DNA from: an uncultured Bacteroidales bacterium
GTDB taxonomy: Bacteria; Bacteroidota; Bacteroidia; Bacteroidales; FEN-979
NCBI GenBank assembly: GCA_903877385.1
Contig: CAIRDP010000060.1
Location: forward strand, 1-58,512
Length of the DNA: 58,512 bases
Direction: 5' to 3'
Translations under genes and position numbers: made by a program
Part shown: positions 1-58,512 of the stretch, piece by piece
How the letters are laid out: every line of letters begins with the position of its first letter
How positions within the stretch are numbered: position 1 is the first letter of the stretch
The notes under the pieces: generated by a model
Databases searched by the model: none
The model's input: the letters and a program-made list of their open reading frames with translations, nothing else
What the model was told of the DNA's origin: nothing

Positions 1-821
1 GCTACAACCATGATGCGGAAGGCATTCATTTTGTTATTCATGAGAGTAACATACTGCTCTTCGCCTACGAGCAGGGCCAATGGTCCGTCGTCTTCAGTAG
101 TGACCCGGGCAATGATGTTCGTGTACTGGGCTTCGCCAATTTCGCCGGGATTGCTGAATCCGCAGGAAGCTTTGGCATGCTGGTAGATATTGTAGGTTTT
201 TGCATTGCAGCCTTCAGCATGGGAATAATCCCCGGCACATTCATTCATGCTGCCTTCGGCATGGCCACCGATGCCTGAAATAATATTGCCATCCCCTTCG
301 GCAAAAGCTGTTTCGGCGGATATAACATGCCCGGAACCGAACGCACTGGCTTTATCTGCGCTGACCTGATGAAGATCCCCTGAAGCATTGCTGTGATTAC
401 CAGTAATCTCATTATGTTCACCCGAAACCAGGCAAAATTGTCCGCTGACTTCATTATGGGAACCGGCTGCAGCCATAGAGTTTGCACCGGAAACCTGGTT
501 ATGCTGTCCGCCGGCAATGAATGAACCGGCGCCACTGGCCACCCGGGTCTCAGATTCCCGGACAAACTGGAAATCCGTTGCATTAGCGCCCCGGGTATTT
601 CCGCCCATGGCTGCGGCCGATAAGGAACCCTGAACTCCAAAAATAGCTTTCAGGGCAGGACCGGTGGATGCCAGGAAATTCAGAAAACCCAGGCTATCGA
701 GCCATGTACGGATTATCCCGGAACGTGGACGGGCAGGAGCTGAAAGTTGCTGAGAAAAGTCCCGGTAGTTGGTGGTTCCGCGGTTTTGCTGGCCGAGGAG
801 GAAGTATTTGGAGAGACCCAT
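1..821 (-). CDS. Tail-fibre-like protein with head-type repeats (partial, C-terminus off window)
   Basis: An open frame of 273 codons starts at ATG 819-821 (MGLSKYFLLGQQ) and runs off the left edge without a stop. Residues about 75-190 hold imperfect short repeats such as ASGAGSF, VSGANSM, SHNEVSG, SHAEGCN. These are the left-handed beta-roll repeats seen in YadA-type heads and in phage fibres that carry an intramolecular protease or chaperone domain. The following segment (TTEDDGPLALLVGEE, then NNKMNAFRIMV) resembles what follows such repeats in phage fibres. It is last visible in the structural operon. Host-receptor or trimeric fibre function is inferred from the repeats and position. Confidence 0.72.
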   Translation of the reverse strand, partial: MGLSKYFLLGQQNRGTTNYRDFSQQLSAPARPRSGIIRTWLDSLGFLNFLASTGPALKAIFGVQGSLSAAAMGGNTRGANATDFQFVRESETRVASGAGSFIAGGQHNQVSGANSMAAAGSHNEVSGQFCLVSGEHNEITGNHSNASGDLHQVSADKASAFGSGHVISAETAFAEGDGNIISGIGGHAEGSMNECAGDYSHAEGCNAKTYNIYQHAKASCGFSNPGEIGEAQYTNIIARVTTEDDGPLALLVGEEQYVTLMNNKMNAFRIMVV

Positions 822-830
822 ATTTTAAAT

Positions 831-854
831 GGTGAAATGGTGAAATGGTGAAAT
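831..854. repeat. Leader tandem repeat, 3 x 8 bp
   Basis: Three exact copies of GGTGAAAT fill most of the 34-bp gap between the fibre-like gene (start 821) and the upstream gene (stop 856). The same unit recurs twice at 4518-4533 before the capsid gene. Confidence 0.9.
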
Positions 855-855
855 A

Positions 856-1203
856 TTAAGTCATTATTACATAGAGTTTGTCGAGGGTGCCGGTTTTGGC
901 TTGGCCGACGTTCATGGAGAACTGGATCCAGGTGGTGAGCAGGTCGGCAACGTTCATAGTCATGGAGGCGAAGTCTTTGTCTAAGGTGATGGTGACGGGA
1001 GCATCGTCTTCATTGGTACAGATATCGAAGTTGGAGCCGTCGAGGCTCTGGAGCATGGTGAGGGTGATATCTTCATCCAATCCTGAATAGACGAACTGGG
1101 TGGTGAGTTTGGTGGCGCCATTTGGAATCTGAATGGATGGCGTGGTGGCGTTACCCCCAGAAATGGGTAAGGCGCATTGGATCATTCGGCGGGCGAGGGA
1201 CAT
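856..1203 (-). CDS. Phage structural-region protein, 115 aa, unknown
   Basis: I chose ATG 1203 (MSLARRMIQCALPISGG). The longer frame begins only at a TTG inside the tandem repeat at 1231-1264. The protein is soluble-looking, without signal or membrane segment, rich in Thr, Asp and short beta-prone stretches (TKLTTQFVYSGLDEDITL, then LDKLYVIMT at the end). It lies between a probable head-tail connector and the fibre-like gene on the same strand, so a minor tail or neck role is plausible, but the family is not recognised. Confidence 0.7.
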   Translation of the reverse strand: MSLARRMIQCALPISGGNATTPSIQIPNGATKLTTQFVYSGLDEDITLTMLQSLDGSNFDICTNEDDAPVTITLDKDFASMTMNVADLLTTWIQFSMNVGQAKTGTLDKLYVIMT

Positions 1204-1230
1204 GGGGTTGAGGTTTAGGGTGTGTGATAA

Positions 1231-1264
1231 GGGATGCAAGATGCAGGATGCGGGATGCAGGATA
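1231..1264. repeat. Leader tandem repeat, 7-8 bp period
   Basis: Degenerate units GGGATGCA, AGATGCA, GGATGC, GGGATGCA, GGATAC lie in the leader of the gene starting at 1203. Unit sequence differs from the neighbouring leader repeats. Confidence 0.85.
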
Positions 1265-1274
1265 CGGTTTTCAT

Positions 1275-1748
1275 TTATGATGTTATTCGGAAGCCGGAGA
1301 TTCTTTTGGAGAGTGGGGCGGTATAGAGGGGGTAGTTCTGGGCGATTACATATTCCTGCAGAAGGGTTTGCTTGGATCGGGCAATGGAGAGTACTTCCTG
1401 CATGGTATCGCGGCGATGATCACGTGGGAGCAATACTGCAGTTGAGATTTCAACCAGGGCCGGGGAAAGTGATGGATCGGCTCCAGGTGTGTACTGGGCA
1501 GTTTCGAGCAGCTGCTGGTTGATCATTGCATATTTGACAAAGAACGCCAGGCAAGGCTTTATATACGATGTAATCAGAGTCGAGTAATCATCAGGGTTTG
1601 TAACGACATCGTCATACAAGGCAGATGTCAAAACGGGTTTCACATACTTGAGCTCGGTGGTTTGGATGACTTCGGATTTGATCATCGTGGGGTCGAGCTC
1701 GGTGACGTAGGCGAGTGCTATAGTTTCGATGGCGGTTATGAGAGGCAT
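1275..1748 (-). CDS. Probable head-tail connector / neck protein, 157 aa
   Basis: The protein starts at ATG 1748 and is mostly helical with no membrane segment. N-terminal residues 1-50 (MPLITAIETIALAYV, then KSEVIQTTELKYVKPVL) and the central helical part look like the small adaptor proteins that follow portal and capsid genes in Bacteroidota phages. The sequence alone does not give a firm family. Position directly downstream of the portal supports a connector or completion role; this is inference. An 8-bp tandem repeat lies in its leader. Confidence 0.68.
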   Translation of the reverse strand: MPLITAIETIALAYVTELDPTMIKSEVIQTTELKYVKPVLTSALYDDVVTNPDDYSTLITSYIKPCLAFFVKYAMINQQLLETAQYTPGADPSLSPALVEISTAVLLPRDHRRDTMQEVLSIARSKQTLLQEYVIAQNYPLYTAPLSKRISGFRITS

Positions 1749-1754
1749 GGGTTA

Positions 1755-1786
1755 AGTAGCGAAGTAGCGAGATAGCGAAGTAGCGA
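1755..1786. repeat. Leader tandem repeat, 4 x 8 bp
   Basis: Units AGTAGCGA, AGTAGCGA, GATAGCGA, AGTAGCGA directly upstream (minus-strand sense) of the gene starting at 1748. Confidence 0.92.
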
Positions 1787-1804
1787 AATAAGAAAGATGA
1801 TTAT

Positions 1805-3082
1805 TCATATGTTTAAGGTGTCGGAGGAAGGGTAAATGTTTTTTAATTGTAGTACCAGTAACTTTTGAACTGGGTCGGTGTTGTCGTAGTCGAGGCCGGT
1901 GTCGCGGCGGATTTCCCATACGTATTTCAAGGGGTTGATACGGGAGATGGGCGGGGTGTTGATGAACTCGATGTCTTTGAGCAGCAAGCCGCATTCGGCC
2001 AGGGTGTTTTGCAGGGACTGGATGAAGAGTCCCTGGATGGGTTGGATTACGGTGGCCATGGCTACTTCGTACTCGTTGAGGATACGGCTGGAGTCGAACC
2101 CTGTTTTTTCTTCGGAATAGGGGGTGAGGGAGCGGAACCAGTTGTGGATGGTGATGAGGGAGATTTCAGACTGTTTATGCAGCTCGGTCCAGTTATCTTC
2201 TTTTTCGCGGTTGAACGAAATAAATTTGGCTTCCTGGGAACTGATGCCGGGACCAAGATCGGCCAGATACTGGATAATGATTTCATTGGCCTTTGAGCTC
2301 AGAGCGCCTTTATATTCCTTAAACATGGCATCGAGCTGATCGGCCGCCTCATCGGAATTGACTCCCGGAATCACCAGTAAACCGGGCGTAGCAAAGGAAG
2401 ATTCAAGCCGGGTCTGATTCCAGATATTCGTAAGGCCCGAGATAATGACATTACGGATACCTGCAAAATAGGACGGGATACCATAATAGGTGAATTCCGG
2501 TTCGTAATCTTTAATATGAACCAGGGAGTGAAGCAATCCATCGTCACCCGAAGAAAACTGAGGAAACAGGCTGATTGATTTGAGGTTCTTGTCGTTACTT
2601 CCGTAATACAAATTCCAGTCGGGATGGATCAGGGCCTGACGGGCATCGATATGCAACCTTACCCGGGAAGCATCCTGGTGATAGACGTACACGAAGGAGC
2701 GTTTCTTGTTAGTGACCAGCTCATAGTAGCAGTTGCCAAAGGTGAGGTAATCGAAGCAAAGCTTTTTGAGTGTGGCCGGGAAGAGTTCCTTTCGGTTGTT
2801 GGGCGAGGCAAGAAAAGCAGCCGTCGCGGAATCGGAGGATTGAATGCCCTGCCCCAGGATGTAGTTGGTTTTGGAGTTGAGGATCGCCCTGTGAACGGGC
2901 ACTTCACGGGCGAGTTTGATCAATTGGCGGGGCAGGGCATTATCAATCCCGAAGGGGACAAACAGCTTTAAGGTAGAAGGATCCAATATCACGTCGGTAT
3001 CGACCAGGTCAAGGACGGGAGCATAGGAGAACTCGTAGAGACGTGGTACAGGTGACGATTTACGTGGATGCTTTGCAGACAT
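1805..3082 (-). CDS. Phage portal protein
   Basis: The 425-aa product has the usual length of HK97-type portals. The segment FVPFGIDNALPRQLIKLARE followed by PVHRAILNSKTNYILGQGI (residues about 41-80) is the typical opening of Bacteroidota phage portals. Other portal-like stretches are FDYLTFGNCYYELV and, near residues 280-290, a Gln/Glu-rich segment (SQEAKFISFNREKEDNW) of the kind preceding the stem. The portal forms the dodecameric channel at one capsid vertex and docks the terminase. Start ATG 3082 follows a double repeat leader. In transcription order it comes after capsid and protease, opposite to the usual portal-protease-capsid order. Confidence 0.85.
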   Translation of the reverse strand: MSAKHPRKSSPVPRLYEFSYAPVLDLVDTDVILDPSTLKLFVPFGIDNALPRQLIKLAREVPVHRAILNSKTNYILGQGIQSSDSATAAFLASPNNRKELFPATLKKLCFDYLTFGNCYYELVTNKKRSFVYVYHQDASRVRLHIDARQALIHPDWNLYYGSNDKNLKSISLFPQFSSGDDGLLHSLVHIKDYEPEFTYYGIPSYFAGIRNVIISGLTNIWNQTRLESSFATPGLLVIPGVNSDEAADQLDAMFKEYKGALSSKANEIIIQYLADLGPGISSQEAKFISFNREKEDNWTELHKQSEISLITIHNWFRSLTPYSEEKTGFDSSRILNEYEVAMATVIQPIQGLFIQSLQNTLAECGLLLKDIEFINTPPISRINPLKYVWEIRRDTGLDYDNTDPVQKLLVLQLKNIYPSSDTLNI

Positions 3083-3140
3083 ATTTACGATTTACGAAGA
3101 CCGATTTGACAATGTACAATGTACCATGTACAATGTACAA
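3083..3140. repeat. Leader tandem repeats (ATTTACG x2 and ACAATGT x4)
   Basis: Two tandem families share this gap: ATTTACG twice at 3083-3096, and ACAATGT, ACAATGT, ACCATGT, ACAATGT at 3109-3136 followed by ACAA. They fill most of the spacer between the capsid stop and the portal start. Confidence 0.9.
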
Positions 3141-3144
3141 ATGC

Positions 3145-4500
3145 TTAATCTCCAAACCCTGCCAGTACCAGTAATTCTGAGTGGAGGTAGGCGGTTTGGG
3201 CTTTGTACTGGACGCGGTAGCGGCGCATCTGGAGGTCGGTGTTGTACCAGGATTCGATGTCGTTGGTATCCATCAGGCCATCGGTGCCGAAGATGAGGTT
3301 GGGCTGGGTGGTTAACATGGCCCGGTGAGGCTGTACGCCGTTCTGGTAACTTGAAATCCAGGTATCCCAGTCGGGACGCACCAGAACCGGGTAACCTTCA
3401 TACGAAGGAACCGGCAATCCGCCAAGCATCATCGTAAGCGGAAGATCACCTGAAGTCTTGGCCTTGATGGTATGCACCAGGTTGCGCCACAGAGAACGGG
3501 TGACCATGAAAACCAAAGGAAATTCGAACATTTCGGGACGGGCTGCATCGATCATGGCTTCGAGGGTGTCGTCGGCTTCGTCGGTTGCCAATTTTCCCTG
3601 CTTTATGGCGGCAACCACTCCGGAAGCTGCAACAGAACCGCTGCCGGTAACACTGCCAGTGAAAGTAAAATCCTGGCCTTTGAAGCGGCTGACCACCTTG
3701 ATGGCACCGGCCGAAGGATTGGTTACAATGACACCACTTAAGGCTCCGCCACGGGCTTCGACAGTTGCTTTGTGGGTGGTGAGCCAGTTGTTGCAGGTGA
3801 CAGTGGCACTTGAGGAATAAGCCTGAGAATAAGCCACGCCGTTGATGGTAAGCACCAGAGCAGTATCGGTACCGGCGGTATAGGTGAGGATCTTCTCGGC
3901 CTTAACGGCAGCCGTTGCTGAAGCAACCACCACATGCTGAGCTGATGGTATGGCCCCGGATAACACATCCTTGATGAAATGCGTCATAAAACCGGTATAG
4001 CCCGAGAAGTTGGTATCGATGACCCCGGTTGGGATACCCGATGAAAGGACTTCCTGCAAGGGATTGCCAAAGAACATCTGGCGGATAAGGTCCTGCTGCC
4101 CGGCCTGGGCAATGATGGGAAGCATGATCTTGTTCCAGACATCGGGCTGTTTCATTTGCTCGATATCGTCCTCACGATACCCCGTAGCTAACAACTGCTC
4201 AACGATGGAGCCCCAGAAAGCACGGGCGTTCTGCTCGAACTCAAGGGCCATTGGAGCAACGGTGATGCTCTGGGTGGAGAGGGCGAAGGACCCGGTGGGC
4301 GTAAAGCCTGCTGATGTTTTAGGCTTGGTGATGAAGGATGGGCGTGAGATCTTGTTTAAAAGCTCGGTGCCCTTGATGTCGGAACGGACCGTGACGGCCC
4401 CGCGGATATCTTCGCCCATGAAAAAGGGGGCGATGAAATAGTCGTGGATGGACTGCTTGGTGAAGGCGGGAGAGATCCCGTGTGAGAAGATGTTGGACAT
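3145..4500 (-). CDS. Major capsid protein (HK97-fold, with inserted domain)
   Basis: The 451-aa product begins MSNIFSHGISPAF. The N-terminal third (TKQSIHDYFIAPFFMGEDIR, LSTQSITVAPMALEFEQNAR) and the C-terminal end (RYRVQYKAQTAYLHSELL) match the pattern of HK97-like capsid proteins of Bacteroidota phages. Residues about 200-292 are Ala/Ser/Thr/Gly-rich and beta-prone (AEKILTYTAGTDTALVLTIN to FKGQDFTFTGSVTGSGSVA) and look like an added surface domain. It follows the protease-scaffold gene at 40 bp, with a GGTGAAAT repeat between them. Capsid assignment rests on position and pattern; no cleavage site is evident. Confidence 0.8.
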   Translation of the reverse strand: MSNIFSHGISPAFTKQSIHDYFIAPFFMGEDIRGAVTVRSDIKGTELLNKISRPSFITKPKTSAGFTPTGSFALSTQSITVAPMALEFEQNARAFWGSIVEQLLATGYREDDIEQMKQPDVWNKIMLPIIAQAGQQDLIRQMFFGNPLQEVLSSGIPTGVIDTNFSGYTGFMTHFIKDVLSGAIPSAQHVVVASATAAVKAEKILTYTAGTDTALVLTINGVAYSQAYSSSATVTCNNWLTTHKATVEARGGALSGVIVTNPSAGAIKVVSRFKGQDFTFTGSVTGSGSVAASGVVAAIKQGKLATDEADDTLEAMIDAARPEMFEFPLVFMVTRSLWRNLVHTIKAKTSGDLPLTMMLGGLPVPSYEGYPVLVRPDWDTWISSYQNGVQPHRAMLTTQPNLIFGTDGLMDTNDIESWYNTDLQMRRYRVQYKAQTAYLHSELLVLAGFGD

Positions 4501-4517
4501 GGGGAAGAAGATTAAAT

Positions 4518-4533
4518 GGTGAAATGGTGAAAT
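4518..4533. repeat. Leader tandem repeat, 2 x 8 bp
   Basis: Two copies of GGTGAAAT, the unit also found three times at 831-854, in the leader of the capsid gene. Confidence 0.85.
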
Positions 4534-4539
4534 AATGTG

Positions 4540-5661
4540 TTAAGATTTTTTGAGTTTGTCCTTGAGATAGCTGGGCATTTCGCTGAGGAGTTCTTTGCCG
4601 AATTTGACTTCGGGGTGGCCGACAGTGATTTGCGGGTCGCCGGAGCTTACTTTGGTTGGGCTGGCGCTGAGTTTGTCGGTTAGGGTTGCGACCTGGGAGG
4701 TGAGGTCTGAGATCTGCTGCTGATACTGGGCGGTTTGGGCCTGTTCGGTGGCGAGCTTTTCGATAGTTGTTGCAAGCTGCTCCTTAGCGACTACAAGCTG
4801 TTCCCTGGAAGCTTCGAGCTGCCCGGCAGAGGCCTGGAGTTGATCCTTGGATGCCTGGAGCTGGGATTCAAACGTGGCGATCCTTGTTTGAAATGAGGAT
4901 TCCAGCTTTTGGATCTCGTCGCGGTGATCGGCTTCGAGCAGTTCAACCGCCTGGTCGTAAGCTTTGGACTGCTGCAGCTCATCGGGCAGAGGGGCGAAGA
5001 GGTTTTTAAACTTTTGAAAGATTTCGGGTTTCATACGGTCGGTTTTAGAAAAGTATTTTAACATGAATTCAAGTATGGTATCGGGACGGCGGGCAATAAA
5101 AGCAGCCATGGCCGGGTTCTCGTCGAGGAATCTGGTTGCCTCCCAGGCAAAGGAGTCCCGGGCAAAAAGAGAGTTCGTAGCCGCAGGGTCATCCACCAGA
5201 TCAGTAGCCAAAAGCTCATCAATACGAACCAGGGGAAACTCACCCGGACCCTCGGCCGGCTCAGCCGGGATAAAAGCCATGGAAGCGCCGAACATATCAG
5301 GGTTCTTATTTGCCATAGTGATAATATAATCGTAGAGATTACCGCCGGGAGAGGAGCGGCAAACCGTGTCGAGGTGCAAATCGCCGAGGACCTTTTCGCC
5401 CTCTATCGTAAAGTTCCTGAACCTGCCGATATAGGTGCCCATGGCCGAGGAACACATGTTGGGGTGGCCGAATCGGGCCTTGACCCCGTTCTCCTTAGCG
5501 TTCCCGAGAGTCACGATCTGAGAAAGAGTTACGCCGTCGATCTCCTCAAAATACGACTTTACCTTGCCAGCCTGGGCCACGACAACCTTTTGAAGTACAC
5601 CGGAACCCTCGTTGATAAAGGCCACCGAGAAGGCAACAGGGGGAGTGGAAAAGGACTTCAT
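4540..5661 (-). CDS. Prohead protease fused to coiled-coil scaffold
   Basis: I chose ATG 5661 (MKSFSTPPVAFSVAF), because the longer frame begins at a TTG overlapping the promoter. The product is 373 aa. Residues 1-170 look like a phage prohead protease: a candidate catalytic His in FGHPNMCSS (about 64) and a candidate Ser in MFGASMAF (about 125). Residues about 215-325 form a long coiled coil with repeated ASKDQLQASAGQLEASREQL-type heptads, as in capsid scaffolds. The C-terminus ends in a basic KDKLKKS. Protease and scaffold are therefore one polypeptide, probably self-removed during maturation. It is the first gene of the structural operon, with a promoter box at 5687-5694. Confidence 0.8.
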   Translation of the reverse strand: MKSFSTPPVAFSVAFINEGSGVLQKVVVAQAGKVKSYFEEIDGVTLSQIVTLGNAKENGVKARFGHPNMCSSAMGTYIGRFRNFTIEGEKVLGDLHLDTVCRSSPGGNLYDYIITMANKNPDMFGASMAFIPAEPAEGPGEFPLVRIDELLATDLVDDPAATNSLFARDSFAWEATRFLDENPAMAAFIARRPDTILEFMLKYFSKTDRMKPEIFQKFKNLFAPLPDELQQSKAYDQAVELLEADHRDEIQKLESSFQTRIATFESQLQASKDQLQASAGQLEASREQLVVAKEQLATTIEKLATEQAQTAQYQQQISDLTSQVATLTDKLSASPTKVSSGDPQITVGHPEVKFGKELLSEMPSYLKDKLKKS

Positions 5662-5686
5662 ACCGTGGGTGGAAAATAGATTACCG

Positions 5687-5694
5687 CAAACATA
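5687..5694 (-). promoter_or_regulatory. Promoter -7 box of the structural operon
   Basis: The minus strand reads TATGTTTG, matching the Bacteroidota TAnnTTTG box, 26 bp upstream of the protease-scaffold ATG. It is back to back with a plus-strand box at 5772-5779. No clear TTTG at the -33 position. Confidence 0.55.
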
Positions 5695-5748
5695 CAATAG
5701 ACTTAAAGTAATTGTTTAGTAAATGTTGGCAAAAAGTTGCATGATAGC

Positions 5749-5779
5749 TTGTTATAATACCAATTCATTCATATTTTTG
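5749..5779 (+). promoter_or_regulatory. Promoter of the terminase operon
   Basis: TTG at 5749-5751 and TATTTTTG (TAnnTTTG) at 5772-5779 with 20 bp between, ending 14 bp before the ATG at 5794. The leader would be very short. Confidence 0.6.
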
Positions 5780-5793
5780 TAAGAAATGGCTAT

Positions 5794-6054
5794 ATGAATC
5801 CGGAGATTGAAAAGGTGATCACTGACCTGAGAGAGCGTTGTGGAATTGAAGTGGAACAACTCGTGGTAAGAGGATTACTTCCTGTAAGCCAGGCAAAAAA
5901 ATGGCTGGTGAAGGAACTCTATTTTACCTATGCCCGGGAGGGAAAAACCCTGGAAAAAGGAGGAATGACTTATACCCAAATCAAGAATGAGCTGAGCGAT
6001 AGTTACGGGGTGTCGGTCAGCACAATTGAGAAGCTGGTTTACCGGAAATCATGA
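5794..6054 (+). CDS. Small HTH-type protein upstream of terminase
   Basis: 86 aa, starting MNPEIEKVITDLRERCGIE. The C-terminal half (MTYTQIKNELSDSYGVSVST, then IEKLVYRKS) has the spacing of a helix-turn-helix in which a recognition helix follows YGVSVST. It is the first gene of the plus-strand packaging operon, 81 bp before the TerS-like gene. It could be a second DNA-recognition component of packaging or a small transcription regulator of the divergent promoters; the sequence does not decide this. Confidence 0.65.
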   Translation: MNPEIEKVITDLRERCGIEVEQLVVRGLLPVSQAKKWLVKELYFTYAREGKTLEKGGMTYTQIKNELSDSYGVSVSTIEKLVYRKS

Positions 6055-6135
6055 AAGATTTGCGGTGATAAGAGTTTATCCAACAAATGAAGAAATCTGC
6101 ATATAATATTCTGAAATATACTGAAATACCTTACC

Positions 6136-6507
6136 ATGGAATCGAAAACAAGTATCCGGCATAAATTCAAACCCGGGGAGGGAGGAAGACCCAAAGGATC
6201 GCCCAACAAGATCACTTTAGAGCAAAAAGAACGTATTGAATGGGTGCTGGAACTGCTTGATGAGACCCTTGAGGACAGCATCAGGAAACTGAAACCAAAA
6301 GACCAGGTTGATCTGTGGATAAACCTGCAGGAATACATACGGCCCAAGCTCCAACGGATGAATGTGGACCTGGGCCCGGCTGAGGACAAACTCACCAAGA
6401 TCACCTTCGAAGTCATCCAGAGTGGCATTCTTGCCGACGGAACAGTTAAATCCTTACCCCTTGGAAAAGACCATCAAGGTATCGACCGTATTCCGGAAAA
6501 ATTATGA
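6136..6507 (+). CDS. Probable terminase small subunit
   Basis: 123 aa. The N-terminus carries KFKPGEGGRPKGSPNKITL, the basic Gly-Arg-Pro-Lys-Gly pattern common in small proteins that precede TerL in Bacteroidota phages (DUF5681-like). A helical region follows (QKERIEWVLELLDETLEDSI). TerS recognises the packaging site and loads TerL. The 3' end overlaps the TerL reading frame by 47 bp, suggesting translational coupling. Assignment as TerS is by position and motif, not by a specific fold signature. Confidence 0.65.
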   Translation: MESKTSIRHKFKPGEGGRPKGSPNKITLEQKERIEWVLELLDETLEDSIRKLKPKDQVDLWINLQEYIRPKLQRMNVDLGPAEDKLTKITFEVIQSGILADGTVKSLPLGKDHQGIDRIPEKL

Positions 6508-7636
6508 AGCCGGGACCAAAATCGTCGTGAACCAGGGCGGGAGCCGGTCGGGAAAGACCTTTTCAATACTGCAGTTGCTCATCCTGGTGAAGGCCTTTGA
6601 AGGAAGCGACATGGTATTTTCGATCGTAAGGCGGAGCATGCCGGCCCTGAAAGCTTCGGCCATGCGGGATTTCTTCGAGATCCTCAGGATGGCGGACCTA
6701 TATGACGAGCGAAGCCACAATAAGACCGAGAACACCTACCAGTTGAACGGAAACCTGTTCGAGTTTATGAGCCTGGACCAGCCCCAGAAGAAACGAGGCG
6801 CCAAGCGAGCCTATTTGTTCATTAACGAAGCCAATGAACTCAGCCTGGAAGACTGGGTGCAGCTTTCCCTGCGAACCGAAAAACAAATCTTCCTGGACTT
6901 CAATCCGTCCATGGACGAACACTGGATCTATGACATCGTGATCCCCCGGAAAGACTGCACTTTCATCCATTCAACCTACCTGGACAATATCCAGTTTTTA
7001 CCTCCGGAGCAGGTGAAGGAAATCGAGAACCTGAAACAAGTGGATGAAAATTACTGGAGGATCTATGGACTGGGCGAGATCGGGCAAATTACCGGACTGA
7101 TCTTTACCAACTGGCGAACCGTTGACCAGTGGCCGGAATCCTGCAAGTGGATCAGCTATGGGATGGACTTTGGATTTTCCAACGACCCAACAACGCTGAT
7201 CAAGGTAGGATTAAGCTCAGGCGAACTCTGGATTGATGAGCTAATTTACTCCAGGGGGCTTACCAATACTGACATTTGCAGATGGATGAACCAGATCGGC
7301 ATCACCAAGGCCGACGAGATCATTGCTGACAACCAGCCTAAGTGCATTTACGAAATCCGGCAGGAAGGATTTAACATCAAACCTACATTTAAAGGTCCGG
7401 ATTCGATCCTGGCCGGGATTGACATCCTGAAACGGTATCCCATGCGGATCACCAAACGATCGGTTAACCTGATTCGTGAGCTGAAAAACTACAAATGGAA
7501 GGAAGATACTTCCGGAAAACCACTTAACGTTCCTGTGGACCGGTTCAACCATGCCATTGATGGAATCCGATATGCCTGCATGGGAAGGCTGTTCATGGGA
7601 AACAGGCTGATTAAGACGGCGAGGCACCTAAGGTAA
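6461..7636 (+). CDS. Terminase large subunit
   Basis: 391 aa from the proposed TTG start at 6461 (MEKTIKVSTVFRKNYEAG). An in-frame ATG at 6362 gives a non-homologous-looking Ser/Pro-rich N-terminus lying wholly inside the TerS gene, so the TTG is preferred. Walker A is GGSRSGKT (residues 26-33); the Walker B-like segment is AYLFINEAN. The nuclease half shows the acidic triad context: SYGMDFGFSNDPT, EIIADNQPK and DRFNHAIDGIRYACM. TerL pumps DNA into the prohead and cuts it. It is unusual that it is transcribed away from portal and capsid. Confidence 0.92.
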   Translation: MEKTIKVSTVFRKNYEAGTKIVVNQGGSRSGKTFSILQLLILVKAFEGSDMVFSIVRRSMPALKASAMRDFFEILRMADLYDERSHNKTENTYQLNGNLFEFMSLDQPQKKRGAKRAYLFINEANELSLEDWVQLSLRTEKQIFLDFNPSMDEHWIYDIVIPRKDCTFIHSTYLDNIQFLPPEQVKEIENLKQVDENYWRIYGLGEIGQITGLIFTNWRTVDQWPESCKWISYGMDFGFSNDPTTLIKVGLSSGELWIDELIYSRGLTNTDICRWMNQIGITKADEIIADNQPKCIYEIRQEGFNIKPTFKGPDSILAGIDILKRYPMRITKRSVNLIRELKNYKWKEDTSGKPLNVPVDRFNHAIDGIRYACMGRLFMGNRLIKTARHLR

Positions 7637-7650
7637 CCGGAAGCAGGGAA

Positions 7651-7671
7651 CCGGGATCGGGGATCGGGATT
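7651..7671. repeat. Tandem repeat, 3 x 7 bp, after terminase
   Basis: CCGGGAT, CGGGGAT, CGGGATT directly after the TerL stop. Same 7-bp style as the leader repeats but located 3' of a plus-strand gene. Confidence 0.8.
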
Positions 7672-7898
7672 TAGGCTTTATTCTCATTTAATGGAAGCCC
7701 GTCAACTGCTCGCCGACAAAAATCGGCAAATAAGAATGCAAGATTTCGGCAAATGAGTTTGAATGGGAGATCCTCCGGACTTCTTACTCTCAATTATAAT
7801 CCAAAAACGGCAGGTTATGATCCCGCCACGTTATGAAGCCCGAGGAACGAGGGCGAATAAGGTGGCAATGCTGGCAGGCAAACCGAGAATTCAAGTAT

Positions 7899-7927
7899 AC
7901 CAAGCGGCGTTCTTCACGCGGCTTGGT
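7899..7927. other. Hairpin 1 with internal CGG/CGG element
   Basis: Arms ACCAAGC and GCTTGGT, then G7906 opposite G7920, then GCGT/ACGC closing a TCTTC loop. Paralogous to the hairpin at 8026-8055, with compensatory arm changes. Confidence 0.8.
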
Positions 7928-7949
7928 AAGGTGATCGGTTGGCTTAACT

Positions 7950-7993
7950 GGTCACTTCATGAACGCGAAGTATGAGCGTGAAATGATGTGACC
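7950..7993. other. Hairpin 2 (long, interrupted stem)
   Basis: GGTCAC pairs with GTGACC, TCAT with ATGA, ACGC with GCGT, separated by a T-T mismatch and a small GA/GAA internal loop. Confidence 0.7.
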
Positions 7994-8025
7994 TGATTGA
8001 TTGTGGGCTGAGGAATGCAAATACG

Positions 8026-8055
8026 CCAACCGGCGTTGTTTTCAACGCGGGTTGG
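8026..8055. other. Hairpin 3 with internal CGG/CGG element
   Basis: Arms CCAACC and GGTTGG, G8032 opposite G8049, inner stem GCGTTG/CAACGC with a TTTT loop. An additional G-T pair (8025/8056) can extend it, which would be G-U if transcribed from the plus strand. Confidence 0.8.
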
Positions 8056-8235
8056 TGAGGAGGACAGATGGGGGACCTGCCGGGATTATGGAGGATGATT
8101 GCTACAAAGGACTCTCGTCCGGCCCGTCGAAGCCGGAGGCAGGGCATTTGCCGGTTTTTGAATCCAGGGGAGGGTATTTTAGGTGCGTTAAGCAATACCG
8201 GTAGTTACCGAATAATGAAGTAGGGCCTGAGATGG

Positions 8236-8265
8236 TTGCACGGCAGCCTTTTTGCTGCGGTGCAA
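8236..8265. other. Hairpin with internal CGG/CGG element
   Basis: Arms TTGCAC and GTGCAA, G8242 opposite G8259, inner stem GCAGC/GCTGC with a CTTTTT loop. Confidence 0.8.
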
Positions 8266-8884
8266 GCTCGGAAGGACCTGCGGTAGGGGAGTGGAGGGCT
8301 TGCATGGAAGCGTAGTGGAGCGTACGGCGCGGAGCGCCGGGTGTGAAACGAAGCGGACATTGAAGCCCGTAACGACCGGCTGGTGCCGGCAGGTATTGCT
8401 TAATGCACCTTTAACGAGGCAAAAATGCGCTGCCGATATTCTTGTGCGTCGAACTTAATTTTACTCGTATTGCAAGCCGGATGAGCACCCTCCAAATCTT
8501 CTCGTGATGCTAACGGGGATATTTAACATAATGTGGTTATAGGACTGACGCAGGTAGAATCCAATGCCGCCAAATGGCCAGGCAAACGCTGTGGACAGGG
8601 ATTCATTAAAAAACGGGGGTAGGCATCAGCCCATTGCGGTTGCCATACATTTGACGGCGTTGATCAAAGCCGGGATAGGCCGGCAGCGGCAGTACTATAA
8701 CATCATGTTATGTTAACATAGACCCGTACACGTTGTACTGAGGGAAGGGAAATGCTTGTTACCTGGGCGGGTTGGCGTGCTATGCAGGCTGGGCAAATGG
8801 GCGCGTTGGTTTAAACCGTGTGGATTGGCGATAAGGGTTTAAGGGACACTCCTGGCCGGAACAGAGCCTTCAAATAGAAAATTA

Positions 8885-8920
8885 ATACACCGGGTGCGAG
8901 GGACGAAGCACCGGGTGTAT
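8885..8920. other. Hairpin with internal CGG/CGG element
   Basis: Arms ATACACC and GGTGTAT, G8892 opposite G8913, inner stem GGTGC/GCACC closing a 10-nt purine-rich loop. Confidence 0.8.
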
Positions 8921-9117
8921 ACCATATTGAAGGGACCGGAGCAACGGCTAAGCCTGAACGAATGAGCGGTGAAGCCGTGAGGAGCTTGCGACGAAACGGA
9001 GCGGAACCGCCGAATGAGTGAATGGATTAGCGGTTGCGGAGTGTTGGGGAGTAAGATAGTTATAACAATTACTTACCCTGACAAATTGATGCCATTATAT
9101 GATGGAGCACAAATACA

Positions 9118-10581
9118 TTACTTTATGGCTGTCATTAATTCATTGAGGGTGTTCGGATTAGCAACGATTATCTTTGTTTTTGCATCTAGCAAAACCATCA
9201 CTGGAGTGGCTAAAACGAAATAATCGCTGGCCACTTTGCTGCGTACCCCTTCTTCAGCACGAATGTGGAGCCATCCTTTATGCTGCAATATCTGTTGCCT
9301 ATAGGCTTTAATTTCTGTTTCAGTTTCATCCAAGCTGATGGCCACAACCTGTATTTTCTGCTGCATTTCACCCTGCTGTTGCCATGGATAAAGTACTTTA
9401 ACGGTCTCCATACAATGACTGCAACCCGCCGACCAGAATAGGAGAAGAATATATTTGCACTGCGTTTTAAGTTCATACAAATCAAACAGATTCCCACCAC
9501 TATCCTTCATGGTAATATTTGGAGCAATGGTTCCGGTGACCAGTGTTTCCATGCCTTTTAATCTTCTGGCAATCTCCTGTCGTTTCGAGGTGAGGCAGGT
9601 TGAATCATTCAGGTAAGGATCCAGTACCTTCATCCCAGCCATTATACCGTTTGTTTCGTATCCCCTGTAAAAATAATCTACCATCCAGCCGTAGACCAGT
9701 GGGTGGCCTTGTTTTGCCTTTTCAATTGCGGTTTTACCTGCCATCGGGAATAGGGAATCACGCAGGGTTGCGGTTGTGCATAATTGTCCATAGAGATTTA
9801 CATAAGCGTCCATCCATTTGTTCATATCCGATGTTTTTGCAAGTAATGGGTCCTTAAAATCCATGTTATCAAAGTAGTGATTTATCAGGCTTCCAATCCG
9901 TTCGGTTTCGCTACCTTTCCATGGTATTTCAGGCACATACTGGAAACAATACAGATGACTTACAAATAAAGCGCTGTCCTGAATGCTTTTTGTTTGAAGC
10001 CATTGGTTGTAAGATTGTCTCCTATGCTCATATTCCTTGATGCCCTGCTGATAAAACTTCGATTCAGTATCATCATAATTCAACAGGAGATTTTGAAGAG
10101 GACCCAGTTTTTCTTTGTGCATACCATTTTCTTTGGAGAAAAATGTAAAAGCCATGTTTTCTCTTTCATCTTTCTGGAAATAGATGCTGTCAACATTATT
10201 GCAATACATTGGGTTGGCCCATAATTCCAGATTCTGGTCATTAATGAAAAAATACTTCTCTGAAGGGTAAGGCGTGCTTGACTCTTTTTCCCTGTAATCA
10301 AACCTTAAAACAAACTCTCCAGGCAGCTTTTGTTTAGGAACAGTTAGTTTGACTGCATCACCATTTCCCTTCGCATTTATTTCGAGAATGGGCTTAAATG
10401 TTCTGGAATCCGATAGGGCTAAGATGCTTATTTTGCTTTCGATAACACCTCTTAAATGGATTGTCAATGCAACATTCTGATCTTGTGCAAATAATTGAAA
10501 TGTCAGTGCCAATAATAGAAAGATGTCACTAACAATTGTAATTACTTTGGTTCTTAAACTAATAATCCAGTTGAATGCCAT
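9118..10581 (-). CDS. Secreted thioredoxin-fold (TlpA/DUF5106-like) protein, phage cargo
   Basis: 487 aa. Residues 1-33 are a signal peptide (ALTFQLFAQ before the cut). Residues about 34-130 form a beta-rich DUF4369-like domain, 160-340 a helical DUF5106-like region, and 350-487 a thioredoxin fold with redox motif WSAGCSHC (Cys near 387 and 390) and the cis-Pro context VLATPVMVLLD. Such proteins act as periplasmic thiol-disulfide oxidoreductases in Bacteroidota. It sits inside the prophage, convergent with the terminase side and with lower GC than the phage genes, so it looks like acquired cargo of host origin. No SSB, capsid or regulatory link is visible. Confidence 0.82.
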   Translation of the reverse strand: MAFNWIISLRTKVITIVSDIFLLLALTFQLFAQDQNVALTIHLRGVIESKISILALSDSRTFKPILEINAKGNGDAVKLTVPKQKLPGEFVLRFDYREKESSTPYPSEKYFFINDQNLELWANPMYCNNVDSIYFQKDERENMAFTFFSKENGMHKEKLGPLQNLLLNYDDTESKFYQQGIKEYEHRRQSYNQWLQTKSIQDSALFVSHLYCFQYVPEIPWKGSETERIGSLINHYFDNMDFKDPLLAKTSDMNKWMDAYVNLYGQLCTTATLRDSLFPMAGKTAIEKAKQGHPLVYGWMVDYFYRGYETNGIMAGMKVLDPYLNDSTCLTSKRQEIARRLKGMETLVTGTIAPNITMKDSGGNLFDLYELKTQCKYILLLFWSAGCSHCMETVKVLYPWQQQGEMQQKIQVVAISLDETETEIKAYRQQILQHKGWLHIRAEEGVRSKVASDYFVLATPVMVLLDAKTKIIVANPNTLNELMTAIK

Positions 10582-10653
10582 TTCTGAAATTCATCTTATT
10601 TTTAGGATTTATCAAATAAGTGAGTCTGGTTTTTGTGTAGTTCAATAATAAAT

Positions 10654-11277
10654 TCAATCTATAGGTTCAATATTACAATTCATACCGAGTCTAAAATCAC
10701 CTTCTTTAAAAGGACTCGAAAATTCCCTACTTATTGTTTTTGTTAAACCTGTTAGGGGGGCTGAGTAGTTTATTCGGACCCTTAAAAAAATGTTTGAGTT
10801 TTCTGAAAGAGCTTTCTGCAAATTATAATTACTCCCAACATGTGAATTAGGATTCTTGTCATCAGGATTTATCTTAGAGTGATTTTGATAATTGCCGTTA
10901 GAAACAAACCGATATGCATTTTTATAATTGCTGCCTTTAAAAAGAATACCGGGAAGTTCCCAAACCGAATCATTATAAAAGCATAAATGACCTTGTACTT
11001 TATCGATGCCATGTGTGTTTGAATTGCCTCTTTCTATAACTGATGCATCAATTTTAATATTATGAATTGTAAACAAACCTTTATTAAAGATTTTAAATTT
11101 ATAATAAGTTTTACCAACCTTATTTATAACTGCAATTTTACTGCATAAATGCAGACAGCCCTTGTAAAGAAATAAAACCAAGACGGCAATTATTGATGAG
11201 AAAAACCCAAAGATGATGTTGAGTAGCATATCGTAAGGGGTTTGAGTAAAACATTCATGAGTACATAAGCATTCCAT
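10654..11277 (-). CDS. Membrane-anchored protein, unknown
   Basis: 207 aa, start ATG 11277; an internal Met at residue 17 is an alternative start. Residues about 17-45 form one hydrophobic helix (FGFFSSIIAVLVLFLYKG). The rest is a soluble, Asn-rich beta-type domain (FKIFNKGLFTIHNIKIDASV, then LRVRINYSAPLTGLTKT). I do not recognise the family. The gene is notably AT-rich compared with the capsid and replication genes, as are its flanks, and belongs to the cargo stretch between the terminase and replication blocks. Confidence 0.65.
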   Translation of the reverse strand: MECLCTHECFTQTPYDMLLNIIFGFFSSIIAVLVLFLYKGCLHLCSKIAVINKVGKTYYKFKIFNKGLFTIHNIKIDASVIERGNSNTHGIDKVQGHLCFYNDSVWELPGILFKGSNYKNAYRFVSNGNYQNHSKINPDDKNPNSHVGSNYNLQKALSENSNIFLRVRINYSAPLTGLTKTISREFSSPFKEGDFRLGMNCNIEPID

Positions 11278-11338
11278 AATATCGCGTTTAATTATTTTAC
11301 TTTTTTATAATTATAAAATCTTTAAAAAGAAGAAATTG

Positions 11339-14300
11339 TCAGTAAAACAGTATACAACGAATCGTGTTTCCTGTTGTTTTTAAGGAATTATAAATTTGGC
11401 ATTGTGAAGCCCAGAAGAAAAGATATGAACCTTGGTCATTATTGTTCTGCTGACTGTCCCAGTATTGTCCATATGAACCGCGGGCTAATAGGGAACCATT
11501 TGTAGCGGTTAAGTACCCTGCCGCATGAAGCTTAAGACTGGAATTCCATGTGTCATTCCAACTATACCAGCCTCCATATAATATAAGATTAGACCATTCA
11601 GTGTAAGTAGGAATACGCCACCCAGTGCCAAGCTCAAGTGCACATGGGTCATTTGCCAATACCCAATCAGAGTTCTCACTTATTGGTGTTATCCACGTGG
11701 TATTGGGAGTTCTGGTCGTTCCATCATGCTTATACCCCTGTTTGCGGTTAAATTGCCAGTACCAGCCTGCTGATGGTTCAGTAGCATCATTTTTAGCAGT
11801 TGCCTGGTGGTCAGCACCAAGATTACTGGTAATCCAACATTTTGAAGGTTCACCGGGTACATTTGTAACAATACCATAAGTAACAGTTTTATTAACCGGG
11901 GCTACGCCTCCTGAAGTATTATGATTAACTGTTATTGAAGTAGGGCAGGTCCAAACCAAGGTAGTAAAACTTACTTGATTTCCAAAAGTCGTACCAAAAT
12001 TATTAGTTGAATAGGCTCTTACATAATATAGTGTATTCGCGGTAAGTCCAGATATATTGCTTATAAATGACCCAGTGCCACTCCCATCCGTAGTATGGCT
12101 GTTCCCTGTTGTTGGATTTGGTGATGTATTCCAGCAAACCCCTCTTGATATCACAGATCCCCCACCATCTGAAGTGATATTACCTCCACTGGTCGCCGTA
12201 CCATAAGAAATGTTTGTAAGTGTGTTTGTACTCAATGTAGCCCAAGGAAATGCTCTAATAGCCCGAACATTTTCACTGATATTATGATAAGCATTATTCC
12301 AGCTACAAGAATAAAAACTCCAATCATAAGCTGTGCCTCCTGAGTTATCGGTTGAAGCCCAATACCATCCAGAAGCGAAGCTACTAATATAATATTGTTG
12401 TTGACACAACTGAGTAATTTCACCATTAGAGGGTAAAAACCAATCTGAATAGCTGTTTAGGACAAGATTAACACAGTTTTTGGCTGCAATTCCCACCTCA
12501 GGACATTGATTGACAATAGCATAAGTACTTGATTGCCCACCCCCTAAAGAACCACTAGTCCCGCTAATCGGATAATTATTACACCCCCAAGGTGCGAGGG
12601 ATAAATCGCTTAAGGATGAAATAAAACCACCCTGACCAGCTCCATCGATGTAAAAAATTTTTCCTCCACCATAATTTTTCCCAATATAATAATTTGGTTC
12701 TGGCCCTTGAATACACCGGACAGAATGAGCTTTTGTTTTTATATATTGGTCTTTAGATAAATCTGGATAATTATAGCTAAGATATCTTGCCCAGGCATTA
12801 CTAACATTCTCCGAAGAAGACCAGAAATAACCGTTAAATGTTAGATTGGAGGAATAGTATCCCCCTGGAAGTCCAGTAAATCCACTGCTATTAGTTGCAC
12901 TAGTATTTGGTGAGGCCCAATGCACTAATCCCATTTCTTTCATTTTACCTCCTGCAACACTTGCCCCTCCAAGGTAATTGTTTAGCGTATCCCATTCTGT
13001 GTCTGTTGGTATATGCCATCCAGATGGGCATAGTCCAGACACACCAGCGGTTGGAGAATATTGCATTGCCTCATCCCATTGATATAACCCACCATAAACA
13101 TCACAATTTGATTCCATGTCTGCATAACAATATTTTTCTTTAATGCCATTATTAGTTTGACTTTGGCTACCAAGTATTTTTGTTCCGACGTTCAAATTTT
13201 CTTTAAACCAGCATTGAGTGCCAATTTGAACTGTATTGTATGTTTTGCCTTCATATGTCACAGTGGGCATACCTGGGCAGGGTTGACCACCAGAATTTGA
13301 AGTAGTGAATGTTAACTCATTTCCATACGAGGTTCCAATACTATTAGTGGCATAAGCCCGGACGTAATACAATGTACCTCCTGTTAATCCCGTCAGATTA
13401 CTAACAAAGGTGCCCGTTCCTGTTCCATCAATCGTATGATTTCCAGATATTGTCGGACCTGATGTTGTACTCCAACAGACACCTCTTGCTGTGACCGTAG
13501 CACCACCATCAGATAATACCGTTCCTCCACTCGTTGCTGTTGTTTGCGTAATATTTGTTATAGCAGCTGTGGTTACAGTTGGCAAATTCAATGTTGTAAA
13601 GGTCAATTCGTTTCCATAGGATGTCCCTACGCTGTTGGTTGCATAGGCCCTCACATAATATAATGTACCTCCTGTTAATCCGGTTATATTACTAACAAAG
13701 GTGCCCGTTCCTGTTCCATCAATGGTATGACTTCCAGCGGTTGTTGGCCCTGACGATGTACTCCAGCATACTCCTCTTGCAGTCACTGCTGCACCTCCAT
13801 CAGAGGTTACCGTTCCACCACTGGTTGCTGTAGTTTGAGTAATATTAGTCACTGCTGCTGTCGTCACAACTGGAGGAGTGGTACTTTGTCCAGTTGTAAA
13901 TGTAACTTCATTACCATATCCTGTTCCAACACTGTTGGTTCCATAGGCTCTCACATAATATTGGGTATTAGGTGATAACCCCGTTAAATAACTGATAAAA
14001 GGGCCTGTTCCACTGCCATCCATAGTGTGATTTCCTGCAATCGTAGGAGCAGGTGAAGTACCCCAACATATTCCTTTTGACGTTACAGCAGTTCCACCAT
14101 CAGAAGTAACATCACCTCCACAGGTAGCACTTGTCTGAGTTATATTCGTCACAGGGGAAGTTGTCACCGAGGGTAGATAATACATTGTCATATTAAAATA
14201 GTATGTTTTACTAGCTATTGGGCTGTCGTATAATATTTTTTCATTATACCCATTAGAATATGCCGTATACATCATCTGGTTTCCCAGATAAAAGATAAAT

Positions 14301-14881
14301 TGTGAATTGTTCTGGTCTTTAAGGTTATTTTTTTCAAAATCAGGAATGTGACCAAGGTATTGAATGGTATTATTCGAATTCCCTTGTCCGGCACTGATAA
14401 TTTTTATCGATCTGTTATTTTTTTCATCAAATACAGACAGTATCAACATTTTATTTTCTGATGATGAAATCACGAATGAATTAAATCCTTTTTCAAACTC
14501 ATGATGATATTCCGAAAGTTTTGCACCCAATTCATCAAAAAGTATTAAGTTTAATGTTCCTCCGTATTCCCGATAAATACTAACAATTGTTGTCCCTTGA
14601 AACGGATTGGGATAATTTTGCTTTAAAACGAATGATCCTGAGTTGTTGTCATTTTTTTCACCAATCCCAACAGGCCATGAGGCAATTAATGTTAGTACAG
14701 GGACAGGACCAAATAATAGTGTATCACAGTTCTCTGTCAAATTCTTAACATAAACGCTGTCAAGTGATATAAGATTCTGAGTAAGCGAATCTTTACCAAT
14801 AAAGGTAAAGGTCATCGGCGTCTGACTATAAATACTGAATGAGCCGAGTATAAAAAATATTAACAGATAGAACTTTTTCAT
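11339..14881 (-). CDS. Large secreted FISUMP / DUF1566 surface protein with Fn3-like repeats
   Basis: I chose ATG 14881 (MKKFYLLIFFILGSFSIYSQ, a signal peptide), giving 1180 aa; the longer frame adds 26 residues upstream of it. Order: N-terminal domain with a T9SS-tail-like NYPNPFQGTTIVSIY (about 100-170); three Fn3-like repeats (about 240-520) with motif VTSDGG and a YYVRAYATNS core; a FISUMP domain ending KAHSVRCIQG (about 540-720); a DUF1566-like domain ending SENVRAIRAF (about 730-890); a fourth Fn3-like repeat; and a final FISUMP-like domain ending TGNTIRCILFY. FISUMP domains have a C-type-lectin-like fold and probably bind surface ligands. It has its own promoter at 14915-14945. It is probable lysogenic cargo; a role in host adhesion or phage attachment is not distinguishable. 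Confidence 0.8.
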   Translation of the reverse strand: MKKFYLLIFFILGSFSIYSQTPMTFTFIGKDSLTQNLISLDSVYVKNLTENCDTLLFGPVPVLTLIASWPVGIGEKNDNNSGSFVLKQNYPNPFQGTTIVSIYREYGGTLNLILFDELGAKLSEYHHEFEKGFNSFVISSSENKMLILSVFDEKNNRSIKIISAGQGNSNNTIQYLGHIPDFEKNNLKDQNNSQFIFYLGNQMMYTAYSNGYNEKILYDSPIASKTYYFNMTMYYLPSVTTSPVTNITQTSATCGGDVTSDGGTAVTSKGICWGTSPAPTIAGNHTMDGSGTGPFISYLTGLSPNTQYYVRAYGTNSVGTGYGNEVTFTTGQSTTPPVVTTAAVTNITQTTATSGGTVTSDGGAAVTARGVCWSTSSGPTTAGSHTIDGTGTGTFVSNITGLTGGTLYYVRAYATNSVGTSYGNELTFTTLNLPTVTTAAITNITQTTATSGGTVLSDGGATVTARGVCWSTTSGPTISGNHTIDGTGTGTFVSNLTGLTGGTLYYVRAYATNSIGTSYGNELTFTTSNSGGQPCPGMPTVTYEGKTYNTVQIGTQCWFKENLNVGTKILGSQSQTNNGIKEKYCYADMESNCDVYGGLYQWDEAMQYSPTAGVSGLCPSGWHIPTDTEWDTLNNYLGGASVAGGKMKEMGLVHWASPNTSATNSSGFTGLPGGYYSSNLTFNGYFWSSSENVSNAWARYLSYNYPDLSKDQYIKTKAHSVRCIQGPEPNYYIGKNYGGGKIFYIDGAGQGGFISSLSDLSLAPWGCNNYPISGTSGSLGGGQSSTYAIVNQCPEVGIAAKNCVNLVLNSYSDWFLPSNGEITQLCQQQYYISSFASGWYWASTDNSGGTAYDWSFYSCSWNNAYHNISENVRAIRAFPWATLSTNTLTNISYGTATSGGNITSDGGGSVISRGVCWNTSPNPTTGNSHTTDGSGTGSFISNISGLTANTLYYVRAYSTNNFGTTFGNQVSFTTLVWTCPTSITVNHNTSGGVAPVNKTVTYGIVTNVPGEPSKCWITSNLGADHQATAKNDATEPSAGWYWQFNRKQGYKHDGTTRTPNTTWITPISENSDWVLANDPCALELGTGWRIPTYTEWSNLILYGGWYSWNDTWNSSLKLHAAGYLTATNGSLLARGSYGQYWDSQQNNNDQGSYLFFWASQCQIYNSLKTTGNTIRCILFY
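11940..12240. repeat. Fourth Fn3-like repeat unit, distant copy
   Basis: Encodes the same VRAYSTNNFGTTFGNQVSFT pattern as the three tandem units at 13290-14160 but more diverged, and separated from them by the FISUMP and DUF1566 domains. Confidence 0.7.
13290..14160. repeat. Three tandem Fn3-like coding repeats of about 280 bp
   Basis: Three adjacent units encode near-identical modules ending in ATNSVGTSYGNELTFTT or close variants. The first two in plus order are very similar at DNA level (shared stretches such as AATGTACCTCCTGTTAATCC), suggesting recent duplication or continuing recombination. Confidence 0.85.
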
Positions 14882-14914
14882 AAGATAATGTTTTACTTTA
14901 TTTACTTTACTTAT

Positions 14915-14945
14915 CAAATGTATAATAAAATAAAGCAAAGTCAAA
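14915..14945 (-). promoter_or_regulatory. Promoter of the FISUMP protein gene
   Basis: On the minus strand TTTG (14942-14945) is followed after 19 bp by TACATTTG (14915-14922), an exact match to the Bacteroidota TTTG-N19-TAnnTTTG promoter, 34 bp before the ATG. The cargo gene is therefore independently transcribed. Confidence 0.75.
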
Positions 14946-14988
14946 GAATTGTTAGACATTTTTCAGGGTAGACTATTTGAAAAGTGTT

Positions 14989-15459
14989 TCATGGAGGAAA
15001 AGTTGTACGATACCAATCATAGAATTCATCAAATGTATGAACGATGAGATAGATCCCTCCGGCTTTTTCGATTTCGGATTGATATCTTGCCTGGGCGAGG
15101 CTTTGGCGGTCGTGGCCCCATTTGATTTCGATTTTGACGGATTTGCCCTGGATTGTGGCGGAGATGTCGGCGGATCCTTTGGTCATGGCGGAGGGGATGT
15201 ATTTGACTGAGCCGATCTGTTTGCGGTGGCCGAGGATGTCGGTGTAGGTTCTTCGGCTGTTGATTACGCGTCCGGTGACTGAGATGCGTTCCGCCTGACC
15301 GCCGGTGAGGCGGATGAATTTGATGACGGCGTTGGTGAGTTCGTTTGCTGAGTTGGCTTTTATGGGTTTGCAATAAAGGAGTTCCGGGGGAATCCCGGGA
15401 TATCGTCTCTGCTTGTCGAGCCGGTTCATTTCGTTGAGGATATGGATGGGGGTTGGCAT
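14989..15459 (-). CDS. VRR-NUC-type nuclease
   Basis: 156 aa. The C-terminal half has the PD-(D/E)XK layout of VRR-NUC enzymes: GSADISATIQGKSVKIEIKW supplies the acidic Asp and the E-x-K pair, followed by SLAQARYQSEIEKAGG, the conserved Gln helix. Residues 1-60 are helical and may bind DNA. Phage VRR-NUC proteins are thought to act as structure-specific or Holliday-junction-type nucleases in replication or packaging. It is the last gene of the replication block; the preceding spacer (15460-15736) holds repeated CTCACA words. Confidence 0.82.
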   Translation of the reverse strand: MPTPIHILNEMNRLDKQRRYPGIPPELLYCKPIKANSANELTNAVIKFIRLTGGQAERISVTGRVINSRRTYTDILGHRKQIGSVKYIPSAMTKGSADISATIQGKSVKIEIKWGHDRQSLAQARYQSEIEKAGGIYLIVHTFDEFYDWYRTTFPP

Positions 15460-15736
15460 GGTTTCTCACATTTTCACAAACCTGAATTTCTTTGTGATGA
15501 GGTTAACTTATTGATATTTATTTGCTTATGGGGTTTCTCACAATCTCACGGGTTTTTGGAGGAAACTTCTTATAATTTTCTTTTGCCTTGTTTACTGTGT
15601 TCTCTATAGATTACTTTTATTATTTATTATTTGTGAGAAAATAATATATTATATTAGTATACAGATATTTATGTCCTCACAAAATGTCTCACAAAGGTTT
15701 CTTTTTATCCTCCAAATTCGTGAGGGTGTGAGATTT
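15460..15736. other. AT-rich spacer with repeated CTCACA/TGTGAG words (candidate origin or operator)
   Basis: Eight or nine CTCACA, CTCACG, TTCACA or TGTGAG words lie in 277 bp (for example 15465, 15537, 15545, TTGTGAG at 15631, 15676, 15688, and TGTGAG at 15727, which overlaps the edge of the next gene). They surround a very AT-rich core at 15600-15672. This layout, beside the prim-pol/helicase gene, fits iterons plus an unwinding element. It could equally be repressor operators or a scattered version of the leader repeats. No ORF is credible here. Confidence 0.4.
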
Positions 15737-17890
15737 TTAAAAGGGGAGTTCATCGACGGGGCTTTTCAAGTTTTCGGTATTCAGCATGGTTTTCTTGATG
15801 AGATATGGACGTCCTGTTTTAGGGGGATCATTGACAAATGGATTGAAATAAATGGAGTCGGGGACCGGGACGATGTTGAATTCATTCTTGAGAACGGTCC
15901 TGATGTAAGGTAAATCGATCCTGGGATCGTTGGCAAAGAATTTGCTTTTGATGGATTTGACGTCGGCATAGAATTCATCCTGGGCGCGGAGTTCGTTCAT
16001 AAACATATCTTCGAACAGCATGACCAGGGCTTTATAGAGGCTGGATTTCGATTCTTTCTTAACGTCGAGCAAAGATGTGTTTGACAATTCTGCCGGGGTG
16101 AAGCCAGAGCGGTCACGGGAGAAGTCAACCGGCGGCAAGATGGTCAGATAATGAAGGAATGCCGGGATTTCCTTCACCATATCGGCCTCGATGTTGTGGT
16201 TGGTGATAGATGGAATGCTGACTTTGCGGATGAAAAACCTGATTTCTTCTTCGTCGATACGGGCAAACTTGTCTTCGTTATTGGAGGTGAGGATTATCTT
16301 GCCGAAAAAGGGCATGCGGTACTGGCTGACGAATTTCTGGTTTACGGAGATGAACTTTTGTGTGGCCAGAGATTTGAGTTTTTCAACGGTTATGGCCTTT
16401 TCGATGAAGGTTTCCTCGACGGCGATGATGTTGCTGCTGGCATAGGTTGAATTGAAGCCATTGATAAGGTCGTCGGGGGAAATGATGGCCATGTTATCGC
16501 CAAATATCATGCTGAGCCAGTTCACAAAGGTGGTCTTGCCGGTTTGCCGTTCGCGGCTGACCATGACCAGGATGGGCATCAGGCGATCGGGGTGCAAGTA
16601 AAGGATTTGCAGGTACCTGAGTCCAAGTTCATATTGTTCGCCGAAAATATGGCGGATAAGGACCTCGGTCCAGTCCCAGCTGCCGAGCGATGGCTTATGT
16701 GTGAAGGGACGATACAGATTATAGCAGTTATTGACGATGGGGGAGAAATTAAGGTTGTCGGGTAGGATTGTAAAATCATCAAAATGAGCAATCTTATCGA
16801 GGATTGCCTTGCCATGATCCTGTTTGATTGCATCTATTTTCCATGGTTTGAGTTCCGTCCTGCTTAGCCCGAAACGGTCGGTCTTCTTTATTTTCTTGAA
16901 AAAATCCACGCCGATCCGGATATAAGGGACCTCTTCATCAAAATACTTCTGCTGGATCCAGGAGATGGCTGCACTGTACGAATCGTTAAACCGCAGGCGA
17001 ACTAGAATCTGGAATGGTGAATAGTAACATTCATTTAGAAATGGCGGAGCGGAAGAGCTGAAGACATACAAGGAGTTGTGCTTTTTGCCCCAGGTGGCTG
17101 AATGTTCATTGCCCTGCTTGCCCGGGCGTTTCCAGTACTCGATGTCTTCAGTTTCATCAGTCCGCAGTTTTACCCAGCCCTTTTCCTCCAGGAGTTTTTT
17201 AGCATAAGCGGAGCAGTTCCAATTAAAATAGCTGACGGGGTCGGTGTTGTCGAAGTGAAGGGCGGGAGGAAGGACGGAAGGAAGATCGTGAGGAAGGACG
17301 TGAAGAAGATCGTGAGGGAGGAGGTGGGTGAAGGTTTTGGCGAGGGTTATCAGGTAGTTACGTTCATCCTGGGTGATTGTTGGGATGGAATTGATTGATC
17401 CGCTGAGGATGGTGTAGTTTGGGGAGGGATAAACTACCGTGTATCCTCCTTCGCCACGGGTTTCGATCATGGATTCTCCGGAGGGCCAGTTTGCCAGTTT
17501 GCGATTGCCTTCGTAAATACCGGTCTCATACCGGTAAAGGATATGATATCCGCCCCGGGGAGAACGTTCGATTGGCGGGTTATACCTGGACAGGAGACTC
17601 TTGACGCCTTCATCCGCAGTAAATTGTTTAAAGATCGTTTCGATATCATTCTCATGGGAATCGAAATCCATGACCTCCAGTCCGCCTGAAACAGAGCCGG
17701 AAATGAGAGCCAGTCCCCATGCCTGTAAAAACAGTTGATCGCAATCCTCAAAATCGGGCAGGGCCTTTTGATACCTTTCCCATTTCAGCGTTGCCCGTTT
17801 ATCGGCATTCACCGGGATAACAGACAATCCGGCCAGCAGATACTCTTCGGCAATCTCACGGATGCTTGGAACTGGAGAATCTCTGATCAT
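15737..17890 (-). CDS. Prim-pol primase / SF3-type helicase
   Basis: 717 aa from ATG 17890. Residues about 10-190 are a bifunctional primase-polymerase domain with EVMDFDSHE, PRGGYHILYRYE and RGEGGYTVVYPSPNY motifs. A linker with short degenerate repeats (HDLLHVLPHDLPSVLP) follows at about 195-215. Residues about 430-600 are a D5/SF3-like helicase with Walker A RERQTGKTTF and a Walker B-like AVEETF, plus KIILTSNNED. The final residues are SPVDELPF, like the C-terminal tip of SSB. It should prime and unwind phage DNA at the origin. It lies downstream of the SSB-like gene by 47 bp. Confidence 0.88.
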   Translation of the reverse strand: MIRDSPVPSIREIAEEYLLAGLSVIPVNADKRATLKWERYQKALPDFEDCDQLFLQAWGLALISGSVSGGLEVMDFDSHENDIETIFKQFTADEGVKSLLSRYNPPIERSPRGGYHILYRYETGIYEGNRKLANWPSGESMIETRGEGGYTVVYPSPNYTILSGSINSIPTITQDERNYLITLAKTFTHLLPHDLLHVLPHDLPSVLPPALHFDNTDPVSYFNWNCSAYAKKLLEEKGWVKLRTDETEDIEYWKRPGKQGNEHSATWGKKHNSLYVFSSSAPPFLNECYYSPFQILVRLRFNDSYSAAISWIQQKYFDEEVPYIRIGVDFFKKIKKTDRFGLSRTELKPWKIDAIKQDHGKAILDKIAHFDDFTILPDNLNFSPIVNNCYNLYRPFTHKPSLGSWDWTEVLIRHIFGEQYELGLRYLQILYLHPDRLMPILVMVSRERQTGKTTFVNWLSMIFGDNMAIISPDDLINGFNSTYASSNIIAVEETFIEKAITVEKLKSLATQKFISVNQKFVSQYRMPFFGKIILTSNNEDKFARIDEEEIRFFIRKVSIPSITNHNIEADMVKEIPAFLHYLTILPPVDFSRDRSGFTPAELSNTSLLDVKKESKSSLYKALVMLFEDMFMNELRAQDEFYADVKSIKSKFFANDPRIDLPYIRTVLKNEFNIVPVPDSIYFNPFVNDPPKTGRPYLIKKTMLNTENLKSPVDELPF

Positions 17891-17937
17891 ATACAAAGAT
17901 TTAAAGTGGTTGAAGAATCATGATCATACGCCAGGAA

Positions 17938-18270
17938 TCAGAATGGAAGATCATCTTCAGGAGCTTCAAAATGGCCAGGATCGGATGATTGAGGAGCTGA
18001 ATGGACTGACTTCATCGCGGGAGTCATAAGGTGATCGTTAAGCTGAGACTCAGTCGGTTTTTGATACTCCTGGATTTGTTTTTCCTCGATATACCCGGCG
18101 ATCCTGATCTTTCCGGAATCGGTGAACCGGGCCCAGGCGGATAGGCGGATATCTATCCCTTTGAACTTCGCTTCGCCAAAGAAGTCGGGGGAGTTTTCTT
18201 TTTTCTTGAATTCAGGATCCACTTTAATGAGGCTGAAGGTGCCTTCTTTTGTTTCGAATTTGTCGGACAT
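17938..18270 (-). CDS. SSB-like phage protein with acidic DDLPF tail
   Basis: 110 aa. Residues 1-65 form a compact beta domain (GTFSLIKVDPEFKKK, FKGIDIRLSAWARFTDSGKI) of the type found in small phage single-strand-binding proteins. A flexible Gln/Ser/Pro linker follows, and the protein ends EAPEDDLPF, matching the acidic-hydrophobic tip by which bacterial SSB recruits partners. A single-stranded-DNA coating role in phage replication is likely but the OB fold is inferred. It is preceded by an 8-bp tandem-repeat leader and followed by the prim-pol gene. Confidence 0.72.
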   Translation of the reverse strand: MSDKFETKEGTFSLIKVDPEFKKKENSPDFFGEAKFKGIDIRLSAWARFTDSGKIRIAGYIEEKQIQEYQKPTESQLNDHLMTPAMKSVHSAPQSSDPGHFEAPEDDLPF

Positions 18271-18278
18271 GGGGTTAA

Positions 18279-18325
18279 GGTTTGAAGGGTTGAAGGAATG
18301 AAGGAATGAAGGATAAAAGGTTTAA
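18279..18325. repeat. Leader tandem repeat, 8-bp period, six units
   Basis: Units GGTTTGAA, GGGTTGAA, GGAATGAA, GGAATGAA, GGATAAAA, GGTTTAA between the hydrolase stop (18331) and the SSB-like start (18270). Confidence 0.9.
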
Positions 18326-18330
18326 GGGTT

Positions 18331-19032
18331 TTAGAACGGGTGTTTGGACAGGTATACTTCGAGGCCTTTGTCGGCGATCCATACCGAGGTATTGGGCGCA
18401 ACTGTTTGTACCGATTTTTTAAACAGTTGTGCATTGGAATTGGCGCTGCTCAGATGCAGAAGGACAATATTGCGGACCTGCCGCAAATCGTTTGTCTGGA
18501 GGAATCCCAGGCAAGTCTCAAGGCTCATGTGCCGACCAACGGCCCGGTCGCTGGTGAGGATGGCATCCTCATAATTGGCCTCAATAAGGATATGATTGAG
18601 GTTATTGAATTTGTTTGAAATATATGCTGCATCTGTCACGAACAGAATGGAACCGGAAAACGGATGATTGATCAGGAAACCGAAAGTAGTCACACCATGA
18701 GGAACCGGGAAGGGGATGACTTTGAATTCACCGATCCGGATCATGGCATTCGCCTGGATTGGATGGACCCGGTGGCCTGAGATGCCAGCAGCCTGAATGG
18801 TTTCGGCTGAAGTATAGATATCGATACCAGCCTTCATATAATCATCGGCGTACTTGCAATGATCCCCATGGGCATGGGTTATGAAACATCCTATGACCTT
18901 CCGCAGATCATAATTCAGGGCTTTTTTAACATCATTTAAGCGGATACCGGCCTCAATGATGAGTATCTCGAAAAAGGATTCGAGTAGATAGCAGTTGCCT
19001 GCAGATTCGCTGCCGAGGACTTTGAGTGTCAT
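18331..19032 (-). CDS. Metallo-beta-lactamase-fold hydrolase (YycJ/WalJ-like)
   Basis: 233 aa. It begins MTLKVLGSESAGNCYLLES, typical of the YycJ branch, and carries the metal motif THAHGDHCKYAD (about 53-64), PHGVTTFGFLI (about 110) and FVTDAAYIS (about 130). The start codon overlaps the RecT stop by one base (TGATG), so the two are translationally coupled. Enzymes of this branch have been linked to DNA repair with exonuclease activity, which would suit a RecT partner where no RecE-type exonuclease is present. That pairing is inference. Confidence 0.85.
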   Translation of the reverse strand: MTLKVLGSESAGNCYLLESFFEILIIEAGIRLNDVKKALNYDLRKVIGCFITHAHGDHCKYADDYMKAGIDIYTSAETIQAAGISGHRVHPIQANAMIRIGEFKVIPFPVPHGVTTFGFLINHPFSGSILFVTDAAYISNKFNNLNHILIEANYEDAILTSDRAVGRHMSLETCLGFLQTNDLRQVRNIVLLHLSSANSNAQLFKKSVQTVAPNTSVWIADKGLEVYLSKHPF

Positions 19033-19958
19033 CAGAAACCGGGTTCTTTGGGTGAAGGCTGCAATGCAGGGCCGGTTACATTATGTGAAGGTTCGTTTTT
19101 CCATTCACGCCTGTTTCCTGCTTTGAGCGGTGTGGCTGGTGCTGGCGGATCAAGAGTTTCCATGATGGCCTCGACGGGTTCATCTTCGGGGATGTCGATG
19201 AGTTCACCCTGGTTGGCCCCGGTATCGATCTCTGCTTTTATCCTGCCGATTCGTCCGTCTTCACCTGGTTCCATGAGCACGGAATCATCGCTGGCAGCAA
19301 TCAGCAGTTTGCAGGCCCGGTTGATGACGGTTTTCTTGGCCATCTCCCCGGGGAAATTGGTATGAGCCGGGCTTTTCCCTTTCGTGGGACCTTGTTCCCA
19401 GGACTTCTGGATCTGGGCCATGGTCATGATCTCGGTATTCACTGATCCGTCGTCGAAGGTCACCACAGCATAAGCCCCAATGATCTTTGCATCGTCGAGG
19501 TTTTCCATACGCTGAGTATGGGAAGTGATCTTTTTCATACCGGTGGTTGTGTCAATGGCGAATTCAAACACATCCCCCTTGTAAATGACCCCGGCATAGA
19601 TATTCTTCATGGAGCTGTACCTGCGGGCCAGGGCTATACTTCCGGCATATTCCCTCTGCAGGGTCAGTTTATTTCCATACAGGATAAAGCTGCACTGACG
19701 TTTAGCCGGATTGAGACCCTGAACTACCATGTTGAATAAGGAATTCGCAATAGAATCGGGGGTTGATGACTGAAGGACCGGGAGGTTAGCCTTGTCTTTC
19801 ATATCCTGCAGGATAAGCCATGCGGAACGGAGTGCATTTTCGGCGCTGTAATCGGGAGGAAGGGCGATGCCGCCGATTTCTTTGAGACTGTTGACTTTGG
19901 TGAGGACCTTTTCGACCAGGGGAGGTTCGAACTTTTTTACTGTGGTGGATGAATCCAT
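19032..19958 (-). CDS. recT: RecT-family single-strand annealing protein
   Basis: 308 aa. The RecT core is visible: ALRSAWLILQDMKDKANLPV, QSSTPDSIANSLFNMVVQGL NP-type motif, REYAGSIALARRYSSM, FDDGSVNTEIMTMAQIQKSW, and AKKTVINRACKLLI. A Pro-rich tail follows residue 250. RecT anneals complementary single strands in phage recombination and replication. It is flanked by an SbcC-like ATPase gene upstream and the coupled MBL-fold gene downstream. A 7-bp-period repeat of 11 units lies in its leader. Confidence 0.92.
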   Translation of the reverse strand: MDSSTTVKKFEPPLVEKVLTKVNSLKEIGGIALPPDYSAENALRSAWLILQDMKDKANLPVLQSSTPDSIANSLFNMVVQGLNPAKRQCSFILYGNKLTLQREYAGSIALARRYSSMKNIYAGVIYKGDVFEFAIDTTTGMKKITSHTQRMENLDDAKIIGAYAVVTFDDGSVNTEIMTMAQIQKSWEQGPTKGKSPAHTNFPGEMAKKTVINRACKLLIAASDDSVLMEPGEDGRIGRIKAEIDTGANQGELIDIPEDEPVEAIMETLDPPAPATPLKAGNRREWKNEPSHNVTGPALQPSPKEPGF

Positions 19959-19979
19959 ACGTTTAGGGTTTTAAGATTT

Positions 19980-20056
19980 GAATATCGAATATTGAACATT
20001 GAGTGATGAATGTTGAATGAAGTAAATTGAACACTGAATGATGAATGTTGAATTAT
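19980..20056. repeat. Leader tandem repeat, 7-bp period, eleven units
   Basis: Units of the form GAANNNN run without interruption: GAATATC, GAATATT, GAACATT, GAGTGAT, GAATGTT, GAATGAA, GTAAATT, GAACACT, GAATGAT, GAATGTT, GAATTAT. The last unit overlaps the stop codon of the SbcC-like gene. Confidence 0.92.
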
Positions 20057-21996
20057 TTGATAATTAATATTTTATCCTTGCTCACTATGAGATTAATGAG
20101 CTGGGATTTTGTAGGTGGAATTGCATTTGTGGATTCGCGGTTGTCGATCCAGATGGGGGCGGATATATTATAATGTTTGCTGAGGGTGCTTATTATGTCG
20201 ATGCCGGCCTGGATTTTGCCGGCGCTGTTGACATCAGTATAAGGAACTCCGCCGACCAGACTATCGCAACACTCCTCAATGCCTCCATTGATGAGAGTAG
20301 TAAACATCCTGAACTTTACCAGGCTGAATTTGCCGTTCACCCGGGATTCAACGAGATCCATGCGGGAGCGGGTATACGCATCCATCGCAAACTCTTGCTT
20401 TTCGAGATCGCTGATTTGGGCGGCCAGGGATTTTTCGGAGGACATCAGTTCATTGATCCTGGTTTTACCCCGCTTGATGACATCCTCATGGCCCAGGATC
20501 ACCTGGAGGCCATAGATTTCGGACTGCAGAACGGACTTTTGCTGTTTGAGAGATTCAATGTCCAGCTTTGGAGATTCGAGGATCTGCAGTTCAAGTTTTG
20601 CGATCTGCTGACGGATTTCGAAGAGCTGAGGGATGGAATCAGGATCAGGATCCCGGGGAGCTTGCTGAGTTTCGGATTCGGAGAGTTGTTGGGAAAGTGA
20701 TTCAAGTGATGCTGAAAGTTTGTGAATTTCGGCTTTGGTAGTTTCGATATCCGCCGTGATTTCGCCCAGTGTTACTGAAAGCCAGCGCCCCCGGGATGTG
20801 ATATCCGCCAGCCGTTTTGAATTATTTTCGGTGAAGGCCTGAATCATTTGTGCCGACTTCCCGGCAATGCTTTCGGGATCCAGTTCCCGCTTGCAAACGG
20901 GACAAATAAATTCTTCATCCTTAAAAACCAATTCTGCCATACTGACCGAGGTCCACTCAGTCCTGAGTTCATTGATCTCGGATTCGATGGACGATTTGGA
21001 TTGAAGCAAAATATCGAGAGCATGCTGCTCATCTTTCAACTGGCGGGACAGAACAGAATGCTTTTGCTTGAGATCGTTGAGCTTCAGCATTTGTTCATTC
21101 CGGGCCTTCTGCAGTCTGGATTTTTCTTCAAACTGCATTGAATTCATGGTTTCACGAAGTTTGAACACCTGGTTCTGGATGCACTGGATCTCTTCAGCCT
21201 TTTCTTTGTAAGCCGTGACCTGATCAGTCATGGTATTCTCAACCTCAAGCAAATCGGCCTGCTTTTGTGAGATATCGGCCTTGATGGCTTCGAAATCGTG
21301 CGGTTCAGGCAAACCCTTGGTCACTTCATCGATGCGGGAAGGGATCGTCTTTAACTCATCGCCCAGCTTCTTTTTACGAACCGCAATCTCTTTACGGAAA
21401 TCGGCCAGTTCCTTACCAGAATTGATGATGGCGGTAATATCCCTGACCTGGGCCTTATCCATGTTGACAATTACTTCCTGATCACCGATCTTACCGGCAA
21501 TCAGGATCAGCACCTGGCGGCGATCCTGCCATTTCATGGAATTGAAATACAGAGTAGAAGTGAGCAGCTTGAATAATCCTTCATTGATGAGATTATCAAT
21601 CTTTGACTTGTAATCGCCAGCCTGGAGGGGGACTCCGTTCCACCAGAACAAGGTTTCGTGGCCTGTAAGCTCCGATTGTTCGGCTCCCCGGCGACGGGTC
21701 CACTTTTCGCAGTACACCCGTTTAAGGGTCATAGAAATGTCATCCGCAGTCAATATCCCTTCAACCATATGGTCAAGCATGGGAATGGCCTGACCGGTCT
21801 CATCGAGGGTTTTGATATTAAAATCTTTCGCATCGTGTGAATCCTTGCCGAATAGCAGCCAGGTAAAGGCATCGAAAACGGTGGATTTGCCGGTACCGTT
21901 ATCGCCCTGGATATTGGTTATGGCATTAAATTCAATGGTGAGCTGGCGGATGCCTTTGAAGTTTGTGAGGGTGAGTTGATGGAGATGGATGGTCAT
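20053..21996 (-). CDS. SbcC/Rad50-like SMC-family ATPase
   Basis: 647 aa. Walker A is IQGDNGTGKSTVFDAFTWLL (about 29-48), the typical SbcC/RecF opening after HQLTLTNFKGIRQLTIEF. Two long coiled-coil stretches (about 200-345 and 385-560) flank a zinc-hook-like EEFICPVCKREL (Cys near 361 and 364). The C-terminal ATPase half is short, with a weak Walker B context API WIDNRESTN. It is shorter than cellular SbcC (about 1000 aa) but usual for phages. No SbcD/Mre11 nuclease gene is visible beside it. It probably processes DNA ends together with RecT and the MBL-fold hydrolase. Confidence 0.85.
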   Translation of the reverse strand: MTIHLHQLTLTNFKGIRQLTIEFNAITNIQGDNGTGKSTVFDAFTWLLFGKDSHDAKDFNIKTLDETGQAIPMLDHMVEGILTADDISMTLKRVYCEKWTRRRGAEQSELTGHETLFWWNGVPLQAGDYKSKIDNLINEGLFKLLTSTLYFNSMKWQDRRQVLILIAGKIGDQEVIVNMDKAQVRDITAIINSGKELADFRKEIAVRKKKLGDELKTIPSRIDEVTKGLPEPHDFEAIKADISQKQADLLEVENTMTDQVTAYKEKAEEIQCIQNQVFKLRETMNSMQFEEKSRLQKARNEQMLKLNDLKQKHSVLSRQLKDEQHALDILLQSKSSIESEINELRTEWTSVSMAELVFKDEEFICPVCKRELDPESIAGKSAQMIQAFTENNSKRLADITSRGRWLSVTLGEITADIETTKAEIHKLSASLESLSQQLSESETQQAPRDPDPDSIPQLFEIRQQIAKLELQILESPKLDIESLKQQKSVLQSEIYGLQVILGHEDVIKRGKTRINELMSSEKSLAAQISDLEKQEFAMDAYTRSRMDLVESRVNGKFSLVKFRMFTTLINGGIEECCDSLVGGVPYTDVNSAGKIQAGIDIISTLSKHYNISAPIWIDNRESTNAIPPTKSQLINLIVSKDKILIIK

Positions 21997-22038
21997 GGGA
22001 AATGGGGATTGGGGACTGTGTACTGGGTACTGGGCGTT
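21997..22038. repeat. Leader tandem repeat, 7-bp period, six units
   Basis: GGGAAAT, GGGGATT, GGGGACT, GTGTACT, GGGTACT, GGGCGTT follow directly on the ATG of the SbcC-like gene (minus-strand leader). Confidence 0.85.
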
Positions 22039-22043
22039 AGTAA

Positions 22044-22370
22044 TTATCGGATGAGGCTGGCGATGGCGTTGGCTTTGATTTCATCGACTGTGGAACGCCT
22101 TGCTGATTTAACCCAGGCGAGGAGTTCCACCTTTGAGAAATACAAGCGGCCCCGGCGTTTCATACAGGGGATGGCCCGCTGGTGGACATATCCGTAGACC
22201 GTAGGTACGGTTACAGAGAGCAGGGTTGCTGCCGCTTCGATGGTGAGCAGTTCATCTTTGACAGGGTCATTGGTGACCTCGTGGATTTCGGTTAATGCCT
22301 TGCGAACCTGGTTAAAGATCAGGATTTCAAGGTCTTTTAAGGAAAGCGGGGAGAGGATGAAGTCGTGCAT
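22044..22370 (-). CDS. Excisionase-like MerR/HTH_17 DNA-binding protein
   Basis: 108 aa. The C-terminal half carries the helix-turn-helix of the excisionase/HTH_17 family: DELLTIEAAATLLSVTVPTV, YGYVHQRAIPCMKRRGRLYF, SKVELLAWVKS. The N-terminal half is an amphipathic helical region. It lies between the integrase side and the recombination genes, so an excision factor or a regulator of the early operon are both possible. The repeat arrays just upstream (22430-22490) are candidate binding sites. Confidence 0.82.
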   Translation of the reverse strand: MHDFILSPLSLKDLEILIFNQVRKALTEIHEVTNDPVKDELLTIEAAATLLSVTVPTVYGYVHQRAIPCMKRRGRLYFSKVELLAWVKSARRSTVDEIKANAIASLIR

Positions 22371-22429
22371 TGCTGATTTGATTTAAAAATCAGCAGCAAA
22401 TAAAATACAAAAAAAAGGGGAAAATCAAA

Positions 22430-22490
22430 ATTGCCTTCGCCAAAATTGCCGTTCGGCAAAATTGGCAATTTAGGCAATTCAGGCAAAATC
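22430..22490. repeat. GGCAANNNN-type 9-bp repeats, array 1
   Basis: GGCAAAATT, GGCAATTTA, GGCAATTCA, GGCAAAATC in tandem, preceded by less regular GCCAAAATTGCC words. Located 60 bp upstream of the HTH gene start. Confidence 0.85.
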
Positions 22491-22562
22491 AGCTAATGCC
22501 TATACATCAGCTGATTAGATAAAAGAGACAGGCCAGGGAAGGGATATAAGGGAATTCAGGAA

Positions 22563-22697
22563 ATCGGCAATCCAGGCAATTTAGGCAAAATTGGCAAGGA
22601 GGCTAAGTCAGCAAATGAAGCAAGCGAGGCAAACGAGGTAAACTATGGAGCAAAGGGAATCGAGGCATTCCAGGCAATCGGCAATCCAGGCAAAATC
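22563..22697. repeat. GGCAANNNN-type 9-bp repeats, array 2
   Basis: GGCAATCCA, GGCAATTTA, GGCAAAATT, GGCAAGGAG, then degenerate units, then GGCAATC, GGCAATCCA, GGCAAAATC. The array overlaps the 3' end of the gene at 22608-23558. Confidence 0.85.
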
Positions 22698-23558
22698 GCA
22701 CAAAAAGGCCATTATTAATAGAAGTGAACCGGAAATGATGTTTTTTAGTTCATCGAACAGGTGGGAGAATTCAATAGGAGATGGGTGGACATGAGTAATT
22801 GTAGAAAAGCTTATTTTTTCGGTTTTGAAGGTATTCCTGCAAATAGACTGGATCTCGGTTGTCGTGAATTTTGTTTTTCTGCAATAGCCTTGTATGGCCA
22901 GCCATTTTATTAAGGCAATAATAATCACTTTCCATCCTGATTTGTAATCCTGCCAGGTACCATTGGCCGAGCAATAGTTTTTCTTTTGAAGCCGGCCCAT
23001 GACCTGCTGATACTCCGATACGTTATTAAACGCTTCGAGAAGGGTGTTAAATGCAGGCTTCTTTTTCCTGCTTGAATAGGAGATTAAGGATTTGGGCTTG
23101 AGAAATCCAGTGGAAGGAGCCGTAGCAGGGAAAGTCAGGTTATGCATCATTTTCACAAGGTAACCTTCAACAATATGCCTTAATTCGGGGCTGAAATTCT
23201 GAGGGTTCTCATGGAACCTTTGAAACGTAGATGAAAGCCAGATTAAGGAATCACCGCCCCGTTGAATGTATCCATCGAGGAGGTTCTGCAGGATCGCAAT
23301 AATGATTTCCTCGTTGACAAAGATGTGATTAAGACCGGTATATAATGAAGACAAATCAATGGTGTCAAGCTGTTCAACATGATCGTCGGTTAATTCAAGA
23401 TCGGGATAGTTGTTCAATAGCTCCTTTATCGGCAGTTTTTTATCCTGGACCGATATGGTATGATCAAGATTCATCAGTAACCCATACCTGGGTACATATT
23501 CGGCGACCTTCATAACAAGATTGGATTTGTTTATTCCGGCCAAGTTGACCAACCCCAT
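22608..23558 (-). CDS. Unknown phage protein with repeat-derived C-terminus
   Basis: I chose ATG 23558 (MGLVNLAGINKSNLVMKVAE), 316 aa; a TTG five codons upstream is less likely. The protein is helical and soluble in its first 280 residues, with basic stretches (LISYSSRKKKPAF). I do not recognise it. The last 30 or so residues (Cys/Ala/Leu-rich, CLECLDSLCSIVYLVCLAC) are encoded by the GGCAANNNN array, so the true ancestral C-terminus may have been replaced by repeat sequence. It lies between the integrase and the HTH gene on the same strand. Confidence 0.65.
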   Translation of the reverse strand: MGLVNLAGINKSNLVMKVAEYVPRYGLLMNLDHTISVQDKKLPIKELLNNYPDLELTDDHVEQLDTIDLSSLYTGLNHIFVNEEIIIAILQNLLDGYIQRGGDSLIWLSSTFQRFHENPQNFSPELRHIVEGYLVKMMHNLTFPATAPSTGFLKPKSLISYSSRKKKPAFNTLLEAFNNVSEYQQVMGRLQKKNYCSANGTWQDYKSGWKVIIIALIKWLAIQGYCRKTKFTTTEIQSICRNTFKTEKISFSTITHVHPSPIEFSHLFDELKNIISGSLLLIMAFLCDFAWIADCLECLDSLCSIVYLVCLACFIC

Positions 23559-23908
23559 GAAAAGGGGAAACAAACAAAATTATAATGAAAGATCAAGGAC
23601 TATCTGTTGATAAAAATTATTCTTCTTTATGTTTTCAACAATATAGCACCCTAAGAAATAATCATTACTGTATTGGAAATAAATACCTTGTTTGGGTTAT
23701 TAACATAGAATAAACGGTTAACAAGATGGAAATGGATCATTGCATTTTTCCGGGATTCAAATGAAGGGTATAAAAACAGGGCAAAACCCACTCCCCTACT
23801 CATTATTTTAAATTAAACGGAGAATTCACCGGAAGAAAATAAATGGTATGAACCCCCGCAAGCCGCGGCCCCGGGTTCTCATCACTAAGGGAAATTGACC
23901 TGGAGAGA
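23559..23908. other. Spacer between integrase and next gene; one GC-rich hairpin
   Basis: 350 bp without a credible ORF. At 23850-23878 GAACCC pairs with GGGTTC and, inside, CCGC with GCGG, leaving a four-C bulge. It lies about 30 bp after the integrase stop and could act as a terminator, though no T-run follows. Otherwise I see nothing. Confidence 0.4.
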
Positions 23909-25201
23909 TTAAACTTCATTTTCGGGTAATAACATATTCGCCCATTTCTTTTTTTCTTCGTCCTCGAAATTGGCCAGGTAGTTCTGGGTGGTTTGCTTGC
24001 TTTTATGTCCCAATGATTCGCTGATAAACTCCACACTGGCGCCAGAACGTTTCAGGACTGTGGCAAAGCTGTGACGAGCCGTATAGGTGGTAGCCCTATC
24101 GATCTTAAGCTCTTTACAGATGTTCGTCATGTTGTCATTGATATTACGCACTGTCTGCTGGATTAATCGGTATTCATCTTCAGGGGTGATCCCCTGATAC
24201 AAAATAGGGAATATATACTGATCGCTGGTACCGGGTTTATTGCCGTGGAGGTCGATGATGCGGCCGATTTGCTTGGTAATCATGATGTCGATGGTCGTTT
24301 CTTCATCGACCGATTCGGCCGTTTTAGCCCTGATCAAGGTGATCTTTTCCCCCTTGATATTTGAATACTTCAGGCGGGCCATGTCTTTTATGTTGATCCC
24401 GTTGCAGAGGTAACTGAATAACCAATAATCACGGCATTGTAGCTCAAGAGTCCCTTTGGCGGCAGAGTATGAAGCGATCTTTGCAACATCGGCCTGTGTC
24501 AATGCCTTTTTCACATTCTTTCCCTTTGGGATTGCATACAAGCCTTGATTTGATTTCCCAAATGGATACAATACCCCTACCGGTTTGACTTGGTTAAACA
24601 TTGTACGAACATTCCGTAGATAAATACCAACGGTTGTACGACCGTTTACTTTTGTCCTGGATTTGGACTTACCAGTTTTCGTTTTCCATTCAATCACTTT
24701 GGGGGTGAGCATCCATTTCTCGTAGTCTTTGAAGAATTTAACATTGGCCGCTGCGAAAGGGAATTTTTCCTTCCCGGTAAATTCTTTAAGGGATTTGAGG
24801 GCACATTCAAAGCTGACAGCTGTGCTGATCCTGCCAGCTTCGCGCATCTTTTTGCCGGTGGCATCGAGGATGGAAAAGAGATCCTTATCGTCTTTAGGTT
24901 TTGAGAAGTAAATAGATTCAAATGATTCGAAAGAAAAAACGGCCATCTCTTCAATGACCTTCATGGCTTTTTTCTCAATCTCGGTCAGATGAATCTTCAA
25001 CGGCTTTAAATTAGTGGATGTTGAAATTCTATGAAAGTCATCAGAGGACATGTATAAAGTCTTTTTATCAAGGCCTTTCAACGTGTAATATTTACGATCT
25101 CCTTTAAACGTTATTCTCAATTTGACGGGATGCAATTCGTCGGCATTACTTTTTCGGGTTTCGAGAATAATCCCTGTAACCGGTGTGTTATCTATTTTCA
25201 T
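23909..25201 (-). CDS. int: Tyrosine recombinase, phage integrase
   Basis: 430 aa from ATG 25201; the longer frame begins in the arm-site-like repeats. The N-terminal arm-binding and SAM-like domains span residues about 1-210. The catalytic half holds YWLFSYLCNGINIKDMARLK (first Arg region), YTARHSFATVLKRSG (H-x-x-R box), ISESLGHKS (His) and TTQNYLANF (nucleophile Tyr). It integrates the phage at the tRNA-Asn 3' end, 150 bp away. Paired 11-bp and 9-bp direct repeats lie between gene and att. Confidence 0.95.
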   Translation of the reverse strand: MKIDNTPVTGIILETRKSNADELHPVKLRITFKGDRKYYTLKGLDKKTLYMSSDDFHRISTSTNLKPLKIHLTEIEKKAMKVIEEMAVFSFESFESIYFSKPKDDKDLFSILDATGKKMREAGRISTAVSFECALKSLKEFTGKEKFPFAAANVKFFKDYEKWMLTPKVIEWKTKTGKSKSRTKVNGRTTVGIYLRNVRTMFNQVKPVGVLYPFGKSNQGLYAIPKGKNVKKALTQADVAKIASYSAAKGTLELQCRDYWLFSYLCNGINIKDMARLKYSNIKGEKITLIRAKTAESVDEETTIDIMITKQIGRIIDLHGNKPGTSDQYIFPILYQGITPEDEYRLIQQTVRNINDNMTNICKELKIDRATTYTARHSFATVLKRSGASVEFISESLGHKSKQTTQNYLANFEDEEKKKWANMLLPENEV

Positions 25202-25213
25202 AATGGCTTTTAA

Positions 25214-25236
25214 AAAGTACACATAAAAGTACACAT
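25214..25236. repeat. Direct repeat AAAGTACACAT x2
   Basis: Exact 11-bp repeats at 25214-25224 and 25226-25236 in the integrase leader, 12-bp period. Possible integrase arm-type sites or autoregulatory operator. Confidence 0.7.
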
Positions 25237-25322
25237 GAAAAGGCTTGATATTACAAATTTTATAAAAATATTTATCAACAAGATGCCGTGTATATGATTG
25301 ATTTTTAATTTTTTACTATATT

Positions 25323-25341
25323 TTCACAAAAATTCACAAAA
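25323..25341. repeat. Direct repeat TTCACAAAA x2 beside att
   Basis: Exact 9-bp repeats at 25323-25331 and 25333-25341, one helical turn apart, 13 bp from the att core. Possible integrase or excisionase sites. Confidence 0.65.
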
Positions 25342-25353
25342 GCCATGTTTTTT

Positions 25354-25399
25354 GACTGTTAATCAGAGGGTCGCTGGTTCAAGTCCAGCAGGGGGAGCA
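25354..25399 (+). other. Phage att site: 3' half of tRNA-Asn(GTT)
   Basis: The sequence from GACTGTTAATC to the acceptor end reproduces the anticodon loop (CTGTTAA, anticodon GTT), variable loop, T arm (GCTGG/CCAGC with TTCAAGT loop, 25373-25389), acceptor 3' strand AGGGGGA and discriminator G25397. The 5' half is absent: upstream is AT-rich phage sequence. This is the duplicated crossover segment; the intact tRNA should be at the other prophage end, off the window. Confidence 0.9.
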
Positions 25400-25400
25400 T

Positions 25401-25444
25401 CAAACAAAAAGCCATTCCGAAAATTCGGAATGGCTTTTTGTTTG
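25401..25444 (+). terminator. Terminator after the tRNA-Asn fragment
   Basis: A perfect 21-bp inverted repeat (25401-25421 with 25424-25444) containing GCCATTCCGAA / TTCGGAATGGC and ending in a T-rich arm. It is the expected rho-independent terminator of the ancestral tRNA gene. Confidence 0.85.
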
Positions 25445-25450
25445 AACAAT

Positions 25451-25520
25451 CGAACATTGATCAACGAGTTCTGACCTTCGATCTGATATCAAAGATCGTT
25501 GATCAAATGTTCGAGTATTC
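25451..25520. repeat. Hairpin-bearing direct repeat, left copy
   Basis: CGAACATTGATCAACGA (25451-25467) is inverted as TCGTTGATCAAATGTTCG (25496-25513). The unit recurs in the same orientation at 27820-27900, outside the right end of the insertion sequence. A third partial copy (CTCGTTGATCAATATTCGAG) is at about 25564-25583. Confidence 0.85.
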
Positions 25521-25599
25521 GGTTCGGAAATCAACAATTCCGAATTCAATTCTAACTTCAAAACTCGTTGATCAATATTCGAGTATTCTTTCGCCGTTC

Positions 25600-25797
25600 T
25601 TACTTTAATTTCCTGTTTCTTTCAGCTGTCTGGATACTCTTGACAAATATTGAGATCAATTCATTGCATTCCGCAAGGCAACTGTTAATGAAATTATCCT
25701 GTTCCGGAATATTGATCTGACTTAGTATTTTAAGCGCAATGTATGTTTCCCGCAATTCTTTCAGGGCGATCTTCATTGTATGAACATGGATTTTCAT
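25600..25797 (-). pseudogene. Four-helix-bundle (S23/IVP-like) protein, N-terminally truncated
   Basis: The 65-codon frame carries the C-terminal half of the four-helix-bundle family: TMKIALKELRETYIALKIL, then SCLAECNELISIFVKSIQTA. The usual N-terminal half (about 55 residues) is missing. The break falls at the end of the insertion sequence, and the apparent ATG (25797) lies within its inverted repeat. The missing part is not found on the other side of the element, so sequence was lost or rearranged as well. Members of this family often sit in repeat-rich spots; function is unknown. Unlikely to be functional. Confidence 0.8.
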
Positions 25798-27817
25798 AAG
25801 CTAAATTACCTATAATATTTTACAGGGTTGTTGCTCCCTGGAAAAGAAGTTGCTTGCCATGTAACCAGGGGTATTCCAAGGGTTCAAATTTCTTTAGCAA
25901 GCTTAATAGAACAGGCATACTCCGTTTTTTCTTCATGATTACTTCAATCGTCCTGTTATTGATCTTCACGGAACCACTATTGGAGATCAGTTTATCAAAT
26001 ATTTTAGGTGCGATCAAGGATGAGTATTTTCCTGTTTCATTTGCAAACAGCCGGTAGAGGTTATATGCAAGAATACTCATGGTCAGGTCAAAATCGACTT
26101 TGATCACCATTGATGAAGAAAGACGGTTAAGATGAAAGAACTCGATTTGCTCAGAGATCGTTTTCTCGATCAGCCAGCGATGACAGTATTTTACCACCAC
26201 CTCGGCACATTTAATGGTAAAATCATTGGTGATAATCAAAGCTGGTTTCTCTCGTCCATGGCTTTGGATGGTGATCTGCCTGATTTCTTTATTATAGCCA
26301 GGAAGAAAAACTTTACGGTCATTGACTTTGAGTGTTCTTTTCGTGCCACCGGCACAATCTACTTTGACCAGTTCCCATTCTGCAGGCGGGATGGCTTCAA
26401 TTTCATCGAGGATGTTTTTCCCTCGCCGGCGGATGGTAATAAAACAGACTTTCTTGCGATCCAGTCTTGCAAGATTTTCATAGTTGGTAAACTTGCTGTC
26501 AAAGACCAGGTATTTTAATTCAGCGCCTTTTGAAGATTTTTTATAGAAGTCCAGAAATTCAAGAACCACGGCATCCTGGTTTTCATGGTCAAGGGTCGTG
26601 TCGCCATAATCAATCAACCCGCTGTCGGGACTTTCAGCCAATACGGCCAGCATGCCTGAGAGCGCTTTATTACGTTTGCCTGACCAGTTGTTTTCCATCG
26701 GTTCCTCTTCGCCCCAATAAGGGATGGTCGTATAATCCAGATTCCAGGTATCGGTGAGTAACCCATGTTTATGCCAGATCTTGTGCAAACGTCTCAGAAA
26801 ATCATGATTCATTTCCCGGGTAACACGATCAGAATATGAACTGAACCACGCAGTTTTAGGAAGCACATTGAGACCTGCAAATAATCCGCTGCCCCGATCC
26901 ATACACCACAGATCATCCTTACTGTATCGCTTTACATTAGAAAGTTTTAAAGCAAGAAAGGATAAGATAGAGGAAAGTGTGCTCAATTGCGATGTGTTGG
27001 GATATTGGGATTGCTCAATAGCCTTGTCTATTCCATATTTGTGAATCAAGGGTAAGAAACAAAGGATCCCGATATTGCCCGAGTTAAATTGTTCCTCTCT
27101 GTGTTCCAACTCCATGCATCGGGGAGCTTGTTCCAGGGGATTCTCCAGCGTTGACTTCTCTTGTTTACTTCTCCGCCATAAGGGGGCAAAGCCTTGTTTC
27201 TTTAACAGAGTGTAAACATAATTATACTTTAGATCATATCCCTGGGATTGGCCCATCACCACAATATCATCACAGGAATAATTAAACTTCCTCAAATTAA
27301 TGATGAACGAATCAAGTTCACTGGAACGCTCCATAGGGGTACGTCCAAGGGTCTTGGGATGAAAGAAAGGATCGACAGAACCATCTCCCAGACGGGCTTT
27401 AAACGCATGAACCATCCAATAGAAGGATTGTCGGGTATAGCCATATTTTGTAGCCACAACCTCAGCTTTTTGCCGGTAATGGAAAAACTCCCTCAGGGCA
27501 TCATACTGTTTCTTGACAGAAGGATTCATCTGGTTGAAATATTCTTCAGGTGTCATATAATTATAGATATTTAATAACACCATAAAGATATTACAAATTC
27601 ATTAAAATAGCAAGCAAATTTTATCAACTCAATATTAACAAGCCTTTCATAAACACACAAAATATTTTACAATTACTTTAAAATGACCTGAAACACAGAT
27701 ATACCTATAACTAAGAATAGCAAGTCAGACCACAAAAAACCTACAACATGCTGGGTGTCAAGCTGCTGAAAAAATTCAAGATGAGAAATATTATAGGTAC
27801 TTTAGCTTATGAAAATC
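25789..27817. mobile_element. Insertion sequence, 2.03 kb, IS4-superfamily type
   Basis: Terminal inverted repeats of 32 bp (25789-25820 and 27786-27817) match at 31 positions, beginning GATTTTCATAAGC. One transposase gene fills the interior. The flanks do not share a target duplication (ACATG on the left, GGTGA on the right), consistent with a deletion or rearrangement after insertion. Assignment to the IS1634 branch is tentative. Confidence 0.85.
25820..27583 (-). CDS. Transposase, DDE type (IS4/IS1634-like)
   Basis: 587 aa; an internal start at residue 10 (MTPEEYFNQ, 27556) is possible. The N-terminal about 120 residues carry helix-turn-helix-like segments (VVATKYGYTRQSFYWMVHAF). The catalytic core shows WNLDYTTIPYWGEEE (first Asp), YLVFDSKFTNYENL (second Asp) and YCHRWLIEKTISEQIEFF (Y-R-E signature with the Glu). 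The frame is intact and the ends are complete, so the element may still be active. It carries out cut-and-paste transposition of its own 2-kb element. Confidence 0.87.
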   Translation of the reverse strand: MVLLNIYNYMTPEEYFNQMNPSVKKQYDALREFFHYRQKAEVVATKYGYTRQSFYWMVHAFKARLGDGSVDPFFHPKTLGRTPMERSSELDSFIINLRKFNYSCDDIVVMGQSQGYDLKYNYVYTLLKKQGFAPLWRRSKQEKSTLENPLEQAPRCMELEHREEQFNSGNIGILCFLPLIHKYGIDKAIEQSQYPNTSQLSTLSSILSFLALKLSNVKRYSKDDLWCMDRGSGLFAGLNVLPKTAWFSSYSDRVTREMNHDFLRRLHKIWHKHGLLTDTWNLDYTTIPYWGEEEPMENNWSGKRNKALSGMLAVLAESPDSGLIDYGDTTLDHENQDAVVLEFLDFYKKSSKGAELKYLVFDSKFTNYENLARLDRKKVCFITIRRRGKNILDEIEAIPPAEWELVKVDCAGGTKRTLKVNDRKVFLPGYNKEIRQITIQSHGREKPALIITNDFTIKCAEVVVKYCHRWLIEKTISEQIEFFHLNRLSSSMVIKVDFDLTMSILAYNLYRLFANETGKYSSLIAPKIFDKLISNSGSVKINNRTIEVIMKKKRSMPVLLSLLKKFEPLEYPWLHGKQLLFQGATTL

Positions 27818-27819
27818 GG

Positions 27820-27900
27820 TGATCAACGAATTCTGATTTTCGATCGGATTTCGGAACGCTGATCTGACATCAAAGATCGTTGATCAATGTTCGAGCATTC
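27820..27900. repeat. Hairpin-bearing direct repeat, right copy
   Basis: Same unit and orientation as 25451-25520 (TGATCAACGAATTCTGA to TTGATCAATGTTCGAGC) with an extra internal 16-19 bp. It begins 3 bp outside the insertion sequence. Confidence 0.85.
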
Positions 27901-27923
27901 ATTTTAATTTTCAGCCTGAGATC

Positions 27924-27944
27924 TGCAGAATTACAAATTCTGCA
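27924..27944. repeat. Palindrome TGCAGAATT-ACA-AATTCTGCA
   Basis: Perfect 9-bp arms around a 3-nt loop. Paired with the related palindrome at 27954-27972. Confidence 0.85.
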
Positions 27945-27953
27945 AAATTCCAG

Positions 27954-27972
27954 GCGGAATTGCAAATTCCGC
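27954..27972. repeat. Palindrome GCGGAATT-GCA-AATTCCGC
   Basis: Perfect 8-bp arms around a 3-nt loop. Compared with 27924-27944 the arms changed from CAG/CTG to CGG/CCG in a compensated way. Confidence 0.85.
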
Positions 27973-28077
27973 TTAGCAGGGTTAAAATTGCAGGCCTGCC
28001 AATGCTGGTCTTGTTATACCTGCCGGGGGATCTTCAAAGGTATTGGTTTCTGCAGTCCCGAACCAACCAATTAATCC

Positions 28078-29070
28078 CTACCTCGCAACTTTTGGATTAA
28101 TCATAGCTACACCAATTCTTTCTCCTTCTTTGATTACCGTTTCATAACCCTTTAAAGTATTAATCAATAAATCTTCATCGATGCGAATTTTGTTTTTTTC
28201 AAACAGCAGCACTACCGTGGAACCCCCAAATTTAAAATACCCTTTCTCTTCCCCTTTTTTTACAAAATTCCCGGTATAAGTCTGTACGATACTTCCTACC
28301 ATAGTTGCACCTACTTCAGTCATCACAACATCTCCAAACAAGGGGTTTGAAATGATGGTAAATTCCCTTTTGTTCAGGCAGAATATTTCAGCCATTTTGC
28401 GCAAAGCAAGGGGGTTGACTGAATAATAATCACCGTCAATCCGGGTGATAGGTGATACAATTCCGTTAATGGGGAAATGGAAACGGTGGTAATCGAAAGG
28501 GGCAAGCCGGATGATCACCAGGGTGCCATCAAGATATTTTCGGGCAAGGCGGGCATTATTCAAAAACGAAAAAATATCGAAGCGGTATCCTTTGATGATA
28601 AAATCTCTGTTGCGGATATTGGCATATGCCAGTATTTTGCCATCGGCAGGCGACACTGTAACGGTTGAGTTTGTATCCACCGGTCTGGCATTATTCTTTA
28701 GTTTCCGGGTAAAGAAATCGTTGTAAGAGTTGAACTCCTGTTTTTGGGCGGTACTCATGTCGATATCAAATTCATCAACAAAGGCTTGTATTTTTTTGGC
28801 CGATGAAGGACGATCCATCCTGTTGCCATAAACAGACGAAACCACCTTTCTTTTGGCCAGAGCCCACAATGTTGCTTCGCCAACCCGATTATTATACAGC
28901 CACACCAACCACTTTTCGCCAGCCACTTTTTCCGTTTTTAACAAGCCGCTTTGCCTGTCGTAATATTGGATGGGCGCTTGCGGCGGCAAAGGATATAACG
29001 CCAGCAGAGCAATGACAGAAAGCAATAACAAAATGAGGCCCCACCCCTTTTTAGTTTTTGAAATGTTCAT
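28078..29070 (-). CDS. psd: Phosphatidylserine decarboxylase (membrane-anchored)
   Basis: 330 aa. Residues about 8-28 form a membrane anchor (GWGLILLLLSVIALLALYPL). The PSD core shows VSPADGKILAYANI (charge-relay Asp), APFDYHRFHFPINGIV (His), GDVVMTEVGATMVGSI and the self-cleavage site FKFGGSTVVLLFEKNKI, where GGST replaces the E. coli LGST; the Ser becomes the pyruvoyl group. It converts phosphatidylserine to phosphatidylethanolamine at the inner membrane. It has its own promoter box and no synthase partner nearby. Longer than minimal PSDs because of the N-terminal region with NDFFTRKLKNNARPV. Confidence 0.9.
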   Translation of the reverse strand: MNISKTKKGWGLILLLLSVIALLALYPLPPQAPIQYYDRQSGLLKTEKVAGEKWLVWLYNNRVGEATLWALAKRKVVSSVYGNRMDRPSSAKKIQAFVDEFDIDMSTAQKQEFNSYNDFFTRKLKNNARPVDTNSTVTVSPADGKILAYANIRNRDFIIKGYRFDIFSFLNNARLARKYLDGTLVIIRLAPFDYHRFHFPINGIVSPITRIDGDYYSVNPLALRKMAEIFCLNKREFTIISNPLFGDVVMTEVGATMVGSIVQTYTGNFVKKGEEKGYFKFGGSTVVLLFEKNKIRIDEDLLINTLKGYETVIKEGERIGVAMINPKVAR

Positions 29071-29114
29071 CTGTTAATATTTGTTTTCCTGTTTGCTTTG
29101 TTTGCCTTGTATAG

Positions 29115-29122
29115 CAAATATA
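29115..29122 (-). promoter_or_regulatory. Promoter -7 box of psd
   Basis: The minus strand reads TATATTTG, 44 bp before the psd ATG. No clear -33 element. Confidence 0.5.
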
Positions 29123-29222
29123 GCGCAAAGCCCAATAGATCATAGCATTGATCAGATGGGTTTTTTACAATACTTTTACAGACCTGAAAGGTAATTATCA
29201 GAATCAAAAACAAGAACAAAAA

Positions 29223-30455
29223 ATGAAAAGAACAACAAACGCAAATTCGGTACAAATCACATCCGCATTGAAGTCATTGATGATACTATCACTATTTCTT
29301 GCAACATTGACTCTGTCAAGTTATTCCTGTAAAAAAAGCAGTGATGATCAGGTTACAACAACCCAAACACTGGCCCAGATTGTGTATACATCCGACCTGC
29401 ATTATGGTGTTTCACGAACTTTCCGGGGTGTGACAGCTGACGCTGCCACTGTAAATCAGGTTCTCGTTCAGCAGATCAATGCCATTTCTGCGGCAACTTT
29501 TCCGAATGACGGAGGTGTTAATGCAGGAAAAAAAATCAGTACCATAGATTACCTGATCATCACAGGAGATATTTCAAACCGCGAGCAGACAGGGCCTCCC
29601 CGGATCCAGTCTTCAGCTGCTTCCTGGGGACAGTTTGCAAATTCGTATCTCAGCGGGATCACTCTTAAGAATGCAAGCAGTCAGAGTTCATGCATATTAC
29701 TGTCAGACGGGAATCATGATGTTTCGAATGCGATCGGTTATTACAAGGCCATGCTTCCTGAAAAAGATCCTACAACCATGGTCAATATCTATAATATGAT
29801 GCTTAAACCTACAACTTACAAGACCAATGCATCGTATGATTATACTACTGATAAGATCAACTACTCAAAAGATATTGTGGGTGTTCACCTGATGTTTATA
29901 AACATCTGGCCCGATTCGGCTGCCAGGGTATGGATGGCAAACGATCTGTCGAAAATCAGTTCAACCACCCCAGTCATTATTTTTACCCATGATCAGCCTG
30001 ATATTGAAGCATGCCATCTCACAAATCCAAATGGACCCCACGCTATCAATTCAACCGACAAATTTGAAAATATTGTTGCTGAGGTTTGTAAAGACGGTCT
30101 CACGACATCCGCCCCTGCTACAATTGAACAGAAAGCCTTTGTGTCATTTCTCCAGGCCCACCAGAATATTAAAGCCTATTTTCACGGGAATGAGAATAAA
30201 AACGAATTTTATGTTTATAAAGGCCCGGATAACGATATAAGCCTGAAGGTGTTCAGAGTCGATTCTCCGATGAAAGGCCTTGTTTCGGGAGGTGATGCAC
30301 CAGACGGCATTGGCGATGAAACCAAGCTATCGTTCCAGGTTATCGCCATTGACGGAGCCAAGAAGACACTCACCGTTCGCGAATGCCTATGGAATACCAC
30401 CGGCGCAACTTCGCCACTGGTTTGGGGAGCAAGCTCGACCATTTCGCTGAATTAA
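29223..30455 (+). CDS. Calcineurin-like metallophosphoesterase lipoprotein
   Basis: I chose ATG 29223 (MKRTTNANSVQITSALKSLM), 410 aa; the longer frame runs through an A-rich leader. A lipobox LSSYSC puts Cys near residue 36. Metallophosphoesterase motifs are in order: YTSDLHYG, IITGDISNRE, LSDGNHDV, IFTHDQPD and YFHGNENK. The enzyme should be anchored at the cell envelope and hydrolyse phosphomono- or diesters; the substrate cannot be told. It is divergent from psd with a short shared promoter region. Confidence 0.85.
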   Translation: MKRTTNANSVQITSALKSLMILSLFLATLTLSSYSCKKSSDDQVTTTQTLAQIVYTSDLHYGVSRTFRGVTADAATVNQVLVQQINAISAATFPNDGGVNAGKKISTIDYLIITGDISNREQTGPPRIQSSAASWGQFANSYLSGITLKNASSQSSCILLSDGNHDVSNAIGYYKAMLPEKDPTTMVNIYNMMLKPTTYKTNASYDYTTDKINYSKDIVGVHLMFINIWPDSAARVWMANDLSKISSTTPVIIFTHDQPDIEACHLTNPNGPHAINSTDKFENIVAEVCKDGLTTSAPATIEQKAFVSFLQAHQNIKAYFHGNENKNEFYVYKGPDNDISLKVFRVDSPMKGLVSGGDAPDGIGDETKLSFQVIAIDGAKKTLTVRECLWNTTGATSPLVWGASSTISLN

Positions 30456-30629
30456 ATCCAGGCTCTTCATTTTCAATGGTTGAATTTTGGTAAATTCGAC
30501 AGGTCGGAATATCTGACTCTATGGCGGGAAGTAGTCATAGGATCTGTTTTGTACACCTGATGGCAGAGTGCTTTAATGGAAACGCTGGTTAAGTTTCCTT
30601 TTTTACAGGGTGAAATTTGAAGATTTGTT

Positions 30630-31279
30630 ATGAAAAAACTATTCTTTCTTTATTGTTCCTGTGTCCTTTGATTAGTATTGCCCAGCAAAGCCGGGCTAAA
30701 TCTTCACCACAGGATTACATTTGGATGAATTTAGGAAATCCTGATTTCTCGCCAGGTACGATCGCTTATACAAACATCACATTTTGCCTGTCCGACAGCC
30801 TGCCTTATGTGGCTTACAGGGATGAGGTTAATTCTTATAAAGCCACGGTTAAAAAATTTGACGGAAGCAGCTGGGTGGATGTTGGGATGGAGGGTTTTTC
30901 AACAGGGGCAGCTTATTTTGTAAGCCTTGCTGTCATTTCAAAGGGTCAGCCTTTTGTTGCTTATTCAGATGACAGCAATTCAGGGAAAGCCACGGTGATG
31001 TATTAAAATATTCCCACCGGAATAAAGGGGCCAACCTCTTCTCAGATTAAAATTTATCCGATTCCAGCATTCAATAAAATAACCATTGAAACTTCAGCAA
31101 TGCCATCCGTGAGCAAATTATCCATAATGAACATCAAGGGTGAGCAGCTCATCACTCAGCAAATCAATCAGTCTAAAACGCAAGTTGACATATCCAGCCT
31201 TCCCGAAGGAATTTATTTTGTGCGGTTGAACAGCGATAAAAAGATTTCAATGGGAAAATTCATTATCCTGGCTCCCTGA
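30630..31279 (+). pseudogene. Decayed T9SS-secreted repeat protein
   Basis: The ATG at 30630 is followed by six A; with seven A the frame would read MKKTILSLLFLCPLISIAQ, a good signal peptide, and continue into the long frame seen here. The mature part holds two or more short beta-propeller-like repeats (LPYVAYRDEVNSYKATVKKF and PFVAYSDDSNSGKATVM). At 31004-31006 an in-frame TAA interrupts, but the same frame continues to a T9SS sorting tail (KIYPIPAFNKITIE to LPEGIYFVRLNSDKKI) and ends at 31279. Either two inactivating changes have occurred or the first is a phase-variable tract. Confidence 0.8.
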
Positions 31280-31389
31280 ATTCAGACATTTTTCCATACG
31301 GATTTGATTCAACCTCTTGCCTGATGATTGAATGTTATAGGAACCTTCATTGCCACCGTCATGATTATAAAAAGGGAAGGAGAATTTGA

Positions 31390-32493
31390 TCACTCGGCCT
31401 GAAATACATCGACAGCCGCTGTTACAGTATTTGTAATGATATCAGTCATTCCTCCCGCGAACAGGATCTTGCTTCCGCAAGCAACCGCCGTTAACCTGAG
31501 TCTCGGGATACTGAGGCTTGCGGTTGTCCATACGCCTGTTGAAACATTGTAAATGTCGATGATGCCATCGGGTCCGGAGGCCGAGAGTCCACCGGCAAAA
31601 ATGACAAGATTTCCGACCGATACAGCAGTAATATAGGACCTTGCCTTGCTCATGAAAGTTGTCGACCAGTTTTTAGTGTTGATATCGTAGATGTCAACCC
31701 TGCTGAACACCGAATCGCTGTTATTCCCCCCGGCGAAAAAGACCTTGCTGCCGGATGTGACGGCCGATATCTGTCCTCTTCCGTAGGGAAGGTGATCATA
31801 CGTCCACAGACCTGTCTGGCTATCAAAAATATCCACTGCATTTGAGTAAATCGAAGCACTAATCCCACCGCCTGCAATGAACATTTTCGTGCCGCAGGAT
31901 GTTGCAGCAGGATAATCCCTGGCCTCACTGAGGAAACCAGTCGTCCAGGTCTCTGTCGCTGCATTCAGGATGTCGACAACATTGGAGAGACCACCTGAAC
32001 CCCATCCTCCTGCAAACAGGACATATTGCCCGGCCGAAGTTCCGGCCAGGTCTCCCCTGGCCTGGCTGAGCTGGGAGGATGTCCATGTCTGCGTCTTTGT
32101 ATTGTAGATATCGACGACCTTTGACGTTGTTCCGCCAGAGGTCCATCCTCCGCCAAAATAGATTTGGTTGTCATAAGTGCCAACACCTATGCTGTACTTG
32201 CTTTCCGATAGCTGCGAAGCGGTCCATGTACCGGTCGCAACGTCATAAATGTCGACGGTATTGAGAACAGAAGTAATGTTCGAACCGCCCGCAAATACGA
32301 TCTTATTCCCGGCCGAGGCACCGGCTATGATAATTCGTGCCACCGACAGGTTCGTATTCCCCAGGTAGGTAATTTTGGAATAGGATATCACTGAGGAACC
32401 GGTATCACCCGATTTTTTCTTACAAGATGTGAATCCTGTCAAGAGCCAGGATCCGGCAAGGATACACAAGAAATATATTGCAGTTTTTTTCAT
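31390..32493 (-). CDS. Kelch-repeat lipoprotein
   Basis: I chose ATG 32493 (MKKTAIYFLCILAGSWLLTG), 367 aa. The lipobox LTGFTSC puts Cys near residue 23. Six Kelch-like blades follow, each with an AGG or GGG strand and a VDIYD / TGTW pair (NKIVFAGGSN, NQIYFGGGWT, QYVLFAGGWG, TKMFIAGGGI, SKVFFAGGNN, NLVIFAGGLS). It is a surface beta-propeller probably for protein or glycan binding; no partner gene adjoins. Length fits one propeller plus the anchor. Confidence 0.85.
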   Translation of the reverse strand: MKKTAIYFLCILAGSWLLTGFTSCKKKSGDTGSSVISYSKITYLGNTNLSVARIIIAGASAGNKIVFAGGSNITSVLNTVDIYDVATGTWTASQLSESKYSIGVGTYDNQIYFGGGWTSGGTTSKVVDIYNTKTQTWTSSQLSQARGDLAGTSAGQYVLFAGGWGSGGLSNVVDILNAATETWTTGFLSEARDYPAATSCGTKMFIAGGGISASIYSNAVDIFDSQTGLWTYDHLPYGRGQISAVTSGSKVFFAGGNNSDSVFSRVDIYDINTKNWSTTFMSKARSYITAVSVGNLVIFAGGLSASGPDGIIDIYNVSTGVWTTASLSIPRLRLTAVACGSKILFAGGMTDIITNTVTAAVDVFQAE

Positions 32494-32603
32494 ACCCGAT
32501 TTTTTCCTTAAAAGTATTATCAAACGAATTATTTGCCAAATTTAATGAATCCGGGAAATATCCTATATCCGGCGAAAGGTGGACAAAACGGGTGTTTTTT
32601 CCA

Positions 32604-33665
32604 TCAATACCTTGCAGGCAGCTGATAATTCCGGGCCGCCAGCATTGAAATCAGCATTCCCGGATCATCCGTGATGATCCCATCCACTCCCCAGTCGATA
32701 AGTTCCGACACCAGGTCAGGGTTAAATACTGTACCGCTGTGTTCAGGCCAGGTCCATACTACGACTTTCAGTCCGAGTTTATGAGCCTCATCCAGAGTAG
32801 CCTTGCTAAGTTCAACATCTTCAGGCTCCCAGCATGCCCCTCCCATATCTTTAACCATCTGCGGAATTGAATTCTTATGATCCTTAACTAATACTCCGCC
32901 TGTCCACAGTCCTGCCTTTGCGGGATCCGGATCAAAGAAACTGTTGGGAGTCCCCGGCTCATTATCCCATTCGGTCAGATAAGCAGTTTTTATATGCTGA
33001 TCCAGTTTTTGAAGTTCATAAAGGCACCTCCAGTCGAACGATTGAATCTCGCACAGGCCAACAATATTCTCTCCAACCAGGATCGAATAAAGTGCAGCGG
33101 CAAACTCAGCAGGAGTATAAGTCCAGTCGTTATGTTCAGGATCTGTTTTAAATTCGATCTGGAAGCCCACTTTATAATTTGTTTTACCGATCACATACCG
33201 GATCACTTCCCTCAGGGCAGGCATATGAACGCCATCCATTCCTGCCTGTGCAGGAAAAAATTTACTATAGGCACTGGAGGTATCCAGGCGACCTACATCA
33301 TATTGTTTTATCTCTTCAAGGGATAATGATTTCACTACTTTTCTGTAGGTGATGAATTTTCCATCCAAACCCCTCACAATATCAGGATTGAGTCTGATGT
33401 CATGCGATACGACCACCTCCCCGTCTTTTGACATCACGATGTCCATATCGACCCAATGCGTGCCTATAGCAAGCCCTGTGGTATAACCCGGGATCGTATT
33501 CTCAGGGGCATAGCTTCTTGCTCCCCGGTGTGCATATACCTCGACCTTTGGGCGTGTATCAGGCATTACAGGCTCTTCTGAATGTTTACTGCAACCCTGA
33601 ATTAACATCAATAACAGAAAGCCCGGAACTAAGCTAAATATACTGCATGCCTTTACTCTTTTCAT
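32604..33665 (-). CDS. Glycerophosphodiester phosphodiesterase lipoprotein
   Basis: I chose ATG 33665 (MKRVKACSIFSLVPGFLLLM), 353 aa. The lipobox LIQGC puts Cys near residue 26. The GDPD TIM-barrel signature is clear: YAHRGARSYAPENTIPGYTT with catalytic His and Glu, then WVDMDIVMSKDGEVVVSHD with metal-binding Asp and second His, and a C-terminal LKVVVWTWPEHSG and GVDGIITDDPGML. It should release sn-glycerol 3-phosphate and alcohol from deacylated phospholipids in the periplasm or at the surface. Confidence 0.92.
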   Translation of the reverse strand: MKRVKACSIFSLVPGFLLLMLIQGCSKHSEEPVMPDTRPKVEVYAHRGARSYAPENTIPGYTTGLAIGTHWVDMDIVMSKDGEVVVSHDIRLNPDIVRGLDGKFITYRKVVKSLSLEEIKQYDVGRLDTSSAYSKFFPAQAGMDGVHMPALREVIRYVIGKTNYKVGFQIEFKTDPEHNDWTYTPAEFAAALYSILVGENIVGLCEIQSFDWRCLYELQKLDQHIKTAYLTEWDNEPGTPNSFFDPDPAKAGLWTGGVLVKDHKNSIPQMVKDMGGACWEPEDVELSKATLDEAHKLGLKVVVWTWPEHSGTVFNPDLVSELIDWGVDGIITDDPGMLISMLAARNYQLPARY

Positions 33666-34155
33666 AAGATTAAGCATTTGTATTACATTTAAAGATAGCA
33701 TTCGTTGGGAAATATTATTTTCATCTTTCTATGGATACTTTTATATTTCTCTGCCGATTCGTGATACCACATACTGTCACGATATAGATTCCTCGTGTAA
33801 GCTGCATCTTTTCAATATTGCAAACATACTGTTCCGACTCGAAATGAGGCGTAGGGTATAGAATAATCGGGTGTAAGGGAAAACCTATTTTAGTGTAGGA
33901 TATATCAGACAAGATAAGATATTGAACAGCTGCTTGCACATGCCCATCAATCAGAATCCGGGTAAGCCTTATCCGGATTCATTGAAAAAAATAAATAAAA
34001 GTAATCCAGTAATGTTATTGTTAATTATACGAATTTTATTATTATTTTTAATGTTCTCAATTTCAGCCAGATAGTGTTATGGTAATACTCATACAAGATG
34101 TTTTCTTATTTGAAGATTATCAAAGAAATAGCTTATTCAGGTCAATTTATATTTT
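33666..34155. other. Intergenic region with a possible T9SS remnant
   Basis: 490 bp between divergent genes. Besides the weak T9SS-like frame at 33721-33939, the stretch 33980-34150 is AT-rich leader for the kinase gene; no strong promoter match or terminator is visible. Confidence 0.6.
33721..33939 (-). pseudogene. Possible remnant of a T9SS sorting domain
   Basis: The 72-codon frame ends QLTRGIYIVTVCGITNRQRN and IKVSIER, closely like the end of a type A sorting domain, and upstream IILYPTP recalls the VYPNP start of such domains. The middle is too short and nothing precedes it that looks like a secreted protein. It is probably the tail of a deleted gene, or a chance resemblance. Confidence 0.35.
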
Positions 34156-35643
34156 ATGGAAACTTTGAACAAACCGACTCGCAGTGCAATTGATTTTGAG
34201 CATATTTTCGAGATCTCGCCAGACCTTATCCTGATTCTTGACCGGGATTATACCATTATCCGGGCCAATAAGGCTTTTTCGAAACGACTGAACATCTCAT
34301 CCGGATCATTGGTCGGCTCAAAATGCTTTTGGTGTATTTACCAAAAGGATGAACCTCCCGATTATTGTCCGCACACACAATTGTTGAAAGATGGAATGGA
34401 ACACACAACCGAGTTGTTTTTAGAATCCTTAACCGGTTGGTTTTCCATCACAGCCACTCCCCTGTTGAATGATAAAGGTGAAATTTCGGGGTCGATCTAC
34501 ATAGCCCACGACATCACAGGGCAAAAACGCCTGGAAGTGGCGCTTAGAGAGAGCGAAGAAAAGTATTCCAGAGCGTTCCAGACATCTTTTTATGCAATCG
34601 CTATTTCCAGCATTGAAGATGGAACATACTCCGACGTCAACGATGCATTCTCAAAGGTTACAGGATTCACCCGCGAAGAGGTGATCAACAATTCCTCTAC
34701 TGACCTGAACCTATTGGTGAATCCTGAAGACCGGGACCAGGTAATATCTTTATTGATGGAAGGTGCCGAAGTGAAAGGAAGGGAAGTTCAGTTCAGAAGA
34801 AAGAATGGGGAAGTAATTTCAACTTTGTTCTCAGCCCAGGTCATTTATCTCAATAATAAACCCTTTCTTCTGTCAAGCGTCCTTGATGTTACTGAACATA
34901 AAAGGGCGGAAGAAGAAATCCGGCAAAAAAACAAAGAACTTGCAAAACTCCTTGCCGAAAAAGACAAATTCTTCGGTATTATTGCCCACGACCTTCATAG
35001 CCCTTTCCTGCCCTTACTTGGCTTCGCTCAGCTACTGGAAGATGAACTGCTTGGGATGACCCAGGACCAGGTTAAGGATATCGCCCATATGATGAGAATC
35101 TCTGCAACCAGGCTGTTCAGTTTGCTTGAAAACCTTCTTGAATGGTCACGGATGCAAAGGGGTATGATCCCCTTTGATCCAGTTCCGGTTTTGCTGTTTC
35201 CGAAAATTTCTTTGAACCTGGAATTGGTAAGGGAACCGGCAGCCGGGAAAAATATTGATGTTTTTAATAATACTCCTGAGGATTTAATGGTTTTTGCCGA
35301 TGAGAATATGCTCAGTGGGATAATTCGCAATTTATCTTCAAATGCGGTGAAATTTACCCCGAAAGGAGGTAAGGTTACATTTACCGCAAAGCAACTTCCC
35401 GATGGATGGGTTGAGGTTTCAGTTATGGATTCGGGCATCGGGATAAATCAGGAAATGATTGAAAACCTTTTTCGGCTTGATGTAAATACAAACCGCAACG
35501 GGACCGATAAAGAATCGAGTACCGGCCTGGGTTTGATGATATGCAAAGAGTTTGTTGAAAAACACGGTGGCAAACTTTGGGTTCACAGCGCCGATGGACA
35601 GGGCAGCACCTTTTATTTCACCTTGCCGGGCAAGAAGAATTAA
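34156..35643 (+). CDS. Orphan PAS-PAS sensor histidine kinase
   Basis: 495 aa, no membrane segment. PAS 1 spans about 12-130 and contains a Cys cluster (GSKCFWCIYQ, PPDYCPHTQLL) of a type frequent in cytosolic kinases of this phylum. PAS 2 spans about 140-260. HisKA carries the phosphoacceptor in GIIAHDLHSPF (His 278), and the HATPase domain shows RNLSSNAVKFTPKGG, VMDSGIGI and TGLGLMICKEFVEKHGG. No response regulator adjoins, so its partner must be elsewhere. The signal could be redox, metal or small-molecule; unknown. Confidence 0.9.
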   Translation: METLNKPTRSAIDFEHIFEISPDLILILDRDYTIIRANKAFSKRLNISSGSLVGSKCFWCIYQKDEPPDYCPHTQLLKDGMEHTTELFLESLTGWFSITATPLLNDKGEISGSIYIAHDITGQKRLEVALRESEEKYSRAFQTSFYAIAISSIEDGTYSDVNDAFSKVTGFTREEVINNSSTDLNLLVNPEDRDQVISLLMEGAEVKGREVQFRRKNGEVISTLFSAQVIYLNNKPFLLSSVLDVTEHKRAEEEIRQKNKELAKLLAEKDKFFGIIAHDLHSPFLPLLGFAQLLEDELLGMTQDQVKDIAHMMRISATRLFSLLENLLEWSRMQRGMIPFDPVPVLLFPKISLNLELVREPAAGKNIDVFNNTPEDLMVFADENMLSGIIRNLSSNAVKFTPKGGKVTFTAKQLPDGWVEVSVMDSGIGINQEMIENLFRLDVNTNRNGTDKESSTGLGLMICKEFVEKHGGKLWVHSADGQGSTFYFTLPGKKN

Positions 35644-35754
35644 AATGAAATTCTAAAAACCACATATTTTAAATGCATTTACAAAAATTCTGGATACACA
35701 TACTTATTCAGATTATTGGGTGGTTTTAATATCCTTACTTTTGAAGAAAAAAAG

Positions 35755-37824
35755 ATGAAAACTTATTCCCGTTTCACAAATAAATACGGATTCATGAAAA
35801 TAATCTTCGGTTCCCTGATCATCATTGTTATTTTAGCAGGATGCCACAAGCAGGAGTCGAATACCGGTTCATCAAGCGGAAAAACCCTCGACCAATTGGT
35901 TATCTCTCCCAATTTCAGCTGGGCAACCACATGCGATGTGCCTATTTCCATATCCGCTAAGGATAATCTCGACAACCCGGTTGCCGGCGTAAGATTTACG
36001 CTATATACGGCCAATCCCGATTCAGGAGGTATTTATCTTGTCAGCGGCATCACCGGTACCGGCGGAATCTGGAACTCTGTAGCATCTCTGCCTGCTTCAA
36101 TGAATAAAGTTACCGTTTTCAATAATTTCCTTGGCCTGATCCGTCAGATGGAGGTAACTATTACCTCAAACGGGATTACCGCCCAGTTTGGAGGAAAATC
36201 TCCTGCACCTTTAACAAAAAAATCCCTGGGAGGCGGAGGCAATATTAGCAGCCCTAATTCTACGAAGTGGGTATATATGAGTGGTTATGATTCCCAAGGT
36301 GTCCCTAATAACCTCATGCCGGTAAACGACCCTGTAAACCAGCAATTGATGAATGATATCAACGCGGCTCTCCCGGAATATAAAAATGAATATGCATATC
36401 ATCCCGAATGGTTCGCAGCCAATGTCCCCAACAATCTTGATATCCTTAGCCTGAGCGATGTCTACATAACTTATATCACTGAAGGAGCCGGATGGATGGA
36501 TGCACTTGGTTATTTTACATTTAATACCAATCAGCCCCCTGCCTCAGCATCGGCCATAGATTCTATTCATATTATCTTTCCAAATGTCAGCAATTCCGGC
36601 AGCGGTGGCGGCCTGAACCCTGGTAACAAAATATATCTTGGAAAGTTCCCTGCAGGGAAATCTATCGGTTTTGTCTCTGTCCCTCATGGATGGAACGGTA
36701 TCTCGGTATATGTGGGTCCTTCAAGCGATGTATGGTATTCTATCCCTTCCTTTAATACCACCGATCCTCTCATGCTGAAACACCTTCTCTTTTTTAATGA
36801 TCCTTCACGTCAGCAAATCCTTTTCACTTTGGAGGATATGGGTAAATACCAGGGCTCTGACCTGGATTGCAACGATAATGTCTTTTATATTACCATCAGC
36901 CCATCCTTGCAGGGGGTCAATACCACGAATATGCCCCTTCTTGCCACCACCGTTGTAGATTCCGATCATGACGGGGTTCCTGATGTTTCTGATGATTATC
37001 CTAACGATCCCACCAAGGCATTTAACAATTTCACGCCCTCGAAAACAGGGTACAGCTCCCTTGCATTTGAAGATCTCTGGCCGGGGAAAGGAGATTATGA
37101 TTTCAATGATGTAGTTGTCTCATATCGTTTTAACGAGATCACCAATGCACAGAACCTGGTAGTGGAGGTGGATGCTAAAATTATCCCCGAAGCCTCGGGT
37201 GCCGGTCTTCATAATGGGTTTGGATTCCAGCTTCCGTTTACACCGGATAAAATTTCCAGTGTAAGCGGCATCAGCCTGAAGCACAGCTACATCACATTAT
37301 CTGCAAATAATACCGAAGCAGGGCAGTCAAAAGCTGTAATTGTGGTTTTTGATGATATCTTCGATCATTTGCCCATGCCGGGCCAGGGCCTGGGCGCCAA
37401 TACAACTCTGGGCGCACCCTATGTCACTCCCGATACCCTGAACCTCGTCATATCCCTTTCCACTCCGCTTAGCATGAGCCAGGCAGGTATCCCTCCCTTC
37501 AATGCCTTTATTATTGTGAACGGAAACCGTAACAGGGAAGTTCATCTTCCCAATCAGCCTCCAACCGATAAAGTCAATGGTTTAGATTTTGGGACTGCGG
37601 ATGACAATAGTATTGTTGCACAGGGGCGCTATTACAAAACGGTAAACAATCTTCCCTGGGCTTTGAATATCACCGGGAAATTCAATTATCCCATTGAAAC
37701 TGCTGCCATCAATGCAGCATATCTCAAATTTGTCGACTGGGCCCAAAGCTCAGGTGCATTATACCCCGACTGGTATTTAAATAATACAGGATACCGTCAG
37801 CCTTCCCTGATCTATACTCATTGA
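35755..37824 (+). CDS. LruC-domain lipoprotein
   Basis: I chose ATG 35755 (MKTYSRFTNKYGFMKIIFGS), 689 aa. The lipobox IVILAGC puts Cys near residue 30. A carboxypeptidase-like or Ig-like segment (about 50-130) is followed by a DUF4114-like central part. The LruC signature follows: DSDHDGVPDVSDDYPNDPTK (calcium-binding thrombospondin type 3-like), then FEDLWPGKGDYDFNDVVVSY. The C-terminus includes GNRNREVHLPNQPPTDKVNG. LruC proteins are surface lipoproteins; one in Leptospira is a known envelope antigen. Function is unknown. Confidence 0.87.
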   Translation: MKTYSRFTNKYGFMKIIFGSLIIIVILAGCHKQESNTGSSSGKTLDQLVISPNFSWATTCDVPISISAKDNLDNPVAGVRFTLYTANPDSGGIYLVSGITGTGGIWNSVASLPASMNKVTVFNNFLGLIRQMEVTITSNGITAQFGGKSPAPLTKKSLGGGGNISSPNSTKWVYMSGYDSQGVPNNLMPVNDPVNQQLMNDINAALPEYKNEYAYHPEWFAANVPNNLDILSLSDVYITYITEGAGWMDALGYFTFNTNQPPASASAIDSIHIIFPNVSNSGSGGGLNPGNKIYLGKFPAGKSIGFVSVPHGWNGISVYVGPSSDVWYSIPSFNTTDPLMLKHLLFFNDPSRQQILFTLEDMGKYQGSDLDCNDNVFYITISPSLQGVNTTNMPLLATTVVDSDHDGVPDVSDDYPNDPTKAFNNFTPSKTGYSSLAFEDLWPGKGDYDFNDVVVSYRFNEITNAQNLVVEVDAKIIPEASGAGLHNGFGFQLPFTPDKISSVSGISLKHSYITLSANNTEAGQSKAVIVVFDDIFDHLPMPGQGLGANTTLGAPYVTPDTLNLVISLSTPLSMSQAGIPPFNAFIIVNGNRNREVHLPNQPPTDKVNGLDFGTADDNSIVAQGRYYKTVNNLPWALNITGKFNYPIETAAINAAYLKFVDWAQSSGALYPDWYLNNTGYRQPSLIYTH

Positions 37825-37876
37825 GAGTGAAACGACCAGGCTTAAAAAGGAAGTCAACGAATTGCTGAAATTTAGC

Positions 37877-40105
37877 CTATTTACCGATCAGTATCTTAAG
37901 ATGCGTTTGTTGATTCGTTCCGTTTAGAATGGTAATTACATACATACCATCAGGGGAGCCTGTAAGATCAAGTCCCAATACCTCATCTTCTGACCAGGTA
38001 TGAGACTGTTGTAATACGGTGGTCCCGATCATGTTCCGAACACTGATTTCTGAAGTTTGTCCCTTAATCCCGGCATTTTTCAGAAAAACCATCCCTGTAG
38101 AAGGATTTGGATAAACAACGATACTGCTCCCGTTTTGTCCTTCAATGCCTAAAACATTGAACGCAGCAAGGACTGATTTTTGTGCATCAATCTTTCCCCA
38201 ACCCCAGGTATTGCTCCCGTTAGGGCCGATTGTTCCGGTATAAGTATCGGTTCGTGCATTACTCTGCAGTATCTGTTTAGCCTGCTCGGGCCCGAGTTTA
38301 GGATTGGCCTGCAGCATCAGTGCAATGATCCCTGTAGTCATGGGTGTTGCCATGGAAGTACCCTGCATTGCGGCAAAGTACCAACTGCTTGTTCCCTTTG
38401 TCACTTTCAACACTGAATTGTCATTATTATCATTATAGGTGGGAGAGAAAGAATTTACCGATGAAACAAGTTTTTCACCGGGTGCAGTGATCTCGGGTTT
38501 TGTTCTTCCGTCAACGGTCGGGCCCCTGCTTGAAAATGAGGCCAGGTGGTTGAGAGAATCAGAACTGGTCATGGTCTGGCCTTTGATATTTACAAACTGG
38601 TATTTCGTGGTATAGGCTCCAACCGAAATGATTTTTTTTGAAGTGCCACCAATCTCGCCTATGGTACAAACAATATCACCTGCGGTGTAATTTGGCAGCT
38701 TTGATCCCTTGAGTGTATCGTACAGGCTGGCTCCGATCCCTGTGCCGTCGTTCCAAATGTTGACCTGGCTGCTTGAACTGGCAAGGATAAGGGTTACCCT
38801 GTATTTATTGGCCAAACGGGTGATCTGCAACAGTAAATCTGGTTTCTGGTTCAGGGGGCTGCTGCCCACTCCGGTAATTTTATAATGAAGGCTGTCGCTG
38901 CCAATCATAATTACTGTATCGGTGTTCGGATTGCGCGAAGCAGAATAGAAAATCGTTGACGCCTGGACAATTCCCTGCTGATCAGAAATACTCAGCGACA
39001 AAGAAAAATCACTGCTTGCCGATCCCCACTGATCAACCCTCCCTGTATTATAAGAGGTTTTACTGGTTTCAAAATCCATGAATGTTCTTATGGTGTCGTT
39101 GCTGAAGGCATGATAAATATGAAGGGGGGTGTCACCTTCATTACCGGCTGCTCCGGCAACTATCTTTCCCTGTCCTACCAACCCGTCAATCGTCTGGTCC
39201 ATCAGGGATGTTCCGTCGTGAGGACCAACATGGCTTCCCAGGCTGAGGTTTACCACGGCCGGCCGGCCCACAGATTCAGCATATTTAAAAATATAATTTA
39301 TGCCGTCGGTAACTGCACTAGCAGCCTCACTGGTGTTTACAAAAACCAGGTCAGCGTCAGGGGCAACCCCCATATACTGCAAACCGGGAGTAAGATATCC
39401 CGAACCACCGGCTATGCCTGCGACATGGCTGCCGTGGTCTTCGGCGGTGCTTGAGGATTTTTTATTCAATAATGCCTGATCTCCGGTATATTCAGTGCCA
39501 TAAGTAAACCCTGAAGGCGCAGGCCCCAGCGTATTATCCTGTTCCCATGATTTAATAATCCTGAGCCTAGTGCCCGTGGTATCATAAAATGTGGGATGCG
39601 TGTAATCGAACCCATCATCAACAACACCAACGACCACGCTGTCGCCCAGGCATTTGCGTTTTAATCCTGTCCCGGCCTGGACCTTTTTCACATTGGATTC
39701 GGTCGTGGCATTGTCAAGTTTCTTTTTAATGACACAATCTGCTTCAACATAGATCAAGCCTTTGATATAGTTAAGTTTTTCAAGTGAGGCCAAGGGTATT
39801 ATTACCGACCAGATATCCTTGATACGGGTATTGATCCTTATCCCAAGAGCTGACATTGCGTTCTCATCAATTTCCTGGCTTACCTTGACCAGGGCTCCGA
39901 TGTAATTTTGATTATCAATAGTCCTGACAGGGTAAAACTGTTTCAGGGATCCCGAGACCTCTGCAGGCGTGCTTTTTAAGGACGAAAGTTGCTGAAGCTG
40001 CAATATAAGGGCTTTGGTATTGGCCGAAAATATTGCATCCTGTCCGTGAGAGGCCATTGTACATATAAGTACAATGAATAATAAAATTGTTCTGGCTGTT
40101 TTCAT
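37877..40105 (-). CDS. Secreted subtilisin-family (S8) protease with T9SS tail
   Basis: 742 aa. Signal peptide at 1-21 (ILLFIVLICTMASHG). A pro-region spans about 22-140. Catalytic residues: Asp in VVGVVDDGFDYTHP, His in AEDHGSHVAGIAGG, Ser in MQGTSMATPMTTG. An insertion of about 150 residues lies between His and Ser. The C-terminus is a type A sorting domain (VVYPNPSTGMVFLKNAG to SPDGMYVITILNG). It is exported across both membranes and probably attached to the surface. It shares orientation with the following sortilin-like gene, 80 bp apart. Confidence 0.92.
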   Translation of the reverse strand: MKTARTILLFIVLICTMASHGQDAIFSANTKALILQLQQLSSLKSTPAEVSGSLKQFYPVRTIDNQNYIGALVKVSQEIDENAMSALGIRINTRIKDIWSVIIPLASLEKLNYIKGLIYVEADCVIKKKLDNATTESNVKKVQAGTGLKRKCLGDSVVVGVVDDGFDYTHPTFYDTTGTRLRIIKSWEQDNTLGPAPSGFTYGTEYTGDQALLNKKSSSTAEDHGSHVAGIAGGSGYLTPGLQYMGVAPDADLVFVNTSEAASAVTDGINYIFKYAESVGRPAVVNLSLGSHVGPHDGTSLMDQTIDGLVGQGKIVAGAAGNEGDTPLHIYHAFSNDTIRTFMDFETSKTSYNTGRVDQWGSASSDFSLSLSISDQQGIVQASTIFYSASRNPNTDTVIMIGSDSLHYKITGVGSSPLNQKPDLLLQITRLANKYRVTLILASSSSQVNIWNDGTGIGASLYDTLKGSKLPNYTAGDIVCTIGEIGGTSKKIISVGAYTTKYQFVNIKGQTMTSSDSLNHLASFSSRGPTVDGRTKPEITAPGEKLVSSVNSFSPTYNDNNDNSVLKVTKGTSSWYFAAMQGTSMATPMTTGIIALMLQANPKLGPEQAKQILQSNARTDTYTGTIGPNGSNTWGWGKIDAQKSVLAAFNVLGIEGQNGSSIVVYPNPSTGMVFLKNAGIKGQTSEISVRNMIGTTVLQQSHTWSEDEVLGLDLTGSPDGMYVITILNGTNQQTHLKILIGK

Positions 40106-40184
40106 TTGACTTGGTTTTTGTGTTTTTTTTACTCTCTGTGTTTTATTCCCGATTTTAGGGTAGCTCTTCGGGTCCAGGCTTACC

Positions 40185-42899
40185 CTAATTCTTTAATACT
40201 ACCGAATACGATATCTTCCCGCCTGAACTGAAATAAAATGTCAGGATGTAGCTCCCCCGGGGCCTGCCCGAAAGGTCGAGGGTAAACTGGTTCCCGGCAT
40301 GTTCCCGGGATATTTCACCAACGGTTTTGCCATCAATGCCTGTCACAATAACTTTTTGCAGAACATCCTGAACTCCTGCATCCAGACTGATCTGTACAAG
40401 ACCTTTTGTCGGATTCGGGAAAAGATGGATCCCCGCTTTCAGTTTATCGTCAATGCCCGAGGGGCTGTACAGGTCCGATTGCCAGAGCCCTCTCCCGTAA
40501 GTTGCTGCACGAATCTTGCTTCCCGAATACTGTATCTCAAGCTCTGTCACGACAACATTCGGAAGGCCCGTACTAAACAGGATCCAGTCGGTCATTGAGG
40601 AATTCCTGAAATACACACCCGCATCAGTTCCTATATACAAGCCGTCCTTGGCGTTGTCCTGGTATTCAATGCAATTCACCGGCAGGTTGGGTAATGATCC
40701 GGAGATATTGTCCCAGTTCCCGCCCCCGTTATACGAGCGGAACACCTTGCTGCCGGCCGTATAGCCCGAAAACGTGATATAGACTGTATCGGGATGCTTC
40801 GGCTGGATGGCTATCCCCGTCAGCATTATATTTGCCGATGGCAAGGTAACTGTTTCCTGGCTGCTCCATTCATTGGCGGTTTTGTAAAGGGTATACTTTG
40901 TAGCTGCGAACATCACCTTCGGATTGCTTTTTGAAATGCAGATCGTCCTCAGTGTTGCATCGCCCGGAACAGGCGCAGGTAAATTTGAGACCTGTTTCCA
41001 GTCATCACCCCGGTTCGAAGTTTTGTAAATGTCGTTATACCCTGCATACAATGTGGCAGGATCGGTGGGATGAATGACGTACGGCGTCACCCAGGCCCCT
41101 CTCGGAGTGTTCGGGATATTATCACTGATCACAGAAACGCTGTCGCGCAACCAGTTCGGATCGGTCGTCCTTTTAATCACTCCGTAGGAGTATGAAGCAT
41201 ATTTGATATTGGGATTACTGTAATCTATAAGGCATTCCATGCCATCACCGCCTATAACATTCGGAGCCAGCCATTTTCCCGCATTGTAAAGCTGGGAGCC
41301 ATTATCCTGGAACCCTCCCATAACCAGGTCGGGGTTGGAAGCAGAACACCCGATCTTGTAAATCTGGCCAATAGTCAGCTTCTTTGAAATATCGATCCAG
41401 TTAGTCCCTCCATCGGTAGTGTAATACAGTCCTCCGTCATTGGCATCAAATAAAGTCCCGGGCCTTAAAGGGTGGAACGCAAACCAGTGTTTGTCGGCAT
41501 GAGTTACCGGCAGATTCCCGGGATTCTGGGAACTGTTCCCGGTCCACATCGTTTTGGCTGCCCAAACCTGGCCCTGTGGATCATTGCTTTTCCAGGTGTT
41601 GACACCTCCGATCCAGCGCTCGTTGTAATCGTTCGGATTGATGAGATAACAAAGGTCATAATACCCCTGCCCGCCGCAGGAGTTGGATTGCTGGTCGGGG
41701 TTGGTGTAAGCATGAAGCATATTGTTGCTGCAATCGGTCGTTACGGTTAAAAATTTGTCAAAGCGTAAACCGTTGTTCACCGAGACGTATAATCCTTCAA
41801 GGCCGTTTGAAGGATTTGTGCAGATCGCTTCTACCTGTGTAGAGCGCTGGGGCGTGACAGCCAGCTTGATCCTTCCAACCTCGGTAAACTGAGTCACCGA
41901 ATCCCAGTTATCTCCCCCGTCGACTGAACGATAGATCTGGGCCGAACGTATGATTTCATAATTACTGTTCCTGATGCAGCATGTTGCGGCGTAAATAATC
42001 GAAGAATTACCCGGATTGAACGCAATATCGATGAAATATCCGTCCTTCACTTGTGTAAAATTTGTACCTCCATTGATCGTTTTATAAATACCATTGGATG
42101 TCGCAGCAAATAACATGCCGGTGTTTACCGGGTTCAGGGCCAGCTTGCGGATCAGTCCCACGAAGCTCACATTCCAGCTCAATCCCGTTGAATCCCAGTT
42201 CTGGCCTCCGTCGGTGGACTTCAGCACTCCTATGCTTTTTGTATCTCCCTTGCCGCTGGCAGTCAATGCTGAAAGGCTTCCGAAATCGCCATCCCCGGTT
42301 GCAATATACATGATCTGGGGATTGTTCGGATCAATCACTATATCACTCACTCCAAGCACCGGCTGATTCGTATAACTGGTAGTCCAGCTGTTACCGAAGT
42401 CCGTCGTCTTCCATAAACCCCCCGAAGGTGTGCCCACCCAGAAAGTATTCGCATCAGTGGGATGGAAGGCAATACAGTTGATGCGACCAAGACCGGCATA
42501 CCCGCTTTTAGTGGAATCCGGTCCCATGGAGGTCCAGTTCGACGTGATACCAGTCATGGCATGGGATGTATGGTCCTTCGAATACCTGCTCCATTCCCTC
42601 ACAACCACGTCATTCGGGGGAAAGTTCCCGTCACGGTCAACACGCTGCTCCCAGAACCATTCCCAGCGGCGGAATAAATTATATCCTGAACCCTTGGTAA
42701 CTGTCTTGTCTTTCCAGTAATCATTGAACTGTTTCTGTATTTCAAAGAAATTCGTTCCTGACTGCTTGTTTACTGCGGATGAGGACTGGGCGCCCACACG
42801 ACCAGCACCCATTGACAAGGCAAGGCAGATGAGGATCCCGAAAACAAGACTACATTTATTTCCGGATAAAGAGGCGGGATTTGACGGATGCCTTTTCAT
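40185..42899 (-). CDS. Sortilin/VPS10-like BNR propeller protein with T9SS tail
   Basis: I chose ATG 42899 (MKRHPSNPASLSGNKCSLVF), 904 aa; the longer frame continues through the promoter. A signal peptide spans about 1-37. Asp-box (BNR) repeats recur: STDGGQNWDSTGL, SVDGGDNWDSVTQF, TTDGGTNWIDIS, SYNGGGNWDNIS. They build one or two large beta-propellers as in sortilin-like and xyloglucanase-like proteins. The T9SS tail is HLFPNPTKGLVQISL to GSYILTFYFSSGG. Ligand binding or glycoside action at the surface is possible; no catalytic residues can be assigned. Confidence 0.9.
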   Translation of the reverse strand: MKRHPSNPASLSGNKCSLVFGILICLALSMGAGRVGAQSSSAVNKQSGTNFFEIQKQFNDYWKDKTVTKGSGYNLFRRWEWFWEQRVDRDGNFPPNDVVVREWSRYSKDHTSHAMTGITSNWTSMGPDSTKSGYAGLGRINCIAFHPTDANTFWVGTPSGGLWKTTDFGNSWTTSYTNQPVLGVSDIVIDPNNPQIMYIATGDGDFGSLSALTASGKGDTKSIGVLKSTDGGQNWDSTGLSWNVSFVGLIRKLALNPVNTGMLFAATSNGIYKTINGGTNFTQVKDGYFIDIAFNPGNSSIIYAATCCIRNSNYEIIRSAQIYRSVDGGDNWDSVTQFTEVGRIKLAVTPQRSTQVEAICTNPSNGLEGLYVSVNNGLRFDKFLTVTTDCSNNMLHAYTNPDQQSNSCGGQGYYDLCYLINPNDYNERWIGGVNTWKSNDPQGQVWAAKTMWTGNSSQNPGNLPVTHADKHWFAFHPLRPGTLFDANDGGLYYTTDGGTNWIDISKKLTIGQIYKIGCSASNPDLVMGGFQDNGSQLYNAGKWLAPNVIGGDGMECLIDYSNPNIKYASYSYGVIKRTTDPNWLRDSVSVISDNIPNTPRGAWVTPYVIHPTDPATLYAGYNDIYKTSNRGDDWKQVSNLPAPVPGDATLRTICISKSNPKVMFAATKYTLYKTANEWSSQETVTLPSANIMLTGIAIQPKHPDTVYITFSGYTAGSKVFRSYNGGGNWDNISGSLPNLPVNCIEYQDNAKDGLYIGTDAGVYFRNSSMTDWILFSTGLPNVVVTELEIQYSGSKIRAATYGRGLWQSDLYSPSGIDDKLKAGIHLFPNPTKGLVQISLDAGVQDVLQKVIVTGIDGKTVGEISREHAGNQFTLDLSGRPRGSYILTFYFSSGGKISYSVVLKN

Positions 42900-42920
42900 A
42901 ATATAAGTTTGAGAATATAA

Positions 42921-42928
42921 CAAATATA
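42921..42928 (-). promoter_or_regulatory. Promoter -7 box for the sortilin-like gene
   Basis: The minus strand reads TATATTTG, 22 bp upstream of the ATG at 42899. Confidence 0.55.
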
Positions 42929-42983
42929 CGGCAAATTTTCCCGATTTATGATTTATGAAAATAAAGTTTACACAGATCAACCA

Positions 42984-42991
42984 TATATTTG
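42984..42991 (+). promoter_or_regulatory. Promoter -7 box for the MscS-family gene
   Basis: TATATTTG at 42984-42991, 21 bp before the chosen ATG at 43012. It lies 56 bp from the divergent box at 42921-42928 and inside the longer frame that starts at 42955, which supports the later start. Confidence 0.6.
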
Positions 42992-43011
42992 CAAGGAACA
43001 AATTCAAATTC

Positions 43012-45429
43012 ATGAAAACGATCCGCCTCTTTTTGCTTATTTGCATTTCCGGATTTGCAATGCAGTTTTCAGCCTTTAGTCAGTCAGTGCCTTCGCAGCA
43101 ATCCGAACAGAAGAAACTGCAGCCCGGAACAATCAAAGCAAGCGATATCCCTGTACGGTCCGTCGAACTGATGCACAAAACAAGACAGGCATTTCGAAGC
43201 CTGCCACCGGCCGGTACAATCAGGATGCTCAGGGCAAGAAATGAAATTATCAGCGCGAGGATCGATACCAACATCTTAAAACCTCTCGACCAGAATGACC
43301 CTGAAGTTAAAATCATGTTTATTGAAAACAGGAAAGTCCTGTTGGAGCAGGAACAACGGGAAAATGCAGAAGAGGAGAAACAGCTGAGCCTGATCATCAA
43401 GACCCTTGATGAAATCACCGTTTGGCTTAACCAGGAAGCTGGCAACTGGAAAAATACGAAGGACCAGTTGCTTAAGGATTTCCCAAACATGCCTGTTCCG
43501 GCAAACCTGACATCAACCCTCGTTTTCATTGATTCCTCCCTTAACATGCTTGGAAGGAAGACCAATACCGTTATGGGTATAATGGAAAAAAACATTACCC
43601 TTGGGATCAAGATCGACTTTGCTCTCCAGAGAACGATAGCCCTGATGGGCCGTAAAGAACTGAATTCTTTTAAAGTTGACCATCCTCCCCTCTTCAGCCT
43701 TGATTTCAGGAGAAACTACATTTCGGCTACCGCGAATTCCCTTAAAACCTTCAAAGAACTGAGGATAAAGGAACTGGTAAAATACGCCGGAACTCAAAAG
43801 GGATCGGCCATTATTCTCTTCCTGCTTTTTTCGGCCATGTTATGGTTCTTCTATATACTTAAACGAAGAACCCATATCAATTTCGAGGGTTATGGAAGGT
43901 TTTACAAAGAACAACTGAAGATCCTGCTTTCGCAACCCCTGATGGCAGCTTCGATACTGAGTCTTATTTCGGTTGAATTCATTTTTTCGGCCCGCCCCAT
44001 GGTTTTCCGTGAGCTTGTGGCCTACCTTTATGCCTATCCCATAATCAGCCTGCTGAAACGCCTCCTCAGCCGGAAACACCACGTTTACCTGTATTCCTTC
44101 ATCACTATCCTTGTTCTTTTCTTTATGCTTATCCTGGTCTCTTCCGATGCATTGCTGTCGCGTTTGATGTATTTCCTTATCGCAGCTGCCGAGATCGTTC
44201 TCCTGTTCCTGTTATTGATCAATTTCGGGAAAATCAATATCAAAGCTTCCGTTAAATACCTGGCCTGGATCTTCATTGTTTTTCATCTTGCACTGGCATT
44301 GACAGGGCTGATCGCCAACCTTACCGGCAGGTTAATCCTGACCTCGATAGCTATCAATGCAGTGTTCATCAACATCCTCAGCCTTGTGCTCCTGATTGTT
44401 GCGGCAATAATGCTGAATGGTGTTGTTGCATCGGTAATTGATTCACGCCGGGGCCGAAAAATTAATTCCATCCGGCTTTATGGCGAGATGTTAAAACACA
44501 GGTTGATCCTGATCCTGAATACCCTGGCCATTTTTTACTGGCTTTCTATTTTCCTGAATGCTTTTCATATACGGAGTCTTGCATATAAGCTGATCGTTTC
44601 GGTTTTAACCTACAAGTTTACCGTAGGTGATGCCAGTTTTTCACTTGACGGCATTTTGCTTTTTTTTACAGTCATTTTTGTTTCATTCTTTTTAGCCAGG
44701 TTTCTGCAGGTGCTGCTGGAAAAGGATGTGCTCAACCGCTTATCCCTGTCAAAAGGCCTGCCCCACACCATTTCGATGGGATTGAAATATGTTCTGGTTA
44801 TAACTGGTTTTTTCCTGGCATTCTATGCTACAGGCATCCCGATGGACAAAGTGACTATCATCCTTGGAGCTTTCAGCGTGGGGATAGGATTCGGGCTTCA
44901 GACCATTTTCAGCAATGTTGTCTCGGGGCTGATCCTGCTTTTTGAGAGGCCCATTCAGCTGGGAGATACAGTACAGGTTGGTACGCTCATAGGCAATGTG
45001 AAATCGATTGATCTTCGTGCCAGCAACATTCACACGTTCGACGGGGCGGAGGTTATTGTTCCCAACGGGCAGCTGATCTCCAAAGAGGTGATCAACTGGA
45101 CATTGTCGGATAAGACACGCAGGATGGAAGTACCCTTAAGTGTGGGTTATGATTCGGATCCGCATTTTGTACAGGGCCTTGTAATGGAGATCCTGCGCAA
45201 ACATCCGATGATATTGCAGCAACCCGAACCTGCAGTTTATTTTCTGGGTGTAGGGCAATTTGCAATGGATTTCGAACTGCTTTTCTGGATATCCGATTAC
45301 AGCCAGGGACGCAGCATCAAAAGCGATGTATTGTTTGGTGTGTTTAAAATATTAAAAGAAAATAATGTTAAAATTCCCGTACCAAGGCGTGATGTTACCA
45401 TAAATACACAACAGGATAATAACATATGA
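43012..45429 (+). CDS. MscS/MscK-type mechanosensitive channel
   Basis: I chose ATG 43012 (MKTIRLFLLICISGFAMQFS), 805 aa. A signal peptide is followed by a periplasmic region with coiled-coil (about 60-170: EQEQRENAEEEKQLSLIIKT). Then about eleven membrane segments span residues 265-640. The MscS core comes last: FSVGIGFGLQTIFSNVVSGL pore helix, IQLGDTVQVGTLIGNVKSI beta domain, GAEVIVPNGQLISKEVINW. Length and layout match MscK/MscM-like large channels, which open on membrane tension to release solutes in osmotic downshock. Confidence 0.9.
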   Translation: MKTIRLFLLICISGFAMQFSAFSQSVPSQQSEQKKLQPGTIKASDIPVRSVELMHKTRQAFRSLPPAGTIRMLRARNEIISARIDTNILKPLDQNDPEVKIMFIENRKVLLEQEQRENAEEEKQLSLIIKTLDEITVWLNQEAGNWKNTKDQLLKDFPNMPVPANLTSTLVFIDSSLNMLGRKTNTVMGIMEKNITLGIKIDFALQRTIALMGRKELNSFKVDHPPLFSLDFRRNYISATANSLKTFKELRIKELVKYAGTQKGSAIILFLLFSAMLWFFYILKRRTHINFEGYGRFYKEQLKILLSQPLMAASILSLISVEFIFSARPMVFRELVAYLYAYPIISLLKRLLSRKHHVYLYSFITILVLFFMLILVSSDALLSRLMYFLIAAAEIVLLFLLLINFGKINIKASVKYLAWIFIVFHLALALTGLIANLTGRLILTSIAINAVFINILSLVLLIVAAIMLNGVVASVIDSRRGRKINSIRLYGEMLKHRLILILNTLAIFYWLSIFLNAFHIRSLAYKLIVSVLTYKFTVGDASFSLDGILLFFTVIFVSFFLARFLQVLLEKDVLNRLSLSKGLPHTISMGLKYVLVITGFFLAFYATGIPMDKVTIILGAFSVGIGFGLQTIFSNVVSGLILLFERPIQLGDTVQVGTLIGNVKSIDLRASNIHTFDGAEVIVPNGQLISKEVINWTLSDKTRRMEVPLSVGYDSDPHFVQGLVMEILRKHPMILQQPEPAVYFLGVGQFAMDFELLFWISDYSQGRSIKSDVLFGVFKILKENNVKIPVPRRDVTINTQQDNNI

Positions 45430-45561
45430 TCTCCGGAATTATCATTGTATTTCCCCATCGGATGTATACAGAAACATAAAATGAAGCGGGGTTTCTTTAG
45501 TTTACCCGAGTTAATGAATTGACAATAAATCGTTTACATTTTAAACCTTGAAACCGTGAAA

Positions 45562-46824
45562 ATGAAACTTTGGTTCTTCCCTCTTTTAATGATGGGTTTA
45601 TTATTGCATTCGTGCAATTGCGGTAAAGACAGTCTCGGAAATTCCGATCCATTAGACAGGTTGAACTGGTCTGAAAGGAATTACAAGGTCCTGAACGAAT
45701 TGATAACCGATTATGGTACAGGTGGGAAATACTATGATAAAAGCAAAGCCCCCTATGTCGTTTTTGACTGGGATCAGACATCCGCCCATTTCGATGTTGA
45801 AGAAGCCCTGATGCGTTACCAGATGTTCAATCTGAGGTATAAAATGACAAAGGATCAGTTCAAAGGATTGCTCAAAGATGATATCAAAGGGGTGAAACAA
45901 CTGCCGCAGGAATTTAAGAACATCCTCCTGTTTGACATCAACCAGGACCTTTCAAATGACTATGCGTTTCTTTATGATAATTACTCAGGCTTCAAAGGCA
46001 GGATGACCCTGGAAGAAATAAAACAGACATCACAGTATAAGGACTTCATTGCAAAATTGCTTTTTTTGTTCGAAGGGTATTCGGCAAGCCCGGGAATTGG
46101 GGAGGATTATGCCTTGCTTTGGGTGCTTTATTTATTTGCCGGCCATACCGTTGATGAAGTGAAGGCCATGGCCGGGGAAGCCATTTCATATGAACTCGGT
46201 AACCAGTTAAACCTGCAAACTCTGCAATCACCAGCCAATATTAAAACAAAAGCAGGCCTGGTCAGTTGTTCACACAGAACCGGCCTGAGGGTTTTTCCTG
46301 AAATACAAAACCTTTTTTCCACCTTTAAAAAGCACGGAATCGATGTTTTTATTGTTTCGGCAAGCTATAAACCCGTTGTGGAAGTGTTTTCAGGGAGAGG
46401 CAGCTTTGGTTACAACCTGGATCCTGACCATATAATCGCCATGGAGCTTGCCATTGCCGGTGACGGAAAAATCATTCCTGAATATAAGGCAGGTTGGATC
46501 AAAACATTCAGGCAGGGAAAAATTGATGCAATCAACAAAGTGGTTAAAGAAGGGCTTGGCCGAAACTGGGACCCTTTGTTCTCGGCAGGCGACAGCGATG
46601 GGGATTATGAGATGACGACCGGCTTCCCCTCAATGAAACTAACGCTGATCTGGAACAGGGTGAAAGGCGGGGCTATCGGAAAACTGTGCAAGCAGGCTGT
46701 TGATGAACAGCAGAGCCCCAATCCAAGATATATTCTCCAGGGACGTAATGAGAATAATGGTGTGGCCATGCCCTGTTCCGAATCCATCCTTTTTGGGAAA
46801 ACTGAACCCCAGTTACTGCATTGA
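45562..46824 (+). CDS. HAD-superfamily phosphatase lipoprotein
   Basis: 420 aa from ATG 45562; a GTG two codons upstream is an alternative. The lipobox LLLHSC puts Cys near residue 18. HAD motif I is VVFDWDQTSAHFD, motif II is VFIVSASYKP, and motifs III/IV are LFSAGDSDGDYEM. A helical cap lies between about 80 and 230. The layout resembles phosphorylcholine-phosphatase-like HAD enzymes. It is likely an envelope phosphomonoesterase; substrate unknown. It stands alone, 130 bp after the channel gene. Confidence 0.85.
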   Translation: MKLWFFPLLMMGLLLHSCNCGKDSLGNSDPLDRLNWSERNYKVLNELITDYGTGGKYYDKSKAPYVVFDWDQTSAHFDVEEALMRYQMFNLRYKMTKDQFKGLLKDDIKGVKQLPQEFKNILLFDINQDLSNDYAFLYDNYSGFKGRMTLEEIKQTSQYKDFIAKLLFLFEGYSASPGIGEDYALLWVLYLFAGHTVDEVKAMAGEAISYELGNQLNLQTLQSPANIKTKAGLVSCSHRTGLRVFPEIQNLFSTFKKHGIDVFIVSASYKPVVEVFSGRGSFGYNLDPDHIIAMELAIAGDGKIIPEYKAGWIKTFRQGKIDAINKVVKEGLGRNWDPLFSAGDSDGDYEMTTGFPSMKLTLIWNRVKGGAIGKLCKQAVDEQQSPNPRYILQGRNENNGVAMPCSESILFGKTEPQLLH

Positions 46825-47462
46825 AATTTTAATTATTTCATTGGCAGGTAAATGAAAATTAATTCATCCGCTTTTCTCTCGTTGTGATTATGTCAATCGG
46901 AAGAATTATGTTTTAGGTTTTTTTACGAAGAAATTAAGCCTGCTGTCCCTTTGTAACTGGTATCTCTCCCTGGTCTCTGCCTCTTTGCTCTTATCCGAAA
47001 TAAATATCGTTGTTTTGCCTCCGTCCATTGATATGGGATATTTCCCGCTGAGTGATCCGGATATAAGCTTTGAATCGGGTATTTTTAAGCGATTGTGTTC
47101 CTGCATCATCCTGTATTCAAGCGTGGTTTTTTTTGTCATTTTATTTCATTTAGAAAATTTAATTCTCCGGTATTTCAACAAGGTACGGATTATTTTATGT
47201 ATTTGGGTATTTAATTATTTGATCTCCCCGGAATTCTATTGATTTTTTCATTCTCAAACCGCAGCCAGACTGGCTTTCCCGGTATGAAATCTTCATTTGT
47301 ATCTTTTAATTGTAAAATCAGAAACATGTTTGTTTGCCATGACTTTCAGAATAAGGGGCAGATCAAGCCGTTTGCTGTGGGGTTCAGGTACCTGGTGCAG
47401 ACAGGCTTCAGTTTTTATGAGAGGATATAATACAGAGAATGCAGTCTGAATGAAATATTCCG
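46825..47462. other. Low-information region with one small plausible gene
   Basis: Apart from the 77-aa frame at 46906-47139 (minus), opposite short frames at 47239-47430 and 47293-47496 overlap each other and neither has family-like features. I see no terminator or repeat. Confidence 0.5.
46906..47139 (-). CDS. Small basic protein, unknown
   Basis: 77 aa, MTKKTTLEYRMMQEHNRLKI, highly charged (many Lys, Arg, Glu) and without hydrophobic segments. The central GKYPISMDGGKTTIFISDKS could be a small beta hairpin. The A-rich leader (AAATGAAATAAA before ATG) suits translation initiation in this phylum. No family is recognised, and it could be spurious. Confidence 0.45.
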   Translation of the reverse strand: MTKKTTLEYRMMQEHNRLKIPDSKLISGSLSGKYPISMDGGKTTIFISDKSKEAETRERYQLQRDSRLNFFVKKPKT

Positions 47463-47470
47463 TATCTTTG
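47463..47470 (+). promoter_or_regulatory. Possible promoter of the RNA helicase, long leader
   Basis: TATCTTTG matches TAnnTTTG and would leave a leader of about 170 nt before the ATG at 47648. Confidence 0.4.
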
Positions 47471-47580
47471 CAAATCGTATTCCTCCCTTTATCCATCTAA
47501 ACGACCACGGATAATCCCAGAAAATTTAGTTTTTAAGGAACTGTCGTTTTGTGCTAAATGGCAGTCATGAATATCTTCTA

Positions 47581-47609
47581 TCCCGCTTCAACAGGCTGCT
47601 GATGCGGGA
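47581..47609 (+). promoter_or_regulatory. Hairpin in the RNA helicase leader
   Basis: TCCCGC pairs with GCGGGA, and CAG with CTG inside. It lies about 40 nt before the start codon in the long leader. Confidence 0.4.
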
Positions 47610-47647
47610 CGGATTAATTTTTGCAGCCCTTATTTAATACAATTACA

Positions 47648-48829
47648 ATGTCATTTGAAGATTTGAATCTTATTGAACCCATCCTCCTGGCCCTGAAAGC
47701 AGAAGGATACACTGAGCCCACTCCTATCCAGGAAAAGGCTATTCCTGTTTTGCTTAAAGGTAAAGACCTCTTGGGCTGCGCCCAAACGGGAACCGGTAAA
47801 ACAGCCGCTTTTGCCATCCCCATACTGCAGTTATTATATGGTAAACCAAATAATTCAGGCGGAAAACGCCAGATAAAAGCTTTGATCATAACCCCTACCA
47901 GGGAACTTGCAATACAGATCAACGAAAGTTTTTCGGCTTACGGAAATCATACGGGCATAAAGCATACCGTCATTTTTGGCGGGGTTTCGCAGGGCCCCCA
48001 GACCACCATTCTTAAGAACGGGATCGACATCCTTATTGCAACTCCGGGCAGGCTTTTGGACCTTATGAACCAGGGGTTCGTCACGCTTCAGCATATCCAG
48101 TTCTTTGTCCTTGACGAAGCCGACAGGATGCTCGACATGGGTTTTATTCATGATGTAAGGAAGATTATATCGAAACTTCCTTCAAAACGCCAGTCGCTTT
48201 TCTTTTCTGCAACCATGCCTCCTGAAATCCAGAAACTCGCCGGGTCTATCGTGCTGAATCCCGTCAAAGTTGAAATAGCCCCGGTTGTAGCAACCGCCGA
48301 CCTCATCAGGCAATCCTTGTTTTATGTGAGTAAAACCGATAAAAAATCATTGCTGATCCATATTTTGCAGGACCAGACAATTGAAACAGCCCTGGTTTTT
48401 ACCAGGACCAAGCATGGCGCCGATAAAGTGAGCAGGGAGCTTGTAAAAGCCGGGATCAAAGCTGCGGCCATCCACGGCAACAAGTCCCAGGCTGCCCGCC
48501 AGAATGCACTGAAAAATTTCAAAAACCGCACAACCAGGGTTTTGGTGGCAACCGATATCGCGGCTCGCGGGATTGATGTTGAACAGCTTTCGCACGTTAT
48601 AAATTTTGAGATCCCCAATATTCCCGAAACCTATATACACCGTATAGGCCGTACGGGAAGGGCGGGTCTGAAAGGAGTTGCTCTTTCATTCTGCGATTCA
48701 GACGAGAAAGTATTCCTGAAGGATATTTACAAGTTGCTTCCCAGGCCCATTCCGGTAATTGAGAACCACCCTTTTTCACTCGAACAGCCCAGGAGTTCAG
48801 CTCACTCTGCCAGGTTTAAAAGGAATTAA
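47648..48829 (+). CDS. rhlE: DEAD-box RNA helicase (RhlE-type)
   Basis: I chose ATG 47648 (MSFEDLNLIEPILLALKAEG), 393 aa. Motifs in order: Q motif EGYTEPTPIQEKAIP, motif I AQTGTGKT, Ia PTRELAIQI, Ib TPGRLLDL, II VLDEADRMLD, III FFSATMP, IV LVFTRTKHGAD, V ATDIAARGIDV, VI HRIGRTGRAG. It unwinds RNA duplexes in ribosome assembly or decay, often in the cold. It has almost no C-terminal extension beyond the core, whereas many RhlE proteins have a basic tail. The stop overlaps the convergent methyltransferase stop by 4 bp. Confidence 0.93.
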   Translation: MSFEDLNLIEPILLALKAEGYTEPTPIQEKAIPVLLKGKDLLGCAQTGTGKTAAFAIPILQLLYGKPNNSGGKRQIKALIITPTRELAIQINESFSAYGNHTGIKHTVIFGGVSQGPQTTILKNGIDILIATPGRLLDLMNQGFVTLQHIQFFVLDEADRMLDMGFIHDVRKIISKLPSKRQSLFFSATMPPEIQKLAGSIVLNPVKVEIAPVVATADLIRQSLFYVSKTDKKSLLIHILQDQTIETALVFTRTKHGADKVSRELVKAGIKAAAIHGNKSQAARQNALKNFKNRTTRVLVATDIAARGIDVEQLSHVINFEIPNIPETYIHRIGRTGRAGLKGVALSFCDSDEKVFLKDIYKLLPRPIPVIENHPFSLEQPRSSAHSARFKRN

Positions 48830-49566
48830 GCCAGGTAACCGAAAGTCTTTAGTTCGAAGGCACAGAAATAATAATTGTTGGCGGCTCCCAGCAGGTCCAT
48901 CTTCAGATAATAGCTGTTGGTAAAATTCATGAATGCCAGGAATTCGTGCATGGGCACGTTGAACTGGTCAAAGAAAATGATATCGCCTTTCTGAAGACAG
49001 GGGGCAAGTGTTGTTAATACGTAAAGGGTGGATGTGTAAAGATCGGCATCCATCATGATCACCTTGCGGCAGGATTTATCAATGCTTTTCACATAAACCG
49101 GGAGGGTTTCCTGGAACAGTCCTTTTTCAAAACCAGCCCTGCTGTCGTCAAGCTCGGGTAATTTTGAACCCGTCGACATGGCTCCTTTCCGGAAACCGCC
49201 CCAGTCCTCAGGCAGTCCTTCGAAAGTGTCAAAACCCGTAAACCGTGATTCGGGATGGCTGTTGTGCTTTACCCACCATTCAAAGGAATGCCCGCCGGAA
49301 ACACCAAATTCCAGGTACAATATACGATCAGAAAGCTGTTTCTTATTCAATACATATTCGTAAAGCTTGTAACGTTTGTTATAATCCCATTTTGAGGAAT
49401 AAAAATCATTGAATTCTACATTCCTGTGTGCCGAGATCCATTTTGAGACTTTTGAAAGGTAAGCCAGGTTGAGCATTGCACCGCTGAATGGGCCGAAGAT
49501 CCGGTGAAGTCCGAATCGGATAAAATTCCACTTTGTTTTTCTGATCAGGTTCAGCTTTGTGCTCAT
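48826..49566 (-). CDS. TylF/MycF-type SAM-dependent methyltransferase
   Basis: 246 aa. The SAM-binding loop is LYLEFGVSGGHSFEWWVKH, followed by FTGFDTFEGLPEDW, then a metal-type acidic segment KVIMMDADLYTSTLYVLTTL and IIFFDQFNVP. These are the marks of TylF/MycF macrocin O-methyltransferase-like enzymes, which act on sugars or small molecules. No glycan cluster surrounds it, so the substrate is unknown. A short amphipathic N-terminus precedes the core. It is convergent with the helicase gene. Confidence 0.82.
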   Translation of the reverse strand: MSTKLNLIRKTKWNFIRFGLHRIFGPFSGAMLNLAYLSKVSKWISAHRNVEFNDFYSSKWDYNKRYKLYEYVLNKKQLSDRILYLEFGVSGGHSFEWWVKHNSHPESRFTGFDTFEGLPEDWGGFRKGAMSTGSKLPELDDSRAGFEKGLFQETLPVYVKSIDKSCRKVIMMDADLYTSTLYVLTTLAPCLQKGDIIFFDQFNVPMHEFLAFMNFTNSYYLKMDLLGAANNYYFCAFELKTFGYLA

Positions 49567-49907
49567 TTCCCGCGGTTTTATAAGGATTCCGGGTCAAAAG
49601 TACTGAATTATTTTCATCTATGCCGGGCATTCAGCCGCCCGGGTTTTATACTGACAGCAGGGCTCTTTCTGTATACTTGCGGCCCCGGTGTTAAAGAAGA
49701 TACAAAAGAGCTTTTTCTGCCCTTGGGAGCCTGAATTTTCTCAAATGAGCAATATATTGGCATCTTTTTGAGTTTTTTTGATTAATTTGGCATTCCCATG
49801 GGCAATAGCCGGCCCCGGGTTTGGCTCCCGGGAAGTCCTTAATTGACCAGGGGAGTTGGGGTTTGTTACCAGGTAAATAAGCAAACTCAACAATCAGAAA
49901 TTCATCT
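49567..49907. other. Intergenic region, 340 bp, no gene seen
   Basis: Upstream of two divergent genes. I see no convincing TAnnTTTG box with spacing, repeat or terminator; AT-rich stretch near 49760-49790. Confidence 0.5.
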
Positions 49908-50555
49908 ATGAAGAAAATTGGAATACTGGGATCGGGAATCGTAGGCCAGACGCTGGCTAACGGGTTACTGAAATACGGATACGAAGTGATGATAGGAACC
50001 AGTGATGTGAATAAACTGGCTGAATGGAAGACAAAAGCGGGAGAGTCGGGCCATACCGGCAGTTTCGCAGAAGCTGCAGCATTCGGCAGCCTTATTGTGC
50101 TTGCCGTAAAAGGCAACCGGGCTTTGGAAGCAGTCAATAAAGCCGGGCTGGCAAACTTTAGCGGCAAGACGGTGATCGATGCCACCAACCCTATCGCCGA
50201 GGCTGCTCCTGAAAACGGGGTGCTCAGGTTCTTCACCGACCTCAACGAATCCCTGATGGAGAAGCTGCAGCAGTCTTTCCCCGAAATCCATTTTGTAAAA
50301 GCCTTTAACAGCGTGGGCAATTCATTCATGGTAAACCCGTCTTTCCCGGGAGGTAAACCCAGCATGTTCATCTGTGGAAATTCTGAAAAAGCAAAGGCGG
50401 AGGTAAAGGAAATTATTGATCTCTTCGGATGGGAGACTGAAGATATGGGAATGGTTGAAGCAGCAAGGGCGATAGAACCCCTGTGCATGCTCTGGTGCAT
50501 CCCCGGCCTGACTAAGAACAGCTGGGCCCACGCATTCAAATTATTAAAAGCCTGA
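49908..50555 (+). CDS. NADP-dependent oxidoreductase, F420-dependent-domain type
   Basis: 215 aa. The Rossmann loop is IGILGSGIVGQTLANGL, with acceptor region GTSDVNKLAEWK, then GSLIVLAVKG, TVIDATNPIA, VKAFNSVGN and a C-terminal GMVEAARAIEPLCMLW. This is the F420H2:NADP/NADP-oxidoreductase coenzyme F420-binding-domain family, which in bacteria without F420 usually uses NADPH on unknown substrates. It precedes a NmrA-like gene by 67 bp on the same strand, suggesting a redox pair. Confidence 0.88.
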   Translation: MKKIGILGSGIVGQTLANGLLKYGYEVMIGTSDVNKLAEWKTKAGESGHTGSFAEAAAFGSLIVLAVKGNRALEAVNKAGLANFSGKTVIDATNPIAEAAPENGVLRFFTDLNESLMEKLQQSFPEIHFVKAFNSVGNSFMVNPSFPGGKPSMFICGNSEKAKAEVKEIIDLFGWETEDMGMVEAARAIEPLCMLWCIPGLTKNSWAHAFKLLKA

Positions 50556-50622
50556 TCTGGCTGACCTCTTCCGGTCAGGATCATTTACAATTCATTAAAT
50601 TTTAACTGATAACTCATAAATT

Positions 50623-51516
50623 ATGAAAACATATGTCATCATAGGCGCTACCGGCCATACCGGTAGACCAATTACACTTGGGCTGCTCGAACAAGGGCAT
50701 ACCGTTCGCATCATAGCAAGAAACACTGCTAAAACAAAGGAACTCACCGATAAGGGAGCCATTCTTTTCCAGGGGGATATCAGTGATGCCGGATTACTGG
50801 AAAAGGCTTTTGAAGGAGCCGATGCTCTTTACACCCTGGTAGCCATCGATCCCCAGGCCGTTGATTTTTATGCTAACCAGGTGAAGCAGGTTTCGGCTGT
50901 GGCTGAAGCCCTGAAAACCTCCACAATAAAGCATGTGGTTGCTCTCAGCAGCGTTGGCGCCCATTTATCATCAGGCGCAGGCGTAGTGCAGGGCCTCCAG
51001 AAAATGGAAGAGATCTTCAACGGGGTCCAGGGGATAGCTATACTGTACCTGCGTGCCGGATATTTTCTTGAGAACGGGCTCGGGATGGCAGGAATGGTCA
51101 AGATGCTGGGATTGCTCGGGACACCGGTCCGTGGCGACCTTAAGATACCGATGGTTGCAACAAAGGATATCGCTGCAGTTGCCCTGAAACATTTGCTGGC
51201 CCTTGATTTTACAGGCAAAAGCCTGGAGTATGTGCTGGGTGCCAGGGATTATAACTATGAGGAGATCACGGCCCTTTACGGAGAGGCTATCGGGAAACCT
51301 GGAATGAGGTATATACAGTTCCCATACAATGATGCCAAACAGGCTTTCATGATGATGGGCATGGGCGAAAGCTTTACCGACCGCATGATAGAATTCACAA
51401 AAGCAATGAATGAAGGCCTTGTGACTGCAGCTCACCAGCGGACTGCCGAAAACACAACCCCTACCACTGCCGAGGAATTTGCCCTGGTGTTCCGTGATGT
51501 TTACGAGAATTCCTGA
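50623..51516 (+). CDS. NmrA-like NAD(P)-binding protein
   Basis: 297 aa. The atypical SDR signature is YVIIGATGHTGRPITLGLLE (GxxGxxG), followed by RIIARNTAK, LFQGDISDAG, ALYTLVAID and VVALSSVGAH. No Tyr-x-x-x-Lys catalytic pair is evident in the usual place, so it may be an NmrA-type regulator or an isoflavone-reductase-like quinone reductase. The C-terminal part (YEEITALYGEAIGKPGMRY) resembles this family. Probably in one operon with the preceding oxidoreductase; the 3' end overlaps the convergent thioesterase by 16 bp. Confidence 0.88.
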   Translation: MKTYVIIGATGHTGRPITLGLLEQGHTVRIIARNTAKTKELTDKGAILFQGDISDAGLLEKAFEGADALYTLVAIDPQAVDFYANQVKQVSAVAEALKTSTIKHVVALSSVGAHLSSGAGVVQGLQKMEEIFNGVQGIAILYLRAGYFLENGLGMAGMVKMLGLLGTPVRGDLKIPMVATKDIAAVALKHLLALDFTGKSLEYVLGARDYNYEEITALYGEAIGKPGMRYIQFPYNDAKQAFMMMGMGESFTDRMIEFTKAMNEGLVTAAHQRTAENTTPTTAEEFALVFRDVYENS

Positions 51517-52295
51517 CGCTCTTTCCAATCCAGCTTTGCGCGGAAGACCAACTGTTCGTCTTCACGCCTTATCCCTTTGACAAGTGTTGATCCCGGAGCC
51601 TGTACAACAGGTTTGCCGGGATCTTTTTTTATAAGCCCCTGCCCGAAAATATCCACCTCATCGCCCAGCTTTGTCTCATGAAGGTATTCTATAGTGAAGC
51701 TGCTGATGAATTTTTCCTTATGGATATCAATCGGGATGGCGTTCAGGATCCATTCAACATAACGGGTGTTGTTCACATGCCCGTACATATCGATCTCGGC
51801 GAAGCGTGCTTTTTCGGTAGAAAGAAATTCAAGCGGACCGTTTATCATTATTTTTTCGGGCTTCTCCTCCATGACGGGGGTATGGCGCGTAAGCCTGAGG
51901 ATCTCCCTGTCAACCACTGCCTGCTGCGGCCTCCTGGTAACAGGATCAAGGATGAACCATTGTGAAGTTGCACATCCTATCCTGTTTTGAGAGGCATCCA
52001 GTATCTCGAAATCCCGCATTGCAAAAAGTCCCTGGGTGCCCCTGTGCCAGGTTTTTACCGATACCTTATCCGTCCATGCAGGGTATTTGTCGATTTTTAC
52101 CAGCAGGCGGACAAGCGCCCAGATGTATTCAAACTCATTGCCTTTTCTCAGTCCGAAGTTCAGGTGGTCGGCATGATGCCAAGCCGTCTCCTGCAGGTAG
52201 TTGCAAATTGCTGCAAGGTTTGCTGTTTTGGTGATGTCGGTATCGTACCAACTTACCGGATACAGGTCGGTCCAGATACTCTTTTTCTCTTCCAT
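51501..52295 (-). CDS. Acyl-ACP thioesterase
   Basis: 264 aa. Two hot-dog domains are visible. The first has VSWYDTDITKTANLAAICNY and ETAWHHADHLNFGLRKG, then WALVRLLVKIDKYPAWTDKV and TWHRGTQGLFAMRDFEIL. The second has the catalytic Asn/His context FAEIDMYGHVNNTRYVEWIL. It hydrolyses acyl-ACP to free fatty acid at the end of fatty-acid synthesis. The promoter is the unusual near-leaderless box at 52301-52308. Confidence 0.9.
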   Translation of the reverse strand: MEEKKSIWTDLYPVSWYDTDITKTANLAAICNYLQETAWHHADHLNFGLRKGNEFEYIWALVRLLVKIDKYPAWTDKVSVKTWHRGTQGLFAMRDFEILDASQNRIGCATSQWFILDPVTRRPQQAVVDREILRLTRHTPVMEEKPEKIMINGPLEFLSTEKARFAEIDMYGHVNNTRYVEWILNAIPIDIHKEKFISSFTIEYLHETKLGDEVDIFGQGLIKKDPGKPVVQAPGSTLVKGIRREDEQLVFRAKLDWKERQEFS

Positions 52296-52300
52296 GCCGG

Positions 52301-52308
52301 CAAAATTA
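52301..52308 (-). promoter_or_regulatory. Promoter -7 box of the thioesterase gene
   Basis: The minus strand reads TAATTTTG only 6 bp before the ATG at 52295, predicting a leaderless or near-leaderless transcript. Confidence 0.5.
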
Positions 52309-52313
52309 ATGTT

Positions 52314-52321
52314 TACTTTTG
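52314..52321 (+). promoter_or_regulatory. Promoter -7 box of the HD-domain gene
   Basis: TACTTTTG, 22 bp before the ATG at 52344 and only 5 bp from the opposing box at 52301-52308. Confidence 0.5.
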
Positions 52322-52343
52322 TGGTACAATAATTTTTCAGAAT

Positions 52344-52904
52344 ATGGAATTCAACCGTGAAACAGCCCTTGCTCTCTTACATCAGCACGTGAAAAACGAA
52401 AAGATGATTTTCCATTCCCTGGCTTCCGAGGCCGTGATGAGGGGACTTGCCCGAAAGCTGGGCCGTGACGAGGAAAAATGGGGTTTGGCCGGACTGCTCC
52501 ACGACCTCGACGTTGAAGTCACCAATGCTGAGGCCGCCGTTCACGGGACTCAGACCGAGGTCCTGCTTAAGGATTATCCCGTTGATGAAGATATCCTCGA
52601 CGCCATCCGCATGCATAACGAATATTCATCAGGGAAAGAAAGAAGCAACGAATTCCAGCACGCCCTGGCTGCAGGAGAGACCATCACAGGGCTGATTTTC
52701 GCGACAACTTATGTTTATCCCGATAAAAAGCTGGCCAGCGTGAAGCCGAAATCCGTAGTCAAAAGGATGAAGGAAAAAATGTTCGCAGCTTCGGTGAAAC
52801 GCGAGAATATACTCGAATGCGAAAAGATCGGGATACCCATTGATGAATTTGCCGCCCTGACAATAGCTGCAATGCTTCCCTCGGCTGAAGATATGGGATT
52901 ATAG
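52344..52904 (+). CDS. HD-domain phosphohydrolase
   Basis: I chose ATG 52344 (MEFNRETALALLHQHVKNEK), 186 aa, because it follows a good promoter box and the longer frame is only the antisense of the thioesterase gene. HD motifs: NEKMIFHSLASEAVMRGLAR (His), GLAGLLHDLDVEVT (HD), ILDAIRMHNEYS (His). C-terminal part KKLASVKPKSVVKRMKEKMF. It matches the small HD family often annotated as HDIG or phosphohydrolases acting on nucleotides. Substrate not known. Confidence 0.87.
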   Translation: MEFNRETALALLHQHVKNEKMIFHSLASEAVMRGLARKLGRDEEKWGLAGLLHDLDVEVTNAEAAVHGTQTEVLLKDYPVDEDILDAIRMHNEYSSGKERSNEFQHALAAGETITGLIFATTYVYPDKKLASVKPKSVVKRMKEKMFAASVKRENILECEKIGIPIDEFAALTIAAMLPSAEDMGL

Positions 52905-52969
52905 CAGGCCCGGGGCCAGGTACAATGATCACTAAACCGCCCTGCAGTCGCCGGGTATTGAGGAAATAC

Positions 52970-53158
52970 CTATAAAAGCTGTGAGAATTTTTCGTTGATG
53001 TGTTCGTTGAACCAGCGGTCGATCACCGCCTTCCTAAACCTCCATTCCTTTCCAAGCTTGGCTGCAGGGATCTTGCCGTCCTGGGCCCAGGTGTAAATTG
53101 TTTGGGGCTTCACTTTAAGGTATTTAGCCACCTCCTCGAGGGTCATGATATCTTCCAT
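52970..53158 (-). CDS. Small HTH_17 / excisionase-like protein
   Basis: 62 aa, MEDIMTLEEVAKYLKVKPQT then IYTWAQDGKIPAAKLGKEWR, FRKAVIDRWFNEH: a complete MerR-type HTH_17 domain. The ATG is 3 bp downstream of the stop of the preceding membrane protein gene, so the two form an operon. Such small proteins can be excisionases or transcription regulators; here, with no integrase nearby, a regulatory role is more likely. Confidence 0.85.
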   Translation of the reverse strand: MEDIMTLEEVAKYLKVKPQTIYTWAQDGKIPAAKLGKEWRFRKAVIDRWFNEHINEKFSQLL

Positions 53159-53161
53159 GGA

Positions 53162-53944
53162 CTATTTACCTGATTTGCGTAACAATGTAATGGTATCGGC
53201 CGGAGTATTGATAATAGTGTCGGTCCTGTTACGCGGCTGGGGAGGCTTTTCGACAGGGACAGTGGGTGAGACCAATTGTTCCACCGAATAAACAATGGCC
53301 GTGTAAAAATTACCCTCGTACTTCCTGAACCATTTGAATTCCTCGTTTTTCTCGCATAGGAATGGGCGCAGGTTCCAGGCAAGCTGAATCCCAACAAATG
53401 CAAGGATGATCACCCAGATCCTGAATACCGTTACCCCTATCTGGGGATAAATATTCTTTTGGTCGCAGGCGTATTTCAATGCATCCACCATGAGTTTCAT
53501 TCCGAAGATGCCGGCGAAGATGAAGATCGCCACATGGAGGAGCTGCAGGAAATGGTAATTGCCCCCGGTGACCTGGAATACTATGACTATGGGTGCAAAT
53601 GAAAGCGCGATAGTGGCTGTAAGAACCACCCCGCTGAGCACTATCATCGTCATCTGCCTGAAGCTCATCTTTGAACCCAGCACCTGCTGGATGATAAAAA
53701 ACGAGGGGAAACAAAGCACCACCGTCGACAGGAAGAGTATGACCACCTTAAGCCCTGCCACCAGGGACTGGACCAGGCTGTGATAGCTTCCCATGACAAT
53801 CCCGTATAAAAAGGCAAAAAGACAGATGATCAGAATCTGGGTTAAGATCAAACGGTTTGATTTTGTTTTCTGGATCTCCCCGAAAAAGGATTCCTTGTTC
53901 TGGAAGATCTGGAATACTTCCCTGATGTCGGTTGATGATTTCAT
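53162..53944 (-). CDS. Integral membrane protein, unknown (Yip1-like size)
   Basis: I chose ATG 53944 (MKSSTDIREVFQIFQNKESF), 260 aa. About five to six membrane segments: LTQILIICLFAFLYGIVMGS, VVILFLSTVVLCFPSFFIIQ, MIVLSGVVLTATIALSFAPI, LHVAIFIFAGIFGMKLMV, VFRIWVIILAFVGIQLAWNL. The C-terminus is cytosolic or periplasmic and Pro-rich (TVPVEKPPQPRN). I do not recognise it beyond a membrane protein. It is co-transcribed with an HTH_17 protein and has a strong promoter at 53968-53998. Confidence 0.82.
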   Translation of the reverse strand: MKSSTDIREVFQIFQNKESFFGEIQKTKSNRLILTQILIICLFAFLYGIVMGSYHSLVQSLVAGLKVVILFLSTVVLCFPSFFIIQQVLGSKMSFRQMTMIVLSGVVLTATIALSFAPIVIVFQVTGGNYHFLQLLHVAIFIFAGIFGMKLMVDALKYACDQKNIYPQIGVTVFRIWVIILAFVGIQLAWNLRPFLCEKNEEFKWFRKYEGNFYTAIVYSVEQLVSPTVPVEKPPQPRNRTDTIINTPADTITLLRKSGK

Positions 53945-53967
53945 ACCTGATACTGTTTGCAGACAAG

Positions 53968-53998
53968 CAAATATAATACATTTATACTCGTTTGTCAA
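53968..53998 (-). promoter_or_regulatory. Promoter of the membrane protein/HTH operon
   Basis: On the minus strand TTG (53996-53998) is followed after 20 bp by TATATTTG (53968-53975), a good Bacteroidota promoter, 23 bp before the ATG. Confidence 0.7.
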
Positions 53999-54100
53999 TG
54001 TTTTTTATTGTTTTCTATTGTTTTTTACTGCGGATGTGATTTGGGAAAGGCCTGTCTTCCTTCGATATTATTGGTAATTTTACCGCCTCAACATTTAACC

Positions 54101-55480
54101 ATGCGCAAACAGTTTTATTTATCCCTGGCCCTGTTACTACCGGTATTTATCCAGGCTTCCAGGGCCCAGAACCAGGATTCACTGACGATCAGGAAGATAT
54201 ATACCGAAGCCCTGACGAATCCTCTTGCTTATAAAAACCTGGATTATCTCTGTAATAAAATCGGGGGGAGGCTTTGCGGTTCAGCCAAAGCAGGGGAGGC
54301 TGTTCAATATGTAAAAAAACTGTTCGAGGGAATGAAGCTGGATACTGTTTACCTTCAGCCGATGATGGTAAAGCATTGGGAAAGGGGAACTGTTGAAACG
54401 GCAAAGCTGGCTTCAACAAAAAAAGGCAGCAAAAACCTGCACGTATGTGCCCTTGGGACTTCAATCGGTACGGGGGATGCAGGAATCAGGGCAGGAGTTG
54501 TGGAGGTGCATAATTTCAACGACTTAAAGACTATCGGCCGTTCGGGCATTGAAGGCAGAATCGTTTTTTTCAACCGGGCTGCCGATGAATCACACATCAA
54601 CACCTTCGAAGCCTATGGAAAAGCCGTCGACCAACGCTCCCAGGGCGCCATGCAGGCGGCCCGATACGGAGCACTTGCCGTCATTATCCGCTCGGCAACC
54701 ACCTCGCACGACAACTTCCCCCATACCGGGGTCCAGCATTATGCCGACAGCGTGAAAGCAATTCCGGCAATGAGTGTGAGCACCAATGATGCCGATCTTT
54801 TATCTTCCTGGCTAAAAGACGATCCATCCCTGAAACTCAGCATGAAAATGAACTGCAGGAATCTCCCCGATGCCCCGGGCTGGAACGTTGCAGGCGAGAT
54901 CAGGGGAAGCGAGCATCCCGAAGAAGTCATTGCATTTGGAGGCCATATCGACGCCTGGGACCTTGGACAGGGTGCACATGATGACGGGGCAGGACTGGTC
55001 CAGTCCATCGACATCCTGAGAATTTACAAGGCGCTTGGTATACGGCCAAAACATACCATCCGCGCTGTTGCCTTCATGGATGAGGAAATTGCCCAGGAAG
55101 GGGCTGCCACCTATGCCGATATTGCCAAAAAGAAAGGCGAAAAACATATAACCGCTATCGAAGCCGACAGGGGAGGTGATTCTCCCTGGGGATTTTCCGT
55201 CGACGCTTCAGATCAGCAGCTGGCAAAAATAAAAAGCTGGAAACCCCTGTTTGCTCCTTACAATATCTGGTTCTTCGAAAAAGGAGGCAGCGGGGTCGAT
55301 ATCCGTGACCTGAAATCCCAGGGAGCCCCGCTGATAGGCCTTGTAACTGATCCCCAACGGTATTTCGATTTCCATCATTCGGCAAATGACAGCTTCGATA
55401 AGATCAATGTACGCGAACTCGAACTCGGAGCTGCAGCCATGGCCGAACTGGTGTACCTGATCGATAATTACGGGTTGTAA
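54101..55480 (+). CDS. Secreted M28 metallopeptidase (carboxypeptidase Q-like)
   Basis: I chose ATG 54101 (MRKQFYLSLALLLPVFIQAS), 459 aa with signal peptide. A PA domain lies at about 130-250, and the M28 zinc site is complete: IAFGGHIDAWDLG (His), GAHDDGAGLVQS (Asp), AFMDEEIAQEG (Glu pair), EADRGGDSPWG (Asp), DFHHSANDSFD (His). Usual length for carboxypeptidase Q-like enzymes. It trims dipeptides or peptide N-termini in the periplasm. It lies near the S46 dipeptidyl-peptidase on the opposite strand, consistent with a peptide-scavenging neighbourhood. Confidence 0.92.
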   Translation: MRKQFYLSLALLLPVFIQASRAQNQDSLTIRKIYTEALTNPLAYKNLDYLCNKIGGRLCGSAKAGEAVQYVKKLFEGMKLDTVYLQPMMVKHWERGTVETAKLASTKKGSKNLHVCALGTSIGTGDAGIRAGVVEVHNFNDLKTIGRSGIEGRIVFFNRAADESHINTFEAYGKAVDQRSQGAMQAARYGALAVIIRSATTSHDNFPHTGVQHYADSVKAIPAMSVSTNDADLLSSWLKDDPSLKLSMKMNCRNLPDAPGWNVAGEIRGSEHPEEVIAFGGHIDAWDLGQGAHDDGAGLVQSIDILRIYKALGIRPKHTIRAVAFMDEEIAQEGAATYADIAKKKGEKHITAIEADRGGDSPWGFSVDASDQQLAKIKSWKPLFAPYNIWFFEKGGSGVDIRDLKSQGAPLIGLVTDPQRYFDFHHSANDSFDKINVRELELGAAAMAELVYLIDNYGL

Positions 55481-55492
55481 CCCATGAATCAG

Positions 55493-55526
55493 AAAAAAGA
55501 TTTAATATCGAATATTGATCTTCTTT
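55493..55526. terminator. Possible bidirectional terminator
   Basis: An imperfect hairpin (AGAT...ATCT outer pairs, AATAT/ATATT inner) is flanked by an A-run on the left and a T-rich stretch on the right, between the convergent M28 and S46 genes. Confidence 0.4.
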
Positions 55527-57666
55527 ACTTCACCCCCATTTCCTCCAGTATAAACCCTGCCTTGCCGATCTTTTCGGTGATAAACAGCACGTAGTGGATG
55601 TCGACATTGATGCAGCGCTGCAGCTTCTCATCATACTGCCAGTCACTGATCATCGATTCGTAATTCCCGTCGAATGCCAGTCCGCAGATCTCGCCTTTTG
55701 CATTCATCACCGGGCTGCCACTGTTGCCTCCGGTAATATCGCACTGGTTCAGGAAGGCTACGGGAATATCTTTAATCGCTGGATTCACCCAGCGGCCGAA
55801 ATCCTTCTTATCATAAAGATTCACTAACGCATCGGGCGCGTTGAAAGGTTCGATGCCGGTATTCTTATCCACCACCCCTTCGAGGGTCGTGAAAGGATAA
55901 TACCATACTGCATCGGCAGGTTTGTAACCCTTGACCTTACCCGAAGTAAAGCGCTTGGTGCCATTGGCATCAGGATACATGGTTGTTCCCTTCCATTCAA
56001 ACAATCCGTCAAGGTATACCTTTCGCAGTTCGGTGACATTGTAATTGAATTTCTGTCCGGTCTCCTGTATTTCTATAGCCATGGGATCAATGCTGTAAGC
56101 CAGGTTGATGAATGGATCATTCAGGTCTTTCAGCTCCTTTGCAGATTTTCTAAACAGGGTCTTTGCATATTCGATATCGTTGAGCTTCGAAGCTTTAAAT
56201 GCCTCGTCAACAAACTGTTCGTTTGTTTTTCCCGAATTGAAAATATAATCCAGCCCTGTGATCCTCTGGCCTTCGGGCAATGCTTTGGCCATGTTGAGCG
56301 AACGCAATATCAGCGCCTTCTCCACCGGCTCAAAATAATTTTCATAAGTGTACTGCAGCCCTTCAGCAGCCTGGTCCGCGGCCTCGTCCGAAAATCCCGG
56401 CTGGCGCTCGCCTTCAGGCTTTTCCTTTTCCTGGGCCAGTGCGATTACCTGCTGTGCCACGCTCAGGGGAGTCCCCGACAATCCCTGGAGCAATGAAAAC
56501 ACCTGGTCCCTCTCCTTCGTAACTTCGATCAGCTTATACTCGTTCTTCTCCTTTTGCAGGATATCGCTATATTTAGCCTTGGTCTCAGGTTTGCCGTTGG
56601 TCCAGTTTACGAATTCCTTTTCGAATTCCAGCTTCTTCTCATAGAAATGAGTCTTTTTTATCCCGTCGAGTTTGCCCTGGTAATTCTTCATGGCATTGGC
56701 AAGGCCTTTCGTCAGGTTGGCCACTTTGATCTGCCCATCCCTGTTGTTCTTCGTAAGCTGGTCGCAGAGATCGATGATCTCCCTGAAATTCTTAATGGAG
56801 AACGGATAGTTATAATGCTCATTATAATACACCGAAGTGGATGAACGGTAACGGGTAGTCTGGCCGGGATACCCAATGATGAAGTTAAAGTCACCATCCT
56901 TCAAAAAATCCTTTGCAACCTTAAGCCATACTTTCGGATGGTAAGGCACGTTATCCGCTGCATATTCCTTACCGCTCCCGTCGGGAGCGCAGTATACCCT
57001 GAAAAACGAGAAGTCGCCCGTATGCCTGGGCCACATCCAGTTGTCGGTTTCTCCACCGTAATTCCCTATGGATGATGGAGGTGCATATACCAGTCGCACG
57101 TCTTTCAACACTTTGTGAATGTACAGGATGTACTGCCTGCCATTGTACATTTGTGAAACGCTGGCCTCGATATCTTCCTTCCCGTTTTTGGAGGCTTTGG
57201 TCATTTCAGCGATCTTTTCATTGATCTTCTTGTTTTTTTCCGTTGGATCGGTCAGCCCTTTGGCTGCGGCCAGCACTTCAGCCGTTACATCTTTCATGCT
57301 TAGCATGAGTCTTGCCTGGTACCCCGGTGCTTTGATCTCGTCGCTGCGTTTGGAAGCGAGGAAACCGTTGGCCAGGTAATCGTTATTCACACTTGAATTG
57401 CGCTGTATGGCTGCATAGGCCACATGATGGTTGGTAACCAGCAGCCCGTCTTTCGAAACGAAGGATGCCGTTCCCCCGTCGAGCTGTACTATGGCGTCGG
57501 ATACCGAGGGTTTGTCCTTGCTGTAAACTTCGCTTACAGGGATCTGAAGACCTTTCTTTGCAAGATCAAGCTGGTTGATCTGGCTGAGCAGCCACATCCC
57601 TTCCTGGGCATGCAACTGCAGGATAAACGTAAACAATAAAAAAAGTAAGAATGCTGATTTTTTCAT
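55525..57666 (-). CDS. S46 family dipeptidyl-peptidase (DPP7/DPP11-like)
   Basis: 713 aa, signal peptide 1-20 (FLLFLLFTFILQLHAQ). Typical S46 start GMWLLSQINQLDLAKKGLQI. Catalytic His in LLVTNHHVAYAAI, catalytic Ser in DITGGNSGSPVMNAKGEICG; the middle helical domain is intact. Length matches the family. S46 enzymes release dipeptides from peptide N-termini in the periplasm of proteolytic Bacteroidota. Whether it favours hydrophobic (DPP7) or acidic (DPP11) residues cannot be decided by eye. Confidence 0.93.
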   Translation of the reverse strand: MKKSAFLLFLLFTFILQLHAQEGMWLLSQINQLDLAKKGLQIPVSEVYSKDKPSVSDAIVQLDGGTASFVSKDGLLVTNHHVAYAAIQRNSSVNNDYLANGFLASKRSDEIKAPGYQARLMLSMKDVTAEVLAAAKGLTDPTEKNKKINEKIAEMTKASKNGKEDIEASVSQMYNGRQYILYIHKVLKDVRLVYAPPSSIGNYGGETDNWMWPRHTGDFSFFRVYCAPDGSGKEYAADNVPYHPKVWLKVAKDFLKDGDFNFIIGYPGQTTRYRSSTSVYYNEHYNYPFSIKNFREIIDLCDQLTKNNRDGQIKVANLTKGLANAMKNYQGKLDGIKKTHFYEKKLEFEKEFVNWTNGKPETKAKYSDILQKEKNEYKLIEVTKERDQVFSLLQGLSGTPLSVAQQVIALAQEKEKPEGERQPGFSDEAADQAAEGLQYTYENYFEPVEKALILRSLNMAKALPEGQRITGLDYIFNSGKTNEQFVDEAFKASKLNDIEYAKTLFRKSAKELKDLNDPFINLAYSIDPMAIEIQETGQKFNYNVTELRKVYLDGLFEWKGTTMYPDANGTKRFTSGKVKGYKPADAVWYYPFTTLEGVVDKNTGIEPFNAPDALVNLYDKKDFGRWVNPAIKDIPVAFLNQCDITGGNSGSPVMNAKGEICGLAFDGNYESMISDWQYDEKLQRCINVDIHYVLFITEKIGKAGFILEEMGVK

Positions 57667-58096
57667 AAGACCTCCGGGTTTGTTTAAATCAAGTTTACAA
57701 TCTGGTATATGTACTGAATATTTGTCGGCAAATCCTGCGGATAGTTACACTTTATCTGGAATTTATTTTCCCTGCCGGTATTTTTTTCAATAATGGCTAT
57801 AAAATCTACAAACCAGGCATGAAACTAATTCTCCGCTTCAAAAGTACATTATAAAACAGGGATTCGGAAATTCATTCGCCCACACCGCCGTATTCCCCGA
57901 TATCTTCACTAAAATTATCTGTCTGCGGATGAGTAAGCGGCGTGAATCAAATCTATTAGGGCTTATAATCACGAAACAGCAAGATCAGGTTCTGATCAAC
58001 ACATCAACACTATCGGTAGGAACATACCTTTGCACTCTCAAACTATCAGGAAAAGTTATTGAAACCCAGCGATTTATTGTTGTATGGTAAATTTAG
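57667..58096. other. Intergenic region, 430 bp, no gene seen
   Basis: Leader region of two divergent genes. I find no credible ORF, repeat or clear promoter except the TAnnTTTG box starting at 58097. Confidence 0.5.
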
Positions 58097-58104
58097 TAAT
58101 TTTG
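58097..58104 (+). promoter_or_regulatory. Promoter -7 box abutting a terminator
   Basis: TAATTTTG ends at the first base of the terminator stem at 58104. Transcription from it would begin inside the left arm. Confidence 0.5.
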
Positions 58105-58139
58105 AGTTCCCCCGTTAATACGGGGGAACTCATTTTTTT
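58104..58139 (+). terminator. Perfect terminator directly before a start codon
   Basis: GAGTTCCCCCGT (58104-58115) pairs perfectly with ACGGGGGAACTC (58120-58131) around a TAAT loop, followed by A and seven T. The next gene's ATG is at 58144, only 4 bp on. Confidence 0.85.
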
Positions 58140-58143
58140 CTAT

Positions 58144-58398
58144 ATGAAACAGGTATTTTCACTTTTTTTCTTTTGCATTTCTTTCTATTACAACGCTCAA
58201 CAATGGATTAGAACATACGGACAGGGATATTGGGCAAATTGGGTCATTGAAGATTATGATAAAGGATATATTATTCTTGGAACAAAAACAATTAACGCTG
58301 GTTATAGTATTGTAATTAAAACTGATACTGGAGGTAACAAATTATGGAGTTGTATTTATGGTAAAAATTCATTTCGTAGTGTAACTTTGTTTCTGTAA
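58144..58398 (+). pseudogene. Secreted propeller-type protein, cut short
   Basis: 84 codons: MKQVFSLFFFCISFYYNAQQ signal peptide, then WIRTYGQGYWANWVIEDYDK, GYIILGTKTI, VIKTDTGGNKLWSCIYGKNS. This is the start of the repeated W-x-R-x-Y-G / D-x-x-G-N-x-L-W propeller seen in large T9SS proteins of several hundred residues. The frame stops at 58398 just where an inverted-repeat structure and a new ORF begin, so the gene is probably interrupted by an insertion. Confidence 0.7.
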
Positions 58399-58407
58399 AA
58401 TTAAAAA

Positions 58408-58464
58408 GCCACGGCTGAAAAAATGACGTATAAGAGTCATTAACTTAAAAATATCAGCCATGGC
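58408..58464 (+). promoter_or_regulatory. Stem-loop covering the start codon of the next ORF
   Basis: GCCACGGCTGA (58408-58418) pairs with TCAGCCATGGC (58454-58464) with one mismatch; inside, ATGAC (58423-58427) pairs with GTCAT (58436-58440). The second arm contains the ATG of the frame beginning at 58460. Confidence 0.6.
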
Positions 58465-58512
58465 AAAAAGACAAACGAAAGTTACAAAAGATTTTTTGGA
58501 TGAGTTCCAAAA
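58460..58512 (+). CDS. Start of an ORF in a probable mobile element (partial)
   Basis: Only 17 codons are visible, MAKRQTKVTKDFLDEFQ, open to the window edge. The abrupt interruption of the preceding gene and the start-covering stem-loop suggest a transposase, but the residues are too few to assign a family. Confidence 0.4.
   Translation, partial: MAKRQTKVTKDFLDEFQ

Follow-up and report, generated by a model that had tools for sequence, protein, structure and literature searches.

The locus described here raises the question of what is encoded by a long stretch without genes that lies between the terminase gene and the cargo genes of a Bacteroidales prophage. The window, the whole stretch of DNA that was analysed, comprises 58,512 nucleotides from an uncultured Bacteroidales bacterium, and a preliminary description made from its sequence had proposed a giant structured RNA of the prophage at 7683-9042, between convergent terminase and cargo genes. 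The prophage setting was borne out, with portal, terminase, RecT and integrase genes surrounding the region. The convergent arrangement also stands: the gene for the terminase large subunit (TerL) on the forward strand is real by its Pfam match, and the next genes converge on it. The features of the prophage are the following.

1805-3082, reverse strand: portal protein (PHROG portal, E 3e-13)
3145-4500, reverse strand: 451-aa protein, probable major capsid protein by position and conservation (Pfam and PHROG name no function)
6136-6507, forward strand: 123-aa ORF, probably the small terminase by its position; conserved beside TerL, with only a weak match to a PHROG of unknown function
6362-7636, forward strand: TerL, 424 aa (Pfam Terminase_3, E 2.9e-22; PHROG terminase)
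7637-7821, forward strand: variable spacer 3' of TerL, containing a short dispersed repeat at about 7720-7757
7822-9043, forward strand: conserved region of the predicted structured noncoding RNA (blastn and nhmmer modules, sharp 3' end, covariation)
9044-14988, reverse strand: variable cargo slot encoding a 487-aa thioredoxin-like, a 207-aa and a 1206-aa Fib_succ_major protein, absent from relatives that share the far side
14989-25234, reverse strand: conserved early block, syntenic beyond the cargo and ending in the integrase gene (23909-25234)

The 123-aa ORF and the start of TerL overlap by 146 bases in different frames. On its left side the prophage consists of head genes and ends beyond the contig start; lysis genes are present in relatives L037 and L056. 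The early block encodes a 156-aa protein (weak endonuclease match), a primase-polymerase, an SSB-like protein, a metal hydrolase, RecT, an SbcC-like protein, an HTH protein, a 321-aa protein and the integrase. A DDE transposase gene (25820-27583) adjoins the integrase end of the prophage.

An ORF scan from the TerL stop at 7636 to the first convergent gene at 9118 detected no ORF of more than 83 aa within 7640-9040. The five ORFs of 67-83 aa inside the region are frameshifted in 8, 9, 6, 9 and 7 of nine aligned relatives, respectively (the first was compared from 7802 onward only), and none of them is intact across all nine. Frame and full length are kept for the ORF at 8001-8204 in L036 and L096 and for the ORF at 8252-8458 in one relative. 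Among ten relatives the longest ORF in the RNA span varies from 78 to 216 aa, and the 216-aa frame, found in L096, is interrupted by two stops in L097, where the identity is 97%. With 83 aa as the longest ORF and none intact in all relatives, the earlier statement that the region holds no credible ORF is upheld. Modules found in relatives by blastn and nhmmer, together with a sharp 3' end, place the structured region at 7822-9043 on the forward strand (about 1.22 kb). The previously given end is thus correct within a few bases; the start has to be moved, as shared homology begins at about 7822 in most relatives and the spacer 7637-7821 is alignable throughout in L040 only. The short repeat at 7720-7757 (CGCCGACAAAAATCGGCAAATAAGAATGC...) occurs in several related genomes, sometimes as adjacent copies or close to contig ends.

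Folding energies were compared with a dinucleotide-shuffle reference in overlapping windows of 200 nt. Inside the region the mean z-score was -1.48 on the forward and -1.68 on the reverse strand, with values below -2 in 5 of 12 and 7 of 12 windows, compared to means (forward/reverse) of -0.38/-0.05 in the upstream and 0.29/0.20 in the downstream flanking genes, where 4 of 122 windows fell below -2. By this measure the forward strand scored no better than the reverse strand. Consensus structures placed 24 helices of at least three pairs in the window, so that the initial count of at least fourteen stems was fair, and hairpins exceed chance. The purine-rich linkers that had been noted are G-rich on the plus strand (GC skew 0.18-0.24 in windows starting at 7750-8750); the accompanying AT skew is weak. 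Four module profiles defined the order M1-M2-M3-M4 behind TerL, and the modules and their stems in the window are listed below.

7822-7889, forward strand: M1, a 5' stem CGCCAC...GTGGC enclosing a GCCC-GAGGAACGA-GGGC hairpin (nhmmer profile M1 and alignment; stem by eye)
7898-7928, forward strand: hairpin TACCAAGCGGCGT / ACGCGGCTTGGTA, first of a repeated pair (inverted repeat I6; second match to M2 positions 3-61)
8026-8055, forward strand: the same hairpin, second copy (CCAACC..GGTTGG; direct repeats D1/D2)
8138-8434, forward strand: M2a, a domain closed by long-range pairing (14-sequence consensus, model R2)
8138-8152/8418-8434, 8182-8202/8389-8409 and hairpin 8231-8247/8254-8269, forward strand: stems of M2a (same 14-sequence consensus)
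8476-8744, forward strand: M2b-M3, in which stem 8520-8551/8686-8720 closes a variable insert (20 sequences, model R1)
8872-9043, forward strand: M4, with hairpin 8885-8897/8908-8920 and a 3' domain closed by 8941-8954/9024-9037 (13 sequences)

A blastn search with 7637-9060 identified copies or parts on four further contigs of the same genome (C10, C63, C49 and C54) and the short repeat only on contig C31. Matches were found in 14 of 61 genomes, its own included, and at least three of these (G009, G015 and G031) match only through the short repeat at about 7720-7757; the same search of the phages and plasmids collections gave no DNA matches. A TerL search added 31 loci on genome contigs (18 titled Bacteroidales and 9 Bacteroidetes) and 20 on viral contigs, and the lake names in many titles suggest that the relatives come from fresh water. 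After removal of duplicate fetches, 54 TerL loci were available to count linkage; TerL identity is 79% or more in 28 of them and 72% or less in the other 26. At loci with at least 1.75 kb of downstream DNA, a limit chosen after viewing the list, at least one module was present 3' of TerL in 17 of 17 loci of the first group and in 0 of 20 of the second. The remaining 11 and 6 loci have shorter downstream DNA, and among the 11, L099 still has modules. Among the 17 linked loci, L068, at a contig end, has just M1, and M2b-M3 is the single module in each of L050, L051 and L102; because L064 and L044 are the same sequence from two assemblies, they amount to about 16 independent loci. The converse linkage, from RNA to TerL, is not strict, since modules without TerL in view exist in L038, L039, L049, L054 and L055 and on contigs cut close to the RNA.

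In the divergent TerL clade, opposite-strand ORFs come after TerL, one of them DUF6943; L079 and L082 nevertheless contain one isolated stem that matches model R1. The opposite-strand proteins after TerL in L085, L078 and L080 carry Fib_succ_major, FGE-sulfatase or PSII_BNR together with a secretion sorting domain; in L082 the first ORF after TerL has no family and a Fib_succ_major protein follows further on. L087 and L089 are contigs titled Alphaproteobacteria that carry this phage family and are probably mis-binned. The host range is narrow. The genomes are assembly-derived, and L064/L044 may be mis-binned. Judged from these comparisons, a temperate phage family of Bacteroidales has conserved the region as a structure of several domains.

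In nine relatives, model R2, built from M2a, also gave a weaker match to an additional copy that lies upstream (approximate E values of 2e-7 to 0.035). This paralogous domain has the long closing stem in common with M2a. As no second R2 copy was reported in the window, its RNA counts as a short member; from M1 to the last module seen, relatives measure between 1.35 kb (in L097) and about 1.8 kb (in L047).

Covariation was analysed in four alignments with RNAalifold consensus structures, using loci hand-picked out of overlapping fetches. A1 (M2a) contains the window copy and 13 of 14 such loci, the partial L049 being omitted. A2 (M2b-M3) contains 20 of 22 aligned sequences, without L097 (diverging 3' part) and L045 (cut at a contig end); the weaker R1 matches L054 and L055 were also left out, as was the weak L100 match from A3 (M4, 13 sequences). 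A5, the upstream paralogous domain (11 sequences), combines the nine second R2 matches with L096 and L097, chosen by position, and omits L101 (partial match of 75 nt, E 0.0012) and L049 (E 0.19, where the second match overlaps the main one). As controls, the structure was slid along the alignment and 500 shuffles were made, whose statistics are inflated by related sequences. Covariation was above both controls in all four alignments. In A1, 90.1% of the cells were paired compared to 35-41% for slid structures, with 20 double-change pairs across 8075-8440 compared to 6-13, and the covariation score was 0.170 compared to 0.124 for shuffles (0/500). For A2 these values were 89.0% (slid 32-49%), 10 double-change pairs (5-8) and 0.096 (shuffled 0.054, 0/500); the double-change margin is narrow here, as a slide of -3 gives 8 pairs, and one column pair occurs as GC, AU, CG and UA. 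A3 gave 97.4% paired cells (29-38%), 4 double-change pairs (0-1) and a score of 0.078 (0.053, 0/500). The strongest covariation was found in A5, with 91.0% paired cells (35-41%), 23 double-change pairs (3-8) and a score of 0.238 (0.127, 0/500). The number of further pair types was not above shuffles in A1 (61 compared to 65.3) and barely so in A3 (12 compared to 11.1).

Because the consensus structures were derived from the alignments on which they were scored, a cross-validation between near and far relatives was performed. Structures from the near group paired 324 of 413 test cells of the far group in A1 and 451 of 597 in A2 (slid 33-42%; A1 34-40%), and structures from the far group paired 726 of 916 and 331 of 384 cells of the near group (slid 26-44%). 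Where the commonest pair differed between the groups, a compensatory double change was present in 6 of 36 and 6 of 29 cases in A1 and in 2 of 26 and 3 of 11 in A2, most of the differences being non-compensatory. In a strand test, both strands were folded under identical rules. M2a (A1) showed 120 G-U and 28 A-C pairs on the terminase strand, compared to 51 and 53 antisense, and the upstream domain (A5) showed 72 and 12, compared to 26 and 27 antisense. This excess of G-U over A-C on the terminase strand only, in M2a and the upstream domain, points to a sense RNA. In A2 (67:24 sense, 63:17 antisense) and A3 (11:6 and 28:10) the ratios are alike on both strands and do not distinguish RNA from DNA hairpins there. 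Covarying secondary structure is combined with the lack of a conserved ORF, which is what marks the general class of structured noncoding RNAs, and a structured RNA is very likely present in the region.

To place this RNA among known families, the region and its relatives were compared with Rfam 15, and no family scored above threshold. For the region itself, the only match at E ≤ 5 was to a human lncRNA model (16.9 bits, 60-bit cut-off). Rfam includes group I and group II intron models; neither matched, and a ribozyme also lacked Rfam support. With nothing at gathering level in the region, the earlier remark that it is not recognisable as GOLLD or ROOL agrees with the search, which returned no intron either. 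The four matches seen in distant copies at E up to 1 fell far short of threshold: the drz-agam-1 ribozyme in L046 (25.2 of 37 bits; a layout by eye failed), IS009 with about 21 of 117 bits in both L046 and L100, and, in L047, a snoRNA of Tetrahymena. Within the order, R2 matches 3 of 393 genomes, the family being thinly sampled, and one of these scores the same as G002 and is perhaps mis-binned. R1 matches 20 of the 393 genomes, and 10 of 43 in the family. Of 18 genomes with R1 matches outside the family, 16 match by the stem only, as a free-standing inverted repeat with its own flanks, and two remain (G350 and G213), where locus L223 sits behind a large-terminase-like protein (by eye). Free-standing inverted repeats of this kind (GCTATTTAACATAATGTG...CACATTATGTTAAATAGC, L215-L228) have conserved flanks in several Bacteroidales families, and we take their arms to resemble Xer dif or attC sites; none of the seven loci compared with Rfam had a match at E ≤ 0.5. 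These stems may be true relatives or one shared mobile stem.

Among the matches listed, no terminase-linked Bacteroidales RNA was described in titles or abstract openings of the open-licence literature. Of the Bacteroidetes motifs in Table 1 of PMC2864571, the Rfam search covers the numbered ones, Bacteroides-2 and GUCCY-hairpin being unnumbered in that table. Rfam has profiles of GOLLD, ROOL and OLE according to passages of PMC12286853. The same passages present GOLLD as a very large, ornate RNA of prophages and phages, with many members of more than 800 nucleotides, often near tRNA islands and with a universally conserved 3' region. The RNA described here is likewise very large, ornate and borne by phages or prophages; unlike GOLLD it has no Rfam match, lies 3' of TerL beside a cargo slot and spans at least 1.2 kb. 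Also in contrast to GOLLD, there are no tRNAs in the 58.5-kb window (single tRNAs occur in L038, L039 and L041), and the 3' module M4 was detected within the genus only, except for a weak nhmmer match in L100. ROOL is a large structured prophage RNA as well, of 659 nt in the example studied there (PMC12286853), about half the length of the present RNA, which differs by its neighbourhood and the lack of an Rfam match. OLE, ARRPOF and HEARO share with it that they are large structured bacterial RNAs, and again there is no Rfam match; ARRPOF owes its name to a plasmid and HEARO has a nickase as its partner (PMC12286853, PMC12641628), whereas here the nearest endonuclease-like gene (14989-15459, 156 aa, weak) is 6 kb away.

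The ten copies compared at the 3' end have the same motif, with slight variation, near 9041 and then diverge; the 3' end of the RNA is sharp because the variable cargo slot adjoins it. On its far side the slot ends at 14914-15010, as judged from the seven loci alignable there. The early block is present in 11 of 24 loci compared, L041 giving a 59-nt match only; C63, C42, L096 and others have no early block in the fetched DNA and are perhaps incomplete or equipped with different early genes. Following the RNA, L044 has hybrid histidine kinases and a CheB/CheR protein, L040 a hybrid kinase, L043 PKD and TPR proteins, L036 a MutS-like protein and L096, as second gene, a Piwi-domain protein. These cargo genes are likely lysogenic-conversion or defence genes. 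As the copies diverge sharply at the 3' end of the RNA, a mini-element of 10.5 kb ending there was considered at first and was rejected because the early genes past the cargo are syntenic; no convincing repeats were found between the RNA 3' end and the far left end of the prophage, the supposed ends of this element. The copy on C154 (L041) has its own integrase, adjoined by the tRNA. Parts of the RNA 3' end without TerL in L038 (9640-10122) and L039 (9969-10288), one directly after a tRNA gene, are probably prophage remnants. In L042, copies of M4 at 14616-14790 and 18427-18592 flank a 310-aa ORF and two IS21 IstA/IstB-like ORFs (by eye), which suggests exchange by recombination between M4 copies.

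The different cargo that relatives carry after the RNA 3' end, M4 without TerL in G000 (L038 and L039) and M4 twice around the IS21-like ORFs of L042 would all suit an element acting as DNA, in which the hairpins and the 3' end form an acceptor site for cargo swaps and no RNA is needed. The stem 8520-8551/8686-8720, which recurs free-standing in other Bacteroidales, fits this explanation too, its TTATGTTAA arms presumably resembling the XerD arm of dif. Yet this stem is some 320 nt away from the cargo edge, and in five of five copies no repeat common to the two true slot edges, direct or inverted, stands out from shuffles (6-8 nt compared to means of 6.5-7.0). Moreover, the sense-only G-U excess in M2a and the upstream domain is unexpected of DNA hairpins, and we regard a recombination element of this kind as unlikely. 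Equally unlikely is a packaging-motor or prohead RNA that would work with the terminase by analogy to the pRNA of phi29. The position 3' of TerL in one TerL clade only (17/17 compared to 0/20) agrees with such a role, but this is an ordinary terminase of the Terminase_3 type, known relatives of which function, as far as we know, without RNA. The pRNA of phi29, which acts with the packaging motor, measures 174 nt, and the present RNA, of at least 1.2 kb, is far longer.

Neither a promoter nor a terminator of the RNA's own was identified in 7500-9200. No sigma-70-type promoter-like site was present in this interval; since Bacteroidetes promoters differ from the sigma-70 type, the absence fits read-through of the terminase operon but is not proof of it. 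Terminator-like sites numbered seven in 7500-9200 compared to 2.1 in shuffles, three on the forward and four on the reverse strand, six of them inside domains and one at the 5' edge (7807-7829). This excess, and the position between convergent units, could indicate that the region works in cis, as a 3' UTR or an insulator by which convergent late and early/cargo transcription are both ended and kept apart. However, long-range domains and a duplicated domain exceed what a terminator needs, and the terminator-like sites are split over both strands with none at the 3' end, making this explanation a little less likely still than a recombination element or a packaging RNA. It is improbable that the RNA, or its DNA form, is a machinery or acceptor for uptake and swapping of cargo in which the folded 3' domain fixes the insertion edge; if true, it would be a giant RNA-directed cargo-acquisition system, with the free-standing Bacteroidales stems as its relatives. 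A decayed gene, intron or transposon end would account for the lack of genes, some repeats and the frames of up to 216 aa in single relatives, and can be dismissed as very improbable in view of the conserved structure, the unshared frames and the lack of matches to Rfam introns or other families.

We therefore return to a noncoding RNA: on the sequence evidence, the region probably serves a family of temperate tailed phages in Bacteroidales to encode a large, structured noncoding RNA in the same direction as the terminase. The best reading is a new family of giant phage noncoding RNA that may, by analogy, be of the GOLLD/ROOL kind, to neither of which it has a match. Its transcription would fall in the late phase, either as the 3' portion of the p86-TerS-TerL transcript or right after it, and late transcription appears somewhat favoured. 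With less confidence, we propose that the RNA would act in trans during lytic growth, as is supposed for GOLLD and ROOL, and would be an RNA machine, with or without protein, and not a cis-regulator. GOLLD and ROOL, the best-studied giant phage RNAs, form RNA-only cages of which the function is not known according to the passages cited (PMC12286853), and an assembly role like theirs is a tentative suggestion for the present RNA. A family that is independent of these, has one domain in duplicate, keeps to a fixed position beside the gene for packaging and borders a cargo slot on its 3' side would add to the giant phage RNAs, of which to our knowledge few are known, and would offer a comparative handle on the purpose of giant RNAs.
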